Assembly (NCBI RefSeq): GCF_900114675.1
Contig: NZ_FOZM01000001.1
Coordinates: 682,001 to 746,000, forward strand
Direction of reading: 5' to 3'
Length of the DNA: 64,000 nucleotides
Source: Yoonia litorea
Lineage (GTDB): Bacteria > Pseudomonadota > Alphaproteobacteria > Rhodobacterales > Rhodobacteraceae
Shown: piece by piece, positions 1 through 64,000 of the stretch
Numbering within the stretch: position 1 is the stretch's first letter
Layout of the letters: the number at the start of each line of letters is the position of its first letter
Translations under genes and position numbers: made by a program
Notes under the pieces: generated by a model
The model's input: only the letters and a program-made list of their open reading frames with translations
What the model was told of the DNA's origin: nothing
The model's database searches: none

Positions 1-62
1 TCATAACCTATGGCAAAGGGCGCACGATTCAATCGCACGCCCTTTACTGAGCAATTCCGGAC

Positions 63-245
63 CTAGGCAGAGGCGCTTCTCGGGCCTGCGATCAGCCAGA
101 TGATGAAGCCGAGCAGCGGGAGCACCAAAACCAGTAGGGTCCAAATGACCTTTGCCCCGGTCGAGGCGGATGAGCCGATGATTGAAATGATGGCCCAAAC
201 ATTCAGGACCAATAGGATGAAGCCGCCAATACCAGCGTATTCCAT
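63..245 (-). CDS. PLDc_N-like small membrane protein
   Basis: This 60-residue protein is almost entirely two hydrophobic helices (about residues 6-26 and 33-53) joined by a short Ser/Thr/Lys turn. The pattern, with Trp and Pro near the second helix and an IAGPR-like end, fits the N-terminal membrane domain of cardiolipin synthases (PLDc_N family), here as a stand-alone protein without a phospholipase D catalytic part. Such free-standing copies have no known function. It lies about 67 bp downstream of the FNT-type gene on the same strand and may be co-transcribed with it. Family recognition is by pattern only. Confidence 0.7.
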   Translation of the reverse strand: MEYAGIGGFILLVLNVWAIISIIGSSASTGAKVIWTLLVLVLPLLGFIIWLIAGPRSASA

Positions 246-312
246 TGTGAGTCTCCATTTCTCTGCAGTTGCTTACGAAACGCGCTTCTTGATCAATCAG
301 TTCCTCGCCGAC

Positions 313-1128
313 CTAATCGTCGACCTTTAGTTCTCGCCTGACTTGCCCGAAGGCAAGCAGTGCAAAGATGGCCGTTCCACCAAGCACATTGCCAGCCAGC
401 ACCGGCAGGAAGAAACTGAATAGGGCATCACTCAACGGCAGAAGGCCCTGAACCAAAAGGAAGGCCATCTCGACGCTGCCCGCAATAATGTGGGTAAAGT
501 CGCCTGCAGCGATCAACCAGGTAAAAGCAACGATAATGAAAAAGCCAAAGCCTTCGGTGTCGGGCATCATCCAGACAATTGCTGCGACCAGTACGCCGGC
601 GGGGATCGCCCGTTGAAAGGCTTCAAAAGGCGGAAATCCGGTTGCGTGTTCTGATAGGGAGGTGATCGCGGGGATAAGCGCAGGCGGGATCATGCTTGTA
701 TAAGCCCAAGCAATTGCCACGGCAAAAGCACCGATGACGTTTGCCAGAAGCACAATGCCCCAAAGCGCCGCAGATCGTTTTAGAAGCTGCGCAGAGGGCT
801 GGTGCATGACGGGCAGCACAGTCGTGATCGTGTTTTCTGTAAAGAGCTGCATCCGACCGAGTATCACCACCAGAAAGCCGAAGCTATAGCCGAGGTTTTC
901 AACAAGATAGGACCATTCTGCATCCGGAAGGTAAGTCCTGAAAATCGCTTCGCCGAGGACAGAGAGCGAAATCAGCACGCCTGCAGCGATCCCAGACCAC
1001 AGAAGAGACCCATTGGGGCGTTCAAGCTCTTCAACACCGTCCCGCCGGATGATCTCGAATATCTCTTTCGAGGTCAGCGTTTCCTGCTCTTCTACTTTTG
1101 CTTCGGAAGGCTTTTGCGCCTTTGACAT
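313..1128 (-). CDS. Formate/nitrite transporter family protein (YfdC-like)
   Basis: A 271-residue inner-membrane protein. After a polar, acidic N-terminal tail of about 40 residues come six hydrophobic segments with the FNT-family layout. These include the Gly-rich first helix (GIAAGVLISLSVLGEA) and a conserved stretch around LFTENTITTVLPV. The long charged N-terminus and the sequence type resemble the YfdC branch rather than classical FocA or NirC. The transported anion cannot be named from sequence. It is divergent from the DUF2254 gene, with about 97 bp between the starts. Confidence 0.8.
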   Translation of the reverse strand: MSKAQKPSEAKVEEQETLTSKEIFEIIRRDGVEELERPNGSLLWSGIAAGVLISLSVLGEAIFRTYLPDAEWSYLVENLGYSFGFLVVILGRMQLFTENTITTVLPVMHQPSAQLLKRSAALWGIVLLANVIGAFAVAIAWAYTSMIPPALIPAITSLSEHATGFPPFEAFQRAIPAGVLVAAIVWMMPDTEGFGFFIIVAFTWLIAAGDFTHIIAGSVEMAFLLVQGLLPLSDALFSFFLPVLAGNVLGGTAIFALLAFGQVRRELKVDD

Positions 1129-1225
1129 AATCAGCTCCTGCCTGACAATGAAATATAACGCCGTGGGAACCTGGACGTTCCGCCAACGTTGTTAGGTTAA
1201 CAGAGGGGTAGAATAAAGGCTCTGC

Positions 1226-2503
1226 ATGAATACGCGACTTCAGTGGGAAATGGGCAAGCGCGCGTTTCTGTGGAAACTTCTGACGGATGTTCGGGCCAGC
1301 TATTGGTTCGTGCCAACGGTCCTTGTCTGGTTGGGGCTGGGATTAGCGTTTGGAGTCAGTTGGATAGACCGCAACCCTGATGTGCTTCCATTTGAACTGC
1401 CACCGGGGTGGACCGACACCCAAGCCGAAGGTGCACGCGCAACACTCAGCGTTGTAGCGCAAGCCATCATCGGCATTGCAGGCACGACGTTTTCGATGAC
1501 TTTGGTCGCTGTTTCATTTGCCTCCGGCAAATTTGGGCCACGGCTTATTGGCAACTTCATGCGTGATCGCGGCAACCAGTGGAGCCTTGGCATCCTGATT
1601 GCCACTTTCGTTTATGCCTTGGTCATCCTCAGAACCGTGCAGGAAAGCGGGTCAGGCGACATTTCGCAGTACGTGCCGCAGCATGCGGTGCTCGTTGCGA
1701 TGCTGTTGTCGCTGATCTGTGTTTTCACGCTGATCTACTTCATCCACCATGTGCCAGAGACGATCAACGTATCGCGAATTGCGGCGAGTATCAGCATCCG
1801 CCTTGATGATGAAATCCGCAGGCTGGTTGATGAACGCGCTGGCAACGAGAATGAGGAACTCCCGTCACCACCCGATCGCGATCCGGATCTGACGATCGAG
1901 GCCACCAACTCAGGCTATCTTCAGACCGTCAACTTTGAACGGTTGTCCAAAATCGCAGGAAAGCACGACGGTTTCATCAGGATTGTCTCGCCTGTCGGAT
2001 CGTTTTTGACAGAACGATCCTGTGTTTTTGAGGTCTGGCACGACGGTGAAATCGACGACGACGACCTGGATGCGATCAGCGGCTGTTATGTCGCTGGCAT
2101 GAGCCGAACCGAAAGCCAAAACCCTGTCTTCTTGGCGGAACAACTTGTCGAGATGATTGGGCGTGCGCTTTCGCCCGGCATCAATGACCCTTACACGGCC
2201 GTCGACTGTTTGAACCGCCTTGCTGCTGCTTTGACATTGGCAAGCACCTATAACGGAGGCTTGCAGCCGGCAAAGAAAGACCGTCTCAGCTTTCCTTACA
2301 TGACCTTTGAGAAGCTCTTTGCGGCCAGTTTTCCGAACTGCTGGCAGTATATCAAGGACGACAAGATGACGGCATCGCACGCCGAAATGCTGCTCACCAA
2401 TTTGCATGACGTTGCCCGCGACCAAGATCGCGCAACCATCGAGAAAGAACTGAAAGTGCTGCGGTCCACTGCCATTCTCGCTCGGCCCGAACCCGAAGAA
2501 TAG
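1226..2503 (+). CDS. DUF2254 domain-containing membrane protein
   Basis: A 425-residue protein with four predicted membrane helices in the first about 180 residues (around residues 25-45, 70-95, 115-135 and 150-175), followed by a soluble C-terminal half. The N-terminal organisation and the segment around FSMTLVAVSFASGKFGPRL match the DUF2254 family of predicted membrane proteins, whose function is not established. The soluble part includes the family-like stretch GRALSPGINDPYTA. The start is at 1226, with an AGAGGGG-type purine run about 20 bp upstream. Confidence 0.75.
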   Translation: MNTRLQWEMGKRAFLWKLLTDVRASYWFVPTVLVWLGLGLAFGVSWIDRNPDVLPFELPPGWTDTQAEGARATLSVVAQAIIGIAGTTFSMTLVAVSFASGKFGPRLIGNFMRDRGNQWSLGILIATFVYALVILRTVQESGSGDISQYVPQHAVLVAMLLSLICVFTLIYFIHHVPETINVSRIAASISIRLDDEIRRLVDERAGNENEELPSPPDRDPDLTIEATNSGYLQTVNFERLSKIAGKHDGFIRIVSPVGSFLTERSCVFEVWHDGEIDDDDLDAISGCYVAGMSRTESQNPVFLAEQLVEMIGRALSPGINDPYTAVDCLNRLAAALTLASTYNGGLQPAKKDRLSFPYMTFEKLFAASFPNCWQYIKDDKMTASHAEMLLTNLHDVARDQDRATIEKELKVLRSTAILARPEPEE

Positions 2504-2578
2504 GCGGTGCAAACATTTTAAGAGAAAGATTGTTGCATAGCTTGCAACGAAAGTGACGGCACCGCGTTCGATCAGCGG

Positions 2579-3964
2579 ATGGCAACAGGAGACCTCGTGA
2601 GCAATTCCAGAGATTTGACCCAAGGCGCAGTATGGCGGAAGCTTTTGCAACTGGCCGGACCGATGATGTTCGGCATCATTGCGGTTATTTCCGTCAGTTT
2701 GGTTGATACCTATTACGTCGGCCGCTTGGGAACCGAGCAACTGACCGCGTTGTCGTTTACATTTCCTGTGACCATGACAGTTTCCAGCCTTGCGATCGGC
2801 TTGGGGGCAGGGGCTTCGTCGGTGGTCTCTAGGGCTGTTGGCTCTGATGATACAGATCATGCGCGCAGACTGGCCACAGACAGTCTGGCACTCGCCCTGA
2901 TCATTGTGAGCCTCGTAGCCGTCGCAGGCTATTTCAGCATTGATTTTCTGTTCGGCCTTCTTGGCGCACAAGGTGAGATACTGGACCTGATCACGCGCTA
3001 TATGCAGATCTGGTTTCTCGCGATCCCGTTTCTTGTCGTCCCCATAGTCGCAAACGCAATCGTTCGCGCAACAGGAGATGCCTTCTGGCCGAGCGTGGTA
3101 ATGGTCGGGTCGGCGCTTACGAACATCGCCATCACACCGGTCTTTGTCTTTGGCCTTGGGCCTGTGCCAGCCTTCGGGATTGAGGGCGCGGCGATTGGCA
3201 CGCTCGTCGCATGGCTGGTCACTGTCGTCGGCGCGTTCCTGCTGGTCGGATGGCGAGAGCAGATGATCGACATGTCCGTGCCCGAAATCGGCACCTTGAT
3301 GACATCGTGGAAGCGTGTCCTCGGGGTCGGCATCCCGGCGGCAATCGGCAACGCATCGAACCCGGTTGGTATTGCGGTTGTCACGTCAATCCTCGCGGGG
3401 TTTGGCAGTGTCGTTGTCGCAGGCTTCGGTGTTGCAACACGTATCGAGTCACTCTCTGTGATCCCGATGCTTGCACTTTCATCCGCGATCGGCCCGTTCT
3501 CGGGGCAAAATTGGGGTGCTGGCAAGTGCGGGCGCGTGAAAGAAGCATTGCGCGTCAGTTATGCCGTCTGTGGCGTCTGGGCTGTGGTACTGGGGCTCTT
3601 TTTCTGGGTGGCGGCCGAACCGATCGTACGCATTTTCTCGCAGGAAACAGAGGTGGTTCAGGCCGCGGTCACCTATCTCACGATCGTTCCACTCAGCCTT
3701 TGGGGCTATGGCGCAGTGATCGTGACCGCCGGCGCGTTCAACGCGCTTGGCAGGTCGCACTACGGGCTTGGAATTTACATGGTCCGCATTGCCGCCCTTT
3801 ACATTCCAGCGTCATACATCGCCTCGCTGTTTTTTGCGCAGTCGGATGGGGTCTTCTATGCGATTGCCGGCGCAAACGCGCTGGCAGGTGTCTGCGTGAT
3901 GGCTTTTGCTTTGCATTGGCTTAGCGCAAACGATGACAAAGCAGGAGCCAAAGTGCCTGCCTGA
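2579..3964 (+). CDS. MATE family efflux transporter
   Basis: A 461-residue polytopic protein with about twelve hydrophobic segments in two similar halves, each opening with the MATE-type pattern. The first half has LAGPMMFGIIAVISVSLVDT and the second half restarts near residue 240 with GVGIPAAIGN. The Gly-rich GLGAGASSVVSRAVG segment is typical of this family. MATE proteins export drugs or metabolites using Na+ or H+ gradients; the substrate here is unknown. It converges with the type I secretion adaptor gene, and their stop codons are only about 4 bp apart. Confidence 0.85.
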   Translation: MATGDLVSNSRDLTQGAVWRKLLQLAGPMMFGIIAVISVSLVDTYYVGRLGTEQLTALSFTFPVTMTVSSLAIGLGAGASSVVSRAVGSDDTDHARRLATDSLALALIIVSLVAVAGYFSIDFLFGLLGAQGEILDLITRYMQIWFLAIPFLVVPIVANAIVRATGDAFWPSVVMVGSALTNIAITPVFVFGLGPVPAFGIEGAAIGTLVAWLVTVVGAFLLVGWREQMIDMSVPEIGTLMTSWKRVLGVGIPAAIGNASNPVGIAVVTSILAGFGSVVVAGFGVATRIESLSVIPMLALSSAIGPFSGQNWGAGKCGRVKEALRVSYAVCGVWAVVLGLFFWVAAEPIVRIFSQETEVVQAAVTYLTIVPLSLWGYGAVIVTAGAFNALGRSHYGLGIYMVRIAALYIPASYIASLFFAQSDGVFYAIAGANALAGVCVMAFALHWLSANDDKAGAKVPA

Positions 3965-3967
3965 TCT

Positions 3968-5473
3968 CTAGTTCTCTCGAAACGATGCACCGAGGCTATC
4001 CGAGAACGGCTTGATGAGATAATCGAACATCGTTCGCTCGCCGGTGAGGATCATGACGTCAGCGGGCATGCCGGCAATCAGTTGCAAATCATCACCAAGT
4101 GCGTCGGTCTGGGCAGTATCCACATGGACTTTTGCAAGAAAATACGGCTCTCCGGTTCTTTCATCGACCAGGCGATCCGCTGAAATACTCTGAAGGGTGC
4201 CGAATATCCGCGGAAGGTTTCTCTGCGCGTAAGCGGTAAGCAATACTTGCGACGACATGCCAGGAACCACGGTATCGATATCACGCGGAGAGACACGCGC
4301 ATCAACGATCAGAGCCGCATCGTCAGGTACAATATCAAGAATCTCGCCGCCCGGCCTCAGGATGCCGCCTGCTTCAGTTGTGACGCGGATGTTCAGAACT
4401 TGGCCAGCAATTGGAGCCGTGACGGTCGTTCTGCGCAACGCATCAATGCGCTCTGGAATAAGAGCTGTCACAGTTGATAACTCTGATCTCACACGGCTCA
4501 ACTCTGCGCTGACTTCTTCCTGTGCTTGCTGTCCGATCGCAAACAACTGCAACTCGGTTTCACCGATTTGTTGGCCGAGGCGTGCAATTGAGGCGCGATT
4601 TGCCGCGCGGTTTGCCCGCAGGTCAGCCTCTTGTCGTTGTAGAGCCAGATAAGGTGAAAGTCGCTGTAGCCCCTGATCATAAAGCTGCTTGGCGGCATCT
4701 AGTTCTTGGGCGATTAACTCTAGCTGTGCATCTTGTGCAGCGATCACTTCACTCAGACCGTTGATTTCTTCGTTGAGTTGGTCGATGCGCTTGCCGAGAA
4801 TGCGGGATCTGGCAAGTTGGGTTTCACGACGGCTCTCAAACACGCGTATCTGTCCGAAAACTGCTGTGTCGATCTGTTCTGACGCTTCCTCAATTAGTTC
4901 GTTTGGAAATTCAAAGCTGATTGTCTGGTGCCCGTTCGCCTCGGCTTCAAGGCGCGCTTGGCTTGCGAGCAGGAACACATGCTGTTCGCGAAGCTCCTGA
5001 AGTCTCGAAAGCGCTCTTACGCTTTCAAGCGTGACAAGCATTTCCCCTTCGGCGACGTGCTGCCCTTCGCGCACGTGTATCCGTTGGATAATTCCCCCTT
5101 CGAGGTGCTGAACCGTTTTCCTTGAGCCATCCGGACTGACCACCCCTGGTGCGACGGCGGCGCTTGCCAGCGGAGCATAGACAGTCCAGCCGCCAAATAC
5201 GCCAAAGAAGATGACGACGACCACGAATCCAAGTATCCGCGCACTTCGCGTTTGGCTCTTCAATGGGACGCCCGATTGAAGCTGATGGCGAGGACGAAAG
5301 GCATTTATGACCAGGACAAGCGAGATCACTGCTGCCGCCCCAAGCAGCGCGAGCAAACCTATTTCCGCTGACGAAAGGCGATCCCAGCCGCCGCCTGTGG
5401 CTTTGGTCCATGCACTATCGAAAGTCGCAAAGATCGGAGAAACGTTTTGAGTCAGGGTGTCTAGAAAAGCCAT
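3968..5473 (-). CDS. HlyD-family type I secretion adaptor (PrsE-like)
   Basis: A 501-residue membrane fusion protein for a type I secretion system. It spans the periplasm and links the ABC exporter to a TolC-like outer membrane channel, which is not in this window. The beta-barrel/lipoyl start (VSPDGSRKTVQHLEGGII) is at about residues 112-130, followed by a long coiled-coil region rich in Glu, Gln and Leu, then the second lipoyl half (TVTAPIAGQVLNI). The protein is longer than usual for this family because its N-terminus carries two hydrophobic helices (about residues 38-60 and 80-100) instead of one. The gene starts only 4 bp after the exporter gene ends, so it is the last gene of the secretion operon. 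Confidence 0.9.
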   Translation of the reverse strand: MAFLDTLTQNVSPIFATFDSAWTKATGGGWDRLSSAEIGLLALLGAAAVISLVLVINAFRPRHQLQSGVPLKSQTRSARILGFVVVVIFFGVFGGWTVYAPLASAAVAPGVVSPDGSRKTVQHLEGGIIQRIHVREGQHVAEGEMLVTLESVRALSRLQELREQHVFLLASQARLEAEANGHQTISFEFPNELIEEASEQIDTAVFGQIRVFESRRETQLARSRILGKRIDQLNEEINGLSEVIAAQDAQLELIAQELDAAKQLYDQGLQRLSPYLALQRQEADLRANRAANRASIARLGQQIGETELQLFAIGQQAQEEVSAELSRVRSELSTVTALIPERIDALRRTTVTAPIAGQVLNIRVTTEAGGILRPGGEILDIVPDDAALIVDARVSPRDIDTVVPGMSSQVLLTAYAQRNLPRIFGTLQSISADRLVDERTGEPYFLAKVHVDTAQTDALGDDLQLIAGMPADVMILTGERTMFDYLIKPFSDSLGASFREN

Positions 5474-5477
5474 CTTA

Positions 5478-7184
5478 TTACTCCGCCGCCTGAGACGCTG
5501 ATTTTGCTGTGACGTGGCGCCCCTTTGCCATCATGTCACGCATAATGTCGTCTCGATTGCCGAATGCTGCGACGGTGCCATCCTGAATGACGGCAATTTT
5601 GTCCATGTGGCGAAGCAGTGTCGGAACATGGCTGACGACGACAACCGTTTGACCAGCCTTCCGCATTTTGACCAGCGCCTGTTGGAGCGCCAACTCCCCC
5701 GTTCCATCGAGGTTTGAATTCGGCTCGTCGAGCACAACGAGACTTGGATCTTTGTATAATGCCCTTGCCAATCCGATCCGCTGTTTTTGTCCTCCGGAAA
5801 GCTGGTCTGCAAAATTGCCAACTTCAGTCTCGTATCCGTGTTCGAGCGCCAGGATCATCCCATGCGCACCGGCTTTCCGAGCCGCGGCAAGAACAGCGGC
5901 GTCATCGACTTCTCCCATACGGGCGATGTTCTGTGCGATTGTTCCATGAAAAAGTTCTGTCTGCTGTGGCAGATACCCAATGAACTTACCTCTTTCTGTG
6001 CTGTTCCAATCAGAAAGCGATGCACCGTCGAGCCGAACTTCACCGAAATTCGGCCGCCAGGCCCCGACCAAAAGTCGGCAAAGGCTGGACTTGCCGCTTC
6101 CTGACGGGCCTAGGACACCGCAAAGCGTACCGGGTGCAAGTTTCATGGAAACGGAGCGGATGATGGGTGCCTTGGTTTCTGGCGAAAAGTACCGAAGGTC
6201 GGTTACTTCAAGCTTGCCTTCCGGTTTTGGTAACGAGACCTGTGGCTGATCGTCCGCCGTCATCCGAAAAAGACGCTCCAGCCTGCCGGACGCTAGCCGA
6301 TAGGAGCCGAATGCTTTCCAAGCAGAGATGGCCCGTTCAACGGGCGACAACGCGCGCGCGAGAATGATTGACGCCGCAATCATCCCGCCAGCAGTGAGTT
6401 CGGCACGCAACACCAGTGCGGCACCCGTACCAAGGATTGCAATCTGCAATGCGAGCCTCAGAGAGCGCGATAGATTGTAGAGCACACTAGACGTCTCTTC
6501 CGCTTGACTCCCATCAGCTTCGGCTTGCGCCCTGCTGCGTTTCCAGTTTGCCAAGACCGCTTCAACCATTCCCATACCGGCAAGCGTTTCAGCATTTTCC
6601 ACGTAGGCCTGCGCGTCGTTGTTCACTTCGCGCATCTGCATGGCAGCGGTTGAAGCCCTGTGCCTTGTTAGGATGTCGTGTAAAACACCGATCGCAAAAA
6701 GCATGATCGCACCAGCCACTGCAATCATTCCAAGAAATGGATGCATCAGCCAAATAACAGTAATAAAGACGGGGGTCCAAGGTGCGTCAAGAAATGCCAG
6801 AATGGCATCGCCTGCGAGGAAATTGCGGACATCTTTGACGTCTCCAAGCCCTGCTGGTGACCGTCCATGCTCTAATCGAGCCGAGATCGTGCGTTTGATG
6901 ACCGCTGGCGACAACTCGCTAGCGACCCACGCTCCTGTACGGTTCAAAATCTTGCGCCGTGCGAATTCAAGGAAGCCGTAGGTGATAATTGCAAATATGG
7001 CGATCACAGACAGCCAGATCAAAGTGTCCAGGGATCCACTGGCGAGAACTCTATCGAAGACCTGGAGCATATATATAGATGATGCCAATAAAAGAATGTT
7101 TGCCAGGAAACTGAGCACTAGAAGGCTGAAACGCTGACTTCGCGCAGTCCGCATAGTTGTTTGAAAAAGCGTCTTGCTTGCCAT
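5478..7184 (-). CDS. Type I secretion ABC permease/ATPase (PrsD-like)
   Basis: A 568-residue half-transporter that powers type I export. Residues 1-300 hold the membrane domain with about six helices. The C-terminal half is the ATPase, with Walker A GPSGSGKSS, Q-loop YLPQQTELF, ABC signature LSGGQKQR and Walker B SLVVLDEPNSNLD. There is no N-terminal peptidase C39 domain, so substrates are expected to keep an uncleaved C-terminal signal. It lies between the SapC-family gene and the HlyD-type adaptor in one minus-strand operon, and the 1223-residue surface protein upstream is the obvious cargo. Confidence 0.92.
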   Translation of the reverse strand: MASKTLFQTTMRTARSQRFSLLVLSFLANILLLASSIYMLQVFDRVLASGSLDTLIWLSVIAIFAIITYGFLEFARRKILNRTGAWVASELSPAVIKRTISARLEHGRSPAGLGDVKDVRNFLAGDAILAFLDAPWTPVFITVIWLMHPFLGMIAVAGAIMLFAIGVLHDILTRHRASTAAMQMREVNNDAQAYVENAETLAGMGMVEAVLANWKRSRAQAEADGSQAEETSSVLYNLSRSLRLALQIAILGTGAALVLRAELTAGGMIAASIILARALSPVERAISAWKAFGSYRLASGRLERLFRMTADDQPQVSLPKPEGKLEVTDLRYFSPETKAPIIRSVSMKLAPGTLCGVLGPSGSGKSSLCRLLVGAWRPNFGEVRLDGASLSDWNSTERGKFIGYLPQQTELFHGTIAQNIARMGEVDDAAVLAAARKAGAHGMILALEHGYETEVGNFADQLSGGQKQRIGLARALYKDPSLVVLDEPNSNLDGTGELALQQALVKMRKAGQTVVVVSHVPTLLRHMDKIAVIQDGTVAAFGNRDDIMRDMMAKGRHVTAKSASQAAE

Positions 7185-7240
7185 GTAAGCTGCCTTAATC
7201 TCTTTTGATCAAAATCAGTCTTTTGAAAACGCGGTGTTCT

Positions 7241-7981
7241 CTAAGCATCAAACACCGACGCTTCTGATTTTCTGATCCGGTTTGCGAGTGCCTGAAGATT
7301 GGCAATGCTCGCCAAGTGCGTGTGAATAGCCGCCAGAGCTCCGGATTGCTGCATGGTTTTGAGATCTTCGGCTGACAGCGCATCAACTGCTTTCTTGCTT
7401 GCTACATATAGCCCCTCGAGACCTCTCGTCTCACCTTCCGGCCCTTGCAAGATTGCTTTCAGCGGCACAAGCAAATCCCTGTCGCGCAGCATTCGTGCGA
7501 AGGATTCTGTCCTCTGAGCATCGGCAGATGTCTGAGAGACGAACTCGCGCGCTGACATGGTCAGCTTTGTTGGCTTGCCTTCCGCATCAAAAAGCGGTTG
7601 TCCTCGGCCTTCGTTATTTAATCCTTCAAACCCCGACGCTACGCAAAGAACCGCTTTGCTTTTTTCGCTCTGGTTATCGACTAGAGCTGCGAAAGGATAT
7701 TGACGCAGCATTGCCGGAATGTAGCTGACAGCCCAACTGCCCTTCTGGTCGACATATAGATTTTCTTCAGCTTGAAGGCCCAAAACTGCGACCAATGCGA
7801 TTTTATCATCAGCCTGCAAGAAGCCGGTTGCGTAGTCGCGCGACAAACTTTGCAATTCGCTCAGCAGCACCGGCACATGAGTCATTTTGTTCGAAAAACT
7901 GAAGCCCGCATCACGGGAGATGCTGGCATCTTTGTGCCTTTCAGATGAAAGCGGCACCATATCCTGCATCAAGCCCTGCAT
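7241..7981 (-). CDS. SapC family protein
   Basis: A 246-residue soluble protein. The central block with SYIPAMLRQYPFA, followed by GFEGLNNEGRGQPLFD and the GKPTKLT-like stretch, is characteristic of the SapC family. That family is named after the sapC gene beside the type I S-layer secretion genes sapDEF of Campylobacter fetus; its biochemical role is unknown. No signal peptide is visible. It sits 67 bp downstream of the large surface protein gene and 56 bp upstream of the ABC exporter, the same association with S-layer-type secretion. It may act as a cytoplasmic helper for the exported protein, which is inference. Confidence 0.85.
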   Translation of the reverse strand: MQGLMQDMVPLSSERHKDASISRDAGFSFSNKMTHVPVLLSELQSLSRDYATGFLQADDKIALVAVLGLQAEENLYVDQKGSWAVSYIPAMLRQYPFAALVDNQSEKSKAVLCVASGFEGLNNEGRGQPLFDAEGKPTKLTMSAREFVSQTSADAQRTESFARMLRDRDLLVPLKAILQGPEGETRGLEGLYVASKKAVDALSAEDLKTMQQSGALAAIHTHLASIANLQALANRIRKSEASVFDA

Positions 7982-8048
7982 GCTCTGATCTCCATTGATT
8001 GTACGATGATCGCGGGCGCGACGTCACCGCCGCGCCGACTATGGGTGA

Positions 8049-11000
8049 TCAAGCCACACCTTCGTACTGATCTTCGGCGCTGTAGTACGATTGTGCTGAC
8101 ACAGTGCCGCCGTTGTCGCCATCAAACGCAACATTGAAGGCATATAGGTCACCGGAATTGTTCCACCCGTCCAAGGCTGTGTGGATGTCAGACCCTGACT
8201 CGGTGAAGGCATCATCACTATCAATATCGCCATCGTTATCAGAGTCATAGCGCACACCAGACCCCCAAGCCGCTTTCTTGTCGCCGCGATCAGCCTCATT
8301 GAGGCCGTTGAGGTAATAGATCGCCTGATCGATCCAATACATCGCATCTTCACCGAGCGGGGTCGTCATGTTCGGATCGTTGCCAGCCATGACATTCAGC
8401 CAAGAGGCAACCAGATCTCTCTCGATCAGTTCGGTCTTGCCCCAGTCCTTGCCTCGGTTCTTTTCGCCATCAAGGCCATTACCCTGAAGTGCGTTGAGCG
8501 CTTCAACAAGTGTGATGCCAGCCCCATCGAGATACCACTCCTCGTCACCTTCCTGAACGGCACTCCAATCCCAGTCTCCGATCAACAGACGAAGCTCGCC
8601 GTCGCCTATCAAATCCCAGTAAGGCGGAATTTCGTCAGGGTTGGTGTTTTCGTCCGGTTGCTCTCCGTATCGCAAGACAATGACATCATCGTCTGCGAAT
8701 TCATCGCCTGTTTTCTCGATGCCTCGGTCTTGGATGTCGCCGTCGTCGGCCGGGTCACCATTCCAGAACGTCTGACCCAGTTTGCTTTGCCAGAAGCCAG
8801 GTGTCCGCACGCCGGGCCCGTCAATCATGTCATTGCCGAAGAGCAGGAGGTCACCCGCCATGTCAGAGAGCACGACTTCGCCCGATGCTGAGATCTCCAC
8901 TTTGAAGAAGCCGTCACCGAATGCGTCCGGTGTCGTCTGGACGTAGCCCGGTTGGAGCACCTCCTTGACAAAGTAGATACCCATTTCGAGATCGTCGAAA
9001 GACCAGAAGCCAGTCTCATCAGAGACAGTTGTGCGGATCGGTGTGATCTCGTTAAAGATTTCGTCGCCATCATCCTGATAGAGTTCAATCGTCCAGCCTT
9101 TGGCACCGGCTTCGCCACCTGCAAGGGCCACTTCTTCGTCATCACGGACACCATTATTGTTCGTGTCCTCGAAGTCCCATGTGCCACTGCGATCCATGTC
9201 CCAGAATTTGTACCCTTGGATCGTCCCAGCTTCATAGTTGAGGAAGTCGTTGGTGTCTGATGACTGTCCTGATGCGAGCGAAATGGTGCCTGTCTCTGTG
9301 ATATCGTCGACGGCATAGTATGTCTTTGCGGTCTCGCCGGTGCCGACGGTGACGGAGGATGCGGTGCCATCATCGCTGTCGCCGAAAGTGTCGGTCTCCG
9401 AGACGATGTAGTCTCCCGGATCGAGATCAGTGAAGCTGTATTTGCCGTCGGCGCCAGTCACCGCTGTGAGCTGGTTGCCACCTGTCCCCAGGACGGGTGT
9501 GCCGTCTGCAAAGAAGAGATAGATTGTGACGCCGGCAAGCGGTGTCTGATCGTTTGTTGTCGCGGCATCTGCATCGCCGTCTTCGTATTTGATGCCCGAG
9601 ATTGCGACCTTCTGGTAGTTGAGGAAGTCGTTGGTGTCTGATGACTGTCCTGATGCGAGCGAAATGGTGCCTGTCTCTGTGATATCGTCGACGGCATAGT
9701 ATGTCTTTGCGGTCTCGCCGGTGCCGACGGTGACGGAGGATGCGGTGCCATCATCGCTGTCGCCGAAAGTGTCGGTCTCCGAGACGATGTAGTCTCCCGG
9801 ATCGAGATCAGTGAAGCTGTATTTGCCGTCGGCGCCAGTCACCGCTGTGAGCTGGTTGCCACCTGTCCCCAGGACGGGTGTGCCGTCTGCAAAGAAGAGA
9901 TAGATTGTGACGCCGGCAAGCGGTGTCTGATCGTTTGTTGTCGCGGCATCTGCATCGCCGTCTTCGTATTTGATGCCCGAGATTGCGACCTTCTGGTAGT
10001 TGAGGAAGCTTGTCGTCTCGCGTTCGGCATCCGTGTCACCGATGATATCGCCAGTTGTGACTGAAATCAGGTCGGAGTGGACAAACAGAACTTCTTCGTT
10101 CGTCAGTGGGTCAATGAAGGTTTTGGAGTTTTCATCAGAATTGAACCATCCTTCAAAGTTCTGCTCAACCAGCCAGTAGTCACCCACTGCGACACCGTCG
10201 AAGGAATAAGAACCCACAAGAGTGGCGTCGCCTCCAGCTGCTTCCAGTGTGAGAGTCTGTGACTGGCGGACAGGAGAGATTGGCGTGCCATCCACATTGT
10301 AGACGTCGTTAATTGTGAACTGGCCATCGCCGTTGGCATCTGCGTAGAGGTAAATGTGCCACCCGCTAATGCCGCTTTCATCGCCATTGAGGATGCCGTC
10401 GGCGTTATCGTCCTGGTATTTGTAGCCTTGGATTGCACCGAAAGGCTGCGCCTTGAGAACGGACCACTCTTCGAAGCCGTCACTGATACCCCAGTCCGCG
10501 GCCTGTGTCTGGCCGCTATTCGCATAGGTGTCATCCGCGTTGAGCTCAGGAGCCTCGCCGACACCTTCGGCGCCCATCGATGAGATCAGATAGACGTATG
10601 TGGTACTTGCAGTGCCGTCGAAAGTGCTGCCTGCATCGGTGTCATTCAGAAGGCTAATCGCGTCAGTGAAGTCGGACTGTTTGATGTAGAGGGCGATGTC
10701 GCCTACGCCGCTGCCTGCTTGCAGGTCGTAATTCAGGGCGACCCAATTATCATTGAGCGCATCAAGGTCATAGACGAGTGCCAACTGACTGGCATCAAGG
10801 CTATTCGTTGCCAGCAACTCGTTCGTCAAATCGGTACTCGACTTGTTATCAACAATATATCCAGAGCTGAGTGTCAGATTTGCCTCGGTTGAGACAAAGA
10901 TCATGACCTCGTCCAGCGAAATGTACTGCTCACCCTTGGCATTGGAGTTTTCGTTGATGTCTAGCCGGAACTCGTAGAAATTGCCCGCGAAATCGTCGGT

Positions 11001-11720
11001 TGGGTCGTCCGGGTCGATGCCGTCAAGAACTTCGTTGTTCGAGGCATTGAAAAGGGCGACTTCGCTCAAAAGCAAGTCACGGGTGTATCCGTTGGCCTGT
11101 GCTTTTTCGTCATTGTTGATTTCGCCGGACGTATTGATGCCGTCTTGTGAACTGTCGTTGCCAGTGGCCTGGATGCGGACAAACGGCGAGATCACGCCGG
11201 TTCCGGCGCCGAAGATGTCGTTTGTCCAAACGGCGCCACTTTCGTCTTGGTAATCGGGGCTATCTAACGCTGTGAGATCTAAATCAGACTCGACTTGGCT
11301 AATGCCGATGGGGGCGGGGAGGCTATCAGTGAAACTCCAGTAGGCAACGTCTGTCTCACTGGTTGCGGCAAGTATGAAGGTTTCGTCGAGGCTGTCGTCG
11401 GGGTTGACATACCATTGCGTCGTGATCGACCCATTCTCAAGACCATCCAGGTCACCTTCACCACCGTCTGTGACGCTCCAACTCTCATGGCCATCACCCC
11501 CAAGATCGACGATCGTGTCATCAGCGGTGCCATAAATACCGTCTTCTCCGGGGCCACTGACATGGTCAATCTTGAAAGTAACTGTTCCACCAATATCAAC
11601 GCCGCTGGCAAGTATTTCTGCGGTTGAACCTGGAGCGTAATCATCAAGATCGGTCGCTACAGCCAGACCATCATCTATAATTTCATCATCACTCAGAAGC
11701 ACGTTAATTTGGTCAGTCAT
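8049..11720 (-). CDS. Large secreted SdrD/Cna-B repeat protein, probable T1SS substrate
   Basis: The start at 11720 gives 1223 residues and is chosen because AAGGTGGGG lies just upstream; a longer frame begins at 11819 without such support. The protein is very acidic, rich in Asp, Gly and Thr, and has no N-terminal signal peptide, as expected for type I export. Several SdrD-type B domains (SGIKYEDGDAD ... TDLDPGDYIVSET pattern) occupy the middle. Two of them are identical because of a 381-bp tandem duplication. The C-terminal 300 residues contain RTPGFWQ and a calcium-loop-like DSDNDGDIDSDD. I see no classical GGxGxD RTX nonapeptides. It is first in the operon with SapC and the exporter. The likely role is an adhesin, matrix or S-layer-like protein. 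Confidence 0.8.
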   Translation of the reverse strand: MTDQINVLLSDDEIIDDGLAVATDLDDYAPGSTAEILASGVDIGGTVTFKIDHVSGPGEDGIYGTADDTIVDLGGDGHESWSVTDGGEGDLDGLENGSITTQWYVNPDDSLDETFILAATSETDVAYWSFTDSLPAPIGISQVESDLDLTALDSPDYQDESGAVWTNDIFGAGTGVISPFVRIQATGNDSSQDGINTSGEINNDEKAQANGYTRDLLLSEVALFNASNNEVLDGIDPDDPTDDFAGNFYEFRLDINENSNAKGEQYISLDEVMIFVSTEANLTLSSGYIVDNKSSTDLTNELLATNSLDASQLALVYDLDALNDNWVALNYDLQAGSGVGDIALYIKQSDFTDAISLLNDTDAGSTFDGTASTTYVYLISSMGAEGVGEAPELNADDTYANSGQTQAADWGISDGFEEWSVLKAQPFGAIQGYKYQDDNADGILNGDESGISGWHIYLYADANGDGQFTINDVYNVDGTPISPVRQSQTLTLEAAGGDATLVGSYSFDGVAVGDYWLVEQNFEGWFNSDENSKTFIDPLTNEEVLFVHSDLISVTTGDIIGDTDAERETTSFLNYQKVAISGIKYEDGDADAATTNDQTPLAGVTIYLFFADGTPVLGTGGNQLTAVTGADGKYSFTDLDPGDYIVSETDTFGDSDDGTASSVTVGTGETAKTYYAVDDITETGTISLASGQSSDTNDFLNYQKVAISGIKYEDGDADAATTNDQTPLAGVTIYLFFADGTPVLGTGGNQLTAVTGADGKYSFTDLDPGDYIVSETDTFGDSDDGTASSVTVGTGETAKTYYAVDDITETGTISLASGQSSDTNDFLNYEAGTIQGYKFWDMDRSGTWDFEDTNNNGVRDDEEVALAGGEAGAKGWTIELYQDDGDEIFNEITPIRTTVSDETGFWSFDDLEMGIYFVKEVLQPGYVQTTPDAFGDGFFKVEISASGEVVLSDMAGDLLLFGNDMIDGPGVRTPGFWQSKLGQTFWNGDPADDGDIQDRGIEKTGDEFADDDVIVLRYGEQPDENTNPDEIPPYWDLIGDGELRLLIGDWDWSAVQEGDEEWYLDGAGITLVEALNALQGNGLDGEKNRGKDWGKTELIERDLVASWLNVMAGNDPNMTTPLGEDAMYWIDQAIYYLNGLNEADRGDKKAAWGSGVRYDSDNDGDIDSDDAFTESGSDIHTALDGWNNSGDLYAFNVAFDGDNGGTVSAQSYYSAEDQYEGVA
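9235..10008. repeat. Exact 381-bp tandem duplication inside the surface protein gene
   Basis: Positions 9235-9615 are repeated at 9616-9996 with no difference that I can find, and the match continues 12 bases further to 10008. The unit is 127 codons long, so it adds one whole SdrD B-like domain in frame. Perfect identity including silent positions points to a recent duplication or continuing gene conversion. Confidence 0.95.
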
Positions 11721-12285
11721 TGCAAATACCCCACCTTTGCAAAACGGCCTCAAGGTCGCCGGCATCTGCCAACGATGGATTCCTCGAACCGAATGATGTG
11801 CACCCTCGATTGGATGCACGCGAATGTCCTGCGGGTTTTCAACCCGTGCGCTACGTTGGTCTCGCTGCCTGTATTCTGCGCTCGTGACGCCAACTCACGG
11901 TCTGAGAGATTCAAGGCATTAATGGCCTGCCGGTGACGACGATCAGTCAGATCTATTGGTCTATGTATGTATACAATTGGCAAGAATGCTTGCGCAGTCC
12001 CGGCATTCTGTCAACAGTCAGCCTTATTTTTGCCTTATTAATAAACGGTTAATGACACAATTGACTGGAAACAGTGGGTTAGCGATTTCCGAGTAAAAAG
12101 GTAAACTAATTTAAGTTTATCCGCCAAACCGATCGAGGGCTCCTATCCCGCGACTCATTAGAAAAATGGCAGGTTTCAGTCATCGGGCCGGCTGACGTCG
12201 CCCAGTTGTCCGGTTGTCTCGCGCCAGGACTTCTGACAAAGATGCGATGTAGCGCGATGGGTTTGCGCCTGGTGGGGGCCGTTTC
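11721..12285. promoter_or_regulatory. Divergent 565-bp intergenic region
   Basis: This gap separates the secretion operon (minus) from the capsule export operon (plus). I see no convincing gene in it. The stretch from about 12020 to 12120 is distinctly AT-rich (for example TTATTAATAAACGG) compared with its surroundings and is the likely site of divergent promoters and regulator binding. No specific operator could be identified. Confidence 0.4.
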
Positions 12286-14394
12286 ATGAAAGAAGCAATC
12301 TATTCGGGGTTTCTGATCTTTGTTGTCGGATCGCCTCTGGGGGCAGACACGATCTCTGGGAGCTTCTCGAATTTCGGCACCCCCGGTTTGGTCGAAATGC
12401 CCACGGCGGACGTCAGGGAAGATGCTGAACTGGGGATATCTTTCGGTGGATTTGAAAACCAGCAACGGATTACTCTGAATTTCCAGATCACGCCGCAGCT
12501 TAGCGGTGCGTTCCGCTATAGCAGGCTTGATGAATTCTCTGGTCCCGGGTTCGATCCAATTTTCGATCGGAGTTTCGACCTTCACTACCAGATTTTCCCG
12601 GAAGGAAGCTGGCGGCCAGCGCTTGCGGTCGGATTGCGCGACTTCATGGGGACAGGCATCTATACCGGCGAGTATGTCGTCGCGACCAAGACGGTAACGC
12701 CACGTATCAGAACAACGCTTGGCTTGGGGTGGGGAAGGCTCGCCACCGAAGGCGGATTTGAAAATCCGCTCGGTGCGGTATTTGACGAGCTGAAGATACG
12801 TCCCGCGCTCGATGTCGGTGAGGGAGGCGAGCCGTCATTCGATCAGTTTTTTCGCGGCGATGCTGCGCTCTTCGGCGGTGTCGAATGGAAAGTGTCTGAG
12901 GCCCTGACATTTACTGCGGAGTATTCGAGTGACGCTTATGCGCGCGAAGAGAATATCGGGATTGTTGAACGTGACACGCCGCTAAATTTCGGGCTCACGT
13001 TTTCTCCTTCAGATGACTTCTATCTCAGCGCACATTGGTTGGGCGGGGTTGATTTCGGCTTGGCCGCAACCATCGCCGCCACACCAAATGACAGGGTTGC
13101 GTCGAGCGGCTTCGAATCCGCGCCTCAGCCTGTGATAAGTCGCGGATCTGTTCAGGTAACGCCGTCCTCAACAGGATTGCCCGAAAGCAACGTTCAAGCG
13201 ACCAAGACTGCTCTGGCGCGCGACGGCTTACGCCTGACGGCAATCACGCGGAGCCAACGGAGCGTCAGTGTTGCGTTTGAAAATGAAAGATATCGGGCTG
13301 AGGCACAGGCCGTCGGACGGGTCGCCCGGATTCTGACAGCGACAATGCCGCGCGATATCGACAGCTTTACGATCATCCCGACGAGAGATGGCATTCCGAT
13401 ATCAGCGGTGACAATCGCACGAAGCGATCTTGAGGCATTGGAAAATCAACCAGACGCTGCTGCATCGATGTTAGCGCGCTCAGAAATCGCTGAAGCGCCA
13501 CTCGATATCGCAACAGGACTGACTGCGCGGGATGAGCGGCTCCTTTGGGGGATTTCGCCTTTCGTTGCGCTGCAGCTCTTTGACGGTCGCGATCCGTTGC
13601 GGACGGAATATGGGGTCCAGGCTGCGCTCTCATATGCGATCCAACCCAATTTGTTCCTCGAAGGCCGCGCGCGCTATCGCATTTCAGGTAACAGACAGGA
13701 CGCGAGCATTGCGGCTTCTGATTTGCATCCCGTTCGCCGAAATGTCGGAAAGTACGGAGAAGTCGGAACGGTCGGTATCGAGAACCTGGCCTTGCACTGG
13801 TACGGCAGGCCTGGCGAAGCGCTTTATAGCCGTGCTTCGCTTGGTTATCTCGAGACCATGTTTGCCGGCGCGTCAACCGAATTGCTTTGGAAACCCGTCG
13901 ACAGTCGTCTCGCCTTGGGGGCTGAGCTGAACTATGTCGTCCAGCGTGAATACGATCTTGGGTTCGGTGCGCAGTCCTTCGACGATATCGGGGGCACCTA
14001 TGACGTGGTCACCGGGCATGCGTCTCTCTACTATGCATTTGAGAATGGTTTTCACGGCCAGGTCGATGTGGGCCGCTATCTTGCGGGCGATTGGGGTGCC
14101 ACATTCCGGCTAGACCGGGAATTTGCCAACGGCTGGAAGGTCGGAGCATATGCGACCTTTACGGATGTCCCATTCGAGGAATTCGGTGAAGGATCTTTCG
14201 ACAAAGGCTTCAGGATTACGGTCCCATTTGATTGGGCGCTCGGGAATGCCACACGCGATAGCGCGAACGTCAGCCTTGCATCGCTCAGTCGTGACGGAGG
14301 GGCGCGGTTGCGCGTTGACGGACGGCTTTACGAGCGCATTCGCGGCAGTCACGAAGTGGCACTTACTGACGGTTGGGGGCGTTTCTGGCGATGA
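12286..14394 (+). CDS. yjbH: YjbH/GfcD-family outer membrane protein
   Basis: A 702-residue protein, close to the usual length of E. coli YjbH. A short signal peptide (about residues 1-20, ending near PLGAD) is followed by the family-typical opening GSFSNFGTPGLVEMPTA and many amphipathic beta strands ending in aromatic residues, as expected of an outer membrane barrel. YjbH/GfcD proteins act in exopolysaccharide or group 4 capsule secretion. The start has GGTGGGGG upstream. Its stop overlaps the next start by an ATGA, so yjbF is translationally coupled. Confidence 0.85.
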   Translation: MKEAIYSGFLIFVVGSPLGADTISGSFSNFGTPGLVEMPTADVREDAELGISFGGFENQQRITLNFQITPQLSGAFRYSRLDEFSGPGFDPIFDRSFDLHYQIFPEGSWRPALAVGLRDFMGTGIYTGEYVVATKTVTPRIRTTLGLGWGRLATEGGFENPLGAVFDELKIRPALDVGEGGEPSFDQFFRGDAALFGGVEWKVSEALTFTAEYSSDAYAREENIGIVERDTPLNFGLTFSPSDDFYLSAHWLGGVDFGLAATIAATPNDRVASSGFESAPQPVISRGSVQVTPSSTGLPESNVQATKTALARDGLRLTAITRSQRSVSVAFENERYRAEAQAVGRVARILTATMPRDIDSFTIIPTRDGIPISAVTIARSDLEALENQPDAAASMLARSEIAEAPLDIATGLTARDERLLWGISPFVALQLFDGRDPLRTEYGVQAALSYAIQPNLFLEGRARYRISGNRQDASIAASDLHPVRRNVGKYGEVGTVGIENLALHWYGRPGEALYSRASLGYLETMFAGASTELLWKPVDSRLALGAELNYVVQREYDLGFGAQSFDDIGGTYDVVTGHASLYYAFENGFHGQVDVGRYLAGDWGATFRLDREFANGWKVGAYATFTDVPFEEFGEGSFDKGFRITVPFDWALGNATRDSANVSLASLSRDGGARLRVDGRLYERIRGSHEVALTDGWGRFWR

Positions 14395-15047
14395 GACTAC
14401 TGGCGCTAATCACTTTGCTGGTCGGCATTTCTGCCTGCGGACCACTTCAGCAAACAACAATTCTCAGCACGTCTCTGGATCTGGCGACTGATCTTGCCGG
14501 GTTCGACACAGACGATACTTCACCGGATCCAAGATCCGGCCTGTCTCGCGAAATGATTGAAAATGCGCCACAGGACCTGATGCTTTTTGCGCCGGTGTCG
14601 GAAGATGACGCGTCATTGCTGGCGCGCGTTACCGAAAATAATGGCTATGTGACATGGGCTGAAGACAGAGGCATCGCCATTATTACGCAGAACGGGCTGG
14701 TTGCTGGCACAAGGGGATTGGGCAATGACCTGATGGGGGCAGACTTAAGCGTCGTCTACAATGCGCTTGTAAGCGGGCAAGGTCGTTATGCCCGTGTGCA
14801 CGATTACATCGGTGGAAATGATGCGATTGTACGCGCCCGCTTTGAATGTCAGGTGCAAACGATCCGAGATGATGTGCTCGAGATTTACGGACAGCGCCGC
14901 AACGTGCGCTTGGTCGGCGAAGGATGCGCAGGCAGGGCAGGGCAGTTCAGTAATCTCTATTGGATCGCTTCAAGTGGCCAGATTTGGCAGTCTCGGCAAT
15001 GGATTTCTGCCCCGGTAGGCGAAATCGACATTCAAATGCTGCGTTAA
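14391..15047 (+). CDS. yjbF: YjbF/GfcB-family outer membrane lipoprotein
   Basis: The chosen start (14391) overlaps the yjbH stop as ATGA and gives 218 residues with a clean lipoprotein signal: a hydrophobic stretch LALITLLVG then the lipobox ISAC at about residue 16. The rest matches the YjbF/GfcB lipoprotein type, including the central IAIITQNGLVAGTRGLGNDL segment and conserved Cys and Trp residues. An in-frame start six codons upstream would spoil the signal and is not preferred. The partner YjbH precedes it. Role: polysaccharide secretion, exact activity unknown. Confidence 0.85.
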   Translation: MRLLALITLLVGISACGPLQQTTILSTSLDLATDLAGFDTDDTSPDPRSGLSREMIENAPQDLMLFAPVSEDDASLLARVTENNGYVTWAEDRGIAIITQNGLVAGTRGLGNDLMGADLSVVYNALVSGQGRYARVHDYIGGNDAIVRARFECQVQTIRDDVLEIYGQRRNVRLVGEGCAGRAGQFSNLYWIASSGQIWQSRQWISAPVGEIDIQMLR

Positions 15048-15156
15048 TCACTTCTAACCCTTGAATATGTTTTCAGATTTGGTATCGAGATAGTGAGCGG
15101 ATACTGCGGACGATTGCGGTGCCCTTACTGAAACCAGATGTCGAAAGGGATTTCGA

Positions 15157-15390
15157 ATGAACATCAAAATGATTTCTACAGCTGCAATCGTAGCATTTGC
15201 AGCTTCTTCTGTAAACGCTGGCGGCCTGATGGGTGCGATCGTTGAAGAGCCAGTGGCTCCACCAGTGATCGTCGAGGAAGAAGACGGCAGCATCCCAGGC
15301 TGGGTTATCCCAGTAGCGATTCTCGCAGCACTTCTCGCAGCTAGCTCCAGCGACTCTGGTGGCGGCTCCGAGGACGACAGCGACAACTAA
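15157..15390 (+). CDS. Small secreted GfcA/YjbE-like protein
   Basis: A 77-residue protein with a signal peptide (cleavage near VNA-GG, residue about 21), a proline- and glutamate-rich linker, a hydrophobic helix (WVIPVAILAALLAAS) and a Ser/Gly/Asp tail. This order of signal, hydrophobic stretch and low-complexity tail resembles the small GfcA and YjbE proteins that accompany gfcB/yjbF in Escherichia. Sequence identity is not obvious, so the match is by topology and position. It lies between yjbF and the Wza-type gene and is followed by a strong terminator. That suggests a highly expressed short transcript with reduced read-through. Confidence 0.65.
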   Translation: MNIKMISTAAIVAFAASSVNAGGLMGAIVEEPVAPPVIVEEEDGSIPGWVIPVAILAALLAASSSDSGGGSEDDSDN

Positions 15391-15435
15391 GTCAGTCTGC
15401 GATAACTACAGGTTTTCGCAAGTGTGATTTGAGTT

Positions 15436-15470
15436 ATGACTGCACCGAGAGATTGGTGCAGTCATTTTTG
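15436..15470 (+). terminator. Rho-independent terminator after the GfcA-like gene
   Basis: A perfect 11-bp stem (ATGACTGCACC at 15436-15446 with its complement at 15455-15465) encloses an 8-nt loop and is followed by a T-rich run. It would end or attenuate transcription from yjbHF before the wza-type gene. Confidence 0.9.
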
Positions 15471-15546
15471 TTTCAAGTGTTTGCCAAATCCGCGCCGGTA
15501 GATGATAAGCACTAGAACACAACGTAGCGGCGAGGGGGTCGAATAA

Positions 15547-16626
15547 GTGAACCAATTGAAGCGTTTGCTGCTTTTGTTGACCTGCCTGACATTGCTGGGC
15601 GCTTGTGCAGATGGCTTTAGCGAGTTTCCCGTGACCCGAGAGGCTCAAACCGAGCTTCCGCCCACAGTCACGGTCATCCAGCTTGACGCGCAGAACATCA
15701 GGCAATTCAACCCCGCTTCCTCGACTCCGGTACAAAGCGCCACGCTCGCAGGCCCCTCGGGGTGGAAATACCGGATTGGTCCTGGCGATGTTCTGAGTGT
15801 GCTTGTTTTCAATCACCCAGAACTTACGATGCCAGCGGGGCCACAGCGCAGCGCGGCCGAAAGCGGTTTCCGCGTCCAGTCTGACGGCACCTTCTTCTAT
15901 CCTTTTGTAGGGCAAGTGCAGGCCGCGGGTCTCGCACCTGAAGACATTCGCACCGATCTGCGCCTGAGACTTGCAGAATATATTGCTGATCCGCAACTCG
16001 AAGTGCGGGTTGCTGCGTTCAACAGTCAGGCAATCAATGTCACCGGCGCGGTGGCGATGCCGTCGCGCCATTCATTGACGACTGTTCCGATGACTCTGGT
16101 GGACGCCATCAACGCTGCTGGTGGCCTCAAGGACAATGCCGATGCCGAACGCGTCACAATCCAGCGCAACAATCGGACCTATAATGTCGATCTTGATGCT
16201 TTTCTTTCGCGAGGTGTCGTTTCAAACAACCCCGTCCTTGGCGCTGGTGACGTCGTCTATGTGCCTGAGCGAGAGAGCGAAGAAGTCTTCATTCTTGGCG
16301 AGGTCAATCAATCCGCAAGCATCGACCTCGAAGGTGAAGAATTGTCGTTGACACAAGCGCTTGCCGGGCAGGGGGGGATCAATCAGATCCGGGCAGATGC
16401 ACGCGGTGTGTTTGTTTTCCGCGGAACACCAGCCGCCATGCGTGTTTTCCAGCTGTCTGTGGCATCGCCGACCGGGTTTCTTCTGGGGACAGATTTCCTG
16501 CTGCAGCCCGGTGATGTCGTCTACGTGACCCGATCGCCGCGGCAACGGTGGAATGATACGATCCTTGGGTTGCTTCCGACCGTGGGCGCTGTCAATACAA
16601 CCACAGATACACTCAACGGAATCTAG
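15547..16626 (+). CDS. Polysaccharide export lipoprotein (Wza/GfcE-like)
   Basis: A 359-residue outer membrane polysaccharide export protein. It starts with GTG at 15547 after GAGGGGG and carries a lipoprotein signal (LTLLGAC, Cys at about residue 20). The PES-type domain begins with YRIGPGDVLSVLVFNHPEL and is followed by SLBB-type segments (INVTGAVAMPSRHSL and VFILGEVNQS). Wza-type proteins form the octameric channel through which capsule or exopolysaccharide leaves the cell, working with the BY-kinase two genes downstream. The phosphatase gene begins 5 bp after its stop. Confidence 0.92.
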   Translation: MNQLKRLLLLLTCLTLLGACADGFSEFPVTREAQTELPPTVTVIQLDAQNIRQFNPASSTPVQSATLAGPSGWKYRIGPGDVLSVLVFNHPELTMPAGPQRSAAESGFRVQSDGTFFYPFVGQVQAAGLAPEDIRTDLRLRLAEYIADPQLEVRVAAFNSQAINVTGAVAMPSRHSLTTVPMTLVDAINAAGGLKDNADAERVTIQRNNRTYNVDLDAFLSRGVVSNNPVLGAGDVVYVPERESEEVFILGEVNQSASIDLEGEELSLTQALAGQGGINQIRADARGVFVFRGTPAAMRVFQLSVASPTGFLLGTDFLLQPGDVVYVTRSPRQRWNDTILGLLPTVGAVNTTTDTLNGI

Positions 16627-16631
16627 GGTTC

Positions 16632-17066
16632 ATGCAGCGACTGCTTACTGTTTGTGTTGGTAACATTTGCCGCTCGCCTATTGCGGCGGCGCTCCTGCGT
16701 GCAGACTTGCCTCATTACACTGTATCTTCCGCAGGGATTGCTGCGGTGGTGGGGAACGATGTGGACGAGCACGCCCGCCGTGTTGCAGAGGATGCGGGGG
16801 TCGCTGTTGGTGAACACAGCGCGCGCCAATTCACAAAAGAGATTGCCGCCGAAAATGACCTTATTCTTGTTCTCGAAGGCGGACACCGCCGAGAAGTAGA
16901 AAAGATTGTTCCCGGGATTTCCGGGCGTGTGATGCGGCTCAGCCGGTGGACCGGTGATGGCGATATTCCGGACCCCTATCGCAGAAGCATCGAGTTCCAC
17001 CAAGCGGTCTTTGCGCAAATTCAAGAAGCGACTCAGGCCTGGGCCGCACGTTTGGGCGGGCGGTAA
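16632..17066 (+). CDS. Low-molecular-weight protein tyrosine phosphatase (Wzb/Etp-like)
   Basis: A 144-residue phosphatase with the LMW-PTP active-site loop at the very start (CVGNICRS, Cys8 and Arg14) and the general-acid loop DIPDPYR near residue 113. Enzymes of this type dephosphorylate the tyrosine-rich tail of the cognate BY-kinase and so control polysaccharide polymer length and export. It lies between the Wza-like and BY-kinase genes with gaps of 5 and 9 bp, the standard wza-wzb-wzc order. Confidence 0.93.
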   Translation: MQRLLTVCVGNICRSPIAAALLRADLPHYTVSSAGIAAVVGNDVDEHARRVAEDAGVAVGEHSARQFTKEIAAENDLILVLEGGHRREVEKIVPGISGRVMRLSRWTGDGDIPDPYRRSIEFHQAVFAQIQEATQAWAARLGGR

Positions 17067-17075
17067 AGACACGCT

Positions 17076-19256
17076 ATGGCGAACGAGGGCGATCAGGTTC
17101 AGCAGACCAGCAATGATGACGAGATTGATCTTCTGGATCTCTTGAGCCGCCTTTGGGCTGGCAAATTCACAATCTTCGTCTTTATCGTCCTCGCGGGCCT
17201 TGCGGGGATTTTCTACATCCTGAACACGCCGCGCACCTATCAGGCTGATGGGCTGCTTCAGCTGGAAGAAAAGTCCAGTCAACTCGCACTTCCCAGCAGC
17301 CTAGCGGATCTGTCAGGCGATAGCCCTCGCGCTGTCACTGAGATCGAAATCATTAAGTCGCGTCTGGTTCTTGGCCGCGCCGTCTCGCGCCTCAACCTCG
17401 CTTGGATTGCAGAGCCTGTCGAAGCACCAATCGTCGGTCATTTACTTGCGACACAAAGTTTTTCCCTTCCGGATTGGGCGTTTCTATCGCCCTTCGCCCG
17501 CCAGGGGGATGAAATTGAATTGCAGCTTCTCGACGTACCGGCAGCATGGTTGGGAGAAGACATCCTTCTGGAGGCGGCCGGAACAGGCGCCTTCGACGTC
17601 TGGCTTCCGGACGGGCGAACTGTGCCGGGTCAGGTCGGTGACCTCCTTATTGATCCCGAGACAGGGTTTTCGCTGCGAGTCGGAGTTTTGGTAGGACAGA
17701 CAGGGCGTCAGTATCGCCTCGTGCAACTTCCCGAAACAGAAGCTATCCAACGCGTTCGTGAACGCCTGACAGTCGCGGAACAAGGGCGCAATTCCGGCAT
17801 CCTACGGCTTGAATATCGGTCACAGTCACCTGAACTTGCACGCCGAACACTGGATGCAATTGCCCAGGCCTATCTCGCGCAGAATGCCGAGCGCAGCGCG
17901 GCTGAGGCCGAAAGCAGTCTGGCGTTTATCGAAGGCCAGATCCCTGACGCCCGTCAAGCGGTTCAGGAGGCTGAAGCTGCACTGAACGCCTATCGGCAGG
18001 AACAACAGGCCATCAACCTCGGTGCAGAGGGCGAAGCACTTCTGACGCAAATCCGTGCTGTTGAGACCGAACTTCTTGAGCTAGACGCGCTTGAGGAAGA
18101 ATTGGCCGAGCGATACACGCCAAACCATCCTGAATATCAGCGACTACTGGGTGCGCGTGGCCGTGCAGAGGCACGACTTGCAGAGCTTGAGGAAGAGGTA
18201 CGGACACTTCCAGCAACGCAGCGGGAAGTCATCAATCTCACGCAAGACGTCGAACTGGCACAAGAGGTGTTCATCCAACTTCGCAACCGCGCGCAGGAGC
18301 TTGAAGTGTTGCGTGCTAGTACAATCGGCAATGTGCGGGTGATCGACAGCGCACGGACAGCAATCCGTCCCGTCGCGCCACGGACAATGGTTGTGCTGGC
18401 GCTATCGCTTATCCTTGGCACGGTTCTCGGGATGACTTGGGTGCTACTGCGCAGCTACCTGAGAAAGACGGTCGACGGCGCCGAAGATCTCGAAGCTCTT
18501 GGATTGCCGGTATTTGCGACGCTGAACAAGCATCCTGCCGCAGCGCGGTCCAAGAACAGCGCCCGGTCGCTGCCTCTTGTGGCAATTGAAACGCCAGACT
18601 CACTGTTTGTCGAAGGTTTGCGTTCACTGCGAACCAGCCTGCATTTCGCGATGCTTGATGCAAAGAACAAATCGCTGGTGCTGACCAGTACTGCGCCGGG
18701 GTCAGGCAAAAGCCTGATCAGTGCGAACCTTGCAGCAGTTGCTGCTGAGGCGGGCCAACGGGTTTGTCTGATGGATGCGGACATGCGCCGAGGGCAACAG
18801 CGCAAATACTTCGATATCCCGCGCGACAACCCCGGTCTGGCACAGGTCCTTGCTGGAGAGACGTCGTTTGAAGATGCAGTGCTGCAGAGTAAAGTCGACA
18901 GGCTCAGCGTTCTGCCGGCGGGGCCGTTTCCGCCAAATCCCGCAGAACTGCTCATGCGGCCTGATCTGGCGGCATTGCTCGCACGGCTGGATCAGGAATT
19001 CGATCTGACCATCATCGACGCACCACCGGTGCTGGCCGTGACCGACCCTGTTGTTCTGGGACGGGCTGCCGGCGCGGTCATTGCAGTCACCCGCTTTGCG
19101 CAAACACATCCGGGCGAGGTGCAAGCGATGCTCAAGGTGTTGGGCACGAGCGGCGTCAAGGTATCAGGTGCCATCCTGAACGATTTCGATCCTAAGAAAG
19201 CCAAAAGCCGCGGCGGTTACGGTTATGCCTATAACACGCGCTACAGCTACAAGTAG
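17076..19256 (+). CDS. Polysaccharide co-polymerase and BY-kinase (Wzc/Etk-like)
   Basis: A 726-residue inner-membrane protein. Two transmembrane helices (about residues 30-50 and 430-450) flank a large periplasmic Wzz-type domain with long coiled coils. The cytoplasmic C-terminus is a bacterial tyrosine kinase with Walker A APGSGKS (near residue 540), Walker A' LMDADMRR and Walker B LTIIDAPPV. The tail is a tyrosine cluster (GGYGYAYNTRYSYK, five Tyr), the autophosphorylation site cleared by the neighbouring phosphatase. No glycosyltransferase, Wzx or Wzy gene is present nearby, so the polymer is made by enzymes encoded elsewhere. Confidence 0.93.
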   Translation: MANEGDQVQQTSNDDEIDLLDLLSRLWAGKFTIFVFIVLAGLAGIFYILNTPRTYQADGLLQLEEKSSQLALPSSLADLSGDSPRAVTEIEIIKSRLVLGRAVSRLNLAWIAEPVEAPIVGHLLATQSFSLPDWAFLSPFARQGDEIELQLLDVPAAWLGEDILLEAAGTGAFDVWLPDGRTVPGQVGDLLIDPETGFSLRVGVLVGQTGRQYRLVQLPETEAIQRVRERLTVAEQGRNSGILRLEYRSQSPELARRTLDAIAQAYLAQNAERSAAEAESSLAFIEGQIPDARQAVQEAEAALNAYRQEQQAINLGAEGEALLTQIRAVETELLELDALEEELAERYTPNHPEYQRLLGARGRAEARLAELEEEVRTLPATQREVINLTQDVELAQEVFIQLRNRAQELEVLRASTIGNVRVIDSARTAIRPVAPRTMVVLALSLILGTVLGMTWVLLRSYLRKTVDGAEDLEALGLPVFATLNKHPAAARSKNSARSLPLVAIETPDSLFVEGLRSLRTSLHFAMLDAKNKSLVLTSTAPGSGKSLISANLAAVAAEAGQRVCLMDADMRRGQQRKYFDIPRDNPGLAQVLAGETSFEDAVLQSKVDRLSVLPAGPFPPNPAELLMRPDLAALLARLDQEFDLTIIDAPPVLAVTDPVVLGRAAGAVIAVTRFAQTHPGEVQAMLKVLGTSGVKVSGAILNDFDPKKAKSRGGYGYAYNTRYSYK

Positions 19257-19268
19257 CGAGGCGGCTTT

Positions 19269-20156
19269 CTAGGCGGCCTCGGGCGCACTCTGACCCAAAC
19301 CTGCTTCGATCAACACGTCTCGATACTCTTCGTCCTGCGCAGCGAGATGCAGAATGGCGCGCAACATCCCGGCTTTTGAACCGCAATCAAAGCGCGTACC
19401 GGAGAACCTGAAACCGTGAAGCCCGAGGCGTGCAAGTCCTGCATCAATCGCGTCGGTAAGCTGTATTTCGCCGCCAGCGCCGGGTTCTTGTCCGCTCAGA
19501 TCAGCAAAGATCGACTCATCCAGAATATAGCGACCGACAACGGCCTCTCTTGACGGCGCGTTTTGTGGAGCCGGTTTCTCAACAATGCCATCCGCTGCAA
19601 ACAGGCGACCATGGCGCGCGCCTGAGAGGATTCCGTATTTGTTGGTTTCTTCAAGTGCCACCTCCATCGTGGCCACCATATGACCCGCAGTGCTTGCAGC
19701 ATAGGCATCTATCATCTCGGGCAGGCAGCTTTGGCCAAGGATCAGATCATCAGGAAGGATGACAGCAACAGGTCCAGGCAGCACGTGATCTTTGGCGCAC
19801 AAGACAGCATGACCGAGGCCGAGGGGTTCGTGCTGCATGGTAAAGACGACATCGTCGCTTTCAGGGCAAAGGGCTGCGTCGCGCAGTTCATTTTCAAGGT
19901 CGCGTTTTCCTCGCGACCTGAGTTCAGCGCGAAGTTTTGCGTCGTCCATCACATGGCGTTCAATTGCCTGCTTGGAGGGATGACTGACAAACACCATGCG
20001 TTCGATGCCAGCCTCTTGTGCCTCGTCAATCGCATATTGGATCAGCGGTGTATCAATTACCGGCAGCAGTTCCTTTGGAGTTGCCTTTGTCGCCGGCAAA
20101 AAACGCGTGCCAAGACCTGCGACAGGGAAAATGGCTGTTCTGACCGGTTGCGACAT
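19269..20156 (-). CDS. galU: UTP-glucose-1-phosphate uridylyltransferase
   Basis: The start at 20156 is preferred over an upstream in-frame Met because AGGAGC lies 8 nt ahead and the protein then begins with the family-typical TAIFPVAGLGTRFLPATKATPKE. That gives 295 residues, the usual GalU length. Other GalU features are the LPVIDTPLIQYA block, the ILPDDLIL metal-site region and EKP. It makes UDP-glucose for polysaccharide synthesis and stands convergent to the BY-kinase gene, with stop codons about 12 bp apart. Confidence 0.93.
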   Translation of the reverse strand: MSQPVRTAIFPVAGLGTRFLPATKATPKELLPVIDTPLIQYAIDEAQEAGIERMVFVSHPSKQAIERHVMDDAKLRAELRSRGKRDLENELRDAALCPESDDVVFTMQHEPLGLGHAVLCAKDHVLPGPVAVILPDDLILGQSCLPEMIDAYAASTAGHMVATMEVALEETNKYGILSGARHGRLFAADGIVEKPAPQNAPSREAVVGRYILDESIFADLSGQEPGAGGEIQLTDAIDAGLARLGLHGFRFSGTRFDCGSKAGMLRAILHLAAQDEEYRDVLIEAGLGQSAPEAA

Positions 20157-20476
20157 TGATAATTGCTCCTGTGTTGCTGCACTGCAGAATGTATGTCGGC
20201 TGTGATGAGGGTCAAGAAACGACATCCGAGAGATTGTATGCGACGATTTGTTGCTTAATTTTTGGGCGTGTTTGCTGGAATGCCACGCATTTCATCAACA
20301 GAAACTGACATTCCGTGCCCCTGTTTCATAGATTTCAGCAGTTTTTTGCACCCGCAGCATTGACCGCAGCGTCACGGTTTCCATGTTGAGTGTATGCACA
20401 TTCTGTAGCCCCTCCGTCACAGCCCCAGATCGCGTATCTGAACCAGCGCGCGAAACCCAGTCCCTGAGAGGTCCAC
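20157..20476. promoter_or_regulatory. Divergent 320-bp region between galU and gpsA
   Basis: No gene is visible in this gap. It must hold the promoters of galU (leftward) and the glucosylglycerol operon (rightward). The part at 20330-20460 is less GC-rich, with several TTG and TAT-type elements, but no promoter pair could be assigned with confidence and no riboswitch was recognised. Confidence 0.3.
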
Positions 20477-21619
20477 ATGAAGCATCAAGATTTGCCCACC
20501 GGCGGCACACCACATATCGCAGAGAAATACGCAAAAGTTGCCGTTGTTGGTGCAGGCTCCTGGGGCACCGCGCTGGCCGCTACGCTTGCCCGTTCCGGCG
20601 TTGCGACGTGGCTCTGGGGTCGGAATGCCGAGGTCATTGCAGACATCAATGAAAATCACCGCCATCAGGCGCTGCTGCCAGATGTTGATTTGCCTGAGGA
20701 ACTGAAAGCAACCAGCGCATTGGATGAGGCGCTTTTGGGTGCAGAGGCGGTCCTGATCGTTGTCCCCTCAAGAAGTTTGCGCGAGGTTGCCCAGCAAATG
20801 CGGACTTTTATCCCGGAAGGAATCCCCGTCGCCGTTTGTGCAAAAGGCATCGAGGCAGGCACTGGTTTTCTGATGTCGCAGATTGTGGAAGAGGTCTTGC
20901 AAGGCCACCCCGTCGGTGCCGTCTCAGGGCCAACATTTGCCAAGGAGGTCGCCAAAGGCCACCCCACATCGGCCACCGTTGCATTTCCGTTTTCCCACAA
21001 TGACCGGCTGCATCCCAACATGAGCCCGGCCGCGCGTCTGGCTGTTTCGCTCAGCACCGAAAGCTTCCGCGCCTATGTCTCCGATGATCTGATCGGCGTC
21101 GAGGTAGGCGGCGCGGTCAAGAACGTCATCGCGATTGCCTGCGGGATGATGACGGGGGCAGGGTTTGCGGAAAACACACGGGCTGCGCTGATCACGCGCG
21201 GTCTTGATGAAATGAAGGGACTTGCCGAAGCACTGGGCGGACGCCGCGAAACCGTCACCGGACTTTCAGGCATCGGCGACCTCTCCTTGACCTGCTCCAG
21301 CACAACCTCGCGCAATATGGCACCGGGACATCAGCTAGGACAGGGCATTGCCCGCTATGAATGCTTTGATGGCAAACCAATTGTTGTGGAGGGCGAGGCC
21401 AATGCGAGCTCTGTAACGGAACTTGCGCGCCGTTTGTGCGTTAGCATGCCAATATGCGAAACCGTCAACGCAATTCTCCACGACCAAGCAGACCTCGGAC
21501 ACGCCTTTGCTTCACTCTGGGCAAGGCCAATCGAGGCTGAACCGCGTGCGATGGGGCTGGCGTTGAACCACCCCGCAACAAAAGAAGACATAGCAACTCT
21601 TGCAGAAAGGATCTCATGA
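20477..21619 (+). CDS. gpsA: Glycerol-3-phosphate dehydrogenase, NAD(P)-dependent
   Basis: A 380-residue dehydrogenase reducing dihydroxyacetone phosphate to sn-glycerol 3-phosphate. The dinucleotide-binding motif VVGAGSWGTALA begins near residue 23. Further GpsA blocks are VSGPTFAKEV, the GVEVGGAVKNVIAIACG catalytic-lysine region and GLSGIGDLSLTC. It is some 40 residues longer than typical GpsA, partly from a polar N-terminal extension of about 20 residues. Its stop overlaps the next start (ATGA), placing it in an operon with a phosphatase and GgpS. Here it probably supplies glycerol 3-phosphate for glucosylglycerol rather than only for lipids. Confidence 0.92.
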   Translation: MKHQDLPTGGTPHIAEKYAKVAVVGAGSWGTALAATLARSGVATWLWGRNAEVIADINENHRHQALLPDVDLPEELKATSALDEALLGAEAVLIVVPSRSLREVAQQMRTFIPEGIPVAVCAKGIEAGTGFLMSQIVEEVLQGHPVGAVSGPTFAKEVAKGHPTSATVAFPFSHNDRLHPNMSPAARLAVSLSTESFRAYVSDDLIGVEVGGAVKNVIAIACGMMTGAGFAENTRAALITRGLDEMKGLAEALGGRRETVTGLSGIGDLSLTCSSTTSRNMAPGHQLGQGIARYECFDGKPIVVEGEANASSVTELARRLCVSMPICETVNAILHDQADLGHAFASLWARPIEAEPRAMGLALNHPATKEDIATLAERIS

Positions 21620-22392
21620 CCCGTCACGAAACATTCCCCGAGACAGCAATCCGTGAAAAGGAACTGGTGCTCGCTACAGACCTGGATGGTACATTTCTGG
21701 GTGGAAGCGAAGAGGACCGGCAGAAATTCTACAGCTTTATCGAGGCAAACCGGCAGCGCATCGGTTTGATCTTTGTGACAGGACGCGATCCGAATTTTGT
21801 CCGCGAACTTACCCGCAAAAAAGGTGTACCCAAACCCGACTATGTGGTCGGTGATGTTGGCACCACCATTGCCTCCGTTGACCGGGATCACTTTCTCGTC
21901 CCGATTGCGCCGCTTGAAGAAGAAATCGAAAAGGCGTGGGCCAACGCCAATGGGCGCGTGCAGGCGGCACTGACCAAGATTGATGGTCTCCGCCTGCAAT
22001 CCACCGGCTTCCGCCACCGTGTCAGCTATGACATGGACCCCGACACATTTGATCGTCGCGCTCTCGATATCGTAGCCGATATGGGCCTTGATGCCCTGAT
22101 TTCGGATGATCGCTTTTTTGATGTTCTGCCAAAGGATGTCAGCAAAGGCCCATCACTATTGCGCCTTCTCGAACATCTGGAAATCGACAACCGCCGCACA
22201 CTCGTTGCCGGTGACACGCTCAACGACCTTTCGATGCTCAAGCTTGGCTTGCCTGCGGTCGCTGTTGGCGGATCAGAAGACGCCCTGATCGATGCGGTTT
22301 CTGGACTGGAGCACGTCCATGTCGCCAAAGGCGTCGGCGTTGCAGGTATCGCAGAAGCAATCCTCACAAAAAACATGCTGGCGAAAGCCTAA
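21616..22392 (+). CDS. HAD-family phosphatase, probable glucosylglycerol-phosphate phosphatase
   Basis: A 258-residue HAD subfamily IIB hydrolase. Motif I is ATDLDGTFL (nucleophile Asp), motif II lies in LIFVTGRD, and motif IV is AGDTLNDLSML with the two acidic metal ligands. It is coupled to gpsA by an ATGA overlap and lies 11 bp before the GT20 synthase gene. By position it should remove the phosphate from glucosylglycerol phosphate, as the HAD part of fused GgpPS enzymes does in some pseudomonads. Cyanobacterial StpA is a different, longer protein. A sucrose- or trehalose-phosphate phosphatase role is the alternative. Confidence 0.75.
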   Translation: MTRHETFPETAIREKELVLATDLDGTFLGGSEEDRQKFYSFIEANRQRIGLIFVTGRDPNFVRELTRKKGVPKPDYVVGDVGTTIASVDRDHFLVPIAPLEEEIEKAWANANGRVQAALTKIDGLRLQSTGFRHRVSYDMDPDTFDRRALDIVADMGLDALISDDRFFDVLPKDVSKGPSLLRLLEHLEIDNRRTLVAGDTLNDLSMLKLGLPAVAVGGSEDALIDAVSGLEHVHVAKGVGVAGIAEAILTKNMLAKA

Positions 22393-22403
22393 GGAGTCCC
22401 CCC

Positions 22404-23891
22404 ATGTCATCAGAACTCGTGATTGTTTATCACCGCCAGCCTTACGAAGAAGTCGAAGAGAACGGCAAAACCGTCCTGCGCGAGAATAAAAGCCCGAACG
22501 GGATTGTCCCGACGCTCAAAAGCTTCTTTGGCAGTGTCAATCACGGGTCGTGGGTGGCTTGGAAACTTGCCGACGATCTTGAAAATCCTGGCTTTGCGCA
22601 AAAAATCGAGATTGATGACGACTACGGGCAATATACCGTGTCGCGTCTTCCGCTGACATCCGCACAGGTCAAGGAATTCTACCATGTGACCTCGAAAGAG
22701 GCATTCTGGCCGATCCTGCATTCATTCAAGGAACGCTACAACTACGACCCTGTCGACTGGGCAAACTTTCGGGATGTGAACCGCCGTTTTGCAGAGGCGG
22801 CTGCGGCCGAAGCAGCAGAAGGTGCGCTGGTCTGGGTGCATGACTACAATCTCTGGCTTGTGCCAGGCTATCTGCGCAGTATGCGCCCAGATGTGCGTAT
22901 CGCATTCTTTCACCATACGCCGTTCCCGTCAGCAGACGTTTTCAATGTGCTGCCGTGGCGCAAGGAAATTGTCGCGAGCCTCTTGGCCTGTGACGATGTG
23001 GGCTTTCACATCCCGCGGTTCGCAGCCAACTTTGTCTCCGTGGTCCAAAGCCTTTTCGATGCTGACATCGTGTCGCGCGAACGTGTTCCTGACAAATGGA
23101 TCACTGATGGCACCGCATTGACGGAACGCTCTGTACCGACACGGATCAGCTATGACGGGCACGAGGTTTCGGTAAGCTACACACCACTTGGCGTGGACAC
23201 CGATTTCATTGATGCGCGGGCGAACCAGCCTGAAGTGCATGAAGCAGCAAAGGCGATCCGGGACGAGATGGGGGATCAGCAGTTGATCCTGAGTGTCGGA
23301 CGCACCGACTACACCAAAGGCGGTGTCGAGCAGCTTGCCAGCTTTGAACGGGTTCTTGAAGCCGAACCCGATCTGCATGGCAAGGTGCGCTTGATGCATG
23401 TGTCGGTCTCGGCCAACCGGAATATGCGCGCATATGAGGAAATTCAAAACGAGATTGAGCAAGCCGCAGGCCGGATCAATGGCCGCTTTGGCTCGTTCGA
23501 GTGGCAGCCGATCACGCTGATTTCGCGTGCGATCCCGTTTGCCGATCTGATTGCCTATTATCAGGCGGCCGACGTGGCTTGGATTACACCGCTGGCAGAT
23601 GGCATGAACTTGGTCTGCAAGGAATTTGTTGCCTCGCGCGTCGATGATGACGGCGTGCTTGTGCTGTCAGAATTCGCCGGGGCAGCCGTTGAACTCGGAG
23701 ACGCCGTCATTGCCAACCCGTTCTCGCATCGCGCGATGGATCACGCGATCCTGCAGGCGATCAGAATGCCAGGCGACGAGCGTCGCGGCCGCATGGCAAA
23801 GCTGCGCGAAGCCGTCAGATCAAATGACGTGCGGGCGTGGGGGCCTGGCAGACTGAAGGTCACAAACGTCAGGCCAATCGCGGCAGAGTAA
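22404..23891 (+). CDS. ggpS: Glucosylglycerol-phosphate synthase
   Basis: A 495-residue GT20 glycosyltransferase. It condenses a nucleotide-glucose (ADP-glucose in characterised GgpS) with glycerol 3-phosphate. The segment [17 protein letters not shown] and the following [14 protein letters not shown] distinguish GgpS from trehalose-6-phosphate synthase, which otherwise shares the fold and the [15 protein letters not shown] and [11 protein letters not shown] blocks. The neighbours gpsA (acceptor supply) and a HAD phosphatase (final step) complete a glucosylglycerol pathway, an osmolyte of marine and salt-tolerant bacteria. RBS AAGGAG precedes the start. Confidence 0.85.
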
Positions 23892-23949
23892 GCGTCACTG
23901 GTGTACGGCAGCGTTCGTTCAGGTCGTCTAGCGCTGCACGGCGCAGGTG

Positions 23950-24942
23950 CTATTGCACACCTGTCGCGCGCTTGAGAATATCGACACCCTGCATCTTCCA
24001 GAAGTGAAGCAAGTCGATAAATATCCAGTTTTCCGACAGCTTGTCCCCGTCGCGGCGATACATGTCGATGACGCGCATATCCCCGAACTGGCCTGTTGCT
24101 GGCATCCCCATAAACCCGCCTTCATGGCGGAGTGACAGGTTAGGGCGTCCGAAAAAGCCGCCGTATGATCCTTCTGCGATTTTAGCAACGTGCCCGATGA
24201 ATTTCCGGTCACGGAACGCCATGCGGAAGGGGCCTGCGTGTTGTTTGGCGTAACGCTCGATCGTGTATGTCGCGCCTATACCCGCAGGACCCCACCAGAT
24301 CATGTCTTCGTTCCAGGTGCGTCTGAGTTCATCCTCAAGCCCCGAAATATCGCCGCCGGTCCATCCGGCGATATCGCTGATCATGGCGTTGATCGCTGCC
24401 ATGGTCTTGGCGCCCTCGGCCGGATCGACGTCCTGAAAGTATAGTCCGTCATGGGTCAGTGGCCCCGGTTGCACAAGCGTTGCAGCCGTCTGCGGGCCGA
24501 ACGGATTCTGTCCGGCCTGCTGCATGAGGTGCGGAATGTCGAAATACATCGCCTCGTGGGTTATCCGACCGTCTTCGACTTTGTGAAAGGCCGCATAGCG
24601 CAGCATCGCGATCTTGCGTGTAGGACGAATGCCCAGCCAAGCGCCATCAAACAACCCCATGAGGTGACCCATCGAGGCCACCCAGAGCGACGCGCCATCA
24701 TCAATGAAGTTGCGCCCGGCGAAAAACAGGTCGAGCCGCCGCTGCATCGGCCTCAGTGCGGCCTGCAGCGGTTTCCAGAAGTGTGTTGCGACTTCTTGCG
24801 CATTGCTGAAATCGTCGAACGGGTGAAAGCCCTGCCACACCAGATCGGGCGCGCAATAGGTGCTCATCGCAGCTTCGGGGTCTTGTTTCAGCGCATCATA
24901 GTATGCGCGCACCAGGGATTTGGCGTCCTCAAACTCGCTCAT
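23950..24942 (-). CDS. Tandem SnoaL/NTF2-like protein A
   Basis: A 330-residue soluble protein made of two SnoaL-type NTF2-fold halves (about residues 5-150 and 185-320). Each half has an aromatic-rich core and a W.G..PAGIG or FHP-like pocket segment. It is clearly related to the protein at 30984-32024: both have a WxGPxGIG motif, an Arg-(H)-xxPF segment and an NWxxxDLL...GVD ending. SnoaL-fold enzymes include cyclases, isomerases, dehydratases and hydrolases, so the reaction cannot be named. It is the last gene of the minus-strand ABC transporter operon. Confidence 0.8.
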   Translation of the reverse strand: MSEFEDAKSLVRAYYDALKQDPEAAMSTYCAPDLVWQGFHPFDDFSNAQEVATHFWKPLQAALRPMQRRLDLFFAGRNFIDDGASLWVASMGHLMGLFDGAWLGIRPTRKIAMLRYAAFHKVEDGRITHEAMYFDIPHLMQQAGQNPFGPQTAATLVQPGPLTHDGLYFQDVDPAEGAKTMAAINAMISDIAGWTGGDISGLEDELRRTWNEDMIWWGPAGIGATYTIERYAKQHAGPFRMAFRDRKFIGHVAKIAEGSYGGFFGRPNLSLRHEGGFMGMPATGQFGDMRVIDMYRRDGDKLSENWIFIDLLHFWKMQGVDILKRATGVQ

Positions 24943-24981
24943 CGGTCTTGCTCATCAGGTAGGTGGAAACGTTGGTCGTGT

Positions 24982-25863
24982 TTACCCTTTTACGGCACCT
25001 GCGGTCAGGCCACTCACGATCTGTCGCTGGAAGAACAACACCAGCACAAAGAGCGGCAGCATCGCTGATACAACGGCGGCAACCGCATACATCACATTGC
25101 CTGCATCAAAAGTTGACCCGAGGAATGACGCAATCTTTGGCACCATTGTCTGGTTCTCTCGGCTCAGAAGCATCGATGTCACCGCAAAGTCGTTATAGGC
25201 CAGCAGGAAGCTAAACAGCCCTGTCGTGATCACGCCAGGCCACATGACCGGAATGATCACATAGCGGAACGCCTGAAACCGTGTGCACCCATCCACCATC
25301 GCGCTTTCATCCATGTCTTTGGGGATGTTGAGAAAGAAGGAATGCAGCATCCACAATGTAAACGGCTGATTGATAGCCACGAGCACGATGATTGTCGTGG
25401 GTAGGTGGCCCCAGAGGTTCCACTGAAAGAACGGCAAAAGGTAACCTGATACCAGCGTGATATGCGGCATGGCCCGAAACACGAGGGCTGCCATCAGGAT
25501 CCAGAACGCATAGCGATAACCCGACCGCGCCAGCGCATAGCCGCCCAAGGTTCCCAGCGTCAGCGAAATCACAACGACGCTGACAACGATGATCATTGTA
25601 TTCATCACCGCGCGCCAGAATTCATTTGTGACCCAAGCGCCGTAATAACCATTGCCCGTAAAAGGCGCGCCGGTTTCAACTGTGGTTCGCACACCCGTCA
25701 GGGCATAGGTCCAATCCGCCTTTGAGAAGAAGTCGGCCTCGACTTTGAAAGAACCCCACATGGTCCAGACAAAGGGGAAGGCCGCAAGGATCAGCCATAG
25801 AATGACAAATCCGGTGGAGACGATGACAAGGCCTTTGGGGCGTCTTTGGGTTGCAGCAGACAT
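24982..25863 (-). CDS. Carbohydrate-type ABC transporter permease (MalG/UgpE-like)
   Basis: A 293-residue inner-membrane permease with six hydrophobic segments. The EAA loop that contacts the ATPase is at DESAMVDGCTRFQAFRYVIIPVMWPG. Family MalG/UgpE (CUT1). It works with the adjacent permease, the binding protein at 26970-28202 and the ATPase at 28480-29532. The gap to the neighbouring permease gene is 12 bp, so they are co-transcribed. The solute is unknown; CUT1 transporters import sugars, polyols and glycerol phosphodiesters. Confidence 0.9.
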   Translation of the reverse strand: MSAATQRRPKGLVIVSTGFVILWLILAAFPFVWTMWGSFKVEADFFSKADWTYALTGVRTTVETGAPFTGNGYYGAWVTNEFWRAVMNTMIIVVSVVVISLTLGTLGGYALARSGYRYAFWILMAALVFRAMPHITLVSGYLLPFFQWNLWGHLPTTIIVLVAINQPFTLWMLHSFFLNIPKDMDESAMVDGCTRFQAFRYVIIPVMWPGVITTGLFSFLLAYNDFAVTSMLLSRENQTMVPKIASFLGSTFDAGNVMYAVAAVVSAMLPLFVLVLFFQRQIVSGLTAGAVKG

Positions 25864-25875
25864 GGTTGTCCTCTC

Positions 25876-26904
25876 CTAGGCGCGCTTGCGGTTAAAGTCG
25901 CGCCAGGTGCGCAGCAGCACTGGCGACAGAAGGATACAGACACCGACGATTGTCATCATCGAGGTCGCGGCAGCGGACCCGAAGAGCGCCGTGTCTCCGC
26001 GCAGATCATCGTAGATAAATGTACTGAGTGATGACGCATTCGCCTGCGCCGAGAAGGCCACGATCGGCTCGAACACCCTGAAGTTATCCATCAGCTGGAT
26101 CAGGATCACGAACACAACCAGCGGCATCATATAGGGGATTGTGACATAGCGGATGCGCTGCCAGCGGTTTGCGCCGTCAATCTGCGCAGCCTCCAGCGTT
26201 TCGCTCGGCACGGTCTGCAGGCCCGCGTAGAAGACAACAAAGGCAAACGGGGCAGAGTGCCAGATGCCGTAAATGAACAGCATCAGCCACGTGAGTGGTG
26301 CGGAGGCTTTGACCGATAATCGCGGGTCATCAAAGATGTTTTGCAAGGCAGCACCCAGAATACCGTCAGCATCCACCATCCAGAACAGCACAAGGCCACC
26401 GATCAGCGGTGTCACGATCATCGGCAGCAGCGAGATAAAGATTGTCGGTCCCTTCACGATGCGCGGCAGTGAATTGACGCCAAGCGCAATCGCCAGACCA
26501 AGGACAATTACGAAAGGTGTCACGATCGCAGTATAGGACAGCGTGAATGCCAAGGCCCGATAGAAGGGCAGGTTCATCAGGAATGACCCGAATTCCGACC
26601 AGCTTTCAGTGGTATTCCAGGCTTCAGAAACTTCGGCAAAGGCCAGATGGTTGCGGTCAGTGTATGTGCCAAATCCGTTAAAGCGCCCAAGCGGGTCAGC
26701 TTCCTGCAACGCACGTGTCGCCTCGACATCGACCACGACTTCTTCCTGGCATCCGAAGGGGCCGCAGTTCTCGGTGACGATGGTCACCTGATCATGTTTG
26801 ACGAAAAGCGACTGCGTCATGACAGAGCCAATCGGCAGTGCGATGAACAGGATCATCGCAAGGAGTGAGGGAAACATGAACCAGAAGAAAGTGCGATGTG
26901 GCAT
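25876..26904 (-). CDS. Carbohydrate-type ABC transporter permease (MalF/UgpA-like)
   Basis: A 342-residue permease, longer than its partner because a periplasmic insertion of about 80 residues follows the first helix (residues about 35-115, with the pair CGPFGC). Six transmembrane helices follow, and the EAA loop reads LEAAQIDGANRWQRIRYVTIP. It forms the heterodimeric channel with the downstream permease. The enlarged periplasmic loop resembles the MalF arrangement, which contacts the binding protein. It lies between the binding protein gene and the second permease. Confidence 0.9.
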   Translation of the reverse strand: MPHRTFFWFMFPSLLAMILFIALPIGSVMTQSLFVKHDQVTIVTENCGPFGCQEEVVVDVEATRALQEADPLGRFNGFGTYTDRNHLAFAEVSEAWNTTESWSEFGSFLMNLPFYRALAFTLSYTAIVTPFVIVLGLAIALGVNSLPRIVKGPTIFISLLPMIVTPLIGGLVLFWMVDADGILGAALQNIFDDPRLSVKASAPLTWLMLFIYGIWHSAPFAFVVFYAGLQTVPSETLEAAQIDGANRWQRIRYVTIPYMMPLVVFVILIQLMDNFRVFEPIVAFSAQANASSLSTFIYDDLRGDTALFGSAAATSMMTIVGVCILLSPVLLRTWRDFNRKRA

Positions 26905-26969
26905 GTTCGAGCCTCCAATCCTTAGGAAAGACAGGGCGCGACGATGCGCGCCCTGTCAGCATGCTTAGA

Positions 26970-28202
26970 TTACAGGAAGCCCTGTTCTCTTGCCGCAGCA
27001 GTGTAGGCTGCTTCGACATCGGACAGTGCCTGCTCGGCGCTTTCGTTGCCCTGCAGGAAGTCAGACAGTTCGTTGCCCAGTGCTGTGTGCAGAAGGCCCA
27101 TGAACGGCAGCATCGGGTAGGGGCGTGCGCCGCTTTGCGCTGTCGCCGCGACACCTGCTGCTGCTGGACCAGGTTCGAAGCCGTCAAGCAGCCACACGGC
27201 CAGATCGTTGTTCTCCGCGACCATCTCTGGCGAGAGGCCGTGAACCAGTGCAGCGAAGGTTGCTTCTGCATCTTCATCAGAGATGTTGGCAGAGATCGTG
27301 AAGCCGTCCCACCACAGTGTCGATGCAGGTGTGTCGCCACCGCCAACAGTCGGCGCGCCTGTCAGGACAGTCGAAGACACGATTTCTTCGGTTGAGCCTT
27401 CGTCATCAAGGATTGGGCCGCCGCGCGAACCCCACATTGTGGCAAGCGCAAGGTTGCCGGATTCCCACTCAGCCGCTGTCGCGTTTGAGTCGAATGTCAG
27501 GAAGTCCGGGTCAGACAGGTCAACCAGCTGCTTGAGCATGTTGAGAGCGGCGACGCCTTGCTCGTTGTTGATCGAGACCTGTGCTGTGCCTGGCTCAAAG
27601 AACTGGCCGCCATGGCCCAGATACATGTTCACGAACTCTTCGCCGAGGTTCCAACCTGTCATGGTGTTCATTGCGAACGGGTTTTCCATGATGCCGGCGT
27701 CTCTGATGGCCTGTGCTGCGGCAACAACTTCTTCGTAGGTTGTTGGAACATCGAGACCGACCTGCTCAAGAACGTCGGAGCGGTAGTAAAGGTGCTGTGC
27801 GTTCGCCATGAAGGCAATCGCCATGACCTGGCCGTCAATCGTGATCAGCTGCTGCGGCTGCAGGTCTTGACCGTATTTAGCAACGAGGTCATCCAGCGGG
27901 CGGATCAGACCCTCGTTCATCAGCGGAACGATGGAGCTGTTTGCAACAACTGCGGATGTGTATTCCGCTGGGTTCGCTGTCAGCGCGGCAACCTGCAGGT
28001 CGCGATGCTCTGTAGTGGCGTTGTGTTCGATTGTGACGCTATCGGTCTCGCACTCGCGTGCCTTCTCGACCATGGCGTGCAGAGCGCCAAAGTCATTGGA
28101 CAGAATGCGGATCGAGCCGGACTCAATGCCACAATCGGCATATGATGCCGTTGCTAGCAGTGTGGCCATGGTGCCAGCTGCGATGGTTTTCATAAATGAC
28201 AT
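26970..28202 (-). CDS. ABC transporter solute-binding protein (CUT1 type)
   Basis: A 410-residue periplasmic binding protein with a signal peptide cleaved near SYA-DCG (residue about 22). GGGAGGAT lies 9 nt ahead of the start. The overall layout and segments such as TYEEVVAAAQAIRDAG and NTMTGWNLGEEF fit the extracellular solute-binding family 1 used by CUT1 transporters. The ligand cannot be deduced. It is the first gene of the minus-strand transport operon and diverges from the ATPase/HisD-like operon. A LacI-type operator candidate lies in the shared promoter region. Confidence 0.88.
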   Translation of the reverse strand: MSFMKTIAAGTMATLLATASYADCGIESGSIRILSNDFGALHAMVEKARECETDSVTIEHNATTEHRDLQVAALTANPAEYTSAVVANSSIVPLMNEGLIRPLDDLVAKYGQDLQPQQLITIDGQVMAIAFMANAQHLYYRSDVLEQVGLDVPTTYEEVVAAAQAIRDAGIMENPFAMNTMTGWNLGEEFVNMYLGHGGQFFEPGTAQVSINNEQGVAALNMLKQLVDLSDPDFLTFDSNATAAEWESGNLALATMWGSRGGPILDDEGSTEEIVSSTVLTGAPTVGGGDTPASTLWWDGFTISANISDEDAEATFAALVHGLSPEMVAENNDLAVWLLDGFEPGPAAAGVAATAQSGARPYPMLPFMGLLHTALGNELSDFLQGNESAEQALSDVEAAYTAAAREQGFL

Positions 28203-28275
28203 GTCAGGTATCCTCCCTTTCGGACCCGATTTTGCGGACTTTGCCGCAGGTTAGCAGTGATTGAATCACCTTTTT

Positions 28276-28289
28276 TGCATTCGCATGCA
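28276..28289. promoter_or_regulatory. Candidate LacI-family operator
   Basis: TGCATTCGCATGCA is a near-perfect palindrome centred on CG, the usual centre of LacI-family operators, with one mismatched pair. It sits 74 bp upstream of the binding protein gene and about 190 bp upstream of the ATPase gene, in the divergent promoter region of a locus that encodes its own LacI protein. A weaker half-site (TTGCATACGCA) occurs at about 28448. The assignment is inference. Confidence 0.45.
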
Positions 28290-28479
28290 TTCAACTATGC
28301 GCAATTTTCTGATTGTAGCAAGAGAATTGTAAGGGGTAGACGCTGCCGAACTGTCTAATATTCATCGTTTTGTTGCGCGATGCCAAAGATGCGGGCTTAT
28401 CGCCGAAAAAGTTTCGCTTGCCAAGATCAGCCAATGATGCAAATTTCTTGCATACGCACCCAAAACTGAAGGCGGAATC

Positions 28480-29532
28480 ATGGCCGAAATCCAGCTCAAG
28501 AGTATTTCCAAGCGTTGGGGCAGCTTTGTCGGCGTCCAAAGTTTCGACCTGACGATCCCTGATCGCGAGTTTCTGGTGCTTCTTGGCCCGTCGGGGTGTG
28601 GCAAGACAACGACGATGCGCATGATTGCAGGGCTTGAGGGTATTACCGAAGGGGAAATCCTCGTTGATGGAAAGCGGGTCAACGACCTTGACCCCAAAGA
28701 CCGCGATGTCGCCATGGTGTTCCAGAGCTACGCGCTCTATCCCAATATGTCGGTTTACGAAAACATCCGCTTTCCATTGAAGGTGCGCGGGATTGATCCC
28801 TCAACCCATAACGAGAAGGTCATGCGCGCGTCGGCGATGGTCGAACTCGATGATTTCCTTCACCGCAAGCCCGCGGAACTTTCAGGGGGCCAGCGTCAGC
28901 GCGTGGCGCTTGCGCGGGCGATTGTGCGGGAACCCAACGTCTTTTTGATGGATGAGCCGCTCTCCAACCTTGATGCAAAGCTGCGTGTCTCAACACGCGC
29001 GCAGATCAAGAACCTCAGCCACGAGCTGGCGGTCACGACAATCTACGTGACCCACGACCAGATCGAGGCCATGACGCTCGCTGACCGTGTGGTGGTGATG
29101 AACAAGGGTGTGGTCCAGCAGGTCGGCACACCCACCGATATCTACGACAACCCGGCGAATACCTTTGTCGCAAGCTTCATCGGCAGTCCGGCGATGAACC
29201 TGATCGACGGCACCGTCTCTGGCGGGACCTTCACCGCACCCAAGACATCCGTCGCCGGAACCGGATTGCCAGACGGTGATGTCACGCTTGGTTTCCGCGC
29301 CGAGGATGCGTCATTGGCCACCGCCGGTGAGGGTCAGATCACCGCCAACATCTACTCGCTTGAGCTTCTTGGTGACGCCACAATGATCACCGTGCGGATC
29401 GGTCCGTCACTCGTCAGCGTCAAAGCCGATAAATCCTTCCGTGCCGAGATCGGCGACCCTGTCAGCATCGCGATCCCGCATGATCAGTGCCATTTCTTTG
29501 ACGCGGGCTCCGGCCAGAGACTTCAGAACTAG
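28480..29532 (+). CDS. ABC transporter ATPase (UgpC/MalK-like)
   Basis: A 350-residue ATPase of the sugar importer class with Walker A GPSGCGKTT, Q-loop FQSYALYPNMSV, signature LSGGQRQRVALARA, Walker B VFLMDEPLSNLD and the H-loop in YVTHDQIEAMT. Residues about 240-350 form the C-terminal OB-fold regulatory domain typical of MalK/UgpC. It energises the two permeases encoded divergently at 24982-26904. It is also the first gene of the plus-strand catabolic operon, tying uptake to the downstream enzymes. Confidence 0.93.
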   Translation: MAEIQLKSISKRWGSFVGVQSFDLTIPDREFLVLLGPSGCGKTTTMRMIAGLEGITEGEILVDGKRVNDLDPKDRDVAMVFQSYALYPNMSVYENIRFPLKVRGIDPSTHNEKVMRASAMVELDDFLHRKPAELSGGQRQRVALARAIVREPNVFLMDEPLSNLDAKLRVSTRAQIKNLSHELAVTTIYVTHDQIEAMTLADRVVVMNKGVVQQVGTPTDIYDNPANTFVASFIGSPAMNLIDGTVSGGTFTAPKTSVAGTGLPDGDVTLGFRAEDASLATAGEGQITANIYSLELLGDATMITVRIGPSLVSVKADKSFRAEIGDPVSIAIPHDQCHFFDAGSGQRLQN

Positions 29533-29649
29533 TCCGCTATGAAACAGATCACCACAACAGGCGAACCATGACCGCGCAACCGCAGGCTGGGAGGCCTGCG
29601 AGCGCGCCGCAATAGCGCCCCGAGAATCCCGAACTGTGAGGCACAGAAG

Positions 29650-30978
29650 ATGGCAATCACCTTTCTTAAACGTTCCAAACCCGAATCCGAAAAAGCAGCC
29701 GAGGATGCAAAGGTCCGCGGCATTGTCGAAAGCGGCCTGAAAGATATTGAGGCCCGCGGCGATGCGGCCGTGCGCGAAATGTCGGAGAAGTTCGACAACT
29801 ACAGCCCTGACAGCTTCCGCCTGACGGATGGTCAGATCGAGGGGCTCATGTCCAAGGTCTCCGCCCGCGACATGGAAGATATCAAATTCGCGCAAGAGCA
29901 GGTGCGCAACTTTGCGCAGGCCCAGCGGGACTCAATGCTGGATATCGAAGTCGAGACCCTGCCGGGTGTCGTTCTTGGCCATCGCAACATTCCTGTGCAG
30001 TCTGTCGGATGCTACGTGCCTGCGGGCAAGTTTCCAATGGTCGCCTCGGCGCATATGTCGGTCGCCACGGCAACAGTTGCGGGCGTGCCGCGCATTATTG
30101 CGGCCACAGCGCCGTTCCAGGGCGAGCCCAACCCGGCTGTCGTGGCCGCGATGCACCTTGGCGGCGCGCATGAGATTTATGCGCTTGGTGGCATTCAGGC
30201 CGTCGGCGCAATGGCCATCGGCACGGAATCCATCGAACCTGTGCATATGCTTGTCGGCCCCGGCAACGCCTTCGTGGCCGAAGCCAAGCGCCAGCTTTAC
30301 GGTCGCGTCGGCATCGACCTTTTCGCAGGTCCGACCGAAACAATGGTCATCGCAGACGAGACCGTTGACGCTGAACTCTGTGCGACTGATCTCTTGGGGC
30401 AAGCGGAGCATGGCTACAACTCTCCGGCGTGCATGATCACCAATTCGCGCAAGCTGGCCGATGCGACGCTTGCAGAAATTGACCGGTTGCTGACCATCCT
30501 GCCAACGGCTGAAACCGCATCGGCGAGCTGGCGTGACTACGGCGATATGATTGTCTGCGACAGCCACGAAGAGATGCTGCAGGTCGCCAACGATATGGCC
30601 TATGAGCACGTGCAGATCATGACCGACCGTGATGATTGGTATCTCGACAACATGCACAGCTACGGCGCGTTGTTCCTTGGTCCACGCACGAACGTGGCGA
30701 ACGGGGACAAGGTCATCGGCACCAATCACACGCTGCCCACCAAAAAGGCCGGTCGCTATACTGGTGGTCTTTGGGTCGGTAAGTTCCTGAAAACGCACAG
30801 CTACCAGCGGGTTCTGACGGACGAGGCTGCGACGATGATCGGTGAATACGGCTCACGTCTGTGTATGCTGGAAGGCTTTGTCGGTCATGCCGAGCAGTGC
30901 AACATCCGTGTGCGTCGCTACGGCGGGCGCAATGTGCCTTACGGTGCTGCGGTCATGCCACAGGAAGCTGCGGAATAA
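29650..30978 (+). CDS. HisD-like zinc/NAD alcohol dehydrogenase of a catabolic pathway
   Basis: A 442-residue member of the histidinol dehydrogenase family. The catalytic and metal residues of HisD are all in place with matching spacing: Gln251 and His254 (GQAEHG), the acid/base pair Glu319-His320 (YEHVQIM), Asp353 (NGDKV) and His413 (VGHAEQ). The segment after GTNHTLPT differs from biosynthetic HisD and reads [11 protein letters not shown], as in degradative HisD-like enzymes such as sulfopropanediol dehydrogenase HpsN. No other his genes are present. It therefore probably oxidises a primary alcohol on the imported substrate to a carboxylate by two NAD-linked steps. The substrate is unknown; DHPS is only one possibility. 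Confidence 0.8.
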
Positions 30979-30983
30979 TCCAG

Positions 30984-32024
30984 ATGACGCCTGCGGAGCT
31001 CAAATCACTCTATGCGCCTTTCCAAAAGGCGGTGGCGGGTGCATCGGCAGACAAGATCCGTCACGCAGTGACGGCGCTCTTCGCTGATGACGCGGCCCTT
31101 CACCTCTGCCATCCATTCGGCGCACTGACAGGCGGTGCTGCATATCTCGACACCTGTCTGGTGCCACTGCGCGCGGCGATCCCTGATCTGGAACGCCGCG
31201 ACATGATCCTTCTTGCGGGAACGACTGACGAGGGTCAGAACTGGATCGGTGCGATGGGAAATTACATGGGGACGTTTCTCGCCCCGCTCCTTGATATTCC
31301 GCCGACCGGAAACCTCGTGCATATGCGGTATCACGAATTCTTCCGCATCGAGGACGGCAAGATTGTCGAGATGCAGGCGATCTGGGACATTCCCGAACTG
31401 ATGATGCAGGCGCGGGCGTGGCCAATGTCTCCGCAGTTGGGCGCATTCCTCTGCACACCGGCCCCGATGAGCGGTGACGGGCTGACCGCGTCAGGCGATG
31501 GTCAGGCAACCTATGAACATGTGGTGGCAATGCTCACCGACCTCTGCCGTTATCCCTCAGAAGGCGGGCCTGAGGTGATGAACCTGCAGAAATACTGGCA
31601 CCCTCAAGTCAACTGGTACGGCCCGTCAGGGATCGGAACAGCGCGAGGGATTGACGGTTTCAGACATTGGCATCAGGCCCCGTTCCTGCGCGGTATGCCC
31701 GACCGCAAACTCGATGCGATGGGCGATCTGATGTCCCATTGGTTTGCCGAAGGTGCCTATGTCTGCGAAACTGGTTGGCCGAACATGCGCCTGACAATCA
31801 CGGGCGACGGCTGGATGGGAATCCCTCCGGTCAACAAAGAGGTTCTGATGCGCAGTCTAGATTTCTGGCGGGTCGAGGATGGCCTTATCCGTGAGAACTG
31901 GGTGCTGGTCGATCTTCTGGATGTTTACCGCCAGATCGGCGTCGATGTTCTGGGCCGGATGCGTGAATTCAACAAGGCGCGCAACCTCGGGCCGATCAGC
32001 ATTCCTCCGGGGGAGGCGGCATGA
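30984..32024 (+). CDS. Tandem SnoaL/NTF2-like protein B
   Basis: The start at 30984 lies 5 bp after the dehydrogenase stop; a longer frame reaching back into that gene is a shadow. The 346-residue product has two SnoaL-type halves (about residues 5-150 and 175-325). It is a paralogue of the protein at 23950-24942, sharing the WYGPSGIG, PFLRGMPDRK and ENWVLVDLLDVYRQIGVDVL segments. No signal peptide is seen. It may catalyse a cyclisation, isomerisation or dehydration in the pathway, but no residue set allows a firm choice. Its stop overlaps the start of a 31-codon ORF as ATGA. Confidence 0.8.
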   Translation: MTPAELKSLYAPFQKAVAGASADKIRHAVTALFADDAALHLCHPFGALTGGAAYLDTCLVPLRAAIPDLERRDMILLAGTTDEGQNWIGAMGNYMGTFLAPLLDIPPTGNLVHMRYHEFFRIEDGKIVEMQAIWDIPELMMQARAWPMSPQLGAFLCTPAPMSGDGLTASGDGQATYEHVVAMLTDLCRYPSEGGPEVMNLQKYWHPQVNWYGPSGIGTARGIDGFRHWHQAPFLRGMPDRKLDAMGDLMSHWFAEGAYVCETGWPNMRLTITGDGWMGIPPVNKEVLMRSLDFWRVEDGLIRENWVLVDLLDVYRQIGVDVLGRMREFNKARNLGPISIPPGEAA

Positions 32025-32116
32025 GGGGGCGTGCATATCAGGCGGCGACACTCGCCCAGAAGGGGCAGTCCGCGCCGTTCAAACATAACCAGCCAATCGC
32101 GGGGCAAAAGCGATGA
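32021..32116 (+). CDS. Candidate 31-residue basic microprotein
   Basis: A 32-codon frame begins with ATG at 32021, overlapping the stop of SnoaL protein B as ATGA. It ends with TGA at 32114-32116, overlapping the start of the SDR gene, again as ATGA. A strong purine-rich site (GGGGGAGG) precedes it. It would encode MRGRAYQAATLAQ followed by a basic tail, 31 residues in all, with seven Lys/Arg/His and no acidic residue. It could be a real small protein or a coupling ORF that carries ribosomes from one gene to the next. No homologue is recognised. Confidence 0.5.
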   Translation: MRGRAYQAATLAQKGQSAPFKHNQPIAGQKR

Positions 32117-32877
32117 CATTGCCAGCAGTCCCTTCCTTCCGGCTTGATGGAAAACGTGCGCTGGTGACGGGCGCGTCCTCCGGTATTGGTGAGGCTTGCG
32201 CCGTGGCACTGGCCGCCGCCGGGGCAGAAGTGACACTTGCCGCACGGCGGGCCGACAAGCTGCGCACCCTCGAAGATGCCATCAAGGGGCAGGGCTGGCA
32301 GGCCCGGTCACTGGCCATGGACGTCACTGACATTTCCGAGACCACCGCAAAGATCGCCGAGGCTGGCCCGTTTGATATTCTCGTCAACTCCGCTGGGCTG
32401 GCGCGCCACTCTGCAGCACTTGAAACGCAGGAAGCGGACTTCGATGCGGTGTCGGATATCAACGTCAAAGCGGCCTATTTTCTCAGCGTTGCCGTCGCCA
32501 AAGGTCTGGTCGCGGCTGGCAAGGCTGGTAGTCTGATCAACATCTCCAGCCAGATGGGCCATGTCGGCGGCGTCGACCGTGCCGTCTACTGCGCCACCAA
32601 ACACGCGGTCGAGGGCTTCACCAAAGCCATGGCGATCGAGTTCGGACCGCACAACATTCGCGTCAATACGATCTGCCCGACGTTTATACTGACGGACCTG
32701 ACGCGCCCGACCTTTGGTGATCCGGTGAAACGCCAGTGGATCGAAGACAAGATCGCATTGCCGCGCGTGGGCGAGGTCGAGGATATCTCGGGCGCGGCTG
32801 TTTTCCTTGCTTCAGACGCCGCTGGCATGATCACCGGCAGTGCGCTCTTGATTGACGGAGGGTGGACAGCCGCATGA
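32113..32877 (+). CDS. Short-chain dehydrogenase/reductase
   Basis: A 254-residue classical SDR. The cofactor motif TGASSGIG is near residue 20, NSAG near residue 95, and the catalytic set Ser (NISSQMG) with YCATK follows at about residues 142-160. The end is the family-typical FLASDAAGMITGSALLIDGGWTAA. An Arg pair (ARRADK) after the second strand suggests NADP may be accepted. It most likely oxidises or reduces a secondary alcohol on the pathway intermediate. Start and stop are both in ATGA overlaps (with the microprotein and the LacI gene). Confidence 0.9.
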   Translation: MTLPAVPSFRLDGKRALVTGASSGIGEACAVALAAAGAEVTLAARRADKLRTLEDAIKGQGWQARSLAMDVTDISETTAKIAEAGPFDILVNSAGLARHSAALETQEADFDAVSDINVKAAYFLSVAVAKGLVAAGKAGSLINISSQMGHVGGVDRAVYCATKHAVEGFTKAMAIEFGPHNIRVNTICPTFILTDLTRPTFGDPVKRQWIEDKIALPRVGEVEDISGAAVFLASDAAGMITGSALLIDGGWTAA

Positions 32878-33893
32878 AGAGCCGCGTCACAGCCTTGGAG
32901 GTCGCAGAACGCGCAGGCGTCAGCCAGTCTGCCGTCAGCCGTGTCTTTACGCCGGGGGCATCCGCCTCTGAAAAGACCGCCGCCAAGGTCCGCCGCGCCG
33001 CAATGGAGCTTGGCTACAGGCCCAATATCCTCGCGCGCGCGATGGTGTCCGGGAAATCGCGGATGATCGGCCTGCTTGTGGCGTATCTGAACAACCAGTT
33101 CTATCCTGAGGTGCTGGAAAAACTGTCGAACGCGCTGCAGGCAAAAGGCTATCACGTCCTTGTCTTCATGGCGCCACAGATCGCCGGCGACATAGATCAT
33201 GTCATTCAGGAAATCCTCGACTATCAGGTCGATGGCATCGTCGCGGCCTCCGTCGCGCTGTCCTCAGAACTGACAAACCGTTGCGAAGAAGCCGGCGTGC
33301 CGGTCGTGCTTTTCAACCGTGCGCAGTCTGGCGACAACTTCTCTGCGGTAACATCCGACAACGTCTCTGGCGGACGGAAACTGGCGGAATTTCTTGTCGC
33401 AGGCGGCCATGAAAAGATCGGCTACATCGCCGGATGGGAAGACGCCTCAACCCAGCGGGACCGCGAATTCGGCTTCCGTGCCGGCATCGAGATGGCAGGC
33501 CAGCAAATTGTGGCCCGCGAGGTTGGAAACTTCGCGCATCTGCAAGCGGCAGAGGCGGCGCGGCGGATGTTTGACCGCCCCGACCACCCTGATGCGGTCT
33601 TTGCCTGCAACGACCACATGGCCTTTGCGGTCATGGACGTGCTGCGCTTTGAACTGGGCCTCTCGGTGCCAGGCGATGTCTCTGTTGTGGGCTATGATGA
33701 TGTGCCCAATGCCGCCTGGCCTGCCTACAACCTCACCACCGTCCGGCAATCGGCCAATCGCATGGTCGCCGAGACGGTCGCGATCCTCGTGGATCAGATC
33801 GAAAACCAGAATAAAGAACCTCGCCGCATCGCGCTTGACGGACCACTGAAGGTGCGCGGTTCGGCACGTATCCCGGAAGGATGGAAGACATGA
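32874..33893 (+). CDS. LacI-family transcriptional regulator
   Basis: The start at 32874 forms an ATGA overlap with the SDR stop and is preceded by GGAGGGTGG; a GTG at 32862 is possible but less likely. The product has 339 residues. The N-terminal helix-turn-helix (TALEVAERAGVSQSAVSRVF) and hinge with YRPNILARAM are typical LacI features. The effector domain (about residues 60-339) has the periplasmic-binding-protein fold, with VFACNDHMAFAVMD and VVGYDDVPNAA. Encoded inside the catabolic operon, it probably represses the locus and responds to the imported compound. Confidence 0.93.
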   Translation: MKSRVTALEVAERAGVSQSAVSRVFTPGASASEKTAAKVRRAAMELGYRPNILARAMVSGKSRMIGLLVAYLNNQFYPEVLEKLSNALQAKGYHVLVFMAPQIAGDIDHVIQEILDYQVDGIVAASVALSSELTNRCEEAGVPVVLFNRAQSGDNFSAVTSDNVSGGRKLAEFLVAGGHEKIGYIAGWEDASTQRDREFGFRAGIEMAGQQIVAREVGNFAHLQAAEAARRMFDRPDHPDAVFACNDHMAFAVMDVLRFELGLSVPGDVSVVGYDDVPNAAWPAYNLTTVRQSANRMVAETVAILVDQIENQNKEPRRIALDGPLKVRGSARIPEGWKT

Positions 33894-34873
33894 AGGGCTT
33901 TTCAAACCGTTGGAAAGATTTCCCAGACTATATCATCGGCATCACCAAAGAAATCTGGGAGGACCGCGGCGTCGGGACCCTGAACCATTACTATGCGCCT
34001 GATATTCCTGTCCGTTCGCCAATGGGAATCCAGCGCGGTAATCAGGCCGTCATTGCCTCGACCATGGCGACCATCAATGAATTCCCCGACCGCGAGCTTC
34101 TGGGCGAAGATGTCATCTGGTCCGGTGATGAAGACACTGGCTTTTTGTCGTCACACCGCCTGTTGACCAAGGCCACCCATACCCGTGACGGACAATTCGG
34201 CGCTGCCAGCGGCAAGTCTTGGCAGATCTATGTCATTGCGGATTGTGCGGCCAAGGAAGACACGATCTACGACGAATGGCTGATCCGCGATTACGGCGGC
34301 ATCGTCAGGCAACTGGGCATGGACCCGCGCGATTACGCATCTGCCCTGATCGCGCGCGAGGGCGGGCCGGACAAGTGCAGCAAACCTTTCACACCTGCGA
34401 TGGACGTGGACGGCGGCTATCACGGCACCGGCAATGACAATGAATGGGGTCAGCGATACGCCGATACGCTGACCCGGATTATGAACCACGACTTCACCCA
34501 TATCCGTGACAGCTATGACCGCGCCTGCATCGGTGAATACGCCGGGGCCAATCGCGCCGTCGGCTGGGAGCGTATTCTGGAATTCTGGGTCGGGTTGCGC
34601 GCGTCTTTCCCGCATGCGGAATTCAAGATCCACCATCAGATCGGGATGCAAGGCAACATGCTTTCCCCCCGCGCCGCTGTCCGCTGGTCACTCGATGGCA
34701 AGCATGACGGGTGGGGCGTCTTCGGCGAGCCCACAGGCGCGCATGTCCACGTCATGGGCATGTGCCACGCAGAGTTCGGACCCTACGGGCCTGATGGCAT
34801 CGGCCTGCGCCGTGAATGGGCGCTTTATGATGAAGTCGCCATCTGGAAACAGATCCTGATGCAGCAAAGCTGA
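33890..34873 (+). CDS. Tandem SnoaL/NTF2-like protein C
   Basis: The start at 33890 overlaps the LacI stop as ATGA, with GGAAGG upstream; an ATG nine bases earlier is also in frame. The product has 327 residues and two SnoaL-like halves (about 10-160 and 180-325). It is more divergent than proteins A and B. It shares the layout, but its motifs (NHYYAPDIPVRSPMGI, WERILEFWVGLRASFPHAEF) follow a different SnoaL subgroup. The position after the regulator shows it belongs to the same operon. Reaction unknown. Confidence 0.75.
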   Translation: MKGFSNRWKDFPDYIIGITKEIWEDRGVGTLNHYYAPDIPVRSPMGIQRGNQAVIASTMATINEFPDRELLGEDVIWSGDEDTGFLSSHRLLTKATHTRDGQFGAASGKSWQIYVIADCAAKEDTIYDEWLIRDYGGIVRQLGMDPRDYASALIAREGGPDKCSKPFTPAMDVDGGYHGTGNDNEWGQRYADTLTRIMNHDFTHIRDSYDRACIGEYAGANRAVGWERILEFWVGLRASFPHAEFKIHHQIGMQGNMLSPRAAVRWSLDGKHDGWGVFGEPTGAHVHVMGMCHAEFGPYGPDGIGLRREWALYDEVAIWKQILMQQS

Positions 34874-34904
34874 CGAAAGGACGCCACCACGCAGGGTCGA
34901 AACC

Positions 34905-35441
34905 ATGGATATCTACAGCGCCGCTGAAAAACTGATGAAGATGGATGACGCCACATGGCGGCGTCATGCCAATCCGCTCAGCGGCTGGACACGGTTTCTC
35001 TTCGGGATGGCGCCGCTCTTTCTGGCGATCTACGCAAGGGTCTGGATCGGATGGTGGACCGTGCCACTGGTCTTGCTCATCGTGCTGTGGATCTGGCTCA
35101 ACCCGCGCCTTTTTGCCGAACCCAAGGATTTCGGGGCGTGGATGTCGCGCGGGGTTCTGGGCGAGCGTATCTGGTTGGCCCGCGATCGCTATGATGTGCC
35201 AGCGCACCATGTCCCCGTCGCGCACGCCACAACCGGCTTTGCTGCGTTCTTTGCGCTCTGCGCCATTTGGGGTGTGATCGTCCTCGATCCGTGGATCACG
35301 ATCTTGGGCGTCGCTGGCACCATCATCTCAAAGGCATGGTTCGTGGACCGGATGGTCTGGCTCCATGTCGAACTGACTGACATTCCAATGGGTGCGGCGA
35401 TGCCGGCACCGACCTTACCTCAACTGAAAGATCAACCATGA
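34905..35441 (+). CDS. DUF6653-type membrane protein
   Basis: A 178-residue protein with four hydrophobic segments (about residues 30-47, 50-66, 108-125 and 128-145). The opening SAAEKLMKMDDATWRRHANPLSGWTR and the WLNPRLF segment fit the family I know as DUF6653, whose function is not known. It is 31 bp downstream of SnoaL protein C and its stop overlaps the bicupin start as ATGA, so it belongs to the operon. It might anchor the pathway or assist export or import, which is speculation. Confidence 0.65.
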   Translation: MDIYSAAEKLMKMDDATWRRHANPLSGWTRFLFGMAPLFLAIYARVWIGWWTVPLVLLIVLWIWLNPRLFAEPKDFGAWMSRGVLGERIWLARDRYDVPAHHVPVAHATTGFAAFFALCAIWGVIVLDPWITILGVAGTIISKAWFVDRMVWLHVELTDIPMGAAMPAPTLPQLKDQP

Positions 35442-36421
35442 CCCCGCAAGAGATGGAATCCCGCATTGTCCGCTATGGCGACCTGCAACCTTGCAAGACC
35501 GCCTTTATCGACGCGCATACACCCGGCTCTGACCAGAAAGAGAACTTCACCATCATCGGTGGCGGCGTTTCCGAAAGCCCAGATCAGCACGTCCATATCT
35601 CGATCCCGCATGGCTTCAACATCGGCGCTGCGGGTCAGCCGCCCAAATGCCGGAACTCTTTGCATGACCACCACACAGCCGAGGCTTTCTTTGTCCTCAA
35701 GGGCCGCTGGCGGTTTTTCTGGGGCCGCTACGGGACAGCCGGTGAGGTCGTGCTGGAAGAGGGGGACATTTTCAACATCCCGACCGGCATCTTCCGCGGT
35801 TTCGAAAACATCGGCACCGATTACGGGATGATCATGGCAATCCTCGGCGGTGACGACGCCGGTGGCGGCGTGATGTGGGCGCCGCAAGTGATCGAAGATG
35901 CCGCCGACCACGGTCTGATCCTTGGTGAGAACGGCAAACTCTACGACAGCAAAAAGGGCCAAAGCCTGCCCGAAGGTGTCGCGCCGATGCCGCTGATGTC
36001 GGATGCCGAATTGGCCAAACGGCCAGAGCCTTCAACACGCGACGTTCTGCCAAACCATGTGGCCCGCTACTGGGATATGATGGCCATGGCCGACAAGACC
36101 CCCGTGCAGGTGATCGGCGAGAACGGATTGCTGAAGGACAAGCCGGGATTTGAAGTCGGGTTCATGAACCGCAACTCGGCCTCCGAAGAGATGCACACCC
36201 ATCGATATCCCTCAGTCCTTATGCCAATGCGCGGGCATTGGCGCGTCAACTGGGAGGCTGGAAATGGATATGAGGCCGGAAGCGCCACCCTCGCACCCGG
36301 TGACACCATGTCCGTTCCAGAGGATCTGCCCCACAACGCGGTTCCGTCGATGACAGGTGAGGCGAGCCTGTATCACGTCGTCGCAACCGGCGATCCCGCT
36401 GGTCCGACCTGGAAAGGTTAA
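35438..36421 (+). CDS. Bicupin protein
   Basis: A 327-residue protein with two cupin domains. The first carries the metal-site motif LHDHHTAEAFFVLKG (about residues 72-86) with GDIFNIPTGIFRGF downstream. The second carries EEMHTHRYPSVLMPMRGHWR and PEDLPHNAVPS. Both domains therefore keep His ligands. Bicupins include ring-cleaving dioxygenases, isomerases and hydrolases. No gentisate-dioxygenase-specific pattern is evident, so the reaction is open. The gene starts in an ATGA overlap with the DUF6653 gene. After its stop comes the 54-nt structured element. Confidence 0.8.
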   Translation: MTPQEMESRIVRYGDLQPCKTAFIDAHTPGSDQKENFTIIGGGVSESPDQHVHISIPHGFNIGAAGQPPKCRNSLHDHHTAEAFFVLKGRWRFFWGRYGTAGEVVLEEGDIFNIPTGIFRGFENIGTDYGMIMAILGGDDAGGGVMWAPQVIEDAADHGLILGENGKLYDSKKGQSLPEGVAPMPLMSDAELAKRPEPSTRDVLPNHVARYWDMMAMADKTPVQVIGENGLLKDKPGFEVGFMNRNSASEEMHTHRYPSVLMPMRGHWRVNWEAGNGYEAGSATLAPGDTMSVPEDLPHNAVPSMTGEASLYHVVATGDPAGPTWKG

Positions 36422-36429
36422 CAGAAAAC

Positions 36430-36483
36430 CGTATGCACAGCCTGTGTACGTCCGGTGCACAGGTTGTGCACAGAAATCATACG
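36430..36483 (+). repeat. 54-nt structured repeat, copy 1
   Basis: The element is closed by the inverted pair CGTATG (36430-36435) and CATACG (36478-36483). Inside are a short hairpin (CACA/TGTG) and a 6-bp hairpin (GTGCAC with GTGCAC, 5-nt loop), giving a three-way-junction shape. A second copy at 59661-59714 has the same length and 42 of 54 identical bases. It lies between the bicupin stop and the MetE-like start, 16 bp before the latter. It could be an operator, an RNA element or a dispersed palindromic repeat. Confidence 0.7.
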
Positions 36484-36499
36484 CATCAGGAGAGGTTAG

Positions 36500-37624
36500 A
36501 TGGCGAAAGTCTTAACAACGCACGTGGGGTCATTGCCGCGCACACAGGAGGTCGTGGACTACATTTTTGCCCGCGAGCGTAAAGAGGCTTACGACGCCGA
36601 CGCCTTTGATGCGGCCATGACAGAAGCGGTCTCTGAGACTGTCAAAAAGCAGGTGGATGCAGGGATCGATATCGTCAGCGACGGCGAGACCTCGAAGATT
36701 TCCTATGCCACTTACGTCAAGGACCGCTACACCGGTTTTGACGGCGACAGTCCACGTAATGCACCCGCTGACCTCAAGCAATTTCCCAGCTTTCTCAAGC
36801 GCTTGGCTGATGACGGCGGTACACCTAAATACGCGCGCCCGATGTGTGTGGGCGAGGTCAAATCCAAAGGGCAGGGCGAGCTTGAGAAGGATATCGCCAA
36901 CCTCAAAGCCGCCATGTCCACCCACGGGGCAGAGCGCGGCTTTATGAACGCCGCATCGCCCGGCGTGATCTCGCTTTTCCTGCAAAACGACTACTACAAA
37001 ACCCGCGAAGCCTATCTCGCGGCTTTGGCCGATGCGATGAAGGCGGAATACGAAACCATCGTCGCCTCCGGACTGGACCTGCAACTCGATTGCCCAGACC
37101 TCGCGCTCTCAAGACATATGCTTTTCAATGACTTAAGCGATGATGAGTTCATCAAGATTGCGCAAAGCCACGTCGAGGCTCTGAACCACGCGCTCGCCGA
37201 TGTGCCGGCCGAAAAGGTCCGTATCCACATCTGCTGGGGCAACTACGAAGGACCCCATGTCTGCGACATTCCGATGTCCAAAATGTTCGATACGCTGATG
37301 TCCGCCAAGGCCCGCTACGTCCTGTTCGAGACATCAAATCCCCGCCACGGACACGAGTGGACCGTTTTCCGCGACCGCAAGAATGAAATCCCTTCCGGCA
37401 AGGTGCTGGTGCCAGGTGTCGTTGATACAACAACCAACTTTGTCGAACACCCTGAACTCGTCGCGCAACGTATTGAAAGATTTACCGATATTGTTGGCGC
37501 AGAGCGTGTAATTGCTGGCTCCGACTGTGGCTTTGGCACGTTTGCAGGCTTTGGTGCTGTTGATCCTGAGATCGCCTACGCCAAGCTCGAAGCGCTCGTC
37601 GAAGGTGCCAAACTCACGTCGTGA
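36500..37624 (+). CDS. MetE C-terminal-like zinc protein (thiol alkyltransferase family)
   Basis: A 374-residue single-domain relative of cobalamin-independent methionine synthase. The zinc ligands of this superfamily are visible as His243 and Cys245 (IHICWGN) and Cys343 (SDCGFG). The N-terminal half of full-length MetE is absent, so it is not the classical enzyme. Family members of this size include core methionine synthases and epoxyalkane:coenzyme M transferase, all of which activate a thiolate on zinc. It could demethylate a methylated pathway compound or join a thiol to it. It is preceded by AGGAGAGG and followed by the hydrolase gene in a GTGA overlap. Confidence 0.8.
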   Translation: MAKVLTTHVGSLPRTQEVVDYIFARERKEAYDADAFDAAMTEAVSETVKKQVDAGIDIVSDGETSKISYATYVKDRYTGFDGDSPRNAPADLKQFPSFLKRLADDGGTPKYARPMCVGEVKSKGQGELEKDIANLKAAMSTHGAERGFMNAASPGVISLFLQNDYYKTREAYLAALADAMKAEYETIVASGLDLQLDCPDLALSRHMLFNDLSDDEFIKIAQSHVEALNHALADVPAEKVRIHICWGNYEGPHVCDIPMSKMFDTLMSAKARYVLFETSNPRHGHEWTVFRDRKNEIPSGKVLVPGVVDTTTNFVEHPELVAQRIERFTDIVGAERVIAGSDCGFGTFAGFGAVDPEIAYAKLEALVEGAKLTS

Positions 37625-38328
37625 CCACACCCCTCGTTCTCCTGCCTGGCATGATGTGCGACGCGCGGCTCTTTGGACCGCAGGTTGCCGCTCTCGAAGA
37701 CGCGCGCGACGTCCGCGTCATGCCAATCCACGCACACCAGACTGTTGCGGCATTGGCAAACGATATCCTGCAGGACGCGCCGGAAAGGTTCGCCATCGCC
37801 GGACTGTCGATGGGTGGGATCGTCGCGATGGAGGTGCTGCGCCAGGCACCAGATCGTATCGCAGGCCTTGCCTTGATGGATACCAATCCGCTGGCCGAGG
37901 CACCCGAGGTGGCAGCCCGTCGTGACGGCCAGATTGACAAGGTCGATAAGGGTGGTCTGGCCAGCGTCATGCGAGACGAGATGAAGCCGAACTATCTTGC
38001 GCAAACCTCTGATCGCGAAGCCATTCTCGATCTGTGCATGGCGATGGCGCTGGACCTTGGGCCGCAGGCATTTATCAACCAGTCGCGCGCCCTTGCCGCG
38101 CGCCCTGATCAGCAAGGGACACTGGCTGCCTATCGCGGTCCCGCGCTTGTTTTATGCGGGGCAGAGGACACGCTTTGCCCGATCCACCGACATGAACTGA
38201 TGCACGCGCTGATGCCGCAAAGCCACCTTGAAATTATCCCGCAAGCAGGCCACCTGCCGACCCTCGAAGCGGCCGATCAAACCACAGCCGCGCTGAAACA
38301 CTGGCTGGGCACAATACCAGATCACTAG
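37621..38328 (+). CDS. Alpha/beta hydrolase
   Basis: A 235-residue alpha/beta-fold hydrolase starting at GTG 37621, in a GTGA overlap with the MetE-like stop. The nucleophile elbow is GLSMGG (Ser at about residue 62), the acid probably lies in CGAEDTLCP, and the catalytic His in AGHLPTLE. The sequence opens with LVLLPGMMCDARLF, the oxyanion-hole strand. It is the last recognisable gene of the catabolic operon and probably cleaves an ester, lactone or thioester intermediate. Substrate unknown. Confidence 0.85.
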   Translation: MTTPLVLLPGMMCDARLFGPQVAALEDARDVRVMPIHAHQTVAALANDILQDAPERFAIAGLSMGGIVAMEVLRQAPDRIAGLALMDTNPLAEAPEVAARRDGQIDKVDKGGLASVMRDEMKPNYLAQTSDREAILDLCMAMALDLGPQAFINQSRALAARPDQQGTLAAYRGPALVLCGAEDTLCPIHRHELMHALMPQSHLEIIPQAGHLPTLEAADQTTAALKHWLGTIPDH

Positions 38329-38374
38329 AAGGGCTGGCCGGTCGGATCAAAAAAATCCATTTGAGATCAGACAC

Positions 38375-39610
38375 TCACCCGCCATTGCGGACTTCACGCA
38401 CCCAAGCGACCAGGACCTCACGGGCCTCGGGGTCCATTTGGATCGCATTGGGTGGTGGCATAGCGTGGCTCACGCCAGCCTGCAGGTAAATTTGGTCGGC
38501 GTGGCGCGCAACGTCGCCGGGAGCCTCAAGATAAACGCCTTTTGGCGCCCACTGCATATTGCCCCAGACCGGCTCGCGCGCATGGCACATGGAACAGTTG
38601 CCGATGACCGTGTTGTAGGCCTCATCAAAAAGGACGGCGTCAGCGTAGCGTTGTTCGTAGGGGGTCAGTTCGCGGGCCTCGGCCTCCTGCCAGGTCTCAC
38701 CGGTGCGCACGGTCGAGAGCCACGCGATCACAAGCATCAACAGAACCGTCACAGCCCATGTCCAATGCGGCCCCTTGCCGGTCTTGTGCATCGTGTTGAA
38801 GTAATGCCGGATCGTCACGCCAGTGAGGAAAATCAGGCTCGCGATAATCCATGCATATTCCGTCGCAAAGGCCAGCGGGTAGTGGTTCGACAACATAAGG
38901 AACACAACCGGCAACGTCAGATAGTTGTTATGGGTCGAACGGACCTTGGCGATCTTGCCGTATTTGGCATCCGGTGTGCGCCCCGCTTTGAGGTCTTCAA
39001 CCACAATGCGTTGGTTTGGCATGATCTGAAAAAAGACATTGGCGGTCATGATGGTCGCCGTGAAGGCACCCAGATGCAGCAGGGCAGCACGGCCAGTGAA
39101 AATCTGGTTATAGCCCCATGACATGATCACCAGCATGACAAACAGCAGCAGCATCAGCAGCGTTGGATTCTCACTCAGCTTGGATTTGCACATCTGGTCG
39201 TAGATCAACCAGCCGATCGTCAGTGACCCGCCAGAGATCAGGATGCCCTGCCACAGCGCTAGATCGACCTTGGTCGGGTCAAGCAGGAACAGCTCTCCGC
39301 CGACCCAGTAAACAATCATCAGCAGGGCCGCACCTGAGAGCCACGTCATGTAGCTTTGCCACTTATGCCAGGTCAGGTGCTCCGGCATTTCGGCAGGGGC
39401 AACAAGGTATTTGGTGGTGTGATAGAAACCACCGCCGTGAACTTCCCATTCTTCCCCGTATGCACCTTCGGGCATGTTCGGCGCAGGCTTCAGCATCAGA
39501 TCAAGCGCGATGAAATAGAACGACGCGCCGATCCACGCCATGGCTGTGATGACATGCAACCAGCGCACTGAAAAAGCGATCCAGTCCCATAGAATTGCCA
39601 AATCATACAT
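38375..39610 (-). CDS. puuD: Urate hydroxylase PuuD (membrane urate oxidase with cytochrome c domain)
   Basis: The start at 39610 is supported by GGAAGGA upstream and gives 411 residues; a longer frame to 39688 has no such support. About eight hydrophobic segments fill residues 10-320, opening with WLHVITAMAWIGASFYFIALD. The C-terminal tail holds a c-type haem site, CSMCH, with a downstream Met in SHAMPPP. PuuD oxidises urate to 5-hydroxyisourate and passes electrons to the respiratory chain instead of making peroxide. It diverges from a LysR gene and is followed by uraH, puuE-uraD, allA, a permease and allE, the rest of the pathway. Confidence 0.92.
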   Translation of the reverse strand: MYDLAILWDWIAFSVRWLHVITAMAWIGASFYFIALDLMLKPAPNMPEGAYGEEWEVHGGGFYHTTKYLVAPAEMPEHLTWHKWQSYMTWLSGAALLMIVYWVGGELFLLDPTKVDLALWQGILISGGSLTIGWLIYDQMCKSKLSENPTLLMLLLFVMLVIMSWGYNQIFTGRAALLHLGAFTATIMTANVFFQIMPNQRIVVEDLKAGRTPDAKYGKIAKVRSTHNNYLTLPVVFLMLSNHYPLAFATEYAWIIASLIFLTGVTIRHYFNTMHKTGKGPHWTWAVTVLLMLVIAWLSTVRTGETWQEAEARELTPYEQRYADAVLFDEAYNTVIGNCSMCHAREPVWGNMQWAPKGVYLEAPGDVARHADQIYLQAGVSHAMPPPNAIQMDPEAREVLVAWVREVRNGG

Positions 39611-39711
39611 GCGGTGATCCTTCCTGAGCGCGAATTGGCACAAAACTATCGCAAAGCATATTGTTCTGGTATGCAGACGATAGGCCAAACAGTATCAAAA
39701 AATCCAAGTAA

Positions 39712-40632
39712 ATGTCCTATCTCGAAAACATCCAGACCTTCGTGCGGGTCTATGAATTGGGCAGCATGTCTGCGGCGGCGCGCGATATGCGGATTTCTGC
39801 GGCCGTTACCTCGGCACGGATTTCCCAGCTTGAGCAACATCTTGGCGTGCGTCTTTTCCAAAGGACCACGCGCAGCCTGACAGCCACGGAGCAGGGCCGC
39901 GCCTTTTATGGCGGTGCTTGCGAGGTCCTTGAGGCGCTGGTGAATGCAGAGACACAGATTGCCGACATCACAGACAATCCCAAAGGCTCGCTATATGTCG
40001 CAGCGCCGCTTGGCGTTGGCAGGCGGTTGATTGCGCCGCATGTTCCGGCGTTTCTGGAGGCCTATCCTGAAATCAGTATGCGGCTGCGCCTGACGGACAG
40101 AAGGGTGGACCTGACGACCGAAGGTCTGGATCTGGCCTTTTTTCTGGGCCAGCCAGAAGACAGCAACCTGCGCATTCGCAAGATTGCAGACGTCCCGCGC
40201 ATTCTTTGTGCCTCACCGGACTATATCAGCGCACGCGGCAATCCTGCAGACGGGGATGCATTGATCGCTGAAAAGCATGAATGCCTGAACCTGCGCTATC
40301 CGGGCGCGACCGAATTCCAATGGCGTCTGATCACACCAGATGGCCCAAAGCGGTTCCGTGTCAGCGGGCGCTGCGAATCCGATGATGGCGATGTTCTGAC
40401 CGACTGGGCGCTGAGCGGGCAGGGGATTGCGCTCAAACCGCTTTTCGAAGTGGCCGATCACATCAGGGCAGGCCGCTTGGTGCCAGTGGCACAAGCAACG
40501 CCACCGGAGCCGATCCAGATGGCCTGTCTCTTTACCCATCGGCGGGGGCAGGACCCGAAGTCCCGCCTTTTCATGGAGTTCATCATCGAACGGATCAGTG
40601 CAATCGTGCGTGACGGAGATGTCTCAGGCTAG
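39712..40632 (+). CDS. LysR-family regulator of the urate cluster
   Basis: A 306-residue LysR regulator. The winged helix at residues 5-65 contains SMSAAARDMRISAAVTSARISQLE, followed by the linker helix and an effector domain starting near residue 90 (GSLYVAAPLGVGRRLI). It is divergent from puuD, with about 100 bp shared promoter region, and converges with uraH, overlapping its end by 3-4 bp. Position suggests it controls the purine degradation genes in response to urate or a downstream ureide; this is inference. Confidence 0.88.
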   Translation: MSYLENIQTFVRVYELGSMSAAARDMRISAAVTSARISQLEQHLGVRLFQRTTRSLTATEQGRAFYGGACEVLEALVNAETQIADITDNPKGSLYVAAPLGVGRRLIAPHVPAFLEAYPEISMRLRLTDRRVDLTTEGLDLAFFLGQPEDSNLRIRKIADVPRILCASPDYISARGNPADGDALIAEKHECLNLRYPGATEFQWRLITPDGPKRFRVSGRCESDDGDVLTDWALSGQGIALKPLFEVADHIRAGRLVPVAQATPPEPIQMACLFTHRRGQDPKSRLFMEFIIERISAIVRDGDVSG

Positions 40633-40982
40633 CTGCCGCGATAGGTCGAATAGCTGAATGGCGACAGTAAAAGCGGCACGTGATAATGCGACGGTTCGGA
40701 CATGCCGAACCGGATGGGGATCATGTCGAGGAACCGCGGGCTTTCAGGCGGTGTGCCGGTCGCATCCAGATAGGCCCCAGCGTGAAATACCAGCTCATAG
40801 GTGCCAGTGGCGAATTGGTCAGCCGGCAGTATCTGTTCATCCGTGCGCCCGTCATCGTTGGTCACAAGCGTCTTGATGTGGGTCCGCGTCTCACCTTCGA
40901 TGCGAAAAAGCGCGATTTTGAGGCCTTCAGCCGGGCATCCGCGCGCGGTGTCCAGGACGTGTGTTGTCAAATAGCCGCTCAT
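40629..40982 (-). CDS. uraH: 5-hydroxyisourate hydrolase
   Basis: The start at 40982 follows AGGAGA and gives 117 residues, the typical length of this transthyretin-related enzyme; the frame continues upstream without support. The N-terminal LTTHVLDTARGCPA contains the catalytic His, and the protein ends with the hallmark YRGS tetrapeptide. It converts 5-hydroxyisourate to OHCU, the product decarboxylated by the UraD domain encoded divergently at 41113. No signal peptide is present, so it acts in the cytoplasm. Confidence 0.95.
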   Translation of the reverse strand: MSGYLTTHVLDTARGCPAEGLKIALFRIEGETRTHIKTLVTNDDGRTDEQILPADQFATGTYELVFHAGAYLDATGTPPESPRFLDMIPIRFGMSEPSHYHVPLLLSPFSYSTYRGS

Positions 40983-41112
40983 TGTAAGTCTCCTGTCTCG
41001 GTCTGCACCGTTTTGCCAGAGCCGAGTGACTTCAGCAAAGCTTCGCATTCAAGATAGTCTTTTCGCTATTATTTGAAATTTAAATCCACTGAATTGGTTT
41101 AGAGAATAATGA

Positions 41113-42561
41113 ATGACTGAAAAAGGATTCCGACCTGTGCAACGCTATCCACGTGATCTGACTGGTTATGGTGCAACCCCGCCTGCTGCGAATTGGCCAG
41201 ATGGGGCCAAGATTGCCGTGCAGATTGTCCTCAACTTTGAGGAAGGCGGCGAGAATAACATCCTGCATGGTGATCCGGCCTCTGAGGCCTTCCTGTCCGA
41301 GATGACAGGTGCGGCACCCTGGCCGGGTCAGCGCCATTGGAACATGGAAACCATCTATGAATACGGTGCCCGTGCCGGGTTCTGGCGGGTTCACCGGTTA
41401 CTTGGTGATACGCCTCTGACGGTCTACGGCGTTGCCACGGCACTTGCACGCGCCCCCGAGCAGGTAGCCGCGATGAAGGCCTCCGGTTGGGAAATCGCGA
41501 GCCACGGGCTCAAGTGGATCGAACATAAAGACATGTCCGAAGAGGAAGAGCGCGCCCAGATTGCCGAGGCGATCCGGCTCCATACTGAAGTGACCGGCAC
41601 AGCGCCGCGTGGCTGGTATACGGGCCGCTGCTCGATGAACACGGTCAGACTGGCCGCAGAGACAGGGCAGTTCGCCTATGTCGCAGACAGCTATGCGGAT
41701 GATTTGCCTTACTGGATGTCCTTTGACGGCACAGACCAGTTGATCGTGCCTTACACGATGGACTGCAACGACATGCGCTTTTCCATTCAGGCGGGCTTCA
41801 CAACAGGCGATCAGTTTGAAAGCTACCTGCGTGACAGTTTCGATATTCTTTACGCCGAAGGGCAGGCTGGCGCGCCAAAGATGCTCTCGATCGGACTGCA
41901 TTGCCGTCTGATCGGGCGTCCGGGCCGTGCCGCGGCGCTCAAGCGCGTGTTGGATCATATGAAAGCGCACGAAGGTGTCTGGTTCGCCACCCGTCTTGAG
42001 ATTGCAGAGCACTGGGCCAAGGAGCATCCGGCCCAGTCCCAAACACGCGCGTCCCAAACACGCCCGTCACAAATGGATCGTGACACATTCGTTGCCACTT
42101 TTGGTGGCATTTTCGAGCACAGCCCGTGGATCGCCGAAGGTGCGCACGCCCTGGAACTGGGGCCGGCGCATGACACCGCCCAAGGGGTCCACAGCGCCCT
42201 GGCGCGGATCTTCCGGTCAGCAACCGAAGAACAGCGCCTTAACGTTCTCAAGGCGCACCCTGACCTGGCCGGCAAGCTGGCTGCAGCAGGCAAGCTGACT
42301 GCCGAAAGCACCGCAGAGCAGGCAGGTGCCGGGCTTGATCTTCTGACTGACGATGAGCGCGCGATGTTCCAACAACTCAATGCCGACTATGTTGCGCGCC
42401 ACGGCTTTCCCTTCATCATCGCGGTGAAGGATAACGACAAAGCCTCGATCCTCGCAGCCTTCCACCGCCGGATCGGGAATGATCGCGACACCGAATTTGC
42501 AGAAGCCTGCAAACAGGTCGAACGCATCGCCGAACTGCGCCTGATCGAGAAGCTTGGCTGA
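41113..42561 (+). CDS. puuE: Fused allantoinase (PuuE) and OHCU decarboxylase (UraD)
   Basis: A 482-residue bifunctional enzyme. Residues 1-305 are PuuE, a polysaccharide-deacetylase-type allantoinase (YPRDLTGYGATPP, WEIASHGLKWIEH with metal-site His). Residues 320-482 are UraD, OHCU decarboxylase (FVATFGGIFEHSPWIAE, AHPDLAGKLA, GFPFIIAVK). Together they turn OHCU into S-allantoin and then allantoate. The linker (about residues 308-320) is encoded by a 15-bp tandem repeat giving SQTRA SQTRP. The gene overlaps allA by one base (TGATG), so the two are coupled. Confidence 0.95.
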   Translation: MTEKGFRPVQRYPRDLTGYGATPPAANWPDGAKIAVQIVLNFEEGGENNILHGDPASEAFLSEMTGAAPWPGQRHWNMETIYEYGARAGFWRVHRLLGDTPLTVYGVATALARAPEQVAAMKASGWEIASHGLKWIEHKDMSEEEERAQIAEAIRLHTEVTGTAPRGWYTGRCSMNTVRLAAETGQFAYVADSYADDLPYWMSFDGTDQLIVPYTMDCNDMRFSIQAGFTTGDQFESYLRDSFDILYAEGQAGAPKMLSIGLHCRLIGRPGRAAALKRVLDHMKAHEGVWFATRLEIAEHWAKEHPAQSQTRASQTRPSQMDRDTFVATFGGIFEHSPWIAEGAHALELGPAHDTAQGVHSALARIFRSATEEQRLNVLKAHPDLAGKLAAAGKLTAESTAEQAGAGLDLLTDDERAMFQQLNADYVARHGFPFIIAVKDNDKASILAAFHRRIGNDRDTEFAEACKQVERIAELRLIEKLG

Positions 42562-43046
42562 TGGGGGCGCAACTTCATCTTGAACCGCTGACGGCGGAGG
42601 CCTTTGCACCGTTTGGTGATGTGCTCGACGTGGCAGGTGATCCCGACAAGATCATCAATCAGGGCCTGTGTGGCCGCTACCATGACCGCGCGCGTATCGA
42701 CATCGTTGACGGGCGGGCAGGGATAAGCCTTTTCAAGGCAGAGCCCCGCAGCTTGCCCATCGCGCTTGATATGGTCGAACGCCACCCTGACGGCAGTCAG
42801 GCGTTTCTGCCCATGAGCTTTGATCCGTTTGTGGTTGTTGTGGCCCCTGATGAGGGCGGCACACCCGGTCAACCACGCGCTTTCATCACAACCCCCGGTC
42901 AGGGGATCAACTTTGCACGCGGCACGTGGCACGGGGTGCTGACACCCCTGCATGCGCCCGGGCTTTTCGCTGTTGTGGATCGGATCGGGGAGGGTCCGAA
43001 CCTACAGGAGCACTGGTTTGAAACACCCTACACAATCGTCGGGTGA
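42561..43046 (+). CDS. allA: Ureidoglycolate lyase
   Basis: A 161-residue cupin-like enzyme, the usual length for AllA. The pattern EPLTAEAFAPFGDVLD at the start and ARGTWHGVLTPL near residue 120 are typical. It splits ureidoglycolate into glyoxylate and urea, the last step of the purine route here. It is coupled to the PuuE-UraD gene by a one-base stop/start overlap and followed 59 bp later by the permease gene. Confidence 0.92.
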   Translation: MGAQLHLEPLTAEAFAPFGDVLDVAGDPDKIINQGLCGRYHDRARIDIVDGRAGISLFKAEPRSLPIALDMVERHPDGSQAFLPMSFDPFVVVVAPDEGGTPGQPRAFITTPGQGINFARGTWHGVLTPLHAPGLFAVVDRIGEGPNLQEHWFETPYTIVG

Positions 43047-43105
43047 TCAGCTGACTGCCGGAAAAAAGAGGCCGGCACCAGATGTCCAAAGGGAGGGACA
43101 GGACA

Positions 43106-44542
43106 ATGGCAAGTAACGCAATCGGGACCCCGGAGCAGCTCCGCGATCCCAACTACACACCGGCGCTGCACCGCGCCATCCCGCTGGGGATCCAGCATGT
43201 ACTGGCGATGTTCGTCTCGAACGTCACACCGGCCATCATCGTGGCAGGTGCCGCAGGTTTCGGGTTTGGGTCAAATAGCCCCGACTTTCCAGAACTGCTC
43301 TACCTCATTCAGATGTCGATGCTTTTTGCGGGTGTTGCGACACTGCTCCAGACAATCACTCTGGGGCCGGTCGGCGCGGCGCTGCCGATCGTGCAGGGCA
43401 CATCCTTTGCATTTATTCCAATCATGATTCCGCTGGTTGCAGGGAAAGGCGTTGATGGTCTGGCCGCTCTCTTTGGTGGTGTGATCATTGGTGGTCTGTT
43501 CCATGCGGTCTTGGGTCTTTTTATCGGCAAGATCCGCTTTGCCTTGCCGCCGCTTGTGACGGGGCTTGTGGTCACGATGATCGGTCTCGCGCTGGTCAAA
43601 GTCGGCATCCAGTATGCAGCCGGTGGCGTGCCTGCCATCGGAACACCTGAATACGGCAGTCTGCTGAACTGGTCTGCGGCTTTGGTCGTGATCTTTGTCA
43701 CACTGGGGCTCAAGTTCTTCACATCCGGTATGCTCTCGATCTCTGCTGTTCTGATCGGTCTGATTGTCGGTTACTTCTACGCTCTGGGCGTTGGTATCCT
43801 CGATTGGGCTGCCGTCACCGGGTCATGGGAGCGGTCAGCCGCCTTCGCACTGCCGCAGCCATTCAAGTACGGCTTCGAGTTTTCGGCCGCTGCGGTTATC
43901 GGTTTCTGCCTGATGGCCTTTATCTCGGCGATTGAAACCGTGGGTGACGTCTCGGGGATCACCAAAGGCGGTGCGGGCCGCGAAGCAACAGAAAAGGAAA
44001 TCGAAGGCGCGACATATGCTGACGGTTTCGGCACGGCGCTCGCCGGTGTCTTTGGCGGCTTCCCGAACACGTCCTTCAGCCAGAATGTCGGGCTGATCGC
44101 GATGACGGGCGTCATGTCACGTCATGTGGTCACTTGCGGTGCGATCTTCCTGATCGTCTGCGGCCTGATCCCCAAGGTGGGCGGCGTCATTCGCACTGTT
44201 CCTATCGAAGTGCTGGGAGGTGGCGTCATCGTCATGTTCGGCATGGTTGTCGCGGCTGGCATCTCGATGCTGTCGGACGTCAACTGGAACCGCCGGAACA
44301 TGGTGATTTTCGCAATCTCGCTGTCCATCGGTCTGGGTCTGCAACTGGAGCCTGCCGCTGTTGCCGGTCTGCCTGACACAGCCCGCATCCTGATGACTTC
44401 GGGTCTGCTGCCAGCAGCATTCCTCGCGATCATCCTCAATCTGATCCTGCCAGAGGAACTGACTGAAGAGTCGACAGAGGAAGTGTCTGGCGGTCTGCAT
44501 GGTCACGGCAAAGGCGCTCTGGCCGCAGACGACGGGCGTTAA
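43106..44542 (+). CDS. NCS2-family xanthine/urate permease
   Basis: The start at 43106 is chosen because GGGAGGGACAGGACA precedes it; a Met at 43082 would add eight residues. The 478-residue protein has about twelve to fourteen helices. The NAT signature SQNVGLIAMTG (Gln-Asn-x-Gly-x4-Thr-Gly) lies near residue 325. Members import uracil, xanthine or urate with H+ or Na+. The position between allA and allE makes urate or xanthine the likely substrate. A strong terminator follows. Confidence 0.9.
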   Translation: MASNAIGTPEQLRDPNYTPALHRAIPLGIQHVLAMFVSNVTPAIIVAGAAGFGFGSNSPDFPELLYLIQMSMLFAGVATLLQTITLGPVGAALPIVQGTSFAFIPIMIPLVAGKGVDGLAALFGGVIIGGLFHAVLGLFIGKIRFALPPLVTGLVVTMIGLALVKVGIQYAAGGVPAIGTPEYGSLLNWSAALVVIFVTLGLKFFTSGMLSISAVLIGLIVGYFYALGVGILDWAAVTGSWERSAAFALPQPFKYGFEFSAAAVIGFCLMAFISAIETVGDVSGITKGGAGREATEKEIEGATYADGFGTALAGVFGGFPNTSFSQNVGLIAMTGVMSRHVVTCGAIFLIVCGLIPKVGGVIRTVPIEVLGGGVIVMFGMVVAAGISMLSDVNWNRRNMVIFAISLSIGLGLQLEPAAVAGLPDTARILMTSGLLPAAFLAIILNLILPEELTEESTEEVSGGLHGHGKGALAADDGR

Positions 44543-44563
44543 CAGACGCGCATAGAAAAAGTG

Positions 44564-44591
44564 AAAGGCCCGGTCGTTTGACCGGGCCTTT
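44564..44591 (+). terminator. Rho-independent terminator after the permease gene
   Basis: A perfect 12-bp GC-rich stem (AAAGGCCCGGTC at 44564-44575 with its complement at 44580-44591) with a GTTT loop runs into a T-rich tail. It ends the puuE-allA-permease transcript and may also serve allE coming from the other side. Confidence 0.93.
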
Positions 44592-44655
44592 TGTTTGTTA
44601 CAGAGCTTTTTGGCAGCGCAGCCGCTTTGTGCAAAATGTGCTGCGGATTTGTGTC

Positions 44656-45495
44656 TTAAGCCTTGGTGAGCGGCGCGTGACCAAGCGGCATATGCCGGTT
44701 TACATCCTTGTAAAGCAGATACCGGAATTTGCCGGGACCACCGGCGTAGCAGGCCTGCGGGCAGAACGCGCGCAACCACATAAAGTCACCGGCTTCCACT
44801 TCGACCCAGTCGTTGTTGAGCTTGTAGACAGCCTTGCCTTCCAAGACGTAAAGCCCGTGCTCCATCACGTGCGTTTCCAGAAACGGAATAACAGCTCCGG
44901 GTTCGAACGTGACGATGGTCACATGCATGTCGTGGCGCAAATCCGCCGGATCGACAAAGCGGGTCGTCGCCCATTTGCCGTCGGTATCAGGCATGACGGT
45001 CGGTGCGATATCCTGTTCGTTGGCAATGATGACCTCTGGCAGGCCAAGACCCGGAACGGCCTGATAGGCTTTGCGGATCCAGTGAAACCGCAGCATCGCA
45101 TCAGAGGTATTGTGAAGCTGCCAGTCCGATCCCGCTGGCAGATATGCGTAGCCGCCTTCGGTCAAATGATGTGTTTCGCCTTCAGCGGTCAGCGTCGCGG
45201 TGCCTTCAACAACGAAAAGCACAGCTTGCGCACTTTTGTCTGTTTCCGGGCGCTCAGACCCGCCACCGGGGGCCACTTCCATGATGTATTGCGAGAAGGT
45301 CTCTGCAAAACCTGACATGGGGCGGGCGATGACCCACAGCCGTGTTTTCTCCCAAAAGGGGAGGAAGCTCGTCGTGATGTCCCGCATCGTGCCTTTGGGC
45401 AACACCGCGTATGCATCTGTGAAAATTGCCCTGTCAGTCAATAGCTGGGTTTGCGGTGGATGACCGCCGGTGGGCGCGAAGTATTTGCCGGACAT
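44656..45495 (-). CDS. allE: (S)-ureidoglycine aminohydrolase
   Basis: A 279-residue bicupin of the AllE/UGHY type. The N-terminal YFAPTGGHPPQTQLLTDRA and TRLWVIARPMSGFAETFSQY are recognisable. The second cupin holds the manganese site in VIPFLETHVMEHGLYVLEG, with GDFMWLRAFCPQACYAGG near the end. It releases ammonia from S-ureidoglycine to give S-ureidoglycolate, the substrate of AllA. The gene faces the permease gene across the shared terminator. Allantoate amidohydrolase, which would supply its substrate, is not clearly present nearby. Confidence 0.93.
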   Translation of the reverse strand: MSGKYFAPTGGHPPQTQLLTDRAIFTDAYAVLPKGTMRDITTSFLPFWEKTRLWVIARPMSGFAETFSQYIMEVAPGGGSERPETDKSAQAVLFVVEGTATLTAEGETHHLTEGGYAYLPAGSDWQLHNTSDAMLRFHWIRKAYQAVPGLGLPEVIIANEQDIAPTVMPDTDGKWATTRFVDPADLRHDMHVTIVTFEPGAVIPFLETHVMEHGLYVLEGKAVYKLNNDWVEVEAGDFMWLRAFCPQACYAGGPGKFRYLLYKDVNRHMPLGHAPLTKA

Positions 45496-45721
45496 GCTGA
45501 ATCCTAAGATAAAATCCCGAACCGATTATGGAATTCGATCTTGCCCGACACCACCCGGCATTCCCCGACAAGACTTTTCGGTTAGTTTTGATAATGCACG
45601 GCATTGCGCGGAAAACCGAGACATAGCGCATCTCCCAGCAATGGGCTAATCATCAATGCCCTTGCGACAGAGCCTGATCCGCGTGGCGGTCAGATCCGGT
45701 GCACAACGAGGAAGGGACAAC

Positions 45722-45800
45722 ATGTCATCAGACCCGCAAAACAACGCGTTTCGTCATGCGACGCAGACCGCGCATCGTCGGACGGCCTCCCAGCCCGCTC
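45722..45800 (+). pseudogene. Possible truncated gene start in a 308-bp gap
   Basis: The gap 45496-45803 contains an ATG at 45722 behind a very good ribosome site (GAGGAAGGGACAAC). The frame begins MSSDPQNNAFRHATQ and then runs head-on into the 3' end of the DUF1330 gene. The frame stays open to 45928 but no family is recognisable after the first 20 residues. It looks like the promoter and first codons of a gene whose body was lost. This is a weak call; the rest of the gap shows nothing else. Confidence 0.25.
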
Positions 45801-45803
45801 GTT

Positions 45804-46091
45804 TCAGTCGACACCTTCAACAAACTTATAGTCCCGGTCCGAGGCGGGAAGCCCATAGCTCAGCGCCTCTTGGTATTCCTCGCCATGATAGAAGGCCTTG
45901 GCCGTTGCCATATCGGCAAAACGGATGATCACACAGCGCGGCTTTGTCGTGCCTTCCATGACTTCGACCTGCCCGCCGCGCACCAGAAACTCTCCACCGT
46001 ATTTCGCGACAGCGGGGCCCGCCAATTCGGCATACTTCGCGTAAGCCTCTGAATCTTTTACGTCGACCTGGATAATGGCATAGACGGCCAT
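45804..46091 (-). CDS. DUF1330 domain-containing protein
   Basis: A 95-residue protein of the DUF1330 ferredoxin-like-fold family, recognisable from the opening VYAIIQVDVKDSEAYAKYAELAGPAVAKYGGEFLVRGG and the RFADMATAKAFYHGEEYQEA segment. GGGAGGAAAAC precedes the start. Members are small dimeric proteins related to antibiotic-biosynthesis monooxygenases and mostly of unknown activity. It lies 79 bp downstream of rutR on the same strand and is probably co-transcribed with it. That suggests a minor role in pyrimidine breakdown, perhaps dealing with a reactive intermediate. Confidence 0.85.
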   Translation of the reverse strand: MAVYAIIQVDVKDSEAYAKYAELAGPAVAKYGGEFLVRGGQVEVMEGTTKPRCVIIRFADMATAKAFYHGEEYQEALSYGLPASDRDYKFVEGVD

Positions 46092-46170
46092 GCTTGTTTT
46101 CCTCCCGCATACAGCAAACAGTTCGTGCGACCATGCAATCCTTTTCGCATGAAGAAAAGGCGCGGTTGCA

Positions 46171-46773
46171 TCAAGGCGTCAGCAAACGCCGCAACAGGGT
46201 TTCCAGATAGTCGCCAGCGCTTTCAAAGGGGTCCTGATCGCCCATGATTGCGCGGACCTGCACGGCGAAATCTGCATAATGCTGCGTCAGCGCCCAGATC
46301 GTGAAGATCAGATGATAGGGATCGACAGGGCGGATCGCACCAGCCTCGACCCATTTGGTAATCACCTGATGCGTCTGATCGGTCAGGTCGCGCAGCTCTC
46401 CTTGCAGAACATTGTTGATATGTGGCGCACCTTGCAGGATTTCATTGGCAAAGAGGCGGCTTTCGCGCGGAAACCGTTTGGACATATCGAGCTTGCGATG
46501 GGCATAGGCCAAAAGCTCTTCCACCGGATCACCCGTCGGATCGAGGCGCTTGAGCGGATCAATCCACGTTTCCAACAACTGCGCCAGAAGAGCTGCATGG
46601 ATCGCCTCTTTGGATGGGAAGTAATAAAGTAGGTTCGCCTTCGACAAACCGGCGGCTTCGCTGATCTGGTCAAGCGTCGAGCCGCGAAATCCGAACTGCG
46701 AAAAAACATCGAGACTCGCGCCGAGGATGATCGCCTCGTTGCGCAACTGAATCCGGGTTTTTGGTTTTTTCAT
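46171..46773 (-). CDS. rutR: TetR-family pyrimidine regulator RutR
   Basis: The start at 46773 gives 200 residues, the usual RutR length; the open frame reaches back to 46878 without support. The DNA-binding block QFGFRGSTLDQISEAAGLSKANLLYYFPSKEAI is very close to that of E. coli RutR. The gene is divergent from the ureidopropionase gene, and a perfect RutR box lies between them. RutR releases DNA when it binds uracil or thymine, so it should repress the pyrimidine genes and possibly itself. Confidence 0.9.
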   Translation of the reverse strand: MKKPKTRIQLRNEAIILGASLDVFSQFGFRGSTLDQISEAAGLSKANLLYYFPSKEAIHAALLAQLLETWIDPLKRLDPTGDPVEELLAYAHRKLDMSKRFPRESRLFANEILQGAPHINNVLQGELRDLTDQTHQVITKWVEAGAIRPVDPYHLIFTIWALTQHYADFAVQVRAIMGDQDPFESAGDYLETLLRRLLTP

Positions 46774-46899
46774 GCCCGCCCTTTGCTGCATTTTTGGGCG
46801 TAGCGCTTCCGCGATATCAATGGTTTGCCCTTGTTCAACGCAAATGCCCGCTCTTTTGGCAGAGAACTTGACTGCCAATGGGCAACTGATAGCGTTGTT

Positions 46900-46915
46900 T
46901 TGACCAGTTGGTCAA
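46900..46915. promoter_or_regulatory. RutR box upstream of pydC and rutR
   Basis: TTGACCAGTTGGTCAA matches the published E. coli RutR consensus TTGACCAnnTGGTCAA at every defined position. It sits 22 bp upstream of the ureidopropionase start and about 127 bp upstream of the rutR start, so one bound dimer could repress both directions. Confidence 0.9.
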
Positions 46916-46936
46916 ACTACGACAAGGAGCCTCACC

Positions 46937-48187
46937 ATGCCTGCACCCGGAGAAAACCTGCGCATCAATGGCTCGCGTCTATGGGACAGCCTGATGGAAA
47001 TGGCCAAGATCGGCCCCGGTGTTGCAGGTGGCAACAACCGTCAGACGCTGACCGACGCCGACAGCGAAGGCCGCCATTTGTTCCAGAAATGGTGTGACGA
47101 GGCCGGTTGCACGATGGGTGTTGACGAAATCGGCAATATGTTCGCGCGTCGCGAAGGCACCGACCCTGATGCACTGCCGGTCTATGTGGGCAGCCACCTC
47201 GACACCCAGCCCACTGGCGGCAAATACGATGGGGTGCTGGGCGTGCTCGGCGGGTTGGAGATCATCCGCACAATGAACGATCTCGATATCAAGACAAAAC
47301 ACCCGATCGTGGTCACAAACTGGACCAACGAAGAGGGCACACGATTTGCACCTGCCATGCTGGCCTCTGGCGTATTTGCAGGCAAGCACACGCTAGAATG
47401 GGCGCGCGACCGCGTTGATGCCGACGGCAAGAAGTTCGGCGACGAACTCGACCGGATTGGCTGGAAAGGCGATGAAAAGGTCGGTGCGCGCAAGATGCAC
47501 GCCTTCTTTGAATTGCACATTGAACAGGGACCGATCCTCGAGGCCGAAGGCAAGGATATCGGTGTCGTCACTCACGGACAGGGCCTGCGCTGGATCGAAT
47601 GCACCGTGACCGGCAAGGAAAGCCATACCGGATCAACGCCAATGCATATGCGCAAGAACGCGGGCCGTGGTCTCGCGCTCGTGACCGAACTGGTCCATGA
47701 GATCGCAATGAAGAACCAGCCCAACGCCGTTGGTGCCATCGGCCACATCGACGTCTACCCCAACAGCCGCAACGTGATCCCCGGCAAGGTGGTCTTTACC
47801 GTCGATATGCGCACACACCTTTTGGACAAGCTGAACGCGATGGTCGCAGAATTTGAAGAACGCGCTCCAAAGCTCTGCGAAGAGATCGGTGTGTCGTTTT
47901 CCTGTGAAATCGTTGGCCAGTTCGACCCGCCCGCCTTTGACGAAGGCTGCGTAAAGGCAGTCCGCGACGCGGCCGAACGACTGGGTTACAGCCACATGGA
48001 TATTGTTTCGGGTGCTGGGCATGACGCCTGCTGGATCAATGATCTCTATCCGACAGCGATGGTGATGTGCCCTTGCGTGGATGGGCTGAGCCACCATGAG
48101 GCCGAAGAAATCAGCCCTGAATGGGCGGCGGCGGGTGCAGATGTGCTGATGCATGCGGTGCTGGAAACAGCGGAGATTGTGGGGTGA
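46937..48187 (+). CDS. pydC: Zn-dependent M20 amidohydrolase, probable beta-ureidopropionase
   Basis: A 416-residue M20-family hydrolase. The dinuclear metal site is visible as GSHLDTQPTGGKYDG (His, Asp), the WTNEEGTRF acidic pair, HIEQGP and the C-terminal SGAGHDACW and HHEAEE segments. The family contains beta-ureidopropionase, N-carbamoyl amino acid amidohydrolase and allantoate amidohydrolase. The RutR box directly upstream and the dihydropyrimidinase downstream favour beta-ureidopropionase, which makes beta-alanine or beta-aminoisobutyrate. Activity on allantoate cannot be excluded. Confidence 0.85.
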   Translation: MPAPGENLRINGSRLWDSLMEMAKIGPGVAGGNNRQTLTDADSEGRHLFQKWCDEAGCTMGVDEIGNMFARREGTDPDALPVYVGSHLDTQPTGGKYDGVLGVLGGLEIIRTMNDLDIKTKHPIVVTNWTNEEGTRFAPAMLASGVFAGKHTLEWARDRVDADGKKFGDELDRIGWKGDEKVGARKMHAFFELHIEQGPILEAEGKDIGVVTHGQGLRWIECTVTGKESHTGSTPMHMRKNAGRGLALVTELVHEIAMKNQPNAVGAIGHIDVYPNSRNVIPGKVVFTVDMRTHLLDKLNAMVAEFEERAPKLCEEIGVSFSCEIVGQFDPPAFDEGCVKAVRDAAERLGYSHMDIVSGAGHDACWINDLYPTAMVMCPCVDGLSHHEAEEISPEWAAAGADVLMHAVLETAEIVG

Positions 48188-48208
48188 CAGTTTCGCTTCC
48201 ATCAACCG

Positions 48209-48267
48209 CCCCGGACTTGATCCGGGGCCCCACTCTCTTTGCCAGAGGCCCCGGATCAAGTCTGGGG
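48209..48267. repeat. Inverted pair of 19-bp palindromic repeats
   Basis: CCCCGGACTTGATCCGGGG (48209-48227) and its near-exact reverse complement (48249-48267, one change) face each other across 21 bp. Each unit can itself fold into a 7-bp stem with a 5-nt loop. The pair stands between the ureidopropionase stop and the GIY-YIG gene. Confidence 0.9.
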
Positions 48268-48316
48268 CGAGATCAGCGTAAACCTCGTCTTAACCATGCT
48301 GCGGGATCAGGGACCT

Positions 48317-48601
48317 ATGCAGCATTTCGTCTACATCATGGCCTCGGGGCCGAGGGGCGCGATCTACATCGGACGTTCGCGGAACTTGCGTGCTCGGGTC
48401 GAGCAACATCGCGCGGGACTTTCCGTGCACACGTCCAGATACAAGATCAGATGGCTGGTCTGGTTCGAAGTGCAGGACGATTTTGCGACCAGCTTGCAGA
48501 GGGAGCGCGCGCTCAAGCGTTGGCGGCGCGACTGGAAAAACCAATTGATCGAAGCGACAAATCCACACTGGCAAGACATCACGGCCCACATCCCGATCTG
48601 A
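48317..48601 (+). CDS. Small GIY-YIG nuclease domain protein
   Basis: The start at 48317 gives 94 residues beginning MQHFVYIMASGP; an earlier Met at 48296 is possible. The GIY-YIG core is VYIMA...AIYIGRSRNLRARVEQHR, with the catalytic-type Arg and the later FEVQDDFATSLQRERALKRWRRDWK segment. This is a single-domain YhbQ/UPF0213-type protein without extra DNA-binding parts. It is inserted between two pyrimidine catabolic genes and flanked on both sides by 19-bp palindromes of the same family. The association suggests it may act on, or spread with, these repeats. Biochemical function unknown. Confidence 0.85.
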   Translation: MQHFVYIMASGPRGAIYIGRSRNLRARVEQHRAGLSVHTSRYKIRWLVWFEVQDDFATSLQRERALKRWRRDWKNQLIEATNPHWQDITAHIPI

Positions 48602-48613
48602 TCCGGTGCGAGA

Positions 48614-48632
48614 CCCCGGATCAAGTCCGGGG
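48614..48632. repeat. 19-bp palindromic repeat downstream of the GIY-YIG gene
   Basis: CCCCGGATCAAGTCCGGGG is the third copy in this short interval and has the same orientation as the copy at 48249-48267, so these two bracket the GIY-YIG gene. It lies 26 bp before the dihydropyrimidinase start. Confidence 0.9.
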
Positions 48633-48657
48633 CGGGTGAAGACAGGGAGACAACAAA

Positions 48658-50112
48658 ATGACCAAAGTCATCAAGAACGGCACCATCGTCACACATGATC
48701 TGACCTACAAGGCGGATGTCCTGATCGATGGCGGCAAGATCATCGAGATTGGCGCTGATCTCAAGGGCGACGAAGAACTCGACGCCACCGGTTGCTATGT
48801 CATGCCCGGTGGGATTGACCCCCATGTGCATCTGGAAATGCCGTTCATGGGCACCTATTCCAGCGATGATTTTGAAAGCGGGACGCGCGCCGCACTTGCG
48901 GGCGGGACAACGATGGTTGTGGACTTCTGCCTGCCCAACCAAGGCGAAAGCCTGCTGGACGCGATCAAGCGTTGGGACAACAAATCGACCCGTGCCAACT
49001 GCGACTATTCCTTCCATATGGCTGTGACATGGTGGGGCGAGCAGGTCTTCAACGACATGAAAACCGTGATCGAGGAGCGCGGCATCAACACATTCAAGCA
49101 CTTCCTGGCCTACAAGGGCGCGTTGATGGTGAACGATGACGAACTCTTTTCTTCCTTCAACCGTCTCGCGGAATTGGGCGGGATTGCGATGGTCCATGCC
49201 GAAAATGGCGATGTTGTAGCAGAGCTTTCCGCCAAACTGCTGGCCGAAGGCAACACCGGGCCAGAGGCGCACGCCTATTCGCGGCCCAGCCAGGTTGAAG
49301 GCGAGGCCACCAACCGCGCGATCATGATCGCCGACATGGCCGGTGTGCCGCTCTATGTGGTGCATACATCCTGCGAGGAAGCGCATGAAGCCATCCGCCG
49401 CGCCCGACAGCAGGGCAAGCGCGTCTGGGGCGAGCCGCTGATCCAGCACCTGACGCTGGACGAAAGCGAATATTTCAACGCCGACTGGGACCATGCGGCA
49501 CGCCGGGTCATGTCGCCCCCATTCCGCAACAAAAAGCATCAGGACAGCCTTTGGGCCGGTCTGCAGTCAGGCTCGCTTTCCGTTGTTGCCACGGACCATT
49601 GTGCATTCACAACCGAACAGAAGCGCTATGGCGTCGGTGATTTCACCAAGATTCCCAACGGCACCGGCGGGCTTGAGGACCGGATGCCGATGCTCTGGAC
49701 GCATGGGGTGGCCACTGGCCGGCTGACGCCGAATGAATTCGTGGCCGTGACATCGACCAATATCGCCAAGATCCTGAATTGCTACCCGAAAAAAGGTGCG
49801 ATCCTCGTGGGCGCAGACGCCGATCTGGTGGTCTGGGACCCTGAGAAGGAAAAGACGATCTCGGCCGGGGCGCAGCAATCGGCGATCGACTACAACGTCT
49901 TTGAAGGACAGAAGGTCAAAGGTCTGCCGCGCTTTACGCTGACCCGTGGCAAGGTCGCGATCCACGACGGCGAAGTCCGCACCGAAGAAGGCTACGGAAA
50001 ATTCGTCAAGCGCCCCGGAAACGGTGTGACTAATCAGGCGCTCAGCACCTGGAAAGAATTGACCGCACCGCGCCCTGTTGAGCGGACAGGTATTCCTGCG
50101 ACGGGGGTTTGA
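48658..50112 (+). CDS. hydA: Dihydropyrimidinase (D-hydantoinase)
   Basis: A 484-residue cyclic amidohydrolase opening dihydrouracil and dihydrothymine rings. Metal and active-site residues are visible: HVH in GIDPHVHLEMPF (about residue 57), the carboxylated Lys in FLAYKGA, His in MVHAENG and VVHTSCEEA, and Asp in ATDHCAF. Length and motifs are those of bacterial dihydropyrimidinases. CAGGGAGACAAC precedes the start. It follows the GIY-YIG/palindrome insertion and leads the transporter genes downstream. Confidence 0.93.
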   Translation: MTKVIKNGTIVTHDLTYKADVLIDGGKIIEIGADLKGDEELDATGCYVMPGGIDPHVHLEMPFMGTYSSDDFESGTRAALAGGTTMVVDFCLPNQGESLLDAIKRWDNKSTRANCDYSFHMAVTWWGEQVFNDMKTVIEERGINTFKHFLAYKGALMVNDDELFSSFNRLAELGGIAMVHAENGDVVAELSAKLLAEGNTGPEAHAYSRPSQVEGEATNRAIMIADMAGVPLYVVHTSCEEAHEAIRRARQQGKRVWGEPLIQHLTLDESEYFNADWDHAARRVMSPPFRNKKHQDSLWAGLQSGSLSVVATDHCAFTTEQKRYGVGDFTKIPNGTGGLEDRMPMLWTHGVATGRLTPNEFVAVTSTNIAKILNCYPKKGAILVGADADLVVWDPEKEKTISAGAQQSAIDYNVFEGQKVKGLPRFTLTRGKVAIHDGEVRTEEGYGKFVKRPGNGVTNQALSTWKELTAPRPVERTGIPATGV

Positions 50113-50155
50113 TCTGCCAAGTCTTGATGTGCCAAGTATCCGTGACGAATACCCA

Positions 50156-50935
50156 ATGACCGCACCCGTAATTTCCGCCAGTTCGCTGGATCTGACATTT
50201 CAGACCAATGACGGTCCCGTTCACGCATTGTCCGATGTGAACCTCGACATCGGAAAGGGTGACTTTGTCAGCTTCATCGGCCCTTCTGGCTGCGGCAAGA
50301 CCACTTTCTTGCGCTGCATCGCGGGGCTTGAAACGCAGACCGGCGGCACGCTTTCGGTCAACGGCATGAGCCCTGATGCTGCACGCCGTGCACGCGCCTA
50401 TGGCTATGTGTTTCAGGCCGCTGGTCTTTATCCATGGCGCACGCTTGAAGGCAACATCCGCCTGCCGCTTGAAATCATGGGCTTTTCTGAAGATGAGAAG
50501 AAGGCGCGCGTCAAACGCGTGCTTGAACTGGTCGAACTGGCAGGCTTTGAAAAGAAGTTTCCATGGCAGTTATCAGGCGGGATGCAGCAGCGGGCCTCAA
50601 TCGCCCGCGCATTGGCATTTGATGCCGAAATCCTGTTGATGGACGAACCCTTCGGCGCACTTGACGAGATTGTCCGCGATCACTTGAACGAGCAACTGCT
50701 AGCCTTGTGGGCTCGCACCGGCAAAACGATTGCTTTTGTGACCCATTCCATCACCGAGGCGGTCTATCTTTCCACAAAGATTGTCGTGATGTCGCCGCGG
50801 CCCGGTCGGATCACCGACGTGATTGAGAGCCCCCTTCCAAAGGAACGGCCTCTCGATATCCGCGATGATCCAACGTTTATCGACATCGCGCATCGGGTCA
50901 GGGAAGGTCTGCGTCTGGGTCATGCTGATGACTGA
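50156..50935 (+). CDS. ABC transporter ATPase (SsuB/TauB/NrtD type)
   Basis: The start at 50156 gives 259 residues; an in-frame Met at 50078 lies inside hydA and is not preferred, although the ribosome site at 50156 is weak. The ATPase has Walker A GPSGCGKTT, a Q-loop at YVFQAAGLYPW, signature LSGGMQQRASIARA and Walker B ILLMDEPFGALDE. It belongs to the class that drives nitrate, taurine, sulfonate and pyrimidine-type importers. With the two permeases and the NMT1/THI5-like binding protein it forms a complete importer inside the RutR-linked gene block. Confidence 0.92.
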   Translation: MTAPVISASSLDLTFQTNDGPVHALSDVNLDIGKGDFVSFIGPSGCGKTTFLRCIAGLETQTGGTLSVNGMSPDAARRARAYGYVFQAAGLYPWRTLEGNIRLPLEIMGFSEDEKKARVKRVLELVELAGFEKKFPWQLSGGMQQRASIARALAFDAEILLMDEPFGALDEIVRDHLNEQLLALWARTGKTIAFVTHSITEAVYLSTKIVVMSPRPGRITDVIESPLPKERPLDIRDDPTFIDIAHRVREGLRLGHADD

Positions 50936-50980
50936 TCTGACGTGCCTGCGCATAAGTCGTGAGCGACTTGGGAGGGCGAA

Positions 50981-51904
50981 TTGAGGTCTGCGCTCCCTAT
51001 TGCGACGGTTGTCGTGGTGATTTTTGCAATATGGACGGCTGCTGTCGTACCGATGAACATTCATCTGACCGCTGATCTGGCCGGGCGGCAGGATATCGCC
51101 GTGACACCTGAGACGCCCAGAGAACGGCAAGAGGTCGGCGCAATCTCTCTGGCACTCCAGAACACCTCGATTTGGGGGATGACCTACACGCTGGATCGCC
51201 CGAACCTCCCATCCCCGCATCAGGTCGCAGCAGAGCTTTACAAGAGCGTCTTCACCGTCGCACCGACGTCACGGCGCAGCCTGATCTATCACGCATGGGT
51301 GACGCTCTCGGCAACGCTTCTTGGGTTTCTTATCGGGGCGGCCGCAGGCATACTTCTTGCGGTCGGCATCGTCTATAACAGGACCATGGACAAGGCCGTG
51401 ATGCCTTGGGCGATCACGTCGCAAACGATCCCGATCCTTGCACTGGCCCCGATGGTGATCGTGATGCTGGGATCTATTGGCGTGCAGGGGCTTTTGCCAA
51501 AGGCGATTATTTCGGCCTATCTGAGCTTCTTTCCGGTGGTCGTCGGGATGGTGAAGGGGTTGCGCAGCCCCGATCACATGCAGCTTGATCTTTTGCATAC
51601 ATACAATGCAAGCGGGCCGCAGGCGTTCTGGAAGCTGCGCTTGCCCGGCTCGATGCCATATCTCTTTGCGTCGCTGAAAATCGGAATCTCAGCCTCTCTG
51701 GTGGGTGCAATTGTCGGAGAATTGCCAACGGGCGCCCGCGCCGGTTTCGGTGCGCGTATGCTGGTCGGCGACCAATACGGTCAACCCATCCTGACGTGGG
51801 CGGCCCTTTTCGGGGCGGCAATCACAGCCGCACTGCTTGTGGCCGCGATCAGCCTGATTGAGCGCAAGACCTTGGGCCGCATGGGCATGAGGATGGCAGC
51901 ATGA
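50981..51904 (+). CDS. ABC transporter permease (SsuC-like), first
   Basis: A 307-residue permease beginning at a TTG (50981) that has a strong GGGAGGGCGAA site in front. One N-terminal helix is followed by a periplasmic region of about 80 residues and then the five-helix permease core with ALAPMVIVMLGSIGVQGLLPKAII and the EAA-like LRLPGSMPYLFASLKIG. It shares an ATGA overlap with the second permease gene, so a heterodimeric channel is likely. Confidence 0.88.
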   Translation: MRSALPIATVVVVIFAIWTAAVVPMNIHLTADLAGRQDIAVTPETPRERQEVGAISLALQNTSIWGMTYTLDRPNLPSPHQVAAELYKSVFTVAPTSRRSLIYHAWVTLSATLLGFLIGAAAGILLAVGIVYNRTMDKAVMPWAITSQTIPILALAPMVIVMLGSIGVQGLLPKAIISAYLSFFPVVVGMVKGLRSPDHMQLDLLHTYNASGPQAFWKLRLPGSMPYLFASLKIGISASLVGAIVGELPTGARAGFGARMLVGDQYGQPILTWAALFGAAITAALLVAAISLIERKTLGRMGMRMAA

Positions 51905-52743
51905 CGGCCTGGATCATCGCACTGGCCATCGGCGCTTTGGGGTGGTGGATCAACGCTCGCCTGGCGCATGGTGCATCTTCGGACAGCCGCACGGTTTCAC
52001 TGGCGATCCCGGTGATCTTCGGCGTGACAATCATCGCCATGTGGCAGGTGCTGGTGACGATGCTTGACGTCAGCGCTGTGATCCTGCCAGCACCATCGGC
52101 CATCGCCTCAAGATTTGTAAATTCGATCCCGATCCTTTTCGCTGATTTCGTGCAGACCATCATCAAGGGGGCGCTCACCGGATTTATCATCGGCATGGTT
52201 GCGGCCTTCGTGGTGGCTGTGATCGCAGACCGCTCCCCGTTCCTGACCAAGGGGATTTTGCCTGTCGGCAGTTTCATGGCCGCACTTCCCATCGTCGGCA
52301 CAGCCCCGATCTTTGTGAAGTGGTATGGCAGTGATTGGGAATCCAAAGCAGCCGTCGTGGCCGTGATGGTCTTTTTCCCGATCCTTGTGAATACGGTGGC
52401 CGGACTGCGAGACACCACGGCCATGCAACGCGACCTCATGCGCACCTATGCGGCCGACTACTGGACAACCCTTTTCAAACTCCGGCTGCCAGCGGCCCTG
52501 CCGTTCATCTTCAACGGGCTGAAGATCGCGACAACACTTGCCCTGATTGGCGCCATTGTTGCCGAATTTTTTGGCTCTCCGACGGTCGGGATGGGATTTC
52601 GGATATCAACATCTGTCGGACAGCTTGCGATGGATATGGTCTGGGCCGAGATTGTTGTGGCTGCCCTCGCGGGATCGAGCTTCTACGGGGCCATTGCCCT
52701 ACTGGAGAAACGGGTGACCTTCTGGCACCCTTCGCAAAGATAA
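51901..52743 (+). CDS. ABC transporter permease (SsuC-like), second
   Basis: A 280-residue permease coupled to its partner by an ATGA overlap. Six hydrophobic segments are visible. The conserved loop is MRTYAADYWTTLFKLRLPAALPFIFNGLK, close in pattern to the partner's loop and to ThiX- and RibX-type permeases. It ends in a hydrophilic tail after LLEKRVTFWHP. The transporter probably imports pyrimidine bases or a related cyclic ureide given the surrounding genes. Confidence 0.88.
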   Translation: MTAWIIALAIGALGWWINARLAHGASSDSRTVSLAIPVIFGVTIIAMWQVLVTMLDVSAVILPAPSAIASRFVNSIPILFADFVQTIIKGALTGFIIGMVAAFVVAVIADRSPFLTKGILPVGSFMAALPIVGTAPIFVKWYGSDWESKAAVVAVMVFFPILVNTVAGLRDTTAMQRDLMRTYAADYWTTLFKLRLPAALPFIFNGLKIATTLALIGAIVAEFFGSPTVGMGFRISTSVGQLAMDMVWAEIVVAALAGSSFYGAIALLEKRVTFWHPSQR

Positions 52744-52788
52744 GAAGGTCATAAAGACCCAATAACAAACTGACTTGGAGGTCAAAGA

Positions 52789-53787
52789 ATGAAAAACTTG
52801 TTGAAATGTGCGGCGGTCGCGGTTGGTCTTACGACAAGCGCCGGTGCCTATGCTGACGGGCACGCAAATGATGTGACGTTGCAGCTGCAGTGGGTCACAC
52901 AAGCCCAGTTTGCCGGTTACTATGTCGCTCTGGACAAGGGCTATTACGAAGAAGAAGGCCTGAACGTCACCATCCTGCCGGGTGGACCCGATATCGCGCC
53001 GCCACAGGTTCTGGCCGGCGGCGGTGCTGACATCATGCTCAACTGGATGCCATCGGCGCTTGCGGCGCGTGAGCGTGGTCTGCCAGTGGTCAACATCGCG
53101 CAACCTTTCGTTTCGTCCGGTCTGATGCTCACATGCTGGAAGGACACTGGAATCGAAAGCGTCGAGGATTTCCGCGGCAAGACGATCGGTGTGTGGTTCT
53201 TCGGAAACGAATATCCGTTCCTCAGCTGGATGAGCCAGGCCGGTATCCCGACCGATGGCGGTGAGGACGGAGTGACCGTGCTCAAGCAGGGCTTCAACGT
53301 GGATCCGCTTCTCAACCGCGAAGCCGACTGTATCTCGACCATGACATACAACGAATACGGTCAGGTGCTTGATGCCGGTGTGGACCCCGATGACCTTGTG
53401 ACCTTCAAGTATGAAGATCAGGGCGTCGCGACCCTCGAAGACGGCATCTACGCGCTGGAAGAAAACCTCGATGATCCGGTCTTTGTCGACAAGATGGTCC
53501 GCTTTGTGCGCGCCTCGATGAAGGGCTGGCGTTATGCTGAGGAAAACGTCGAAGAAGCGGCAGCAATCATCATGGAATATGATGAAACCGGTGCGCAATC
53601 CGAAGCCGCACAGGCACGCATGATGGGCGAGATCGCCAAACTGACGCAAGGCAGCACAGGCGCGCTTGATATCGCGGCTTATCAGCGGACTGTGGACACA
53701 CTGCTTGCAGGTGGGTCAGATCCCGTCATCACCGCCGAACCTGTCGGCGCCTACACGACCGAGATCACTGACGCAGCGCTCAACTAA
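52789..53787 (+). CDS. NMT1/THI5-like solute-binding protein
   Basis: A 332-residue periplasmic binding protein with a signal peptide cleaved near AYA-DGH (residue about 23). The family-typical opening is LQLQWVTQAQFAGYYVALDKGYYEEEGL. Binding proteins of this family take up pyrimidine-like compounds such as thiamin precursors, or riboflavin. The CCCFC motif of thiamin-precursor synthases is absent, consistent with transport. It is the last gene of the hydA-ABC block and is followed by a strong terminator. Confidence 0.9.
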   Translation: MKNLLKCAAVAVGLTTSAGAYADGHANDVTLQLQWVTQAQFAGYYVALDKGYYEEEGLNVTILPGGPDIAPPQVLAGGGADIMLNWMPSALAARERGLPVVNIAQPFVSSGLMLTCWKDTGIESVEDFRGKTIGVWFFGNEYPFLSWMSQAGIPTDGGEDGVTVLKQGFNVDPLLNREADCISTMTYNEYGQVLDAGVDPDDLVTFKYEDQGVATLEDGIYALEENLDDPVFVDKMVRFVRASMKGWRYAEENVEEAAAIIMEYDETGAQSEAAQARMMGEIAKLTQGSTGALDIAAYQRTVDTLLAGGSDPVITAEPVGAYTTEITDAALN

Positions 53788-53802
53788 GACCGCCAAAATA
53801 AG

Positions 53803-53837
53803 AAGCCCCTCATCTGCATTCGCCAGATGAGGGGCTT
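53803..53837. terminator. Bidirectional terminator between the transporter operon and preA
   Basis: A perfect 14-bp stem (AAGCCCCTCATCTG at 53803-53816, complement at 53824-53837) with a 7-nt loop is followed by Ts on the plus strand and preceded by a short A run, so it can stop transcription from both converging genes. Confidence 0.93.
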
Positions 53838-53865
53838 TTTCATTTCTGAGAGCGTCGCAACGGAC

Positions 53866-54963
53866 TTATGCCGATTTGGCGTAACCCCCGTTATAGGCAT
53901 CGCTCTTCCGGCGGACCTGCGAATGCTCCACAATACGGTTGCGTGCGATCCCGCGGAATTCCTCAAGTGACGCATGACCCTTGCGAGACAGATAGTCCCC
54001 CAGATCTTCATTCAGTTCCTTGATCAGCTTCACCCCGACGCCGCCACTGCCTTTTTCTTCCATAGCGGCAGTGCACACCTGCAACGTGCCTGCGCCATGT
54101 GCGATAAAGTTGAAAGCCTCTCGGAACCCACGAATGCCGCCAATGCCAGAGATCGCCTTGTCAGGATAGGCCTTCGAGATATCGGAAACACGCTGCAGCG
54201 CCTGATGCAGGATAGCCAGACCGCCCAATCCACCTGATGTGACCAACCCGTCCACTTCGACCTCGAACTGCAAGGTTTCAGGATCCATCAGGGGCAGCGA
54301 CGGGAATGTGTTGCAAAGCGAGATTGACGCGGCACCAGCCTCGTAGGCCGCACCTGCCGCATCGACAAGGGTCGAGGTCGCGGGTGTCAGCTTGACCCAG
54401 ATCGGAACGCTCACTTCGTCAGTGACGGCTGCGAGGATGGACCGGATGATATCCTCATCATTGGCGATGTTCGCGCCCATATCCTTGCGGTCCATATGCG
54501 GACAGGAAAGATTCAGTTCCAGCGCATCACAGCCGACGTCCACGCAAGCGCGCGCCAGTTTGCGCCAGTTGTTCATCTCTGTTTCGCCGCCGGCACCAGC
54601 CATGATCGACGCAATCAACATACGATCCGGAAAGGTCGTTTTGATCTCTTCAAGGTCCGGCAACCAAAGCTCCAGCGCCTGATCCGAAATCAGCTCCCAG
54701 TTCCATGACGAATGCGAGACGGTATCGGGGCGCTTGTTGCGGGAGACATAGGGCTTCTGCTCGCTTGTGCGCTGGAAGATTGTCTTGGGCCCCGCGACGT
54801 TTTCAACAGGGTGCAAGCCGATAGTCTTGGTTACGACACCACCCCAACCTGACTCAAACGCTTTGAGAATCTTGCGTTTGCTTTCAGTCGGCGGGGCCGA
54901 CGCCAAAATAAAGGGATTCACAAACTTGAGGCCGGTAAAGGTTGTTGAAAGGTCATATGCCAT
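53866..54963 (-). CDS. preA: Dihydropyrimidine dehydrogenase PreA-like, without ferredoxin domain
   Basis: A 365-residue FMN barrel enzyme of the PreA/DPD type, reducing uracil and thymine. The residues that hold and reduce the pyrimidine are present: the Asn and Glu of NWELIS, NLSC with the catalytic Cys (ELNLSCPH), and NT in LCNTF. The C-terminal 4Fe-4S ferredoxin domain found in E. coli PreA (411 residues) is missing; the protein ends NGGYAKSA with no Cys cluster. No preT gene lies beside it. A RutR-box-like site is upstream. The electron donor is therefore uncertain. Confidence 0.85.
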   Translation of the reverse strand: MAYDLSTTFTGLKFVNPFILASAPPTESKRKILKAFESGWGGVVTKTIGLHPVENVAGPKTIFQRTSEQKPYVSRNKRPDTVSHSSWNWELISDQALELWLPDLEEIKTTFPDRMLIASIMAGAGGETEMNNWRKLARACVDVGCDALELNLSCPHMDRKDMGANIANDEDIIRSILAAVTDEVSVPIWVKLTPATSTLVDAAGAAYEAGAASISLCNTFPSLPLMDPETLQFEVEVDGLVTSGGLGGLAILHQALQRVSDISKAYPDKAISGIGGIRGFREAFNFIAHGAGTLQVCTAAMEEKGSGGVGVKLIKELNEDLGDYLSRKGHASLEEFRGIARNRIVEHSQVRRKSDAYNGGYAKSA

Positions 54964-55304
54964 GGCAATTCTCCTGATCTGACTTCAAGTGAGCCCGAAA
55001 TTTGACCAAAAAGTCAAGAATTCTGATGCGCGCCCGCAAGACCAATGGCCAAATGCCGGAGAATTTGCCGGGAATGACCGGAAAATAAGCAAAGAACGCT
55101 GGTCAGGGCTGCCTCGCAAGGGCGACACCCTTCACCTTGATATTGGTAAGGGCACGATCTGAAGGACATGCATCGCATCAGCTGGACACTGGATGGGGAC
55201 GCGCGTGCGCCCACAAATGCCAAAGAACGCTGTGACCACAGGACCTGACCCGCGCCTGCAAGCCAGCAATACTGCGGATCCGTCACATATCCGCGCTGCA
55301 GCAC
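54964..55304. other. 341-bp gap upstream of preA
   Basis: This gap separates preA from a LysR gene on the same strand. Apart from the RutR-box-like site at 55002-55017 I see no gene or structured element. The frames across it have no ribosome site and no recognisable family. It may contain remains of a lost gene such as preT, but nothing in the sequence shows this. Confidence 0.35.
55002..55017. promoter_or_regulatory. RutR-box-like site upstream of preA
   Basis: TTGACCAAAAAGTCAA matches the RutR consensus in the first half completely and in five of seven positions of the second half. It lies 38 bp upstream of the preA start, a suitable place for repression, and would put preA in the same regulon as pydC. 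Confidence 0.65.
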
Positions 55305-56132
55305 CTAGCCGAAGATGTCAGCGATACGGTTCAGCGCCCGCCGGATTTCCGGCAGGTGGCGATCATCGTTGTGCGTGACAAGCCATTGATCGTGGGTCAG
55401 CTCTTCAATGATATCTCCGCTGCGCCCAAGTCCGGCCTGCGCATCGCCCACGAATGTCGGCAGCAAGGCACGTCCCGCGCCATTCAACGCCAAATCCAGT
55501 GCAAGACGGGGCGTGTCGGTCTCGACGGCAATCGCCGCACCACACCGCTCCGCGACCCACCGTGCCGATCGTGTGTCGGCGCGGACGACGATCCATGCAT
55601 CAGGTGCATCCGCGCGCGCGTAGGGCGCAAATGTGACACGCCTCAACCGGCGCGCTGCAAGACCATCGCTGGTCGGACGCTTTGCGCGGAACCCGATTGA
55701 AGCTTCTCTGCGCGGGATGGAGAGAACATCTTCGCCTTGTAGCAAACGCAGGCGCAAGTCTGGCGACGCCCCTGTGATCCTTGTCAGATGATCCGTCAGC
55801 GCCAGCATTGTCCATGTTCCGGCAGCAATTCTGACAACTGGCAAGGCACCCTGCGGATCAGGTGCCGTGGCCCGCGCAATGACCGCCTCGGCCGGGGCAA
55901 GGTCCGCAAGCAGGCGCCTGCCATCGATCGTCAGGTCATACCCGTGGCTTTGCCGCACAAAAAGCTCGCGGTTGAGCTGTCGTTCCAACGCACGCATCCG
56001 CCGCCCGAGGGTGGCCGCGCTGGACCCGATTTCGCGTGCCGCCGCCGACAGGCCACCATGGCGCGCAATCGCCAGGAATGCGGCAATGTCGTTCCACTCC
56101 ACCGGGTCATTGGACAGGGATGTGATGTTCAC
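55305..56132 (-). CDS. LysR-family regulator
   Basis: A 275-residue LysR protein, slightly short for the family. The helix-turn-helix is at residues 12-70 with GGLSAAAREIGSSAATLGRRMRALE. The effector domain from about residue 95 is compact and poor in the usual second-subdomain motifs. It diverges from an aldo/keto reductase gene with 177 bp between the starts and probably regulates it. No link to pyrimidine metabolism is visible. Confidence 0.85.
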   Translation of the reverse strand: MNITSLSNDPVEWNDIAAFLAIARHGGLSAAAREIGSSAATLGRRMRALERQLNRELFVRQSHGYDLTIDGRRLLADLAPAEAVIARATAPDPQGALPVVRIAAGTWTMLALTDHLTRITGASPDLRLRLLQGEDVLSIPRREASIGFRAKRPTSDGLAARRLRRVTFAPYARADAPDAWIVVRADTRSARWVAERCGAAIAVETDTPRLALDLALNGAGRALLPTFVGDAQAGLGRSGDIIEELTHDQWLVTHNDDRHLPEIRRALNRIADIFG

Positions 56133-56309
56133 CGACGGCTCCTCACTTGTTTCATTGATGAAAAGAGACTGTCATTCTATTTCGTTTCGCCTCCGCCGCA
56201 CAACCGTTAGGTTGCGGACAACCGAAGCGAACGGGGCGTCCGGTGCTTGCGACGACACTCGCACCGCGCCCGCAGAAACCACCAAACTCAGCACCAAAAA
56301 GGGGAACCC

Positions 56310-57365
56310 ATGACATCCCGATCCAAACCTATCGCCGACATGCCACTGCGATCCCTCGGTCGCGCAGGGCCGATGGTGTCGCAGTTCGCCCTTGGCACGA
56401 TGACCTTCGGCACCGAAACCGACGAAGCCACCGCCCATCACATGCTGGATCTCTTTGTTGCGCTTGGGGGCACCATGATCGACACGGCAGACGTCTATTC
56501 AAACGGCGTTTCCGAAGACATCATTGGCCGGTGGGGTGCCGCACGTGGCGATATGGATGACCTGATCATTGCCACCAAGTGCCGCTTCTTGCCGACGCCG
56601 GGCAGCCGCGGCGGATCGCGTCGCGCGATTTTCAAACGCGCCGAGGCCAGCCTGAAAAGACTGATGGTTGACGCGATTGATCTCTACCTGATCCATGGCT
56701 GGGACGATGAAACCGATGTTGCCGAGACCCTCGACGCGCTGGGCGATCTCCGGCGGGCAGGAAAAATCCACCATGTGGGCTGGTCCAACGTGACAGGCTG
56801 GCAGTTGGAGCGTATCTGCCGGACAGCCGAGGCGAACGGCCTGCCTATGCCATGCGCGCTCCAGCCGCAGTATTCCTTGCTTGATCGTGGCATCGAACTT
56901 GAGGTTTTGCCATGCGCGCTGGAAAACGGCATCGGCTTGACGCCGTGGTCCCCCTTGGGGGGCGGATGGCTCACTGGCAAATACTCTGCCGATGCGCGCC
57001 CACAGGGTGCAACACGTTTGGGCGAGGACCCCAACCGCGGGGTAGAGGCTTACGACACCCGTAACACCCCGCATACACACAATGTGCTGGGGGTCGCAGA
57101 GGCGCTGGCTGAAAAACACGGGCGTCCAATGTCACACATCGCGCTTGCATGGCTTGCGGCCCGGCCGGGCGTCGCGTCGATCCTGCTTGGTGCACGCAAT
57201 ACCGCCCAACTCTCGGACAATCTCGGCGCCGTTGACCTGAGACTGGATGACGCTGATCTGAAGGCGCTAACAGAGGTCTCTGCCACGCATCTGCCGGACT
57301 ACCCTTACGGCTTTGTCCGGGACTGGTCTGCTGTCACACACTGGGATCGCCTCGGATATGCCTGA
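56310..57365 (+). CDS. Aldo/keto reductase
   Basis: The start at 56310, after AAAAAGGGGAACCC, gives 351 residues. The AKR barrel is recognisable from LGTMTFGTETDE, MIDTADVYSNGVSE (catalytic Asp and Tyr), IIATKCRF (Lys) and YLIHGWDDET (His). The cofactor-binding end includes SILLGARNTAQLSDN. It belongs to the YajO/YghZ-type branch that reduces various aldehydes. The substrate is unknown. A LysR regulator is encoded divergently. Confidence 0.9.
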   Translation: MTSRSKPIADMPLRSLGRAGPMVSQFALGTMTFGTETDEATAHHMLDLFVALGGTMIDTADVYSNGVSEDIIGRWGAARGDMDDLIIATKCRFLPTPGSRGGSRRAIFKRAEASLKRLMVDAIDLYLIHGWDDETDVAETLDALGDLRRAGKIHHVGWSNVTGWQLERICRTAEANGLPMPCALQPQYSLLDRGIELEVLPCALENGIGLTPWSPLGGGWLTGKYSADARPQGATRLGEDPNRGVEAYDTRNTPHTHNVLGVAEALAEKHGRPMSHIALAWLAARPGVASILLGARNTAQLSDNLGAVDLRLDDADLKALTEVSATHLPDYPYGFVRDWSAVTHWDRLGYA

Positions 57366-57538
57366 CACGCCGCGAAAGCGCCGTCTGCTTTCAAACAGCA
57401 AGTTTGGCTTCTGGGACCTGGGAAAATAGCGCGCAAGCAGCCCGATCTTGAGAGTGCCCATACCAATGAAGGAGAGGCTTGGCAAATCACCGCATTGGGT
57501 TATCATCGCTCAACCGAAGCAATTCATTGAGATGCTAA

Positions 57539-58201
57539 ATGTCTAACAAACAACAGGTTTTTGCGATCATCGGGCTAGGGACATTCGGCGCGACATTGGC
57601 CCGTGACCTTCAACGATTTGGCAACGAAGTTATCGGGATCGACAACAACGAACGGCTTGTCAGCGCCCATGCTGATGACCTGGCGCAATCCCTTGTCCTC
57701 GATGCGCGCGATGATATGGCCCTTAAGGAAGCGGGTGTCTCATCCGTCGATGTTGGCGTGGTCGCAATCGGCACAAACATCGAAGCCAGCGTTCTTGCCA
57801 CGATAAACCTGAAAACCTTGGGCGTGGAGACGATCTGGGCCAAGGCGACATCAAAAAACCACCACCGCATTTTGTCCAAGCTGGGCGTGGACCGGGTCAT
57901 CCACCCTGAGCGGGAAGTTGGCCAGCACATCGCCCAGGTCCTCAACAATCCTCTAGTGCGAGATTACGTCAGTTTGGGGAACGGGCAGCATGTGGTCAAT
58001 TTTCGCGTCCCCGAAAGCCTTCAGGGAAAGTCGCTGTCAGAATTGAATCATCGGCAGGACCACAATCTTCGCTGTATCGGCGTCTTGCGTGGTACCGATT
58101 ATGTGGGCCAGGACGCCGAATCTTGTACGTTGGAAAAAGATGATCTGTTGTTGTTACTGGGCGGGCGCCAGGACCTCCGCGAATTCGCCCGCGGACTTTA
58201 G
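57539..58201 (+). CDS. ktrA: Potassium uptake regulatory subunit (KtrA/TrkA)
   Basis: A 220-residue cytoplasmic RCK protein. The nucleotide-binding motif GLGTFGATLARDL is at residues 12-25, with acidic IDNN after the second strand. A C-terminal RCK_C domain runs from about 140 to the end. The single-RCK length fits KtrA rather than the duplicated TrkA. It gates the membrane subunit encoded 8 bp downstream in response to ATP/ADP, NAD or cyclic-di-AMP-type ligands in relatives. Confidence 0.92.
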   Translation: MSNKQQVFAIIGLGTFGATLARDLQRFGNEVIGIDNNERLVSAHADDLAQSLVLDARDDMALKEAGVSSVDVGVVAIGTNIEASVLATINLKTLGVETIWAKATSKNHHRILSKLGVDRVIHPEREVGQHIAQVLNNPLVRDYVSLGNGQHVVNFRVPESLQGKSLSELNHRQDHNLRCIGVLRGTDYVGQDAESCTLEKDDLLLLLGGRQDLREFARGL

Positions 58202-58209
58202 GCAGTCTG

Positions 58210-59547
58210 ATGTCTAGCCTCCATTTTTCAATCCGCAGACGGCGCTTTAGCCCACCTGCGGTTCTGGCAACCATCTATGCCGTTTTCATAGTCTTGGGTG
58301 CCATTGCGCTATGGCTGCCCTTCAGCAGTGCAGATCACGTGACGTTCAGCGACGCCTTCTTCACGGCGGCGTCTGCGGTGACCGTGACAGGTCTTGTCGT
58401 TGTGGATACGGGATCGGACTATACGCTGATCGGCCAGATTATTATCGCCTTCTTGATCCAGATCGGCGGGCTCGGTCTCATGACCTTTGCCGCACTTTTG
58501 TTTACAATGCTGGGGCTGACCATCGGAATGCCGCAGCGCCTCATCCTGCGCGACGAACTCGGCCAGACCGGGGTGAGCGAACTTCTCGCGCTGGTGCGCG
58601 TCGTGATCTTGGTCGCCTTCACTGCGGAGGCGATCGCGACAGCGATCCTGATGTTTGTCTTTGTGCCTGAATTCGGCTGGACGCACGGTTTTTGGCAAGC
58701 ACTTTTCCACGCCATATCCGCATTCAATAACGCAGGGTTCTCGCTCTTTTCAGATAGCCTGTCGGGCTATGTCGCGGACCCCGTCGTCAATATCACGATC
58801 ACGCTTCTGTTTATCCTGAGTGGTCTGGGATTTGTGGTGCTTGCAGACATCAACCGACAGCGCAACTGGCGCAAACTCACGCTGCACAGCAAGCTGATGT
58901 TGTCAGGCACGCTTGGTCTGATCCTGTTTGCATGGGTGATGTTTGCAATCTTGGAATGGTCAAATCCCGCCACGCTCGGCGGGCTGGAAAGCGATGCTGC
59001 GCGCATTCTGGCAAGTTGGTTTCAAGCCGTGACACCGCGGACGGCAGGTTTCAACACACTTGACTACGCCCAGATGGAGAACAGCACCACGGTGATGACG
59101 CTCTCCTTGATGCTTGTCGGAGGCGGGCCCTCTTCGACGGCTGGCGGCATCAAGGTGACAACGCTCATTGTGCTTGCGCTGGCAACACTTGCGTTTTTCC
59201 GCAGGCAGGAGCGGCTCAATATTTTTGGTCGCAGCCTTGGCATGTCAGAGGTCATGAAGGTGCTGGCCCTGACAGCCCTTTCGATTTTTCTTGTGGCAAT
59301 CGGGCTCTTTCTTGCGTCGACCACGTATAAGGGTGACTTTCTTGACCTGCTTTTCGAGGTGTGCTCGGCATTCGGCACCGTTGGATTGTCGAGGGGGGCA
59401 ACAGGTGAGCTTGATGAGTTCGGGCGCGCGGTGATTGTCCTCATTATGTTCGTCGGCCGCCTTGGCCCTCTGACCTTGGCGTTCTTTCTGGCGACGCAAA
59501 GCAAACCCAAAGTCGGATACCCGGAGGGAAAGGTGTTTCTGGGCTAG
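58210..59547 (+). CDS. ktrB: Potassium channel subunit (KtrB/TrkH)
   Basis: A 445-residue membrane protein with the four-fold M1-P-M2 repeat of the Trk/Ktr family. All four selectivity filter loops are visible: AVTVTGLVV, AFNNAGFSL, TPRTAGFN and AFGTVGLS. Together with the KtrA protein it imports K+, the first response to osmotic upshift. That agrees with the glucosylglycerol operon in the same window. Following it is a 252-bp gap containing copy 2 of the 54-nt structured element. Confidence 0.93.
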   Translation: MSSLHFSIRRRRFSPPAVLATIYAVFIVLGAIALWLPFSSADHVTFSDAFFTAASAVTVTGLVVVDTGSDYTLIGQIIIAFLIQIGGLGLMTFAALLFTMLGLTIGMPQRLILRDELGQTGVSELLALVRVVILVAFTAEAIATAILMFVFVPEFGWTHGFWQALFHAISAFNNAGFSLFSDSLSGYVADPVVNITITLLFILSGLGFVVLADINRQRNWRKLTLHSKLMLSGTLGLILFAWVMFAILEWSNPATLGGLESDAARILASWFQAVTPRTAGFNTLDYAQMENSTTVMTLSLMLVGGGPSSTAGGIKVTTLIVLALATLAFFRRQERLNIFGRSLGMSEVMKVLALTALSIFLVAIGLFLASTTYKGDFLDLLFEVCSAFGTVGLSRGATGELDEFGRAVIVLIMFVGRLGPLTLAFFLATQSKPKVGYPEGKVFLG

Positions 59548-59660
59548 CCGGTCGTGGTCATTGCTGAGGCTGGTCCGGAACACATCTCTGTCCACCGTCA
59601 TTAACCTGATCTCAACGCACTGCACCGTACGCGGCGTTCATCCTGTCAGATCTGACAAAA

Positions 59661-59714
59661 CGTATGCACAGGTTGTGTACAGCCAGTGCACGGGCCGTGT
59701 ACGCAAGTCATACG
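59661..59714. repeat. 54-nt structured repeat, copy 2
   Basis: Same length and architecture as the copy at 36430-36483: CGTATG/CATACG closing pair, a CACA/TGTG hairpin and a GTGCAC/GTGTAC hairpin with one G.U pair. It differs at 12 of 54 positions. It lies between the convergent ktrB and AraC-type genes, so it is not upstream of any gene on either strand, which argues against a simple promoter operator. Confidence 0.7.
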
Positions 59715-59799
59715 CTGTCATCTCGCTGAAAAACGGGCGTTAACCAGCAAATCCAATGCCGATTCGCGCGCTGCCGTGCCAGCGTGCCCAGCCCCGTTG

Positions 59800-60933
59800 C
59801 TAAGCGGCGTCTTGGCCCATGCGCCGATAGTCCTTCGGCGTCATTCCCGTTTCACGATTGAACGCCTTGTAGAAGGTCGAACGCGAGTTAAAACCGACCT
59901 CCAGCGCCACATCGAGGACGGAAAGTTCGCCTGCCGCGATCAGGGGTTTGGAGGCTTCGATCCGATGCCTCGCGACATAGTCAAAAAAGCTCGCCCCGAT
60001 CTCCTGATTGAGGGTCTGTGACACCTGATTGGGCAACGCACCAACGTGCTGCGAAAGCTTCTGCAAAGACAGGCCGGGATCAAGGTAAAGCGCGTCTTTT
60101 TTCATCGCGGCCTCAATGCGTCCTGCCAGCTTTGCGGCATGGTCATCCGTCAGCGCAGAGCGCGCGTATTTGATGTCCGGTTCGGGCTCCGGAGCGGGTG
60201 CTCTCGCATCCACGATCTTCACAGGTGCAAAGATATTCAACACGAGCAATCCCGCGCCGATCAGCACCAGAAAAAGCTCCGCAACAAACAAGCGCCCATC
60301 CGCAAAATTCTCATCCGCAAGCGATCCAGCGCCTGTGATCCAGATCAGCACGATCAGCGCCATCAACACATCAACCCAACGCAGGTCGCGTTCGTCGGCG
60401 TCCGAATAAAGCTGCCGGATATGAGCGCGGTAGATCCTCAGACGCCTGAGGATCGCAACCACATAGGCCAACGAAACCGGAAGCCACAAAACAAGCAGGA
60501 AAAAGGTCAAAAGCGCCAGCGCGCCCGGCCAAAACCCCAGCGGCAGTTCCCCTTCCAGAAACATCATTTCCTTGGTCTGTGCCGGTAGGGTCCAATAGCC
60601 AATGCAGACCACTAAGCTTGCGGCTGGCATGATCAGATCACGCCACGGGACGGGCAGGGGGGCAGTCGGTGACGTCTTCGCCTGAATGTAATGGAAAAAG
60701 GCAGGTGGCAGCACCGACAGCAGCACCAGCAAGACAGGCATGTAATTCAAGAGCGCATCGCCAGCGAAGGTTCTGACAAGCGGAAGCGCCAGCATCCCGA
60801 CAAATGCGAAGTAGACGGCACCGAGACCCAGCATCGCGCGCAGATACCTTTGGCGCGGCACAACGGTCAGCAGCCCGGACAGGGCCACGCCAAGAGAAAT
60901 CCCTGAAAGGGTGAGAAGCGCCGCACTGTCCAT
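59800..60933 (-). CDS. Membrane-anchored AraC-family regulator
   Basis: The start at 60933 gives 377 residues; the frame upstream to 61080 lacks support. Residues 1-225 contain about seven hydrophobic helices. The C-terminal 110 residues are an AraC DNA-binding domain with ELSVLDVALEVGFNSRSTFYKAFNRETGMTPKDYRR. A transcription factor with a multi-helix membrane sensor suggests it senses a lipophilic or envelope signal. It diverges from a membrane protein gene with about 147 bp between the starts, its likely target. Confidence 0.88.
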   Translation of the reverse strand: MDSAALLTLSGISLGVALSGLLTVVPRQRYLRAMLGLGAVYFAFVGMLALPLVRTFAGDALLNYMPVLLVLLSVLPPAFFHYIQAKTSPTAPLPVPWRDLIMPAASLVVCIGYWTLPAQTKEMMFLEGELPLGFWPGALALLTFFLLVLWLPVSLAYVVAILRRLRIYRAHIRQLYSDADERDLRWVDVLMALIVLIWITGAGSLADENFADGRLFVAELFLVLIGAGLLVLNIFAPVKIVDARAPAPEPEPDIKYARSALTDDHAAKLAGRIEAAMKKDALYLDPGLSLQKLSQHVGALPNQVSQTLNQEIGASFFDYVARHRIEASKPLIAAGELSVLDVALEVGFNSRSTFYKAFNRETGMTPKDYRRMGQDAA

Positions 60934-61079
60934 ACGCCCTAATAGACAGGTTTGGGCACTTTCATCAACGCGTCCCGATTTCAGGTTCAAATGAATGTCC
61001 TCGCCGTCACGCGCGGACGACAGGACAAATAGGTGGTGCGTAGATGCGGTCAAAACCGACCCATCTGAAAGGAAACGCA

Positions 61080-61766
61080 ATGCCCACCCTCAATCTCATC
61101 ACACTGTTTGCTCACGTCGCGCTGGGCACTCTGGCCGTCGTCGTTGGCGCCATCGTCCTCGGCGCGCGTAAGGGACAGAAAACCCATGTCAGCGCTGGCC
61201 GCGTCTTTGTTGTCAGTATGGGATTGGCCTCCCTTCTCGGAGCGATCCTCGGTGCCATCAGATACGAAACTTTCTGGATCACCTTTCATGCGGGCATTCT
61301 CGGGGCCACTTTGGTCACAAGCGGTGTCTTGGCCGTCCGCATCAAACAGGCCGGTGCCAAAAGGCTGTTCGCGGGTGTCGCTGCCGTAAATGCACTGAAT
61401 ACCGCCTCCTTGTTTGGCGCGGGCTGGTACGCGGCAACACTGCCTGACGCCCGTTTGTTCGGCTTTGCCGCTGGAGACTATTTCTTCCTGTTCGGTCTGG
61501 CGGCGATCGCCTTTCTCGGTGACGTTCTTGCGATAGTCGGACGTGAGGTCTCCAACCGGCATCGGGTCGCCCAACATCTGGTGCGCATGTGCGTCGGGTT
61601 TTTCATCGCTGCCGGTTCTGCATTTACCGGACCGGGGGCCTCGGCGTTTCCCGAAGCCGTGCGCAACTCGGGTCTGCTGTCACTGCCCGAACTGATGATA
61701 GCGCTGCTGATGGTGTATTGGCTTTGGAAGACATTGCGGCGTCAGCGTCCGGCAATGGCAACGTGA
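61080..61766 (+). CDS. Multi-pass membrane protein of unknown function
   Basis: The start at 61080 follows GAAAGGAAACGC and gives 228 residues; an earlier Met at 61044 is possible. Six or seven hydrophobic helices are visible, starting LITLFAHVALGTLAVVVGAIVLGARKGQKTH, with conserved-looking His residues (HVALG, KTHVSAGR, FHAGI, HLVRM) that could bind a metal or haem. The layout resembles DUF2306-type predicted membrane proteins, but I cannot assign the family firmly. It is divergent from the AraC gene that probably controls it. Confidence 0.6.
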   Translation: MPTLNLITLFAHVALGTLAVVVGAIVLGARKGQKTHVSAGRVFVVSMGLASLLGAILGAIRYETFWITFHAGILGATLVTSGVLAVRIKQAGAKRLFAGVAAVNALNTASLFGAGWYAATLPDARLFGFAAGDYFFLFGLAAIAFLGDVLAIVGREVSNRHRVAQHLVRMCVGFFIAAGSAFTGPGASAFPEAVRNSGLLSLPELMIALLMVYWLWKTLRRQRPAMAT

Positions 61767-61993
61767 CCCGCTTTGAGTGTCCAAGCTTGCCACGGACAAT
61801 GAGCAGGCGCAGAAAACCCTTGTGCAATCAGGCCATAAGCGCGACGCGAGAGACGACAAAGGGGCGGTGCAGCGATCTGCCGAACGCCTCATTCCTAGGC
61901 ACATCTTCCGTTTCTGGACATTTTGCTGGCAGCCGGCTCTGAGCTGATGATTCCGGACTTGTCTTATGTCCATGTTCCTTACACTTCGAAGGC

Positions 61994-62578
61994 ATGACTA
62001 ACGAACTCCGCATTGTTGTCGTCGAACAGGACCAGGATCGCGCACTGGCGATTGTCGATGCACTCAAAGACGCATGCGCCTGCGATGTTCTGGTCATTGC
62101 AAATGCAGACAGCCTTGCGCGGCGTGTTGCTGCGTTTCAGCCAGACATTGTCTTGATTGATATCGACAATCCCACGCGTGACATGCTTGAGGAAATGACG
62201 CTTGCCTCCGGTCCACTGGAAAGGCCGGTGGCGATGTTTGTTTCGTCTGAAGCCGGTGGACTGGCGCAGGCTGCAATCGAGGCAGGCGTGTCCGCGTACG
62301 TCGTTGACGGGTTGTCGCCTACGCGCGTCAAATCCGTGATGGATACGGCCATCGCGCGGTTTTCAATCGTGCGTCAGATGCGTGAGGAACTCGCCGAGAC
62401 GCGTCGTGCCCTTGAAGAACGCAAAGTGATCGACCGCGCCAAGGGCATGTTGATGAAAGCAAAGGGGATTGATGAAGAGGCGGCTTATGCCTTGCTGCGA
62501 AAGACAGCGATGGATCGGGGGCGCCGTGTGGCCGATGTCGCCGAGGCCCTCGTCACAGCCGCCGGGCTATTGGGATGA
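61994..62578 (+). CDS. nasT: ANTAR-domain antiterminator NasT
   Basis: A 194-residue protein with an N-terminal pseudo-receiver domain (RIVVVEQDQDRALAIV, with Asp in VLIDIDNP) and a C-terminal ANTAR RNA-binding domain (residues about 130-190, LEERKVIDRAKGMLMKAKGIDEEAAYALLRKTAMDRG). NasT binds a two-hairpin leader RNA and lets polymerase pass a terminator upstream of nitrate or nitrite assimilation genes. It is held inactive by NasS, encoded next in an ATGA overlap. Confidence 0.93.
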   Translation: MTNELRIVVVEQDQDRALAIVDALKDACACDVLVIANADSLARRVAAFQPDIVLIDIDNPTRDMLEEMTLASGPLERPVAMFVSSEAGGLAQAAIEAGVSAYVVDGLSPTRVKSVMDTAIARFSIVRQMREELAETRRALEERKVIDRAKGMLMKAKGIDEEAAYALLRKTAMDRGRRVADVAEALVTAAGLLG

Positions 62579-63744
62579 AGCCTGTCGAAATCTCTGTGGC
62601 CTATATGCCCCTCGTCGATGCGGCCCCGCTGATCATCGCGCAGGAGATGGGGTTTGCGCAAAGTGAAGGTATTGCGCTGAACCTCATCGCGGCCCCGTCT
62701 TGGTCCTCTGTCAGGGATATGTTGGCCTTCGGGCGTGTGGATGCCGCGCACCTTTTGTCACCAGTGCCGATTGCGTCCGCGATGAGGATGGGTGGTGTCT
62801 CAACGCAGATTTCTGCCGTGTCGGTGTTGTCGGTCAATGGCAACGTGATCGGTGTCAGCCGCGCGTTGGAGGCAAAACTGCGCGACGCGGGCTACCCTTT
62901 CGACTTTGCTGATCCGGTCGCTGCATCAGCCGCTCTCGCGGCGGTGTCTGATGGTCCGCTTACCTTTGGTGTCCCCTTTCCGTTTTCAATGCATGTGGCC
63001 CTTCTGCGGTATTGGGCGGAGGGCACATCCCTTGGGCGGGACGGGATCAGGATCCGCACTGTGCCTCCACCACTGATGGCCAATGCCTTGGCCGCTGGCG
63101 ATGTAGACGCCTTCTGCGTCGGCGAACCGTGGGGCTCGGTCGCTATGGAAACCGGGGCCGGTGCGCTGATCCTGCCTGGGCGGGCCATTTGGAATTTCGC
63201 CCCTGAAAAGGTTTTGTCAGTGCGAACCGACTGGGCCGAAACAGAACCTGATTTACTGGGACGCCTGATGCGCGCAGTCTGGCGTGCTGGGCGCTGGCTG
63301 TCTCATCCGGATGTGAAGGCGACGGCAAGTGACCTGCTGTCCCGAAAGGCCTATCTGGACGTCTCTGCGGAGCTGATTGATCGCGCGCTTTCTGGGCATC
63401 TGTCGATTACGCATCGCGGCGACCATCGTGCCGTTCCCGGTTTTCTTGAGTTCTATGCAGGCGCTGCGACCTTTCCTTGGCGCAGTCAGGCCAAATGGAT
63501 CATGGAGCGCCTTGTGCAGGAGCATGGTGCAGAGCCACTTTCCGATGCGCAGATAGCGCGCGTGTTTCGGACCGATCTGCATCGCAGACACCTCGCATCC
63601 GTCGGCTGCGATCTTCCTGGCGCATCGTCAAAGGTCGAAGGCGCGATTCTTGCGCCGACAGCAGTCGCATCAGCGGCCGGTGAGATCACATTGCATCCGG
63701 ATCGCTTTTTTGACGGCAAGGTTTTTGATCCTGACCGTCTGTAA
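62575..63744 (+). CDS. nasS: Nitrate/nitrite sensor NasS (NrtA-like)
   Basis: A 389-residue relative of the nitrate-binding protein NrtA/CmpA. It has no signal peptide, as expected for the cytoplasmic sensor NasS: it opens directly with VEISVAYMPLVDAAPLIIAQEMGFAQSEGI. It binds nitrate or nitrite and then releases NasT. The ATGA overlap with nasT ensures balanced synthesis of the two partners. The 256 bp that follow appear to be a leader region controlled by this pair. Confidence 0.92.
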   Translation: MKPVEISVAYMPLVDAAPLIIAQEMGFAQSEGIALNLIAAPSWSSVRDMLAFGRVDAAHLLSPVPIASAMRMGGVSTQISAVSVLSVNGNVIGVSRALEAKLRDAGYPFDFADPVAASAALAAVSDGPLTFGVPFPFSMHVALLRYWAEGTSLGRDGIRIRTVPPPLMANALAAGDVDAFCVGEPWGSVAMETGAGALILPGRAIWNFAPEKVLSVRTDWAETEPDLLGRLMRAVWRAGRWLSHPDVKATASDLLSRKAYLDVSAELIDRALSGHLSITHRGDHRAVPGFLEFYAGAATFPWRSQAKWIMERLVQEHGAEPLSDAQIARVFRTDLHRRHLASVGCDLPGASSKVEGAILAPTAVASAAGEITLHPDRFFDGKVFDPDRL

Positions 63745-63908
63745 GCGCCCAAAATTCAGGCAACCTGGGGATGATATGTCAAGATCAGTACAGTCTTGAG
63801 GATTGATTCTAGGAACATTCGCTGCGCTGCGGCATAAAACTCGTGTCGACCGCAATGGCGCGGACTTCACCGAATACGATCCCGATGTGCGGGATATTCT
63901 TGAGCAAG
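63745..63908 (+). promoter_or_regulatory. Probable leader RNA upstream of a nitrate assimilation gene
   Basis: No convincing gene is seen after nasS. Two hairpins can form here: TCAAGA/TCTTGA at 63779-63799 and ATCCCG/CGGGAT at 63879-63895, the latter with a 5-nt loop. A large terminator hairpin follows at 63909. The order fits an attenuation leader read by NasT, but the loops do not clearly show the hexaloop consensus of ANTAR targets. A TTG-started frame (63803-63985) crosses the region and is not recognised. Confidence 0.4.
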
Positions 63909-63957
63909 GTCGCTCACTTTTCGTCGGATTTCCGACGGTAAGTGGTCGGCCTTTTTT
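63909..63957 (+). terminator. Leader terminator near the window end
   Basis: A long hairpin spans 63909-63950: an outer stem of about 11 bp (GTCGCTCACTT with AAGTGGTCGGC, one mismatch and wobble pairs) encloses an inner 7-bp stem (CGTCGGA/TCCGACG). Six Ts follow at 63952-63957. Placed after nasTS, it is the expected target of NasT-dependent read-through. Confidence 0.7.
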
Positions 63958-64000
63958 CTTTTCCCACGGTCATTCCCTCCCATGACCGGACACACGACGG

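Follow-up and report, generated by a model that had tools for sequence, protein, structure and literature searches.

What compound is taken up and broken down by a locus that places an ABC importer beside a HisD-like dehydrogenase, three tandem-SnoaL proteins, a bicupin, and a MetE-like protein? Such a locus occupies positions 23950..38328 of a 64,000-nucleotide stretch of the Yoonia litorea genome, which we refer to as the window. Our tentative reading, with a probability of about 0.4, is that the locus makes up the bulk of a regulon governed by its LacI protein, through which a small polyhydroxylated compound is imported and oxidatively degraded by a non-phosphorylative route. The substrate might be a polyol, an aldose, or a sugar acid, possibly with a transferable methyl group; a methylated, polyhydroxylated substrate is plausible. 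Judged from sequence, the block, which is common to many ocean and some soil bacteria, looks jointly switched and looks like a route that imports a compound and converts it to pyruvate. Identifying this compound would annotate five poorly known protein groups together (the tandem SnoaL, bicupin, MetE-like, and RraA-like proteins and the HisD clade), and would add a carbon flux measurable in exometabolite surveys. For genetic work, the palindrome described below and the aldolase gene outside the locus offer an immediate handle.

Organization of the locus

Gene identities in 23950..38328 are based on ORF calls, translations, and Pfam for all fourteen proteins. The recurrence of each family is given as a count among 80 close loci, which are the best 80 of 584 cupin loci found and thus describe close relatives; many of them end at contig ends. 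ORFs in some relatives' loci were called with a greedy script and have over-extended starts. On the minus strand lie the genes for SnoaL A, a tandem-SnoaL protein of 330 residues (23950..24942; 11 of the 80 loci), ABC permease 2, of CUT1 type according to the annotation of relatives (24982..25863; 59/80), ABC permease 1 (25876..26904; 58/80), and the solute-binding protein SBP_bac_1 (26970..28202; 55/80). All other genes are on the plus strand, beginning with the UgpC/MalK-type ABC ATPase (28480..29532; 51/80), and their ORF coordinates join several of them via short overlaps, in agreement with the layout given in the preliminary description. A scan for promoters and terminators gave a result at chance level.

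Fifteen genes had been named in that description. The ORFs, their coordinates, and Pfam bear out fourteen of them, and the fifteenth, a microprotein gene at 32021..32116 on the plus strand, is an unconserved ORF and probably no gene. The best tblastn match of its 31-residue peptide in 119 relatives' loci had an E-value of 0.41. The flanking SnoaL B and SDR genes overlap by 3–4 bases in 14 of 16 relatives whose SnoaL B is more than 60% identical and whose SDR is on the same strand; in the window, by contrast, 88 bases lie between them. We rejected the microprotein as a functional part on these grounds; a small insertion most likely created the ORF as a side effect. The DUF6653 protein (34905..35441, plus strand) was likewise rejected as a core part and is regarded as accessory: it was found in one of the close loci (L112; best 80 of 584) and in none of 20 loci from a class-wide set, which were hand-picked among 41 cupin-matching genomes and include some distant or partial matches.

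Conservation and distribution of the gene set

The gene set is retained across dozens of named Rhodobacteraceae and relatives in many genera, and is largely present in three genomes of 1.4–1.6 Mb. Such wide retention, which includes 30 of 56 genomes of the genus, leads us to expect a common compound. Among 385 genomes of the class, 41 have the cupin, 56 have a HisD of the window's clade, and 32 have both (Fisher p = 1.5e-23, relatedness ignored), a co-occurrence beyond chance. Together with a palindrome shared among relatives, the recurrence of the gene set supports the reading of the preliminary description in so far as this is a conserved, probably co-regulated catabolic locus. A restriction to marine bacteria, as implied by its "marine" metabolite, is unsupported, because plasmids of rhizobia carry much of the locus. 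Bicupin homologues with 69–73% identity reside on plasmids of Sinorhizobium medicae and Ensifer adhaerens, and the two of these plasmid loci that were retrieved, L134 and L138, have the importer, HisD, SDR, LacI, cupin, and RraA; their SnoaL and hydrolase matches are weak, and a MetE-like gene is absent. The MetE-like gene is missing in four of five plasmid loci and in 12 of 14 distant loci.

The modules also occur apart. HisD of the window's clade lacks a cupin match in 24 of the 56 class genomes, and none of the ORFs in 13 fetched loci that have HisD but lack the cupin gave a match to SnoaL A, B, or C at E 1e-8; since these HisD-only loci are without a SnoaL match, the SnoaL proteins and the cupin may belong to a branch of their own. 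Conversely, L148 and L153–L156 are cupin-aldolase loci without HisD, and L148, L153, L154, and L156 have a cupin without a SnoaL match. The reduced loci L249 and L250 consist of a TRAP importer, HisD, SDR, HpcH, and LacI. In the Roseibium variant, the TRAP binding protein matched best, among solved structures, 4p47, 4p9k, 4pdh, 7bbr, and 4nq8, some of which we take to be binders of erythronate, pantoate, or sugar acids.

A shared palindrome and a separately encoded aldolase

Two weak copies of the palindrome TTGCATACGTATGCAA lie between the divergent transcripts of the window, at 28275..28290 (TTGCATTCGCATGCAT) and 28448..28463 (TTGCATACGCACCCAA), each with three mismatches to the consensus of relatives. 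They are candidate operators for the LacI-family regulator (32862..33893, plus strand; 77/80). The palindrome is found at the equivalent position in relatives: 18 of the 74 sites were assigned to the interval between the binding-protein and ATPase genes, and 25 assigned to the inside of one of these genes were read as the same place. Pairs less than 400 bp apart numbered 28 in relatives, 13 of them with a spacing of 122–126 bp. In 20 of 94 loci used for a permutation control, TTGCATACGTATGCAA had 17 sites, whereas 30 shuffled palindromes had a median of 0 and a maximum of 6; the sites were counted in the very relatives that had supplied the palindrome. In the Y. litorea genome itself, the three-mismatch level of the window's two sites gives seven sites versus five for the reversed control. 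Co-regulation of the locus is moderately supported. In PMC4052901, 54 LacI groups are assigned no further than "sugar metabolism", without a specific pathway.

The only site in the genome with at most two mismatches lies 87 bp before a match to RraA, and the RraA-like aldolase behind it is encoded on another contig. The preliminary description had proposed a complete pathway; this is unsupported, because the aldolase is encoded elsewhere in the genome. Among 56 genomes of the genus, 30 have the cupin, 32 have RraA, and 30 have both (Fisher p = 7e-14, relatedness ignored); RraA occurs in all 30 cupin-bearing genomes versus two of the 26 others, both of which are incomplete assemblies. The sequence comparisons make the link of the aldolase to the locus well supported. 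A site with one mismatch also precedes an unlinked hydrolase-RraA pair by 35 bp in L243 and L246. As a general rule, a palindrome before unlinked RraA genes was rejected, with a site within 450 bp upstream of RraA in one of 30 RraA loci and a site at the start of RraA or hydrolase-RraA in three of 17 fully read contexts.

The RraA-like protein passes the Pfam threshold for PF03737 (60.3 bits; cut-off 24.5), and no named NCBIfam subfamily was reached (best 43.9 bits against 208). Distant loci carry HpcH/HpaI aldolases in place of RraA (10 of 14 loci, counting the two from which the queries came). These variants match solved aldolases of the HpaI, YfaU, and GarL types; their best NCBIfam model is HpaI, whose score of 195 bits lies below the cut-off of 369. 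The families of distant hydrolase-RraA neighbours and of unscanned clusters were named by eye. An Amidohydro_2 lactonase adjoins the distant RraA gene and was rejected as a pathway member: it had E 1e-40 matches in five of 60 genomes, Y. litorea included, and no match at E 1e-8 in 119 loci. It is accessory at most.

The enzymes of the locus

The HisD-like dehydrogenase (29650..30978, plus strand; 66/80) is related to HpsN, yet belongs to a separate clade. Its nearest solved relatives are sulfopropanediol 3-dehydrogenase (8v35; E 4e-117, 48% identity) and (R)-DHPS dehydrogenase (8wwe; E 1.2e-105, 44% identity). Residues Q251, H254, E319, H320, D353, H360, and E408 are kept in 97 of 97 aligned sequences and H413 in 96, missing solely from the truncated chain of 8wwe; we assume that these eight residues have zinc and catalytic roles as in HisD. 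With the family and these residues in common, NAD-dependent oxidation of an alcohol to a carboxylate would be expected. In contrast to the DHPS enzymes, the window's enzyme sits among an ABC importer, LacI, SnoaL, and cupin, and positions shared by both of them are changed (R127K, H130M, S375W, H377G), with position 130 being Met in 72 and Leu in 18 of the 97 sequences. At 44–48% identity it does not appear to be their orthologue, and another protein of the same genome, L002, is 80% identical to 8wwe. The score against the NCBIfam hisD model TIGR00069 (414.9 bits; cut-off 243.8) is indecisive, because the protein is closer to HpsN than to L003, the likely HisD of the genome (38% identity).

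All three SnoaL proteins score above the Pfam SnoaL cut-off. SnoaL B (30984..32024, plus strand; 58–60/80 depending on the threshold) most likely starts at 30984, and the ORF listed from 30861 over-extends into the HisD-like gene. The AF2 model of SnoaL C (33881..34873, plus strand; 79/80) has a pLDDT of 94.7 and two similar halves, with 3rga as the top fold match. This tandem NTF2/SnoaL lasalocid epoxide hydrolase is alike in fold at 13% identity and superposes poorly (TM 0.33–0.38), and the single-domain cyclase IdmH (6hnn) is alike in fold at 20–21% identity; both belong to a polyketide context, whereas that of the window is catabolic. The bicupin (35438..36421, plus strand) retains a metal-type motif, H76, H78, and E82, in its N-terminal half. 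Cupin motif 2 usually carries a histidine, the third histidine ligand in cupin ring-cleavage enzymes, and this histidine of the dioxygenase motifs is replaced by R120 in all 25 aligned sequences. The bicupin model (mean pLDDT 72.6; residues 18–57 poorly predicted) matches the folds of oxalate decarboxylase, quercetinase, and salicylate dioxygenase with TM about 0.5, which is too generic, and we rejected deriving its chemistry from this match.

Proposed pathway and alternatives

In the proposed pathway, of which the substrate and individual steps are inferred, the ABC importer would take up the substrate and the HisD-like enzyme would oxidize a primary alcohol beside a secondary alcohol to a carboxylate. 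The SDR dehydrogenase (32113..32877, plus strand; 69/80), encoded close to it, might then oxidize the neighbouring hydroxyl, so that a 2-oxo acid forms. The tandem-SnoaL proteins could catalyse dehydration or isomerization, and the bicupin and the alpha/beta hydrolase (37621..38328, plus strand; 50–51/80 depending on the threshold; paired with RraA in relatives) could rearrange the product and open it. The RraA-like aldolase, or HpcH/HpaI elsewhere, would finally cleave a 4-hydroxy-2-oxo acid into pyruvate and an aldehyde. Non-phosphorylative sugar-acid pathways end in HpcH/HpaI-type aldolases such as GarL and YfaU; the route expected here would resemble them in that the substrate is oxidized to a 2-oxo acid and then split in a retro-aldol reaction. 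Unlike in those pathways, tandem SnoaL, bicupin, and MetE-like proteins stand here in place of a dehydratase-type family. Among the identified non-locus clusters (RraA, GMC, methyltransferase, amidase, 17, 18, 19, and 21), the sole dehydratase-type one is cluster 17, of the enolase superfamily, found in eight of 106 loci on the opposite strand. We could not match this enzyme combination to a described pathway, nor could the preliminary description, and a search of the open-licence PMC literature brought up no paper on this gene set.

A cyclic substrate of the cyclitol or mycosporine/gadusol type appears unlikely. The HisD-like enzyme would act on a ring CH2OH, dehydration by SnoaL would take the ring towards an aromatic state, the bicupin would open it, the hydrolase and RraA would follow as in meta-cleavage, and the MetE-like protein would remove an O-methyl group. 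Tandem SnoaL, bicupin, hydrolase, and RraA/HpcH do resemble a dehydrate-then-cleave logic; RraA and HpaI occur in ring-cleavage routes, and the bicupin folds, the HpaI model, and the missing SnoaL in all 13 HisD-only loci fit. Against this stand R120 in place of the third histidine, the generic fold match, and the four loci with cupin but without SnoaL. Quite improbable is the specific case that the regulon degrades a sunscreen of the mycosporine/gadusol type or another O-methylated cyclic polyol related to it: the ring CH2OH, next to a tertiary alcohol, would be oxidized by the HisD-like enzyme, SnoaL would dehydrate the ring, the bicupin would open it, RraA would cleave the tertiary hydroxy acid so formed, and the MetE-like protein would provide cobalamin-free demethylation. 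If true, one of the main fates of such compounds in seawater and in soils would be explained.

Degradation of the sulfonate DHPS, in which the HisD-like enzyme would act as HpsN, is suggested by the two best solved relatives but disfavoured as very improbable by the modest identities, the closer L002, and the changed positions, and a sulfonate-cleaving family was not found among ten locus proteins scanned. Recycling of glucosylglycerol, similarly disfavoured, seems more doubtful still. The gene for its synthase, a GgpS equivalog (22404–23891; 669 bits, cut-off 569), ends 58 bases before the locus, and ABC sugar importers can carry solutes such as glucosylglycerol, but a tblastn search with GgpS at E 1 found nothing in 119 loci of relatives, most of which extend about 10 kb to each side of the cupin, and Pfam identified no glycoside hydrolase, phosphorylase, or kinase among the fourteen locus proteins. 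To the idea that the genes are independent and mere neighbours we give hardly any credence: the modules do occur apart, but the set is retained in dozens of Rhodobacteraceae and relatives with the palindrome in common, and co-occurs in the genus with an often unlinked RraA.

In the preferred reading, oxidative breakdown of a small polyhydroxylated compound, the MetE-like protein (36500..37624, plus strand; 70/80) might take a methyl group from the substrate or an intermediate and pass it on to a thiol such as homocysteine. Without cobalamin, methyl ethers donate their methyl groups poorly, which disfavours the O-demethylation required for the cyclic substrates. H243, C245, E277, and C343, presumably the MetE zinc ligand set (H-x-C, E, C), are present in at least 97% of 85 sequences. 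The zinc-type residues are shared with the catalytic domain of the B12-independent methionine synthase MetE, whereas the window protein has a single domain, lies in a catabolic locus, and scores 103.2 bits against the best NCBIfam equivalog model, under the cut-off of 406. The methyl-transfer step is perhaps part of the pathway, on the basis of this residue conservation and one neighbouring gene: in a single locus, L254, a homocysteine S-methyltransferase gene follows HisD-SDR.

Composition and spread of the locus

The locus at 23950..38328 comprises two divergent transcripts, as delineated by ORF calls and their translations. The binding protein, two permeases and SnoaL A are encoded on the minus strand, and the ATPase, HisD-like dehydrogenase, SnoaL B, SDR, LacI, SnoaL C, DUF6653, bicupin, MetE-like protein and alpha/beta hydrolase on the plus strand. 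Pfam agreed with the families named in the preliminary description for all 14 proteins. A "microprotein" had also been counted as a member; the 31-residue ORF is present at 32021-32116, but its best match among the loci of 119 relatives reached only E 0.41, and its membership was not borne out. The SnoaL B and SDR genes overlap by 3-4 bases in 14 of 16 relatives and are separated by an 88-base gap in the window. The locus combines known protein families in an unfamiliar way and is taken to encode an uncharacterised, probably co-regulated catabolic pathway.

Two other gene groups lie nearby. Consecutive genes for a glycerol-3-phosphate dehydrogenase, a sucrose-phosphatase-like HAD protein and a glucosylglycerol-phosphate synthase (669 bits against a cut-off of 569) adjoin the locus at 20477-23891 (+) and likely form a glucosylglycerol osmolyte operon. 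Purine-degradation genes, encoding an allantoinase/OHCU decarboxylase fusion, a ureidoglycolate lyase and a xanthine-type permease, are found at 41113-44542 (+).

Of 385 class genomes sampled, 41 gave a bicupin match with an E-value of 1e-20 or lower, though a number of these matches are distant or partial; in the phylum, 24 of 398 genomes gave one at E 1e-30. A scan with one genome per species identified at least 584 encoding stretches. Among the best 80 of these, many of them cut by contig ends, the partners were SnoaL C (79), LacI (77), MetE-like (70), SDR (69), HisD-like (66), permease 2 (59), SnoaL B (58), permease 1 (58), binding protein (55), ATPase (51), hydrolase (50), SnoaL A (11) and DUF6653 (1). 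Twenty loci hand-picked from the 41 cupin-bearing class genomes, at slightly different thresholds, contained HisD, MetE and LacI in 17 each, SDR in 16, SnoaL C in 15, hydrolase in 13, RraA in 9 and HpcH in 2. In genomes of 1.4-1.6 Mb (G259, G337, G161), the SnoaL, MetE-like, cupin and HisD genes form a single block.

The substrate had been proposed to be a marine metabolite. This restriction is not supported, because bicupin homologues of 69-73% identity are encoded on Sinorhizobium medicae and Ensifer adhaerens plasmids, and the substrate therefore need not be marine. The two plasmid loci of this kind that were retrieved carry the importer, HisD, SDR, LacI, cupin and RraA with SnoaL matches of only 28-29%; the MetE-like gene is absent from both.

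Enzymes of the putative pathway

The nearest solved relatives of the HisD-like protein, which also exceeds the cut-off of the NCBIfam hisD model, are the DHPS dehydrogenases 8v35 and 8wwe. In an alignment of 97 sequences, the locus clade (83 sequences more than 55% identical to the window protein, itself included) retains catalytic-type residues, whereas positions at which the two DHPS dehydrogenases agree are changed. Elsewhere, the same genome encodes L002, likely the DHPS enzyme (80% identity to 8wwe), and L003, a candidate for the histidine-biosynthesis enzyme (38% identity to the locus protein). Six loci (L035, L055, L071, L089, L101, L109) have a second HisD-like gene, 41-43% identical, on the opposite strand close by, accompanied by an amidase in L055, L071 and L101.

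SnoaL C is predicted to fold into two NTF2-like halves (pLDDT 94.7). The closest structural matches are single-domain cyclases and a tandem epoxide hydrolase, the latter superposing poorly as a whole. SnoaL proteins of several types, one of them single-domain, occur across the loci. The bicupin keeps H76, H78 and E82, with R120 at the motif-2 position in 25 of 25 aligned sequences, and its model shows a generic fold match to oxalate decarboxylase and quercetinase. Of 85 MetE-like sequences, at least 97% retain all four zinc-type residues. Locus L254 has a gene for a homocysteine S-methyltransferase (PF02574, 179 bits) behind HisD-SDR, on the same strand and 35 bases past the SDR stop codon; this lone example is a hint that the chemistry includes methyl transfer to homocysteine.

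The locus had been described as a complete pathway. However, an RraA-like aldolase gene present in 63 of 106 clustered loci, the window being one of the 106, is absent from the window, and a copy of 70% identity lies on another contig (C5). Among 56 genomes of the genus, at an RraA cut-off of E 1e-50, cupin was found in 30 and RraA in 32, including all 30 with cupin (Fisher p 7e-14, kinship ignored); the two genomes with RraA and without cupin are 72% and 81% complete. RraA is distant from cupin in many relatives, and unlinked RraA is paired with an alpha/beta hydrolase in 16 of 16 contexts examined at full length, mostly in a common neighbourhood. Fourteen loci represent other classes, distant members of the class, and paralogues: ten have an HpcH/HpaI aldolase gene, two of these having supplied the query, three have RraA and one has both. 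The tie between the locus and an aldolase is well supported, and since RraA or HpcH/HpaI recurs across the loci, a pyruvate-type aldolase looks like a regular last step.

Apparent modular assembly and possible core chemistry

Among the 385 class genomes, 32 have both the HisD clade and cupin, 24 HisD only and 9 cupin only. In 13 loci fetched from the 24 HisD-only genomes, SDR adjoins HisD in seven (divergently in one), and five have HpcH or RraA in the vicinity; none gave a SnoaL match. Cupin and aldolase occur without HisD in L148 and L153-L156. Because each combination exists without the other, the locus looks to have been assembled from modules. Paralogous clusters in L153 and L156, which gave no HisD or SnoaL matches, comprise an ABC importer, cupin, HpcH aldolase and a weak hydrolase match, with a sugar-kinase-like SBD_N/NBD_C protein in L153.

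Two HisD-only loci, L249 and L250, unite a TRAP importer (TAXI-type, NMT1_3), LacI, HpcH, HisD and SDR, with a DRL-type oxidoreductase also encoded in L250. They look like a simpler sister pathway and suggest a core chemistry of two oxidations followed by retro-aldol cleavage. We infer that an alcohol would be oxidised to the acid and a neighbouring alcohol then to the ketone, before retro-aldol cleavage.

Regulation

The octamer CGTATGCA occurs in 14 of 24 divergent intergenic regions, compared with at most three for any octamer after one shuffle per region, and is part of the palindrome TTGCATACGTATGCAA, a candidate LacI operator. With up to three mismatches, the palindrome has 74 sites in 42 of 94 loci: 18 labelled as SBP-ATPase intergenic, 25 within over-extended ATPase or SBP ORFs, and the remainder scattered; the consensus was derived from the same divergent regions, so that the count there is not independent. 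Site pairs less than 400 bp apart number 28, of which 13 are spaced by 122-126 bp. The two candidate operators in the window, each with three mismatches, are 173 bp apart, at 28275-28290 (73 bp from the start of the binding-protein gene) and at 28448-28463 (directly before the ATPase start).

More independent support for a regulon comes from sites away from the locus. The own genome has a single site with up to two mismatches, and this site precedes the distant RraA match by 87 bp; L243 and L246 have one-mismatch sites 35 bp before an unlinked hydrolase-RraA pair. On the other side, the palindrome was found within 450 bp upstream of RraA in one of 30 RraA loci (from 34 matches in the genus), at the RraA or hydrolase-RraA start in just 3 of 17 full contexts, and, at three mismatches, in 7 places in the own genome versus 5 for the reversed control. 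Joint regulation of the locus is moderately supported. In the own genome, divergent Amidohydro_2 and RraA-like genes flank the best palindrome copy (L162:8536-10296), the Amidohydro_2 protein being fuconolactonase-like and under the NCBIfam cut-off.
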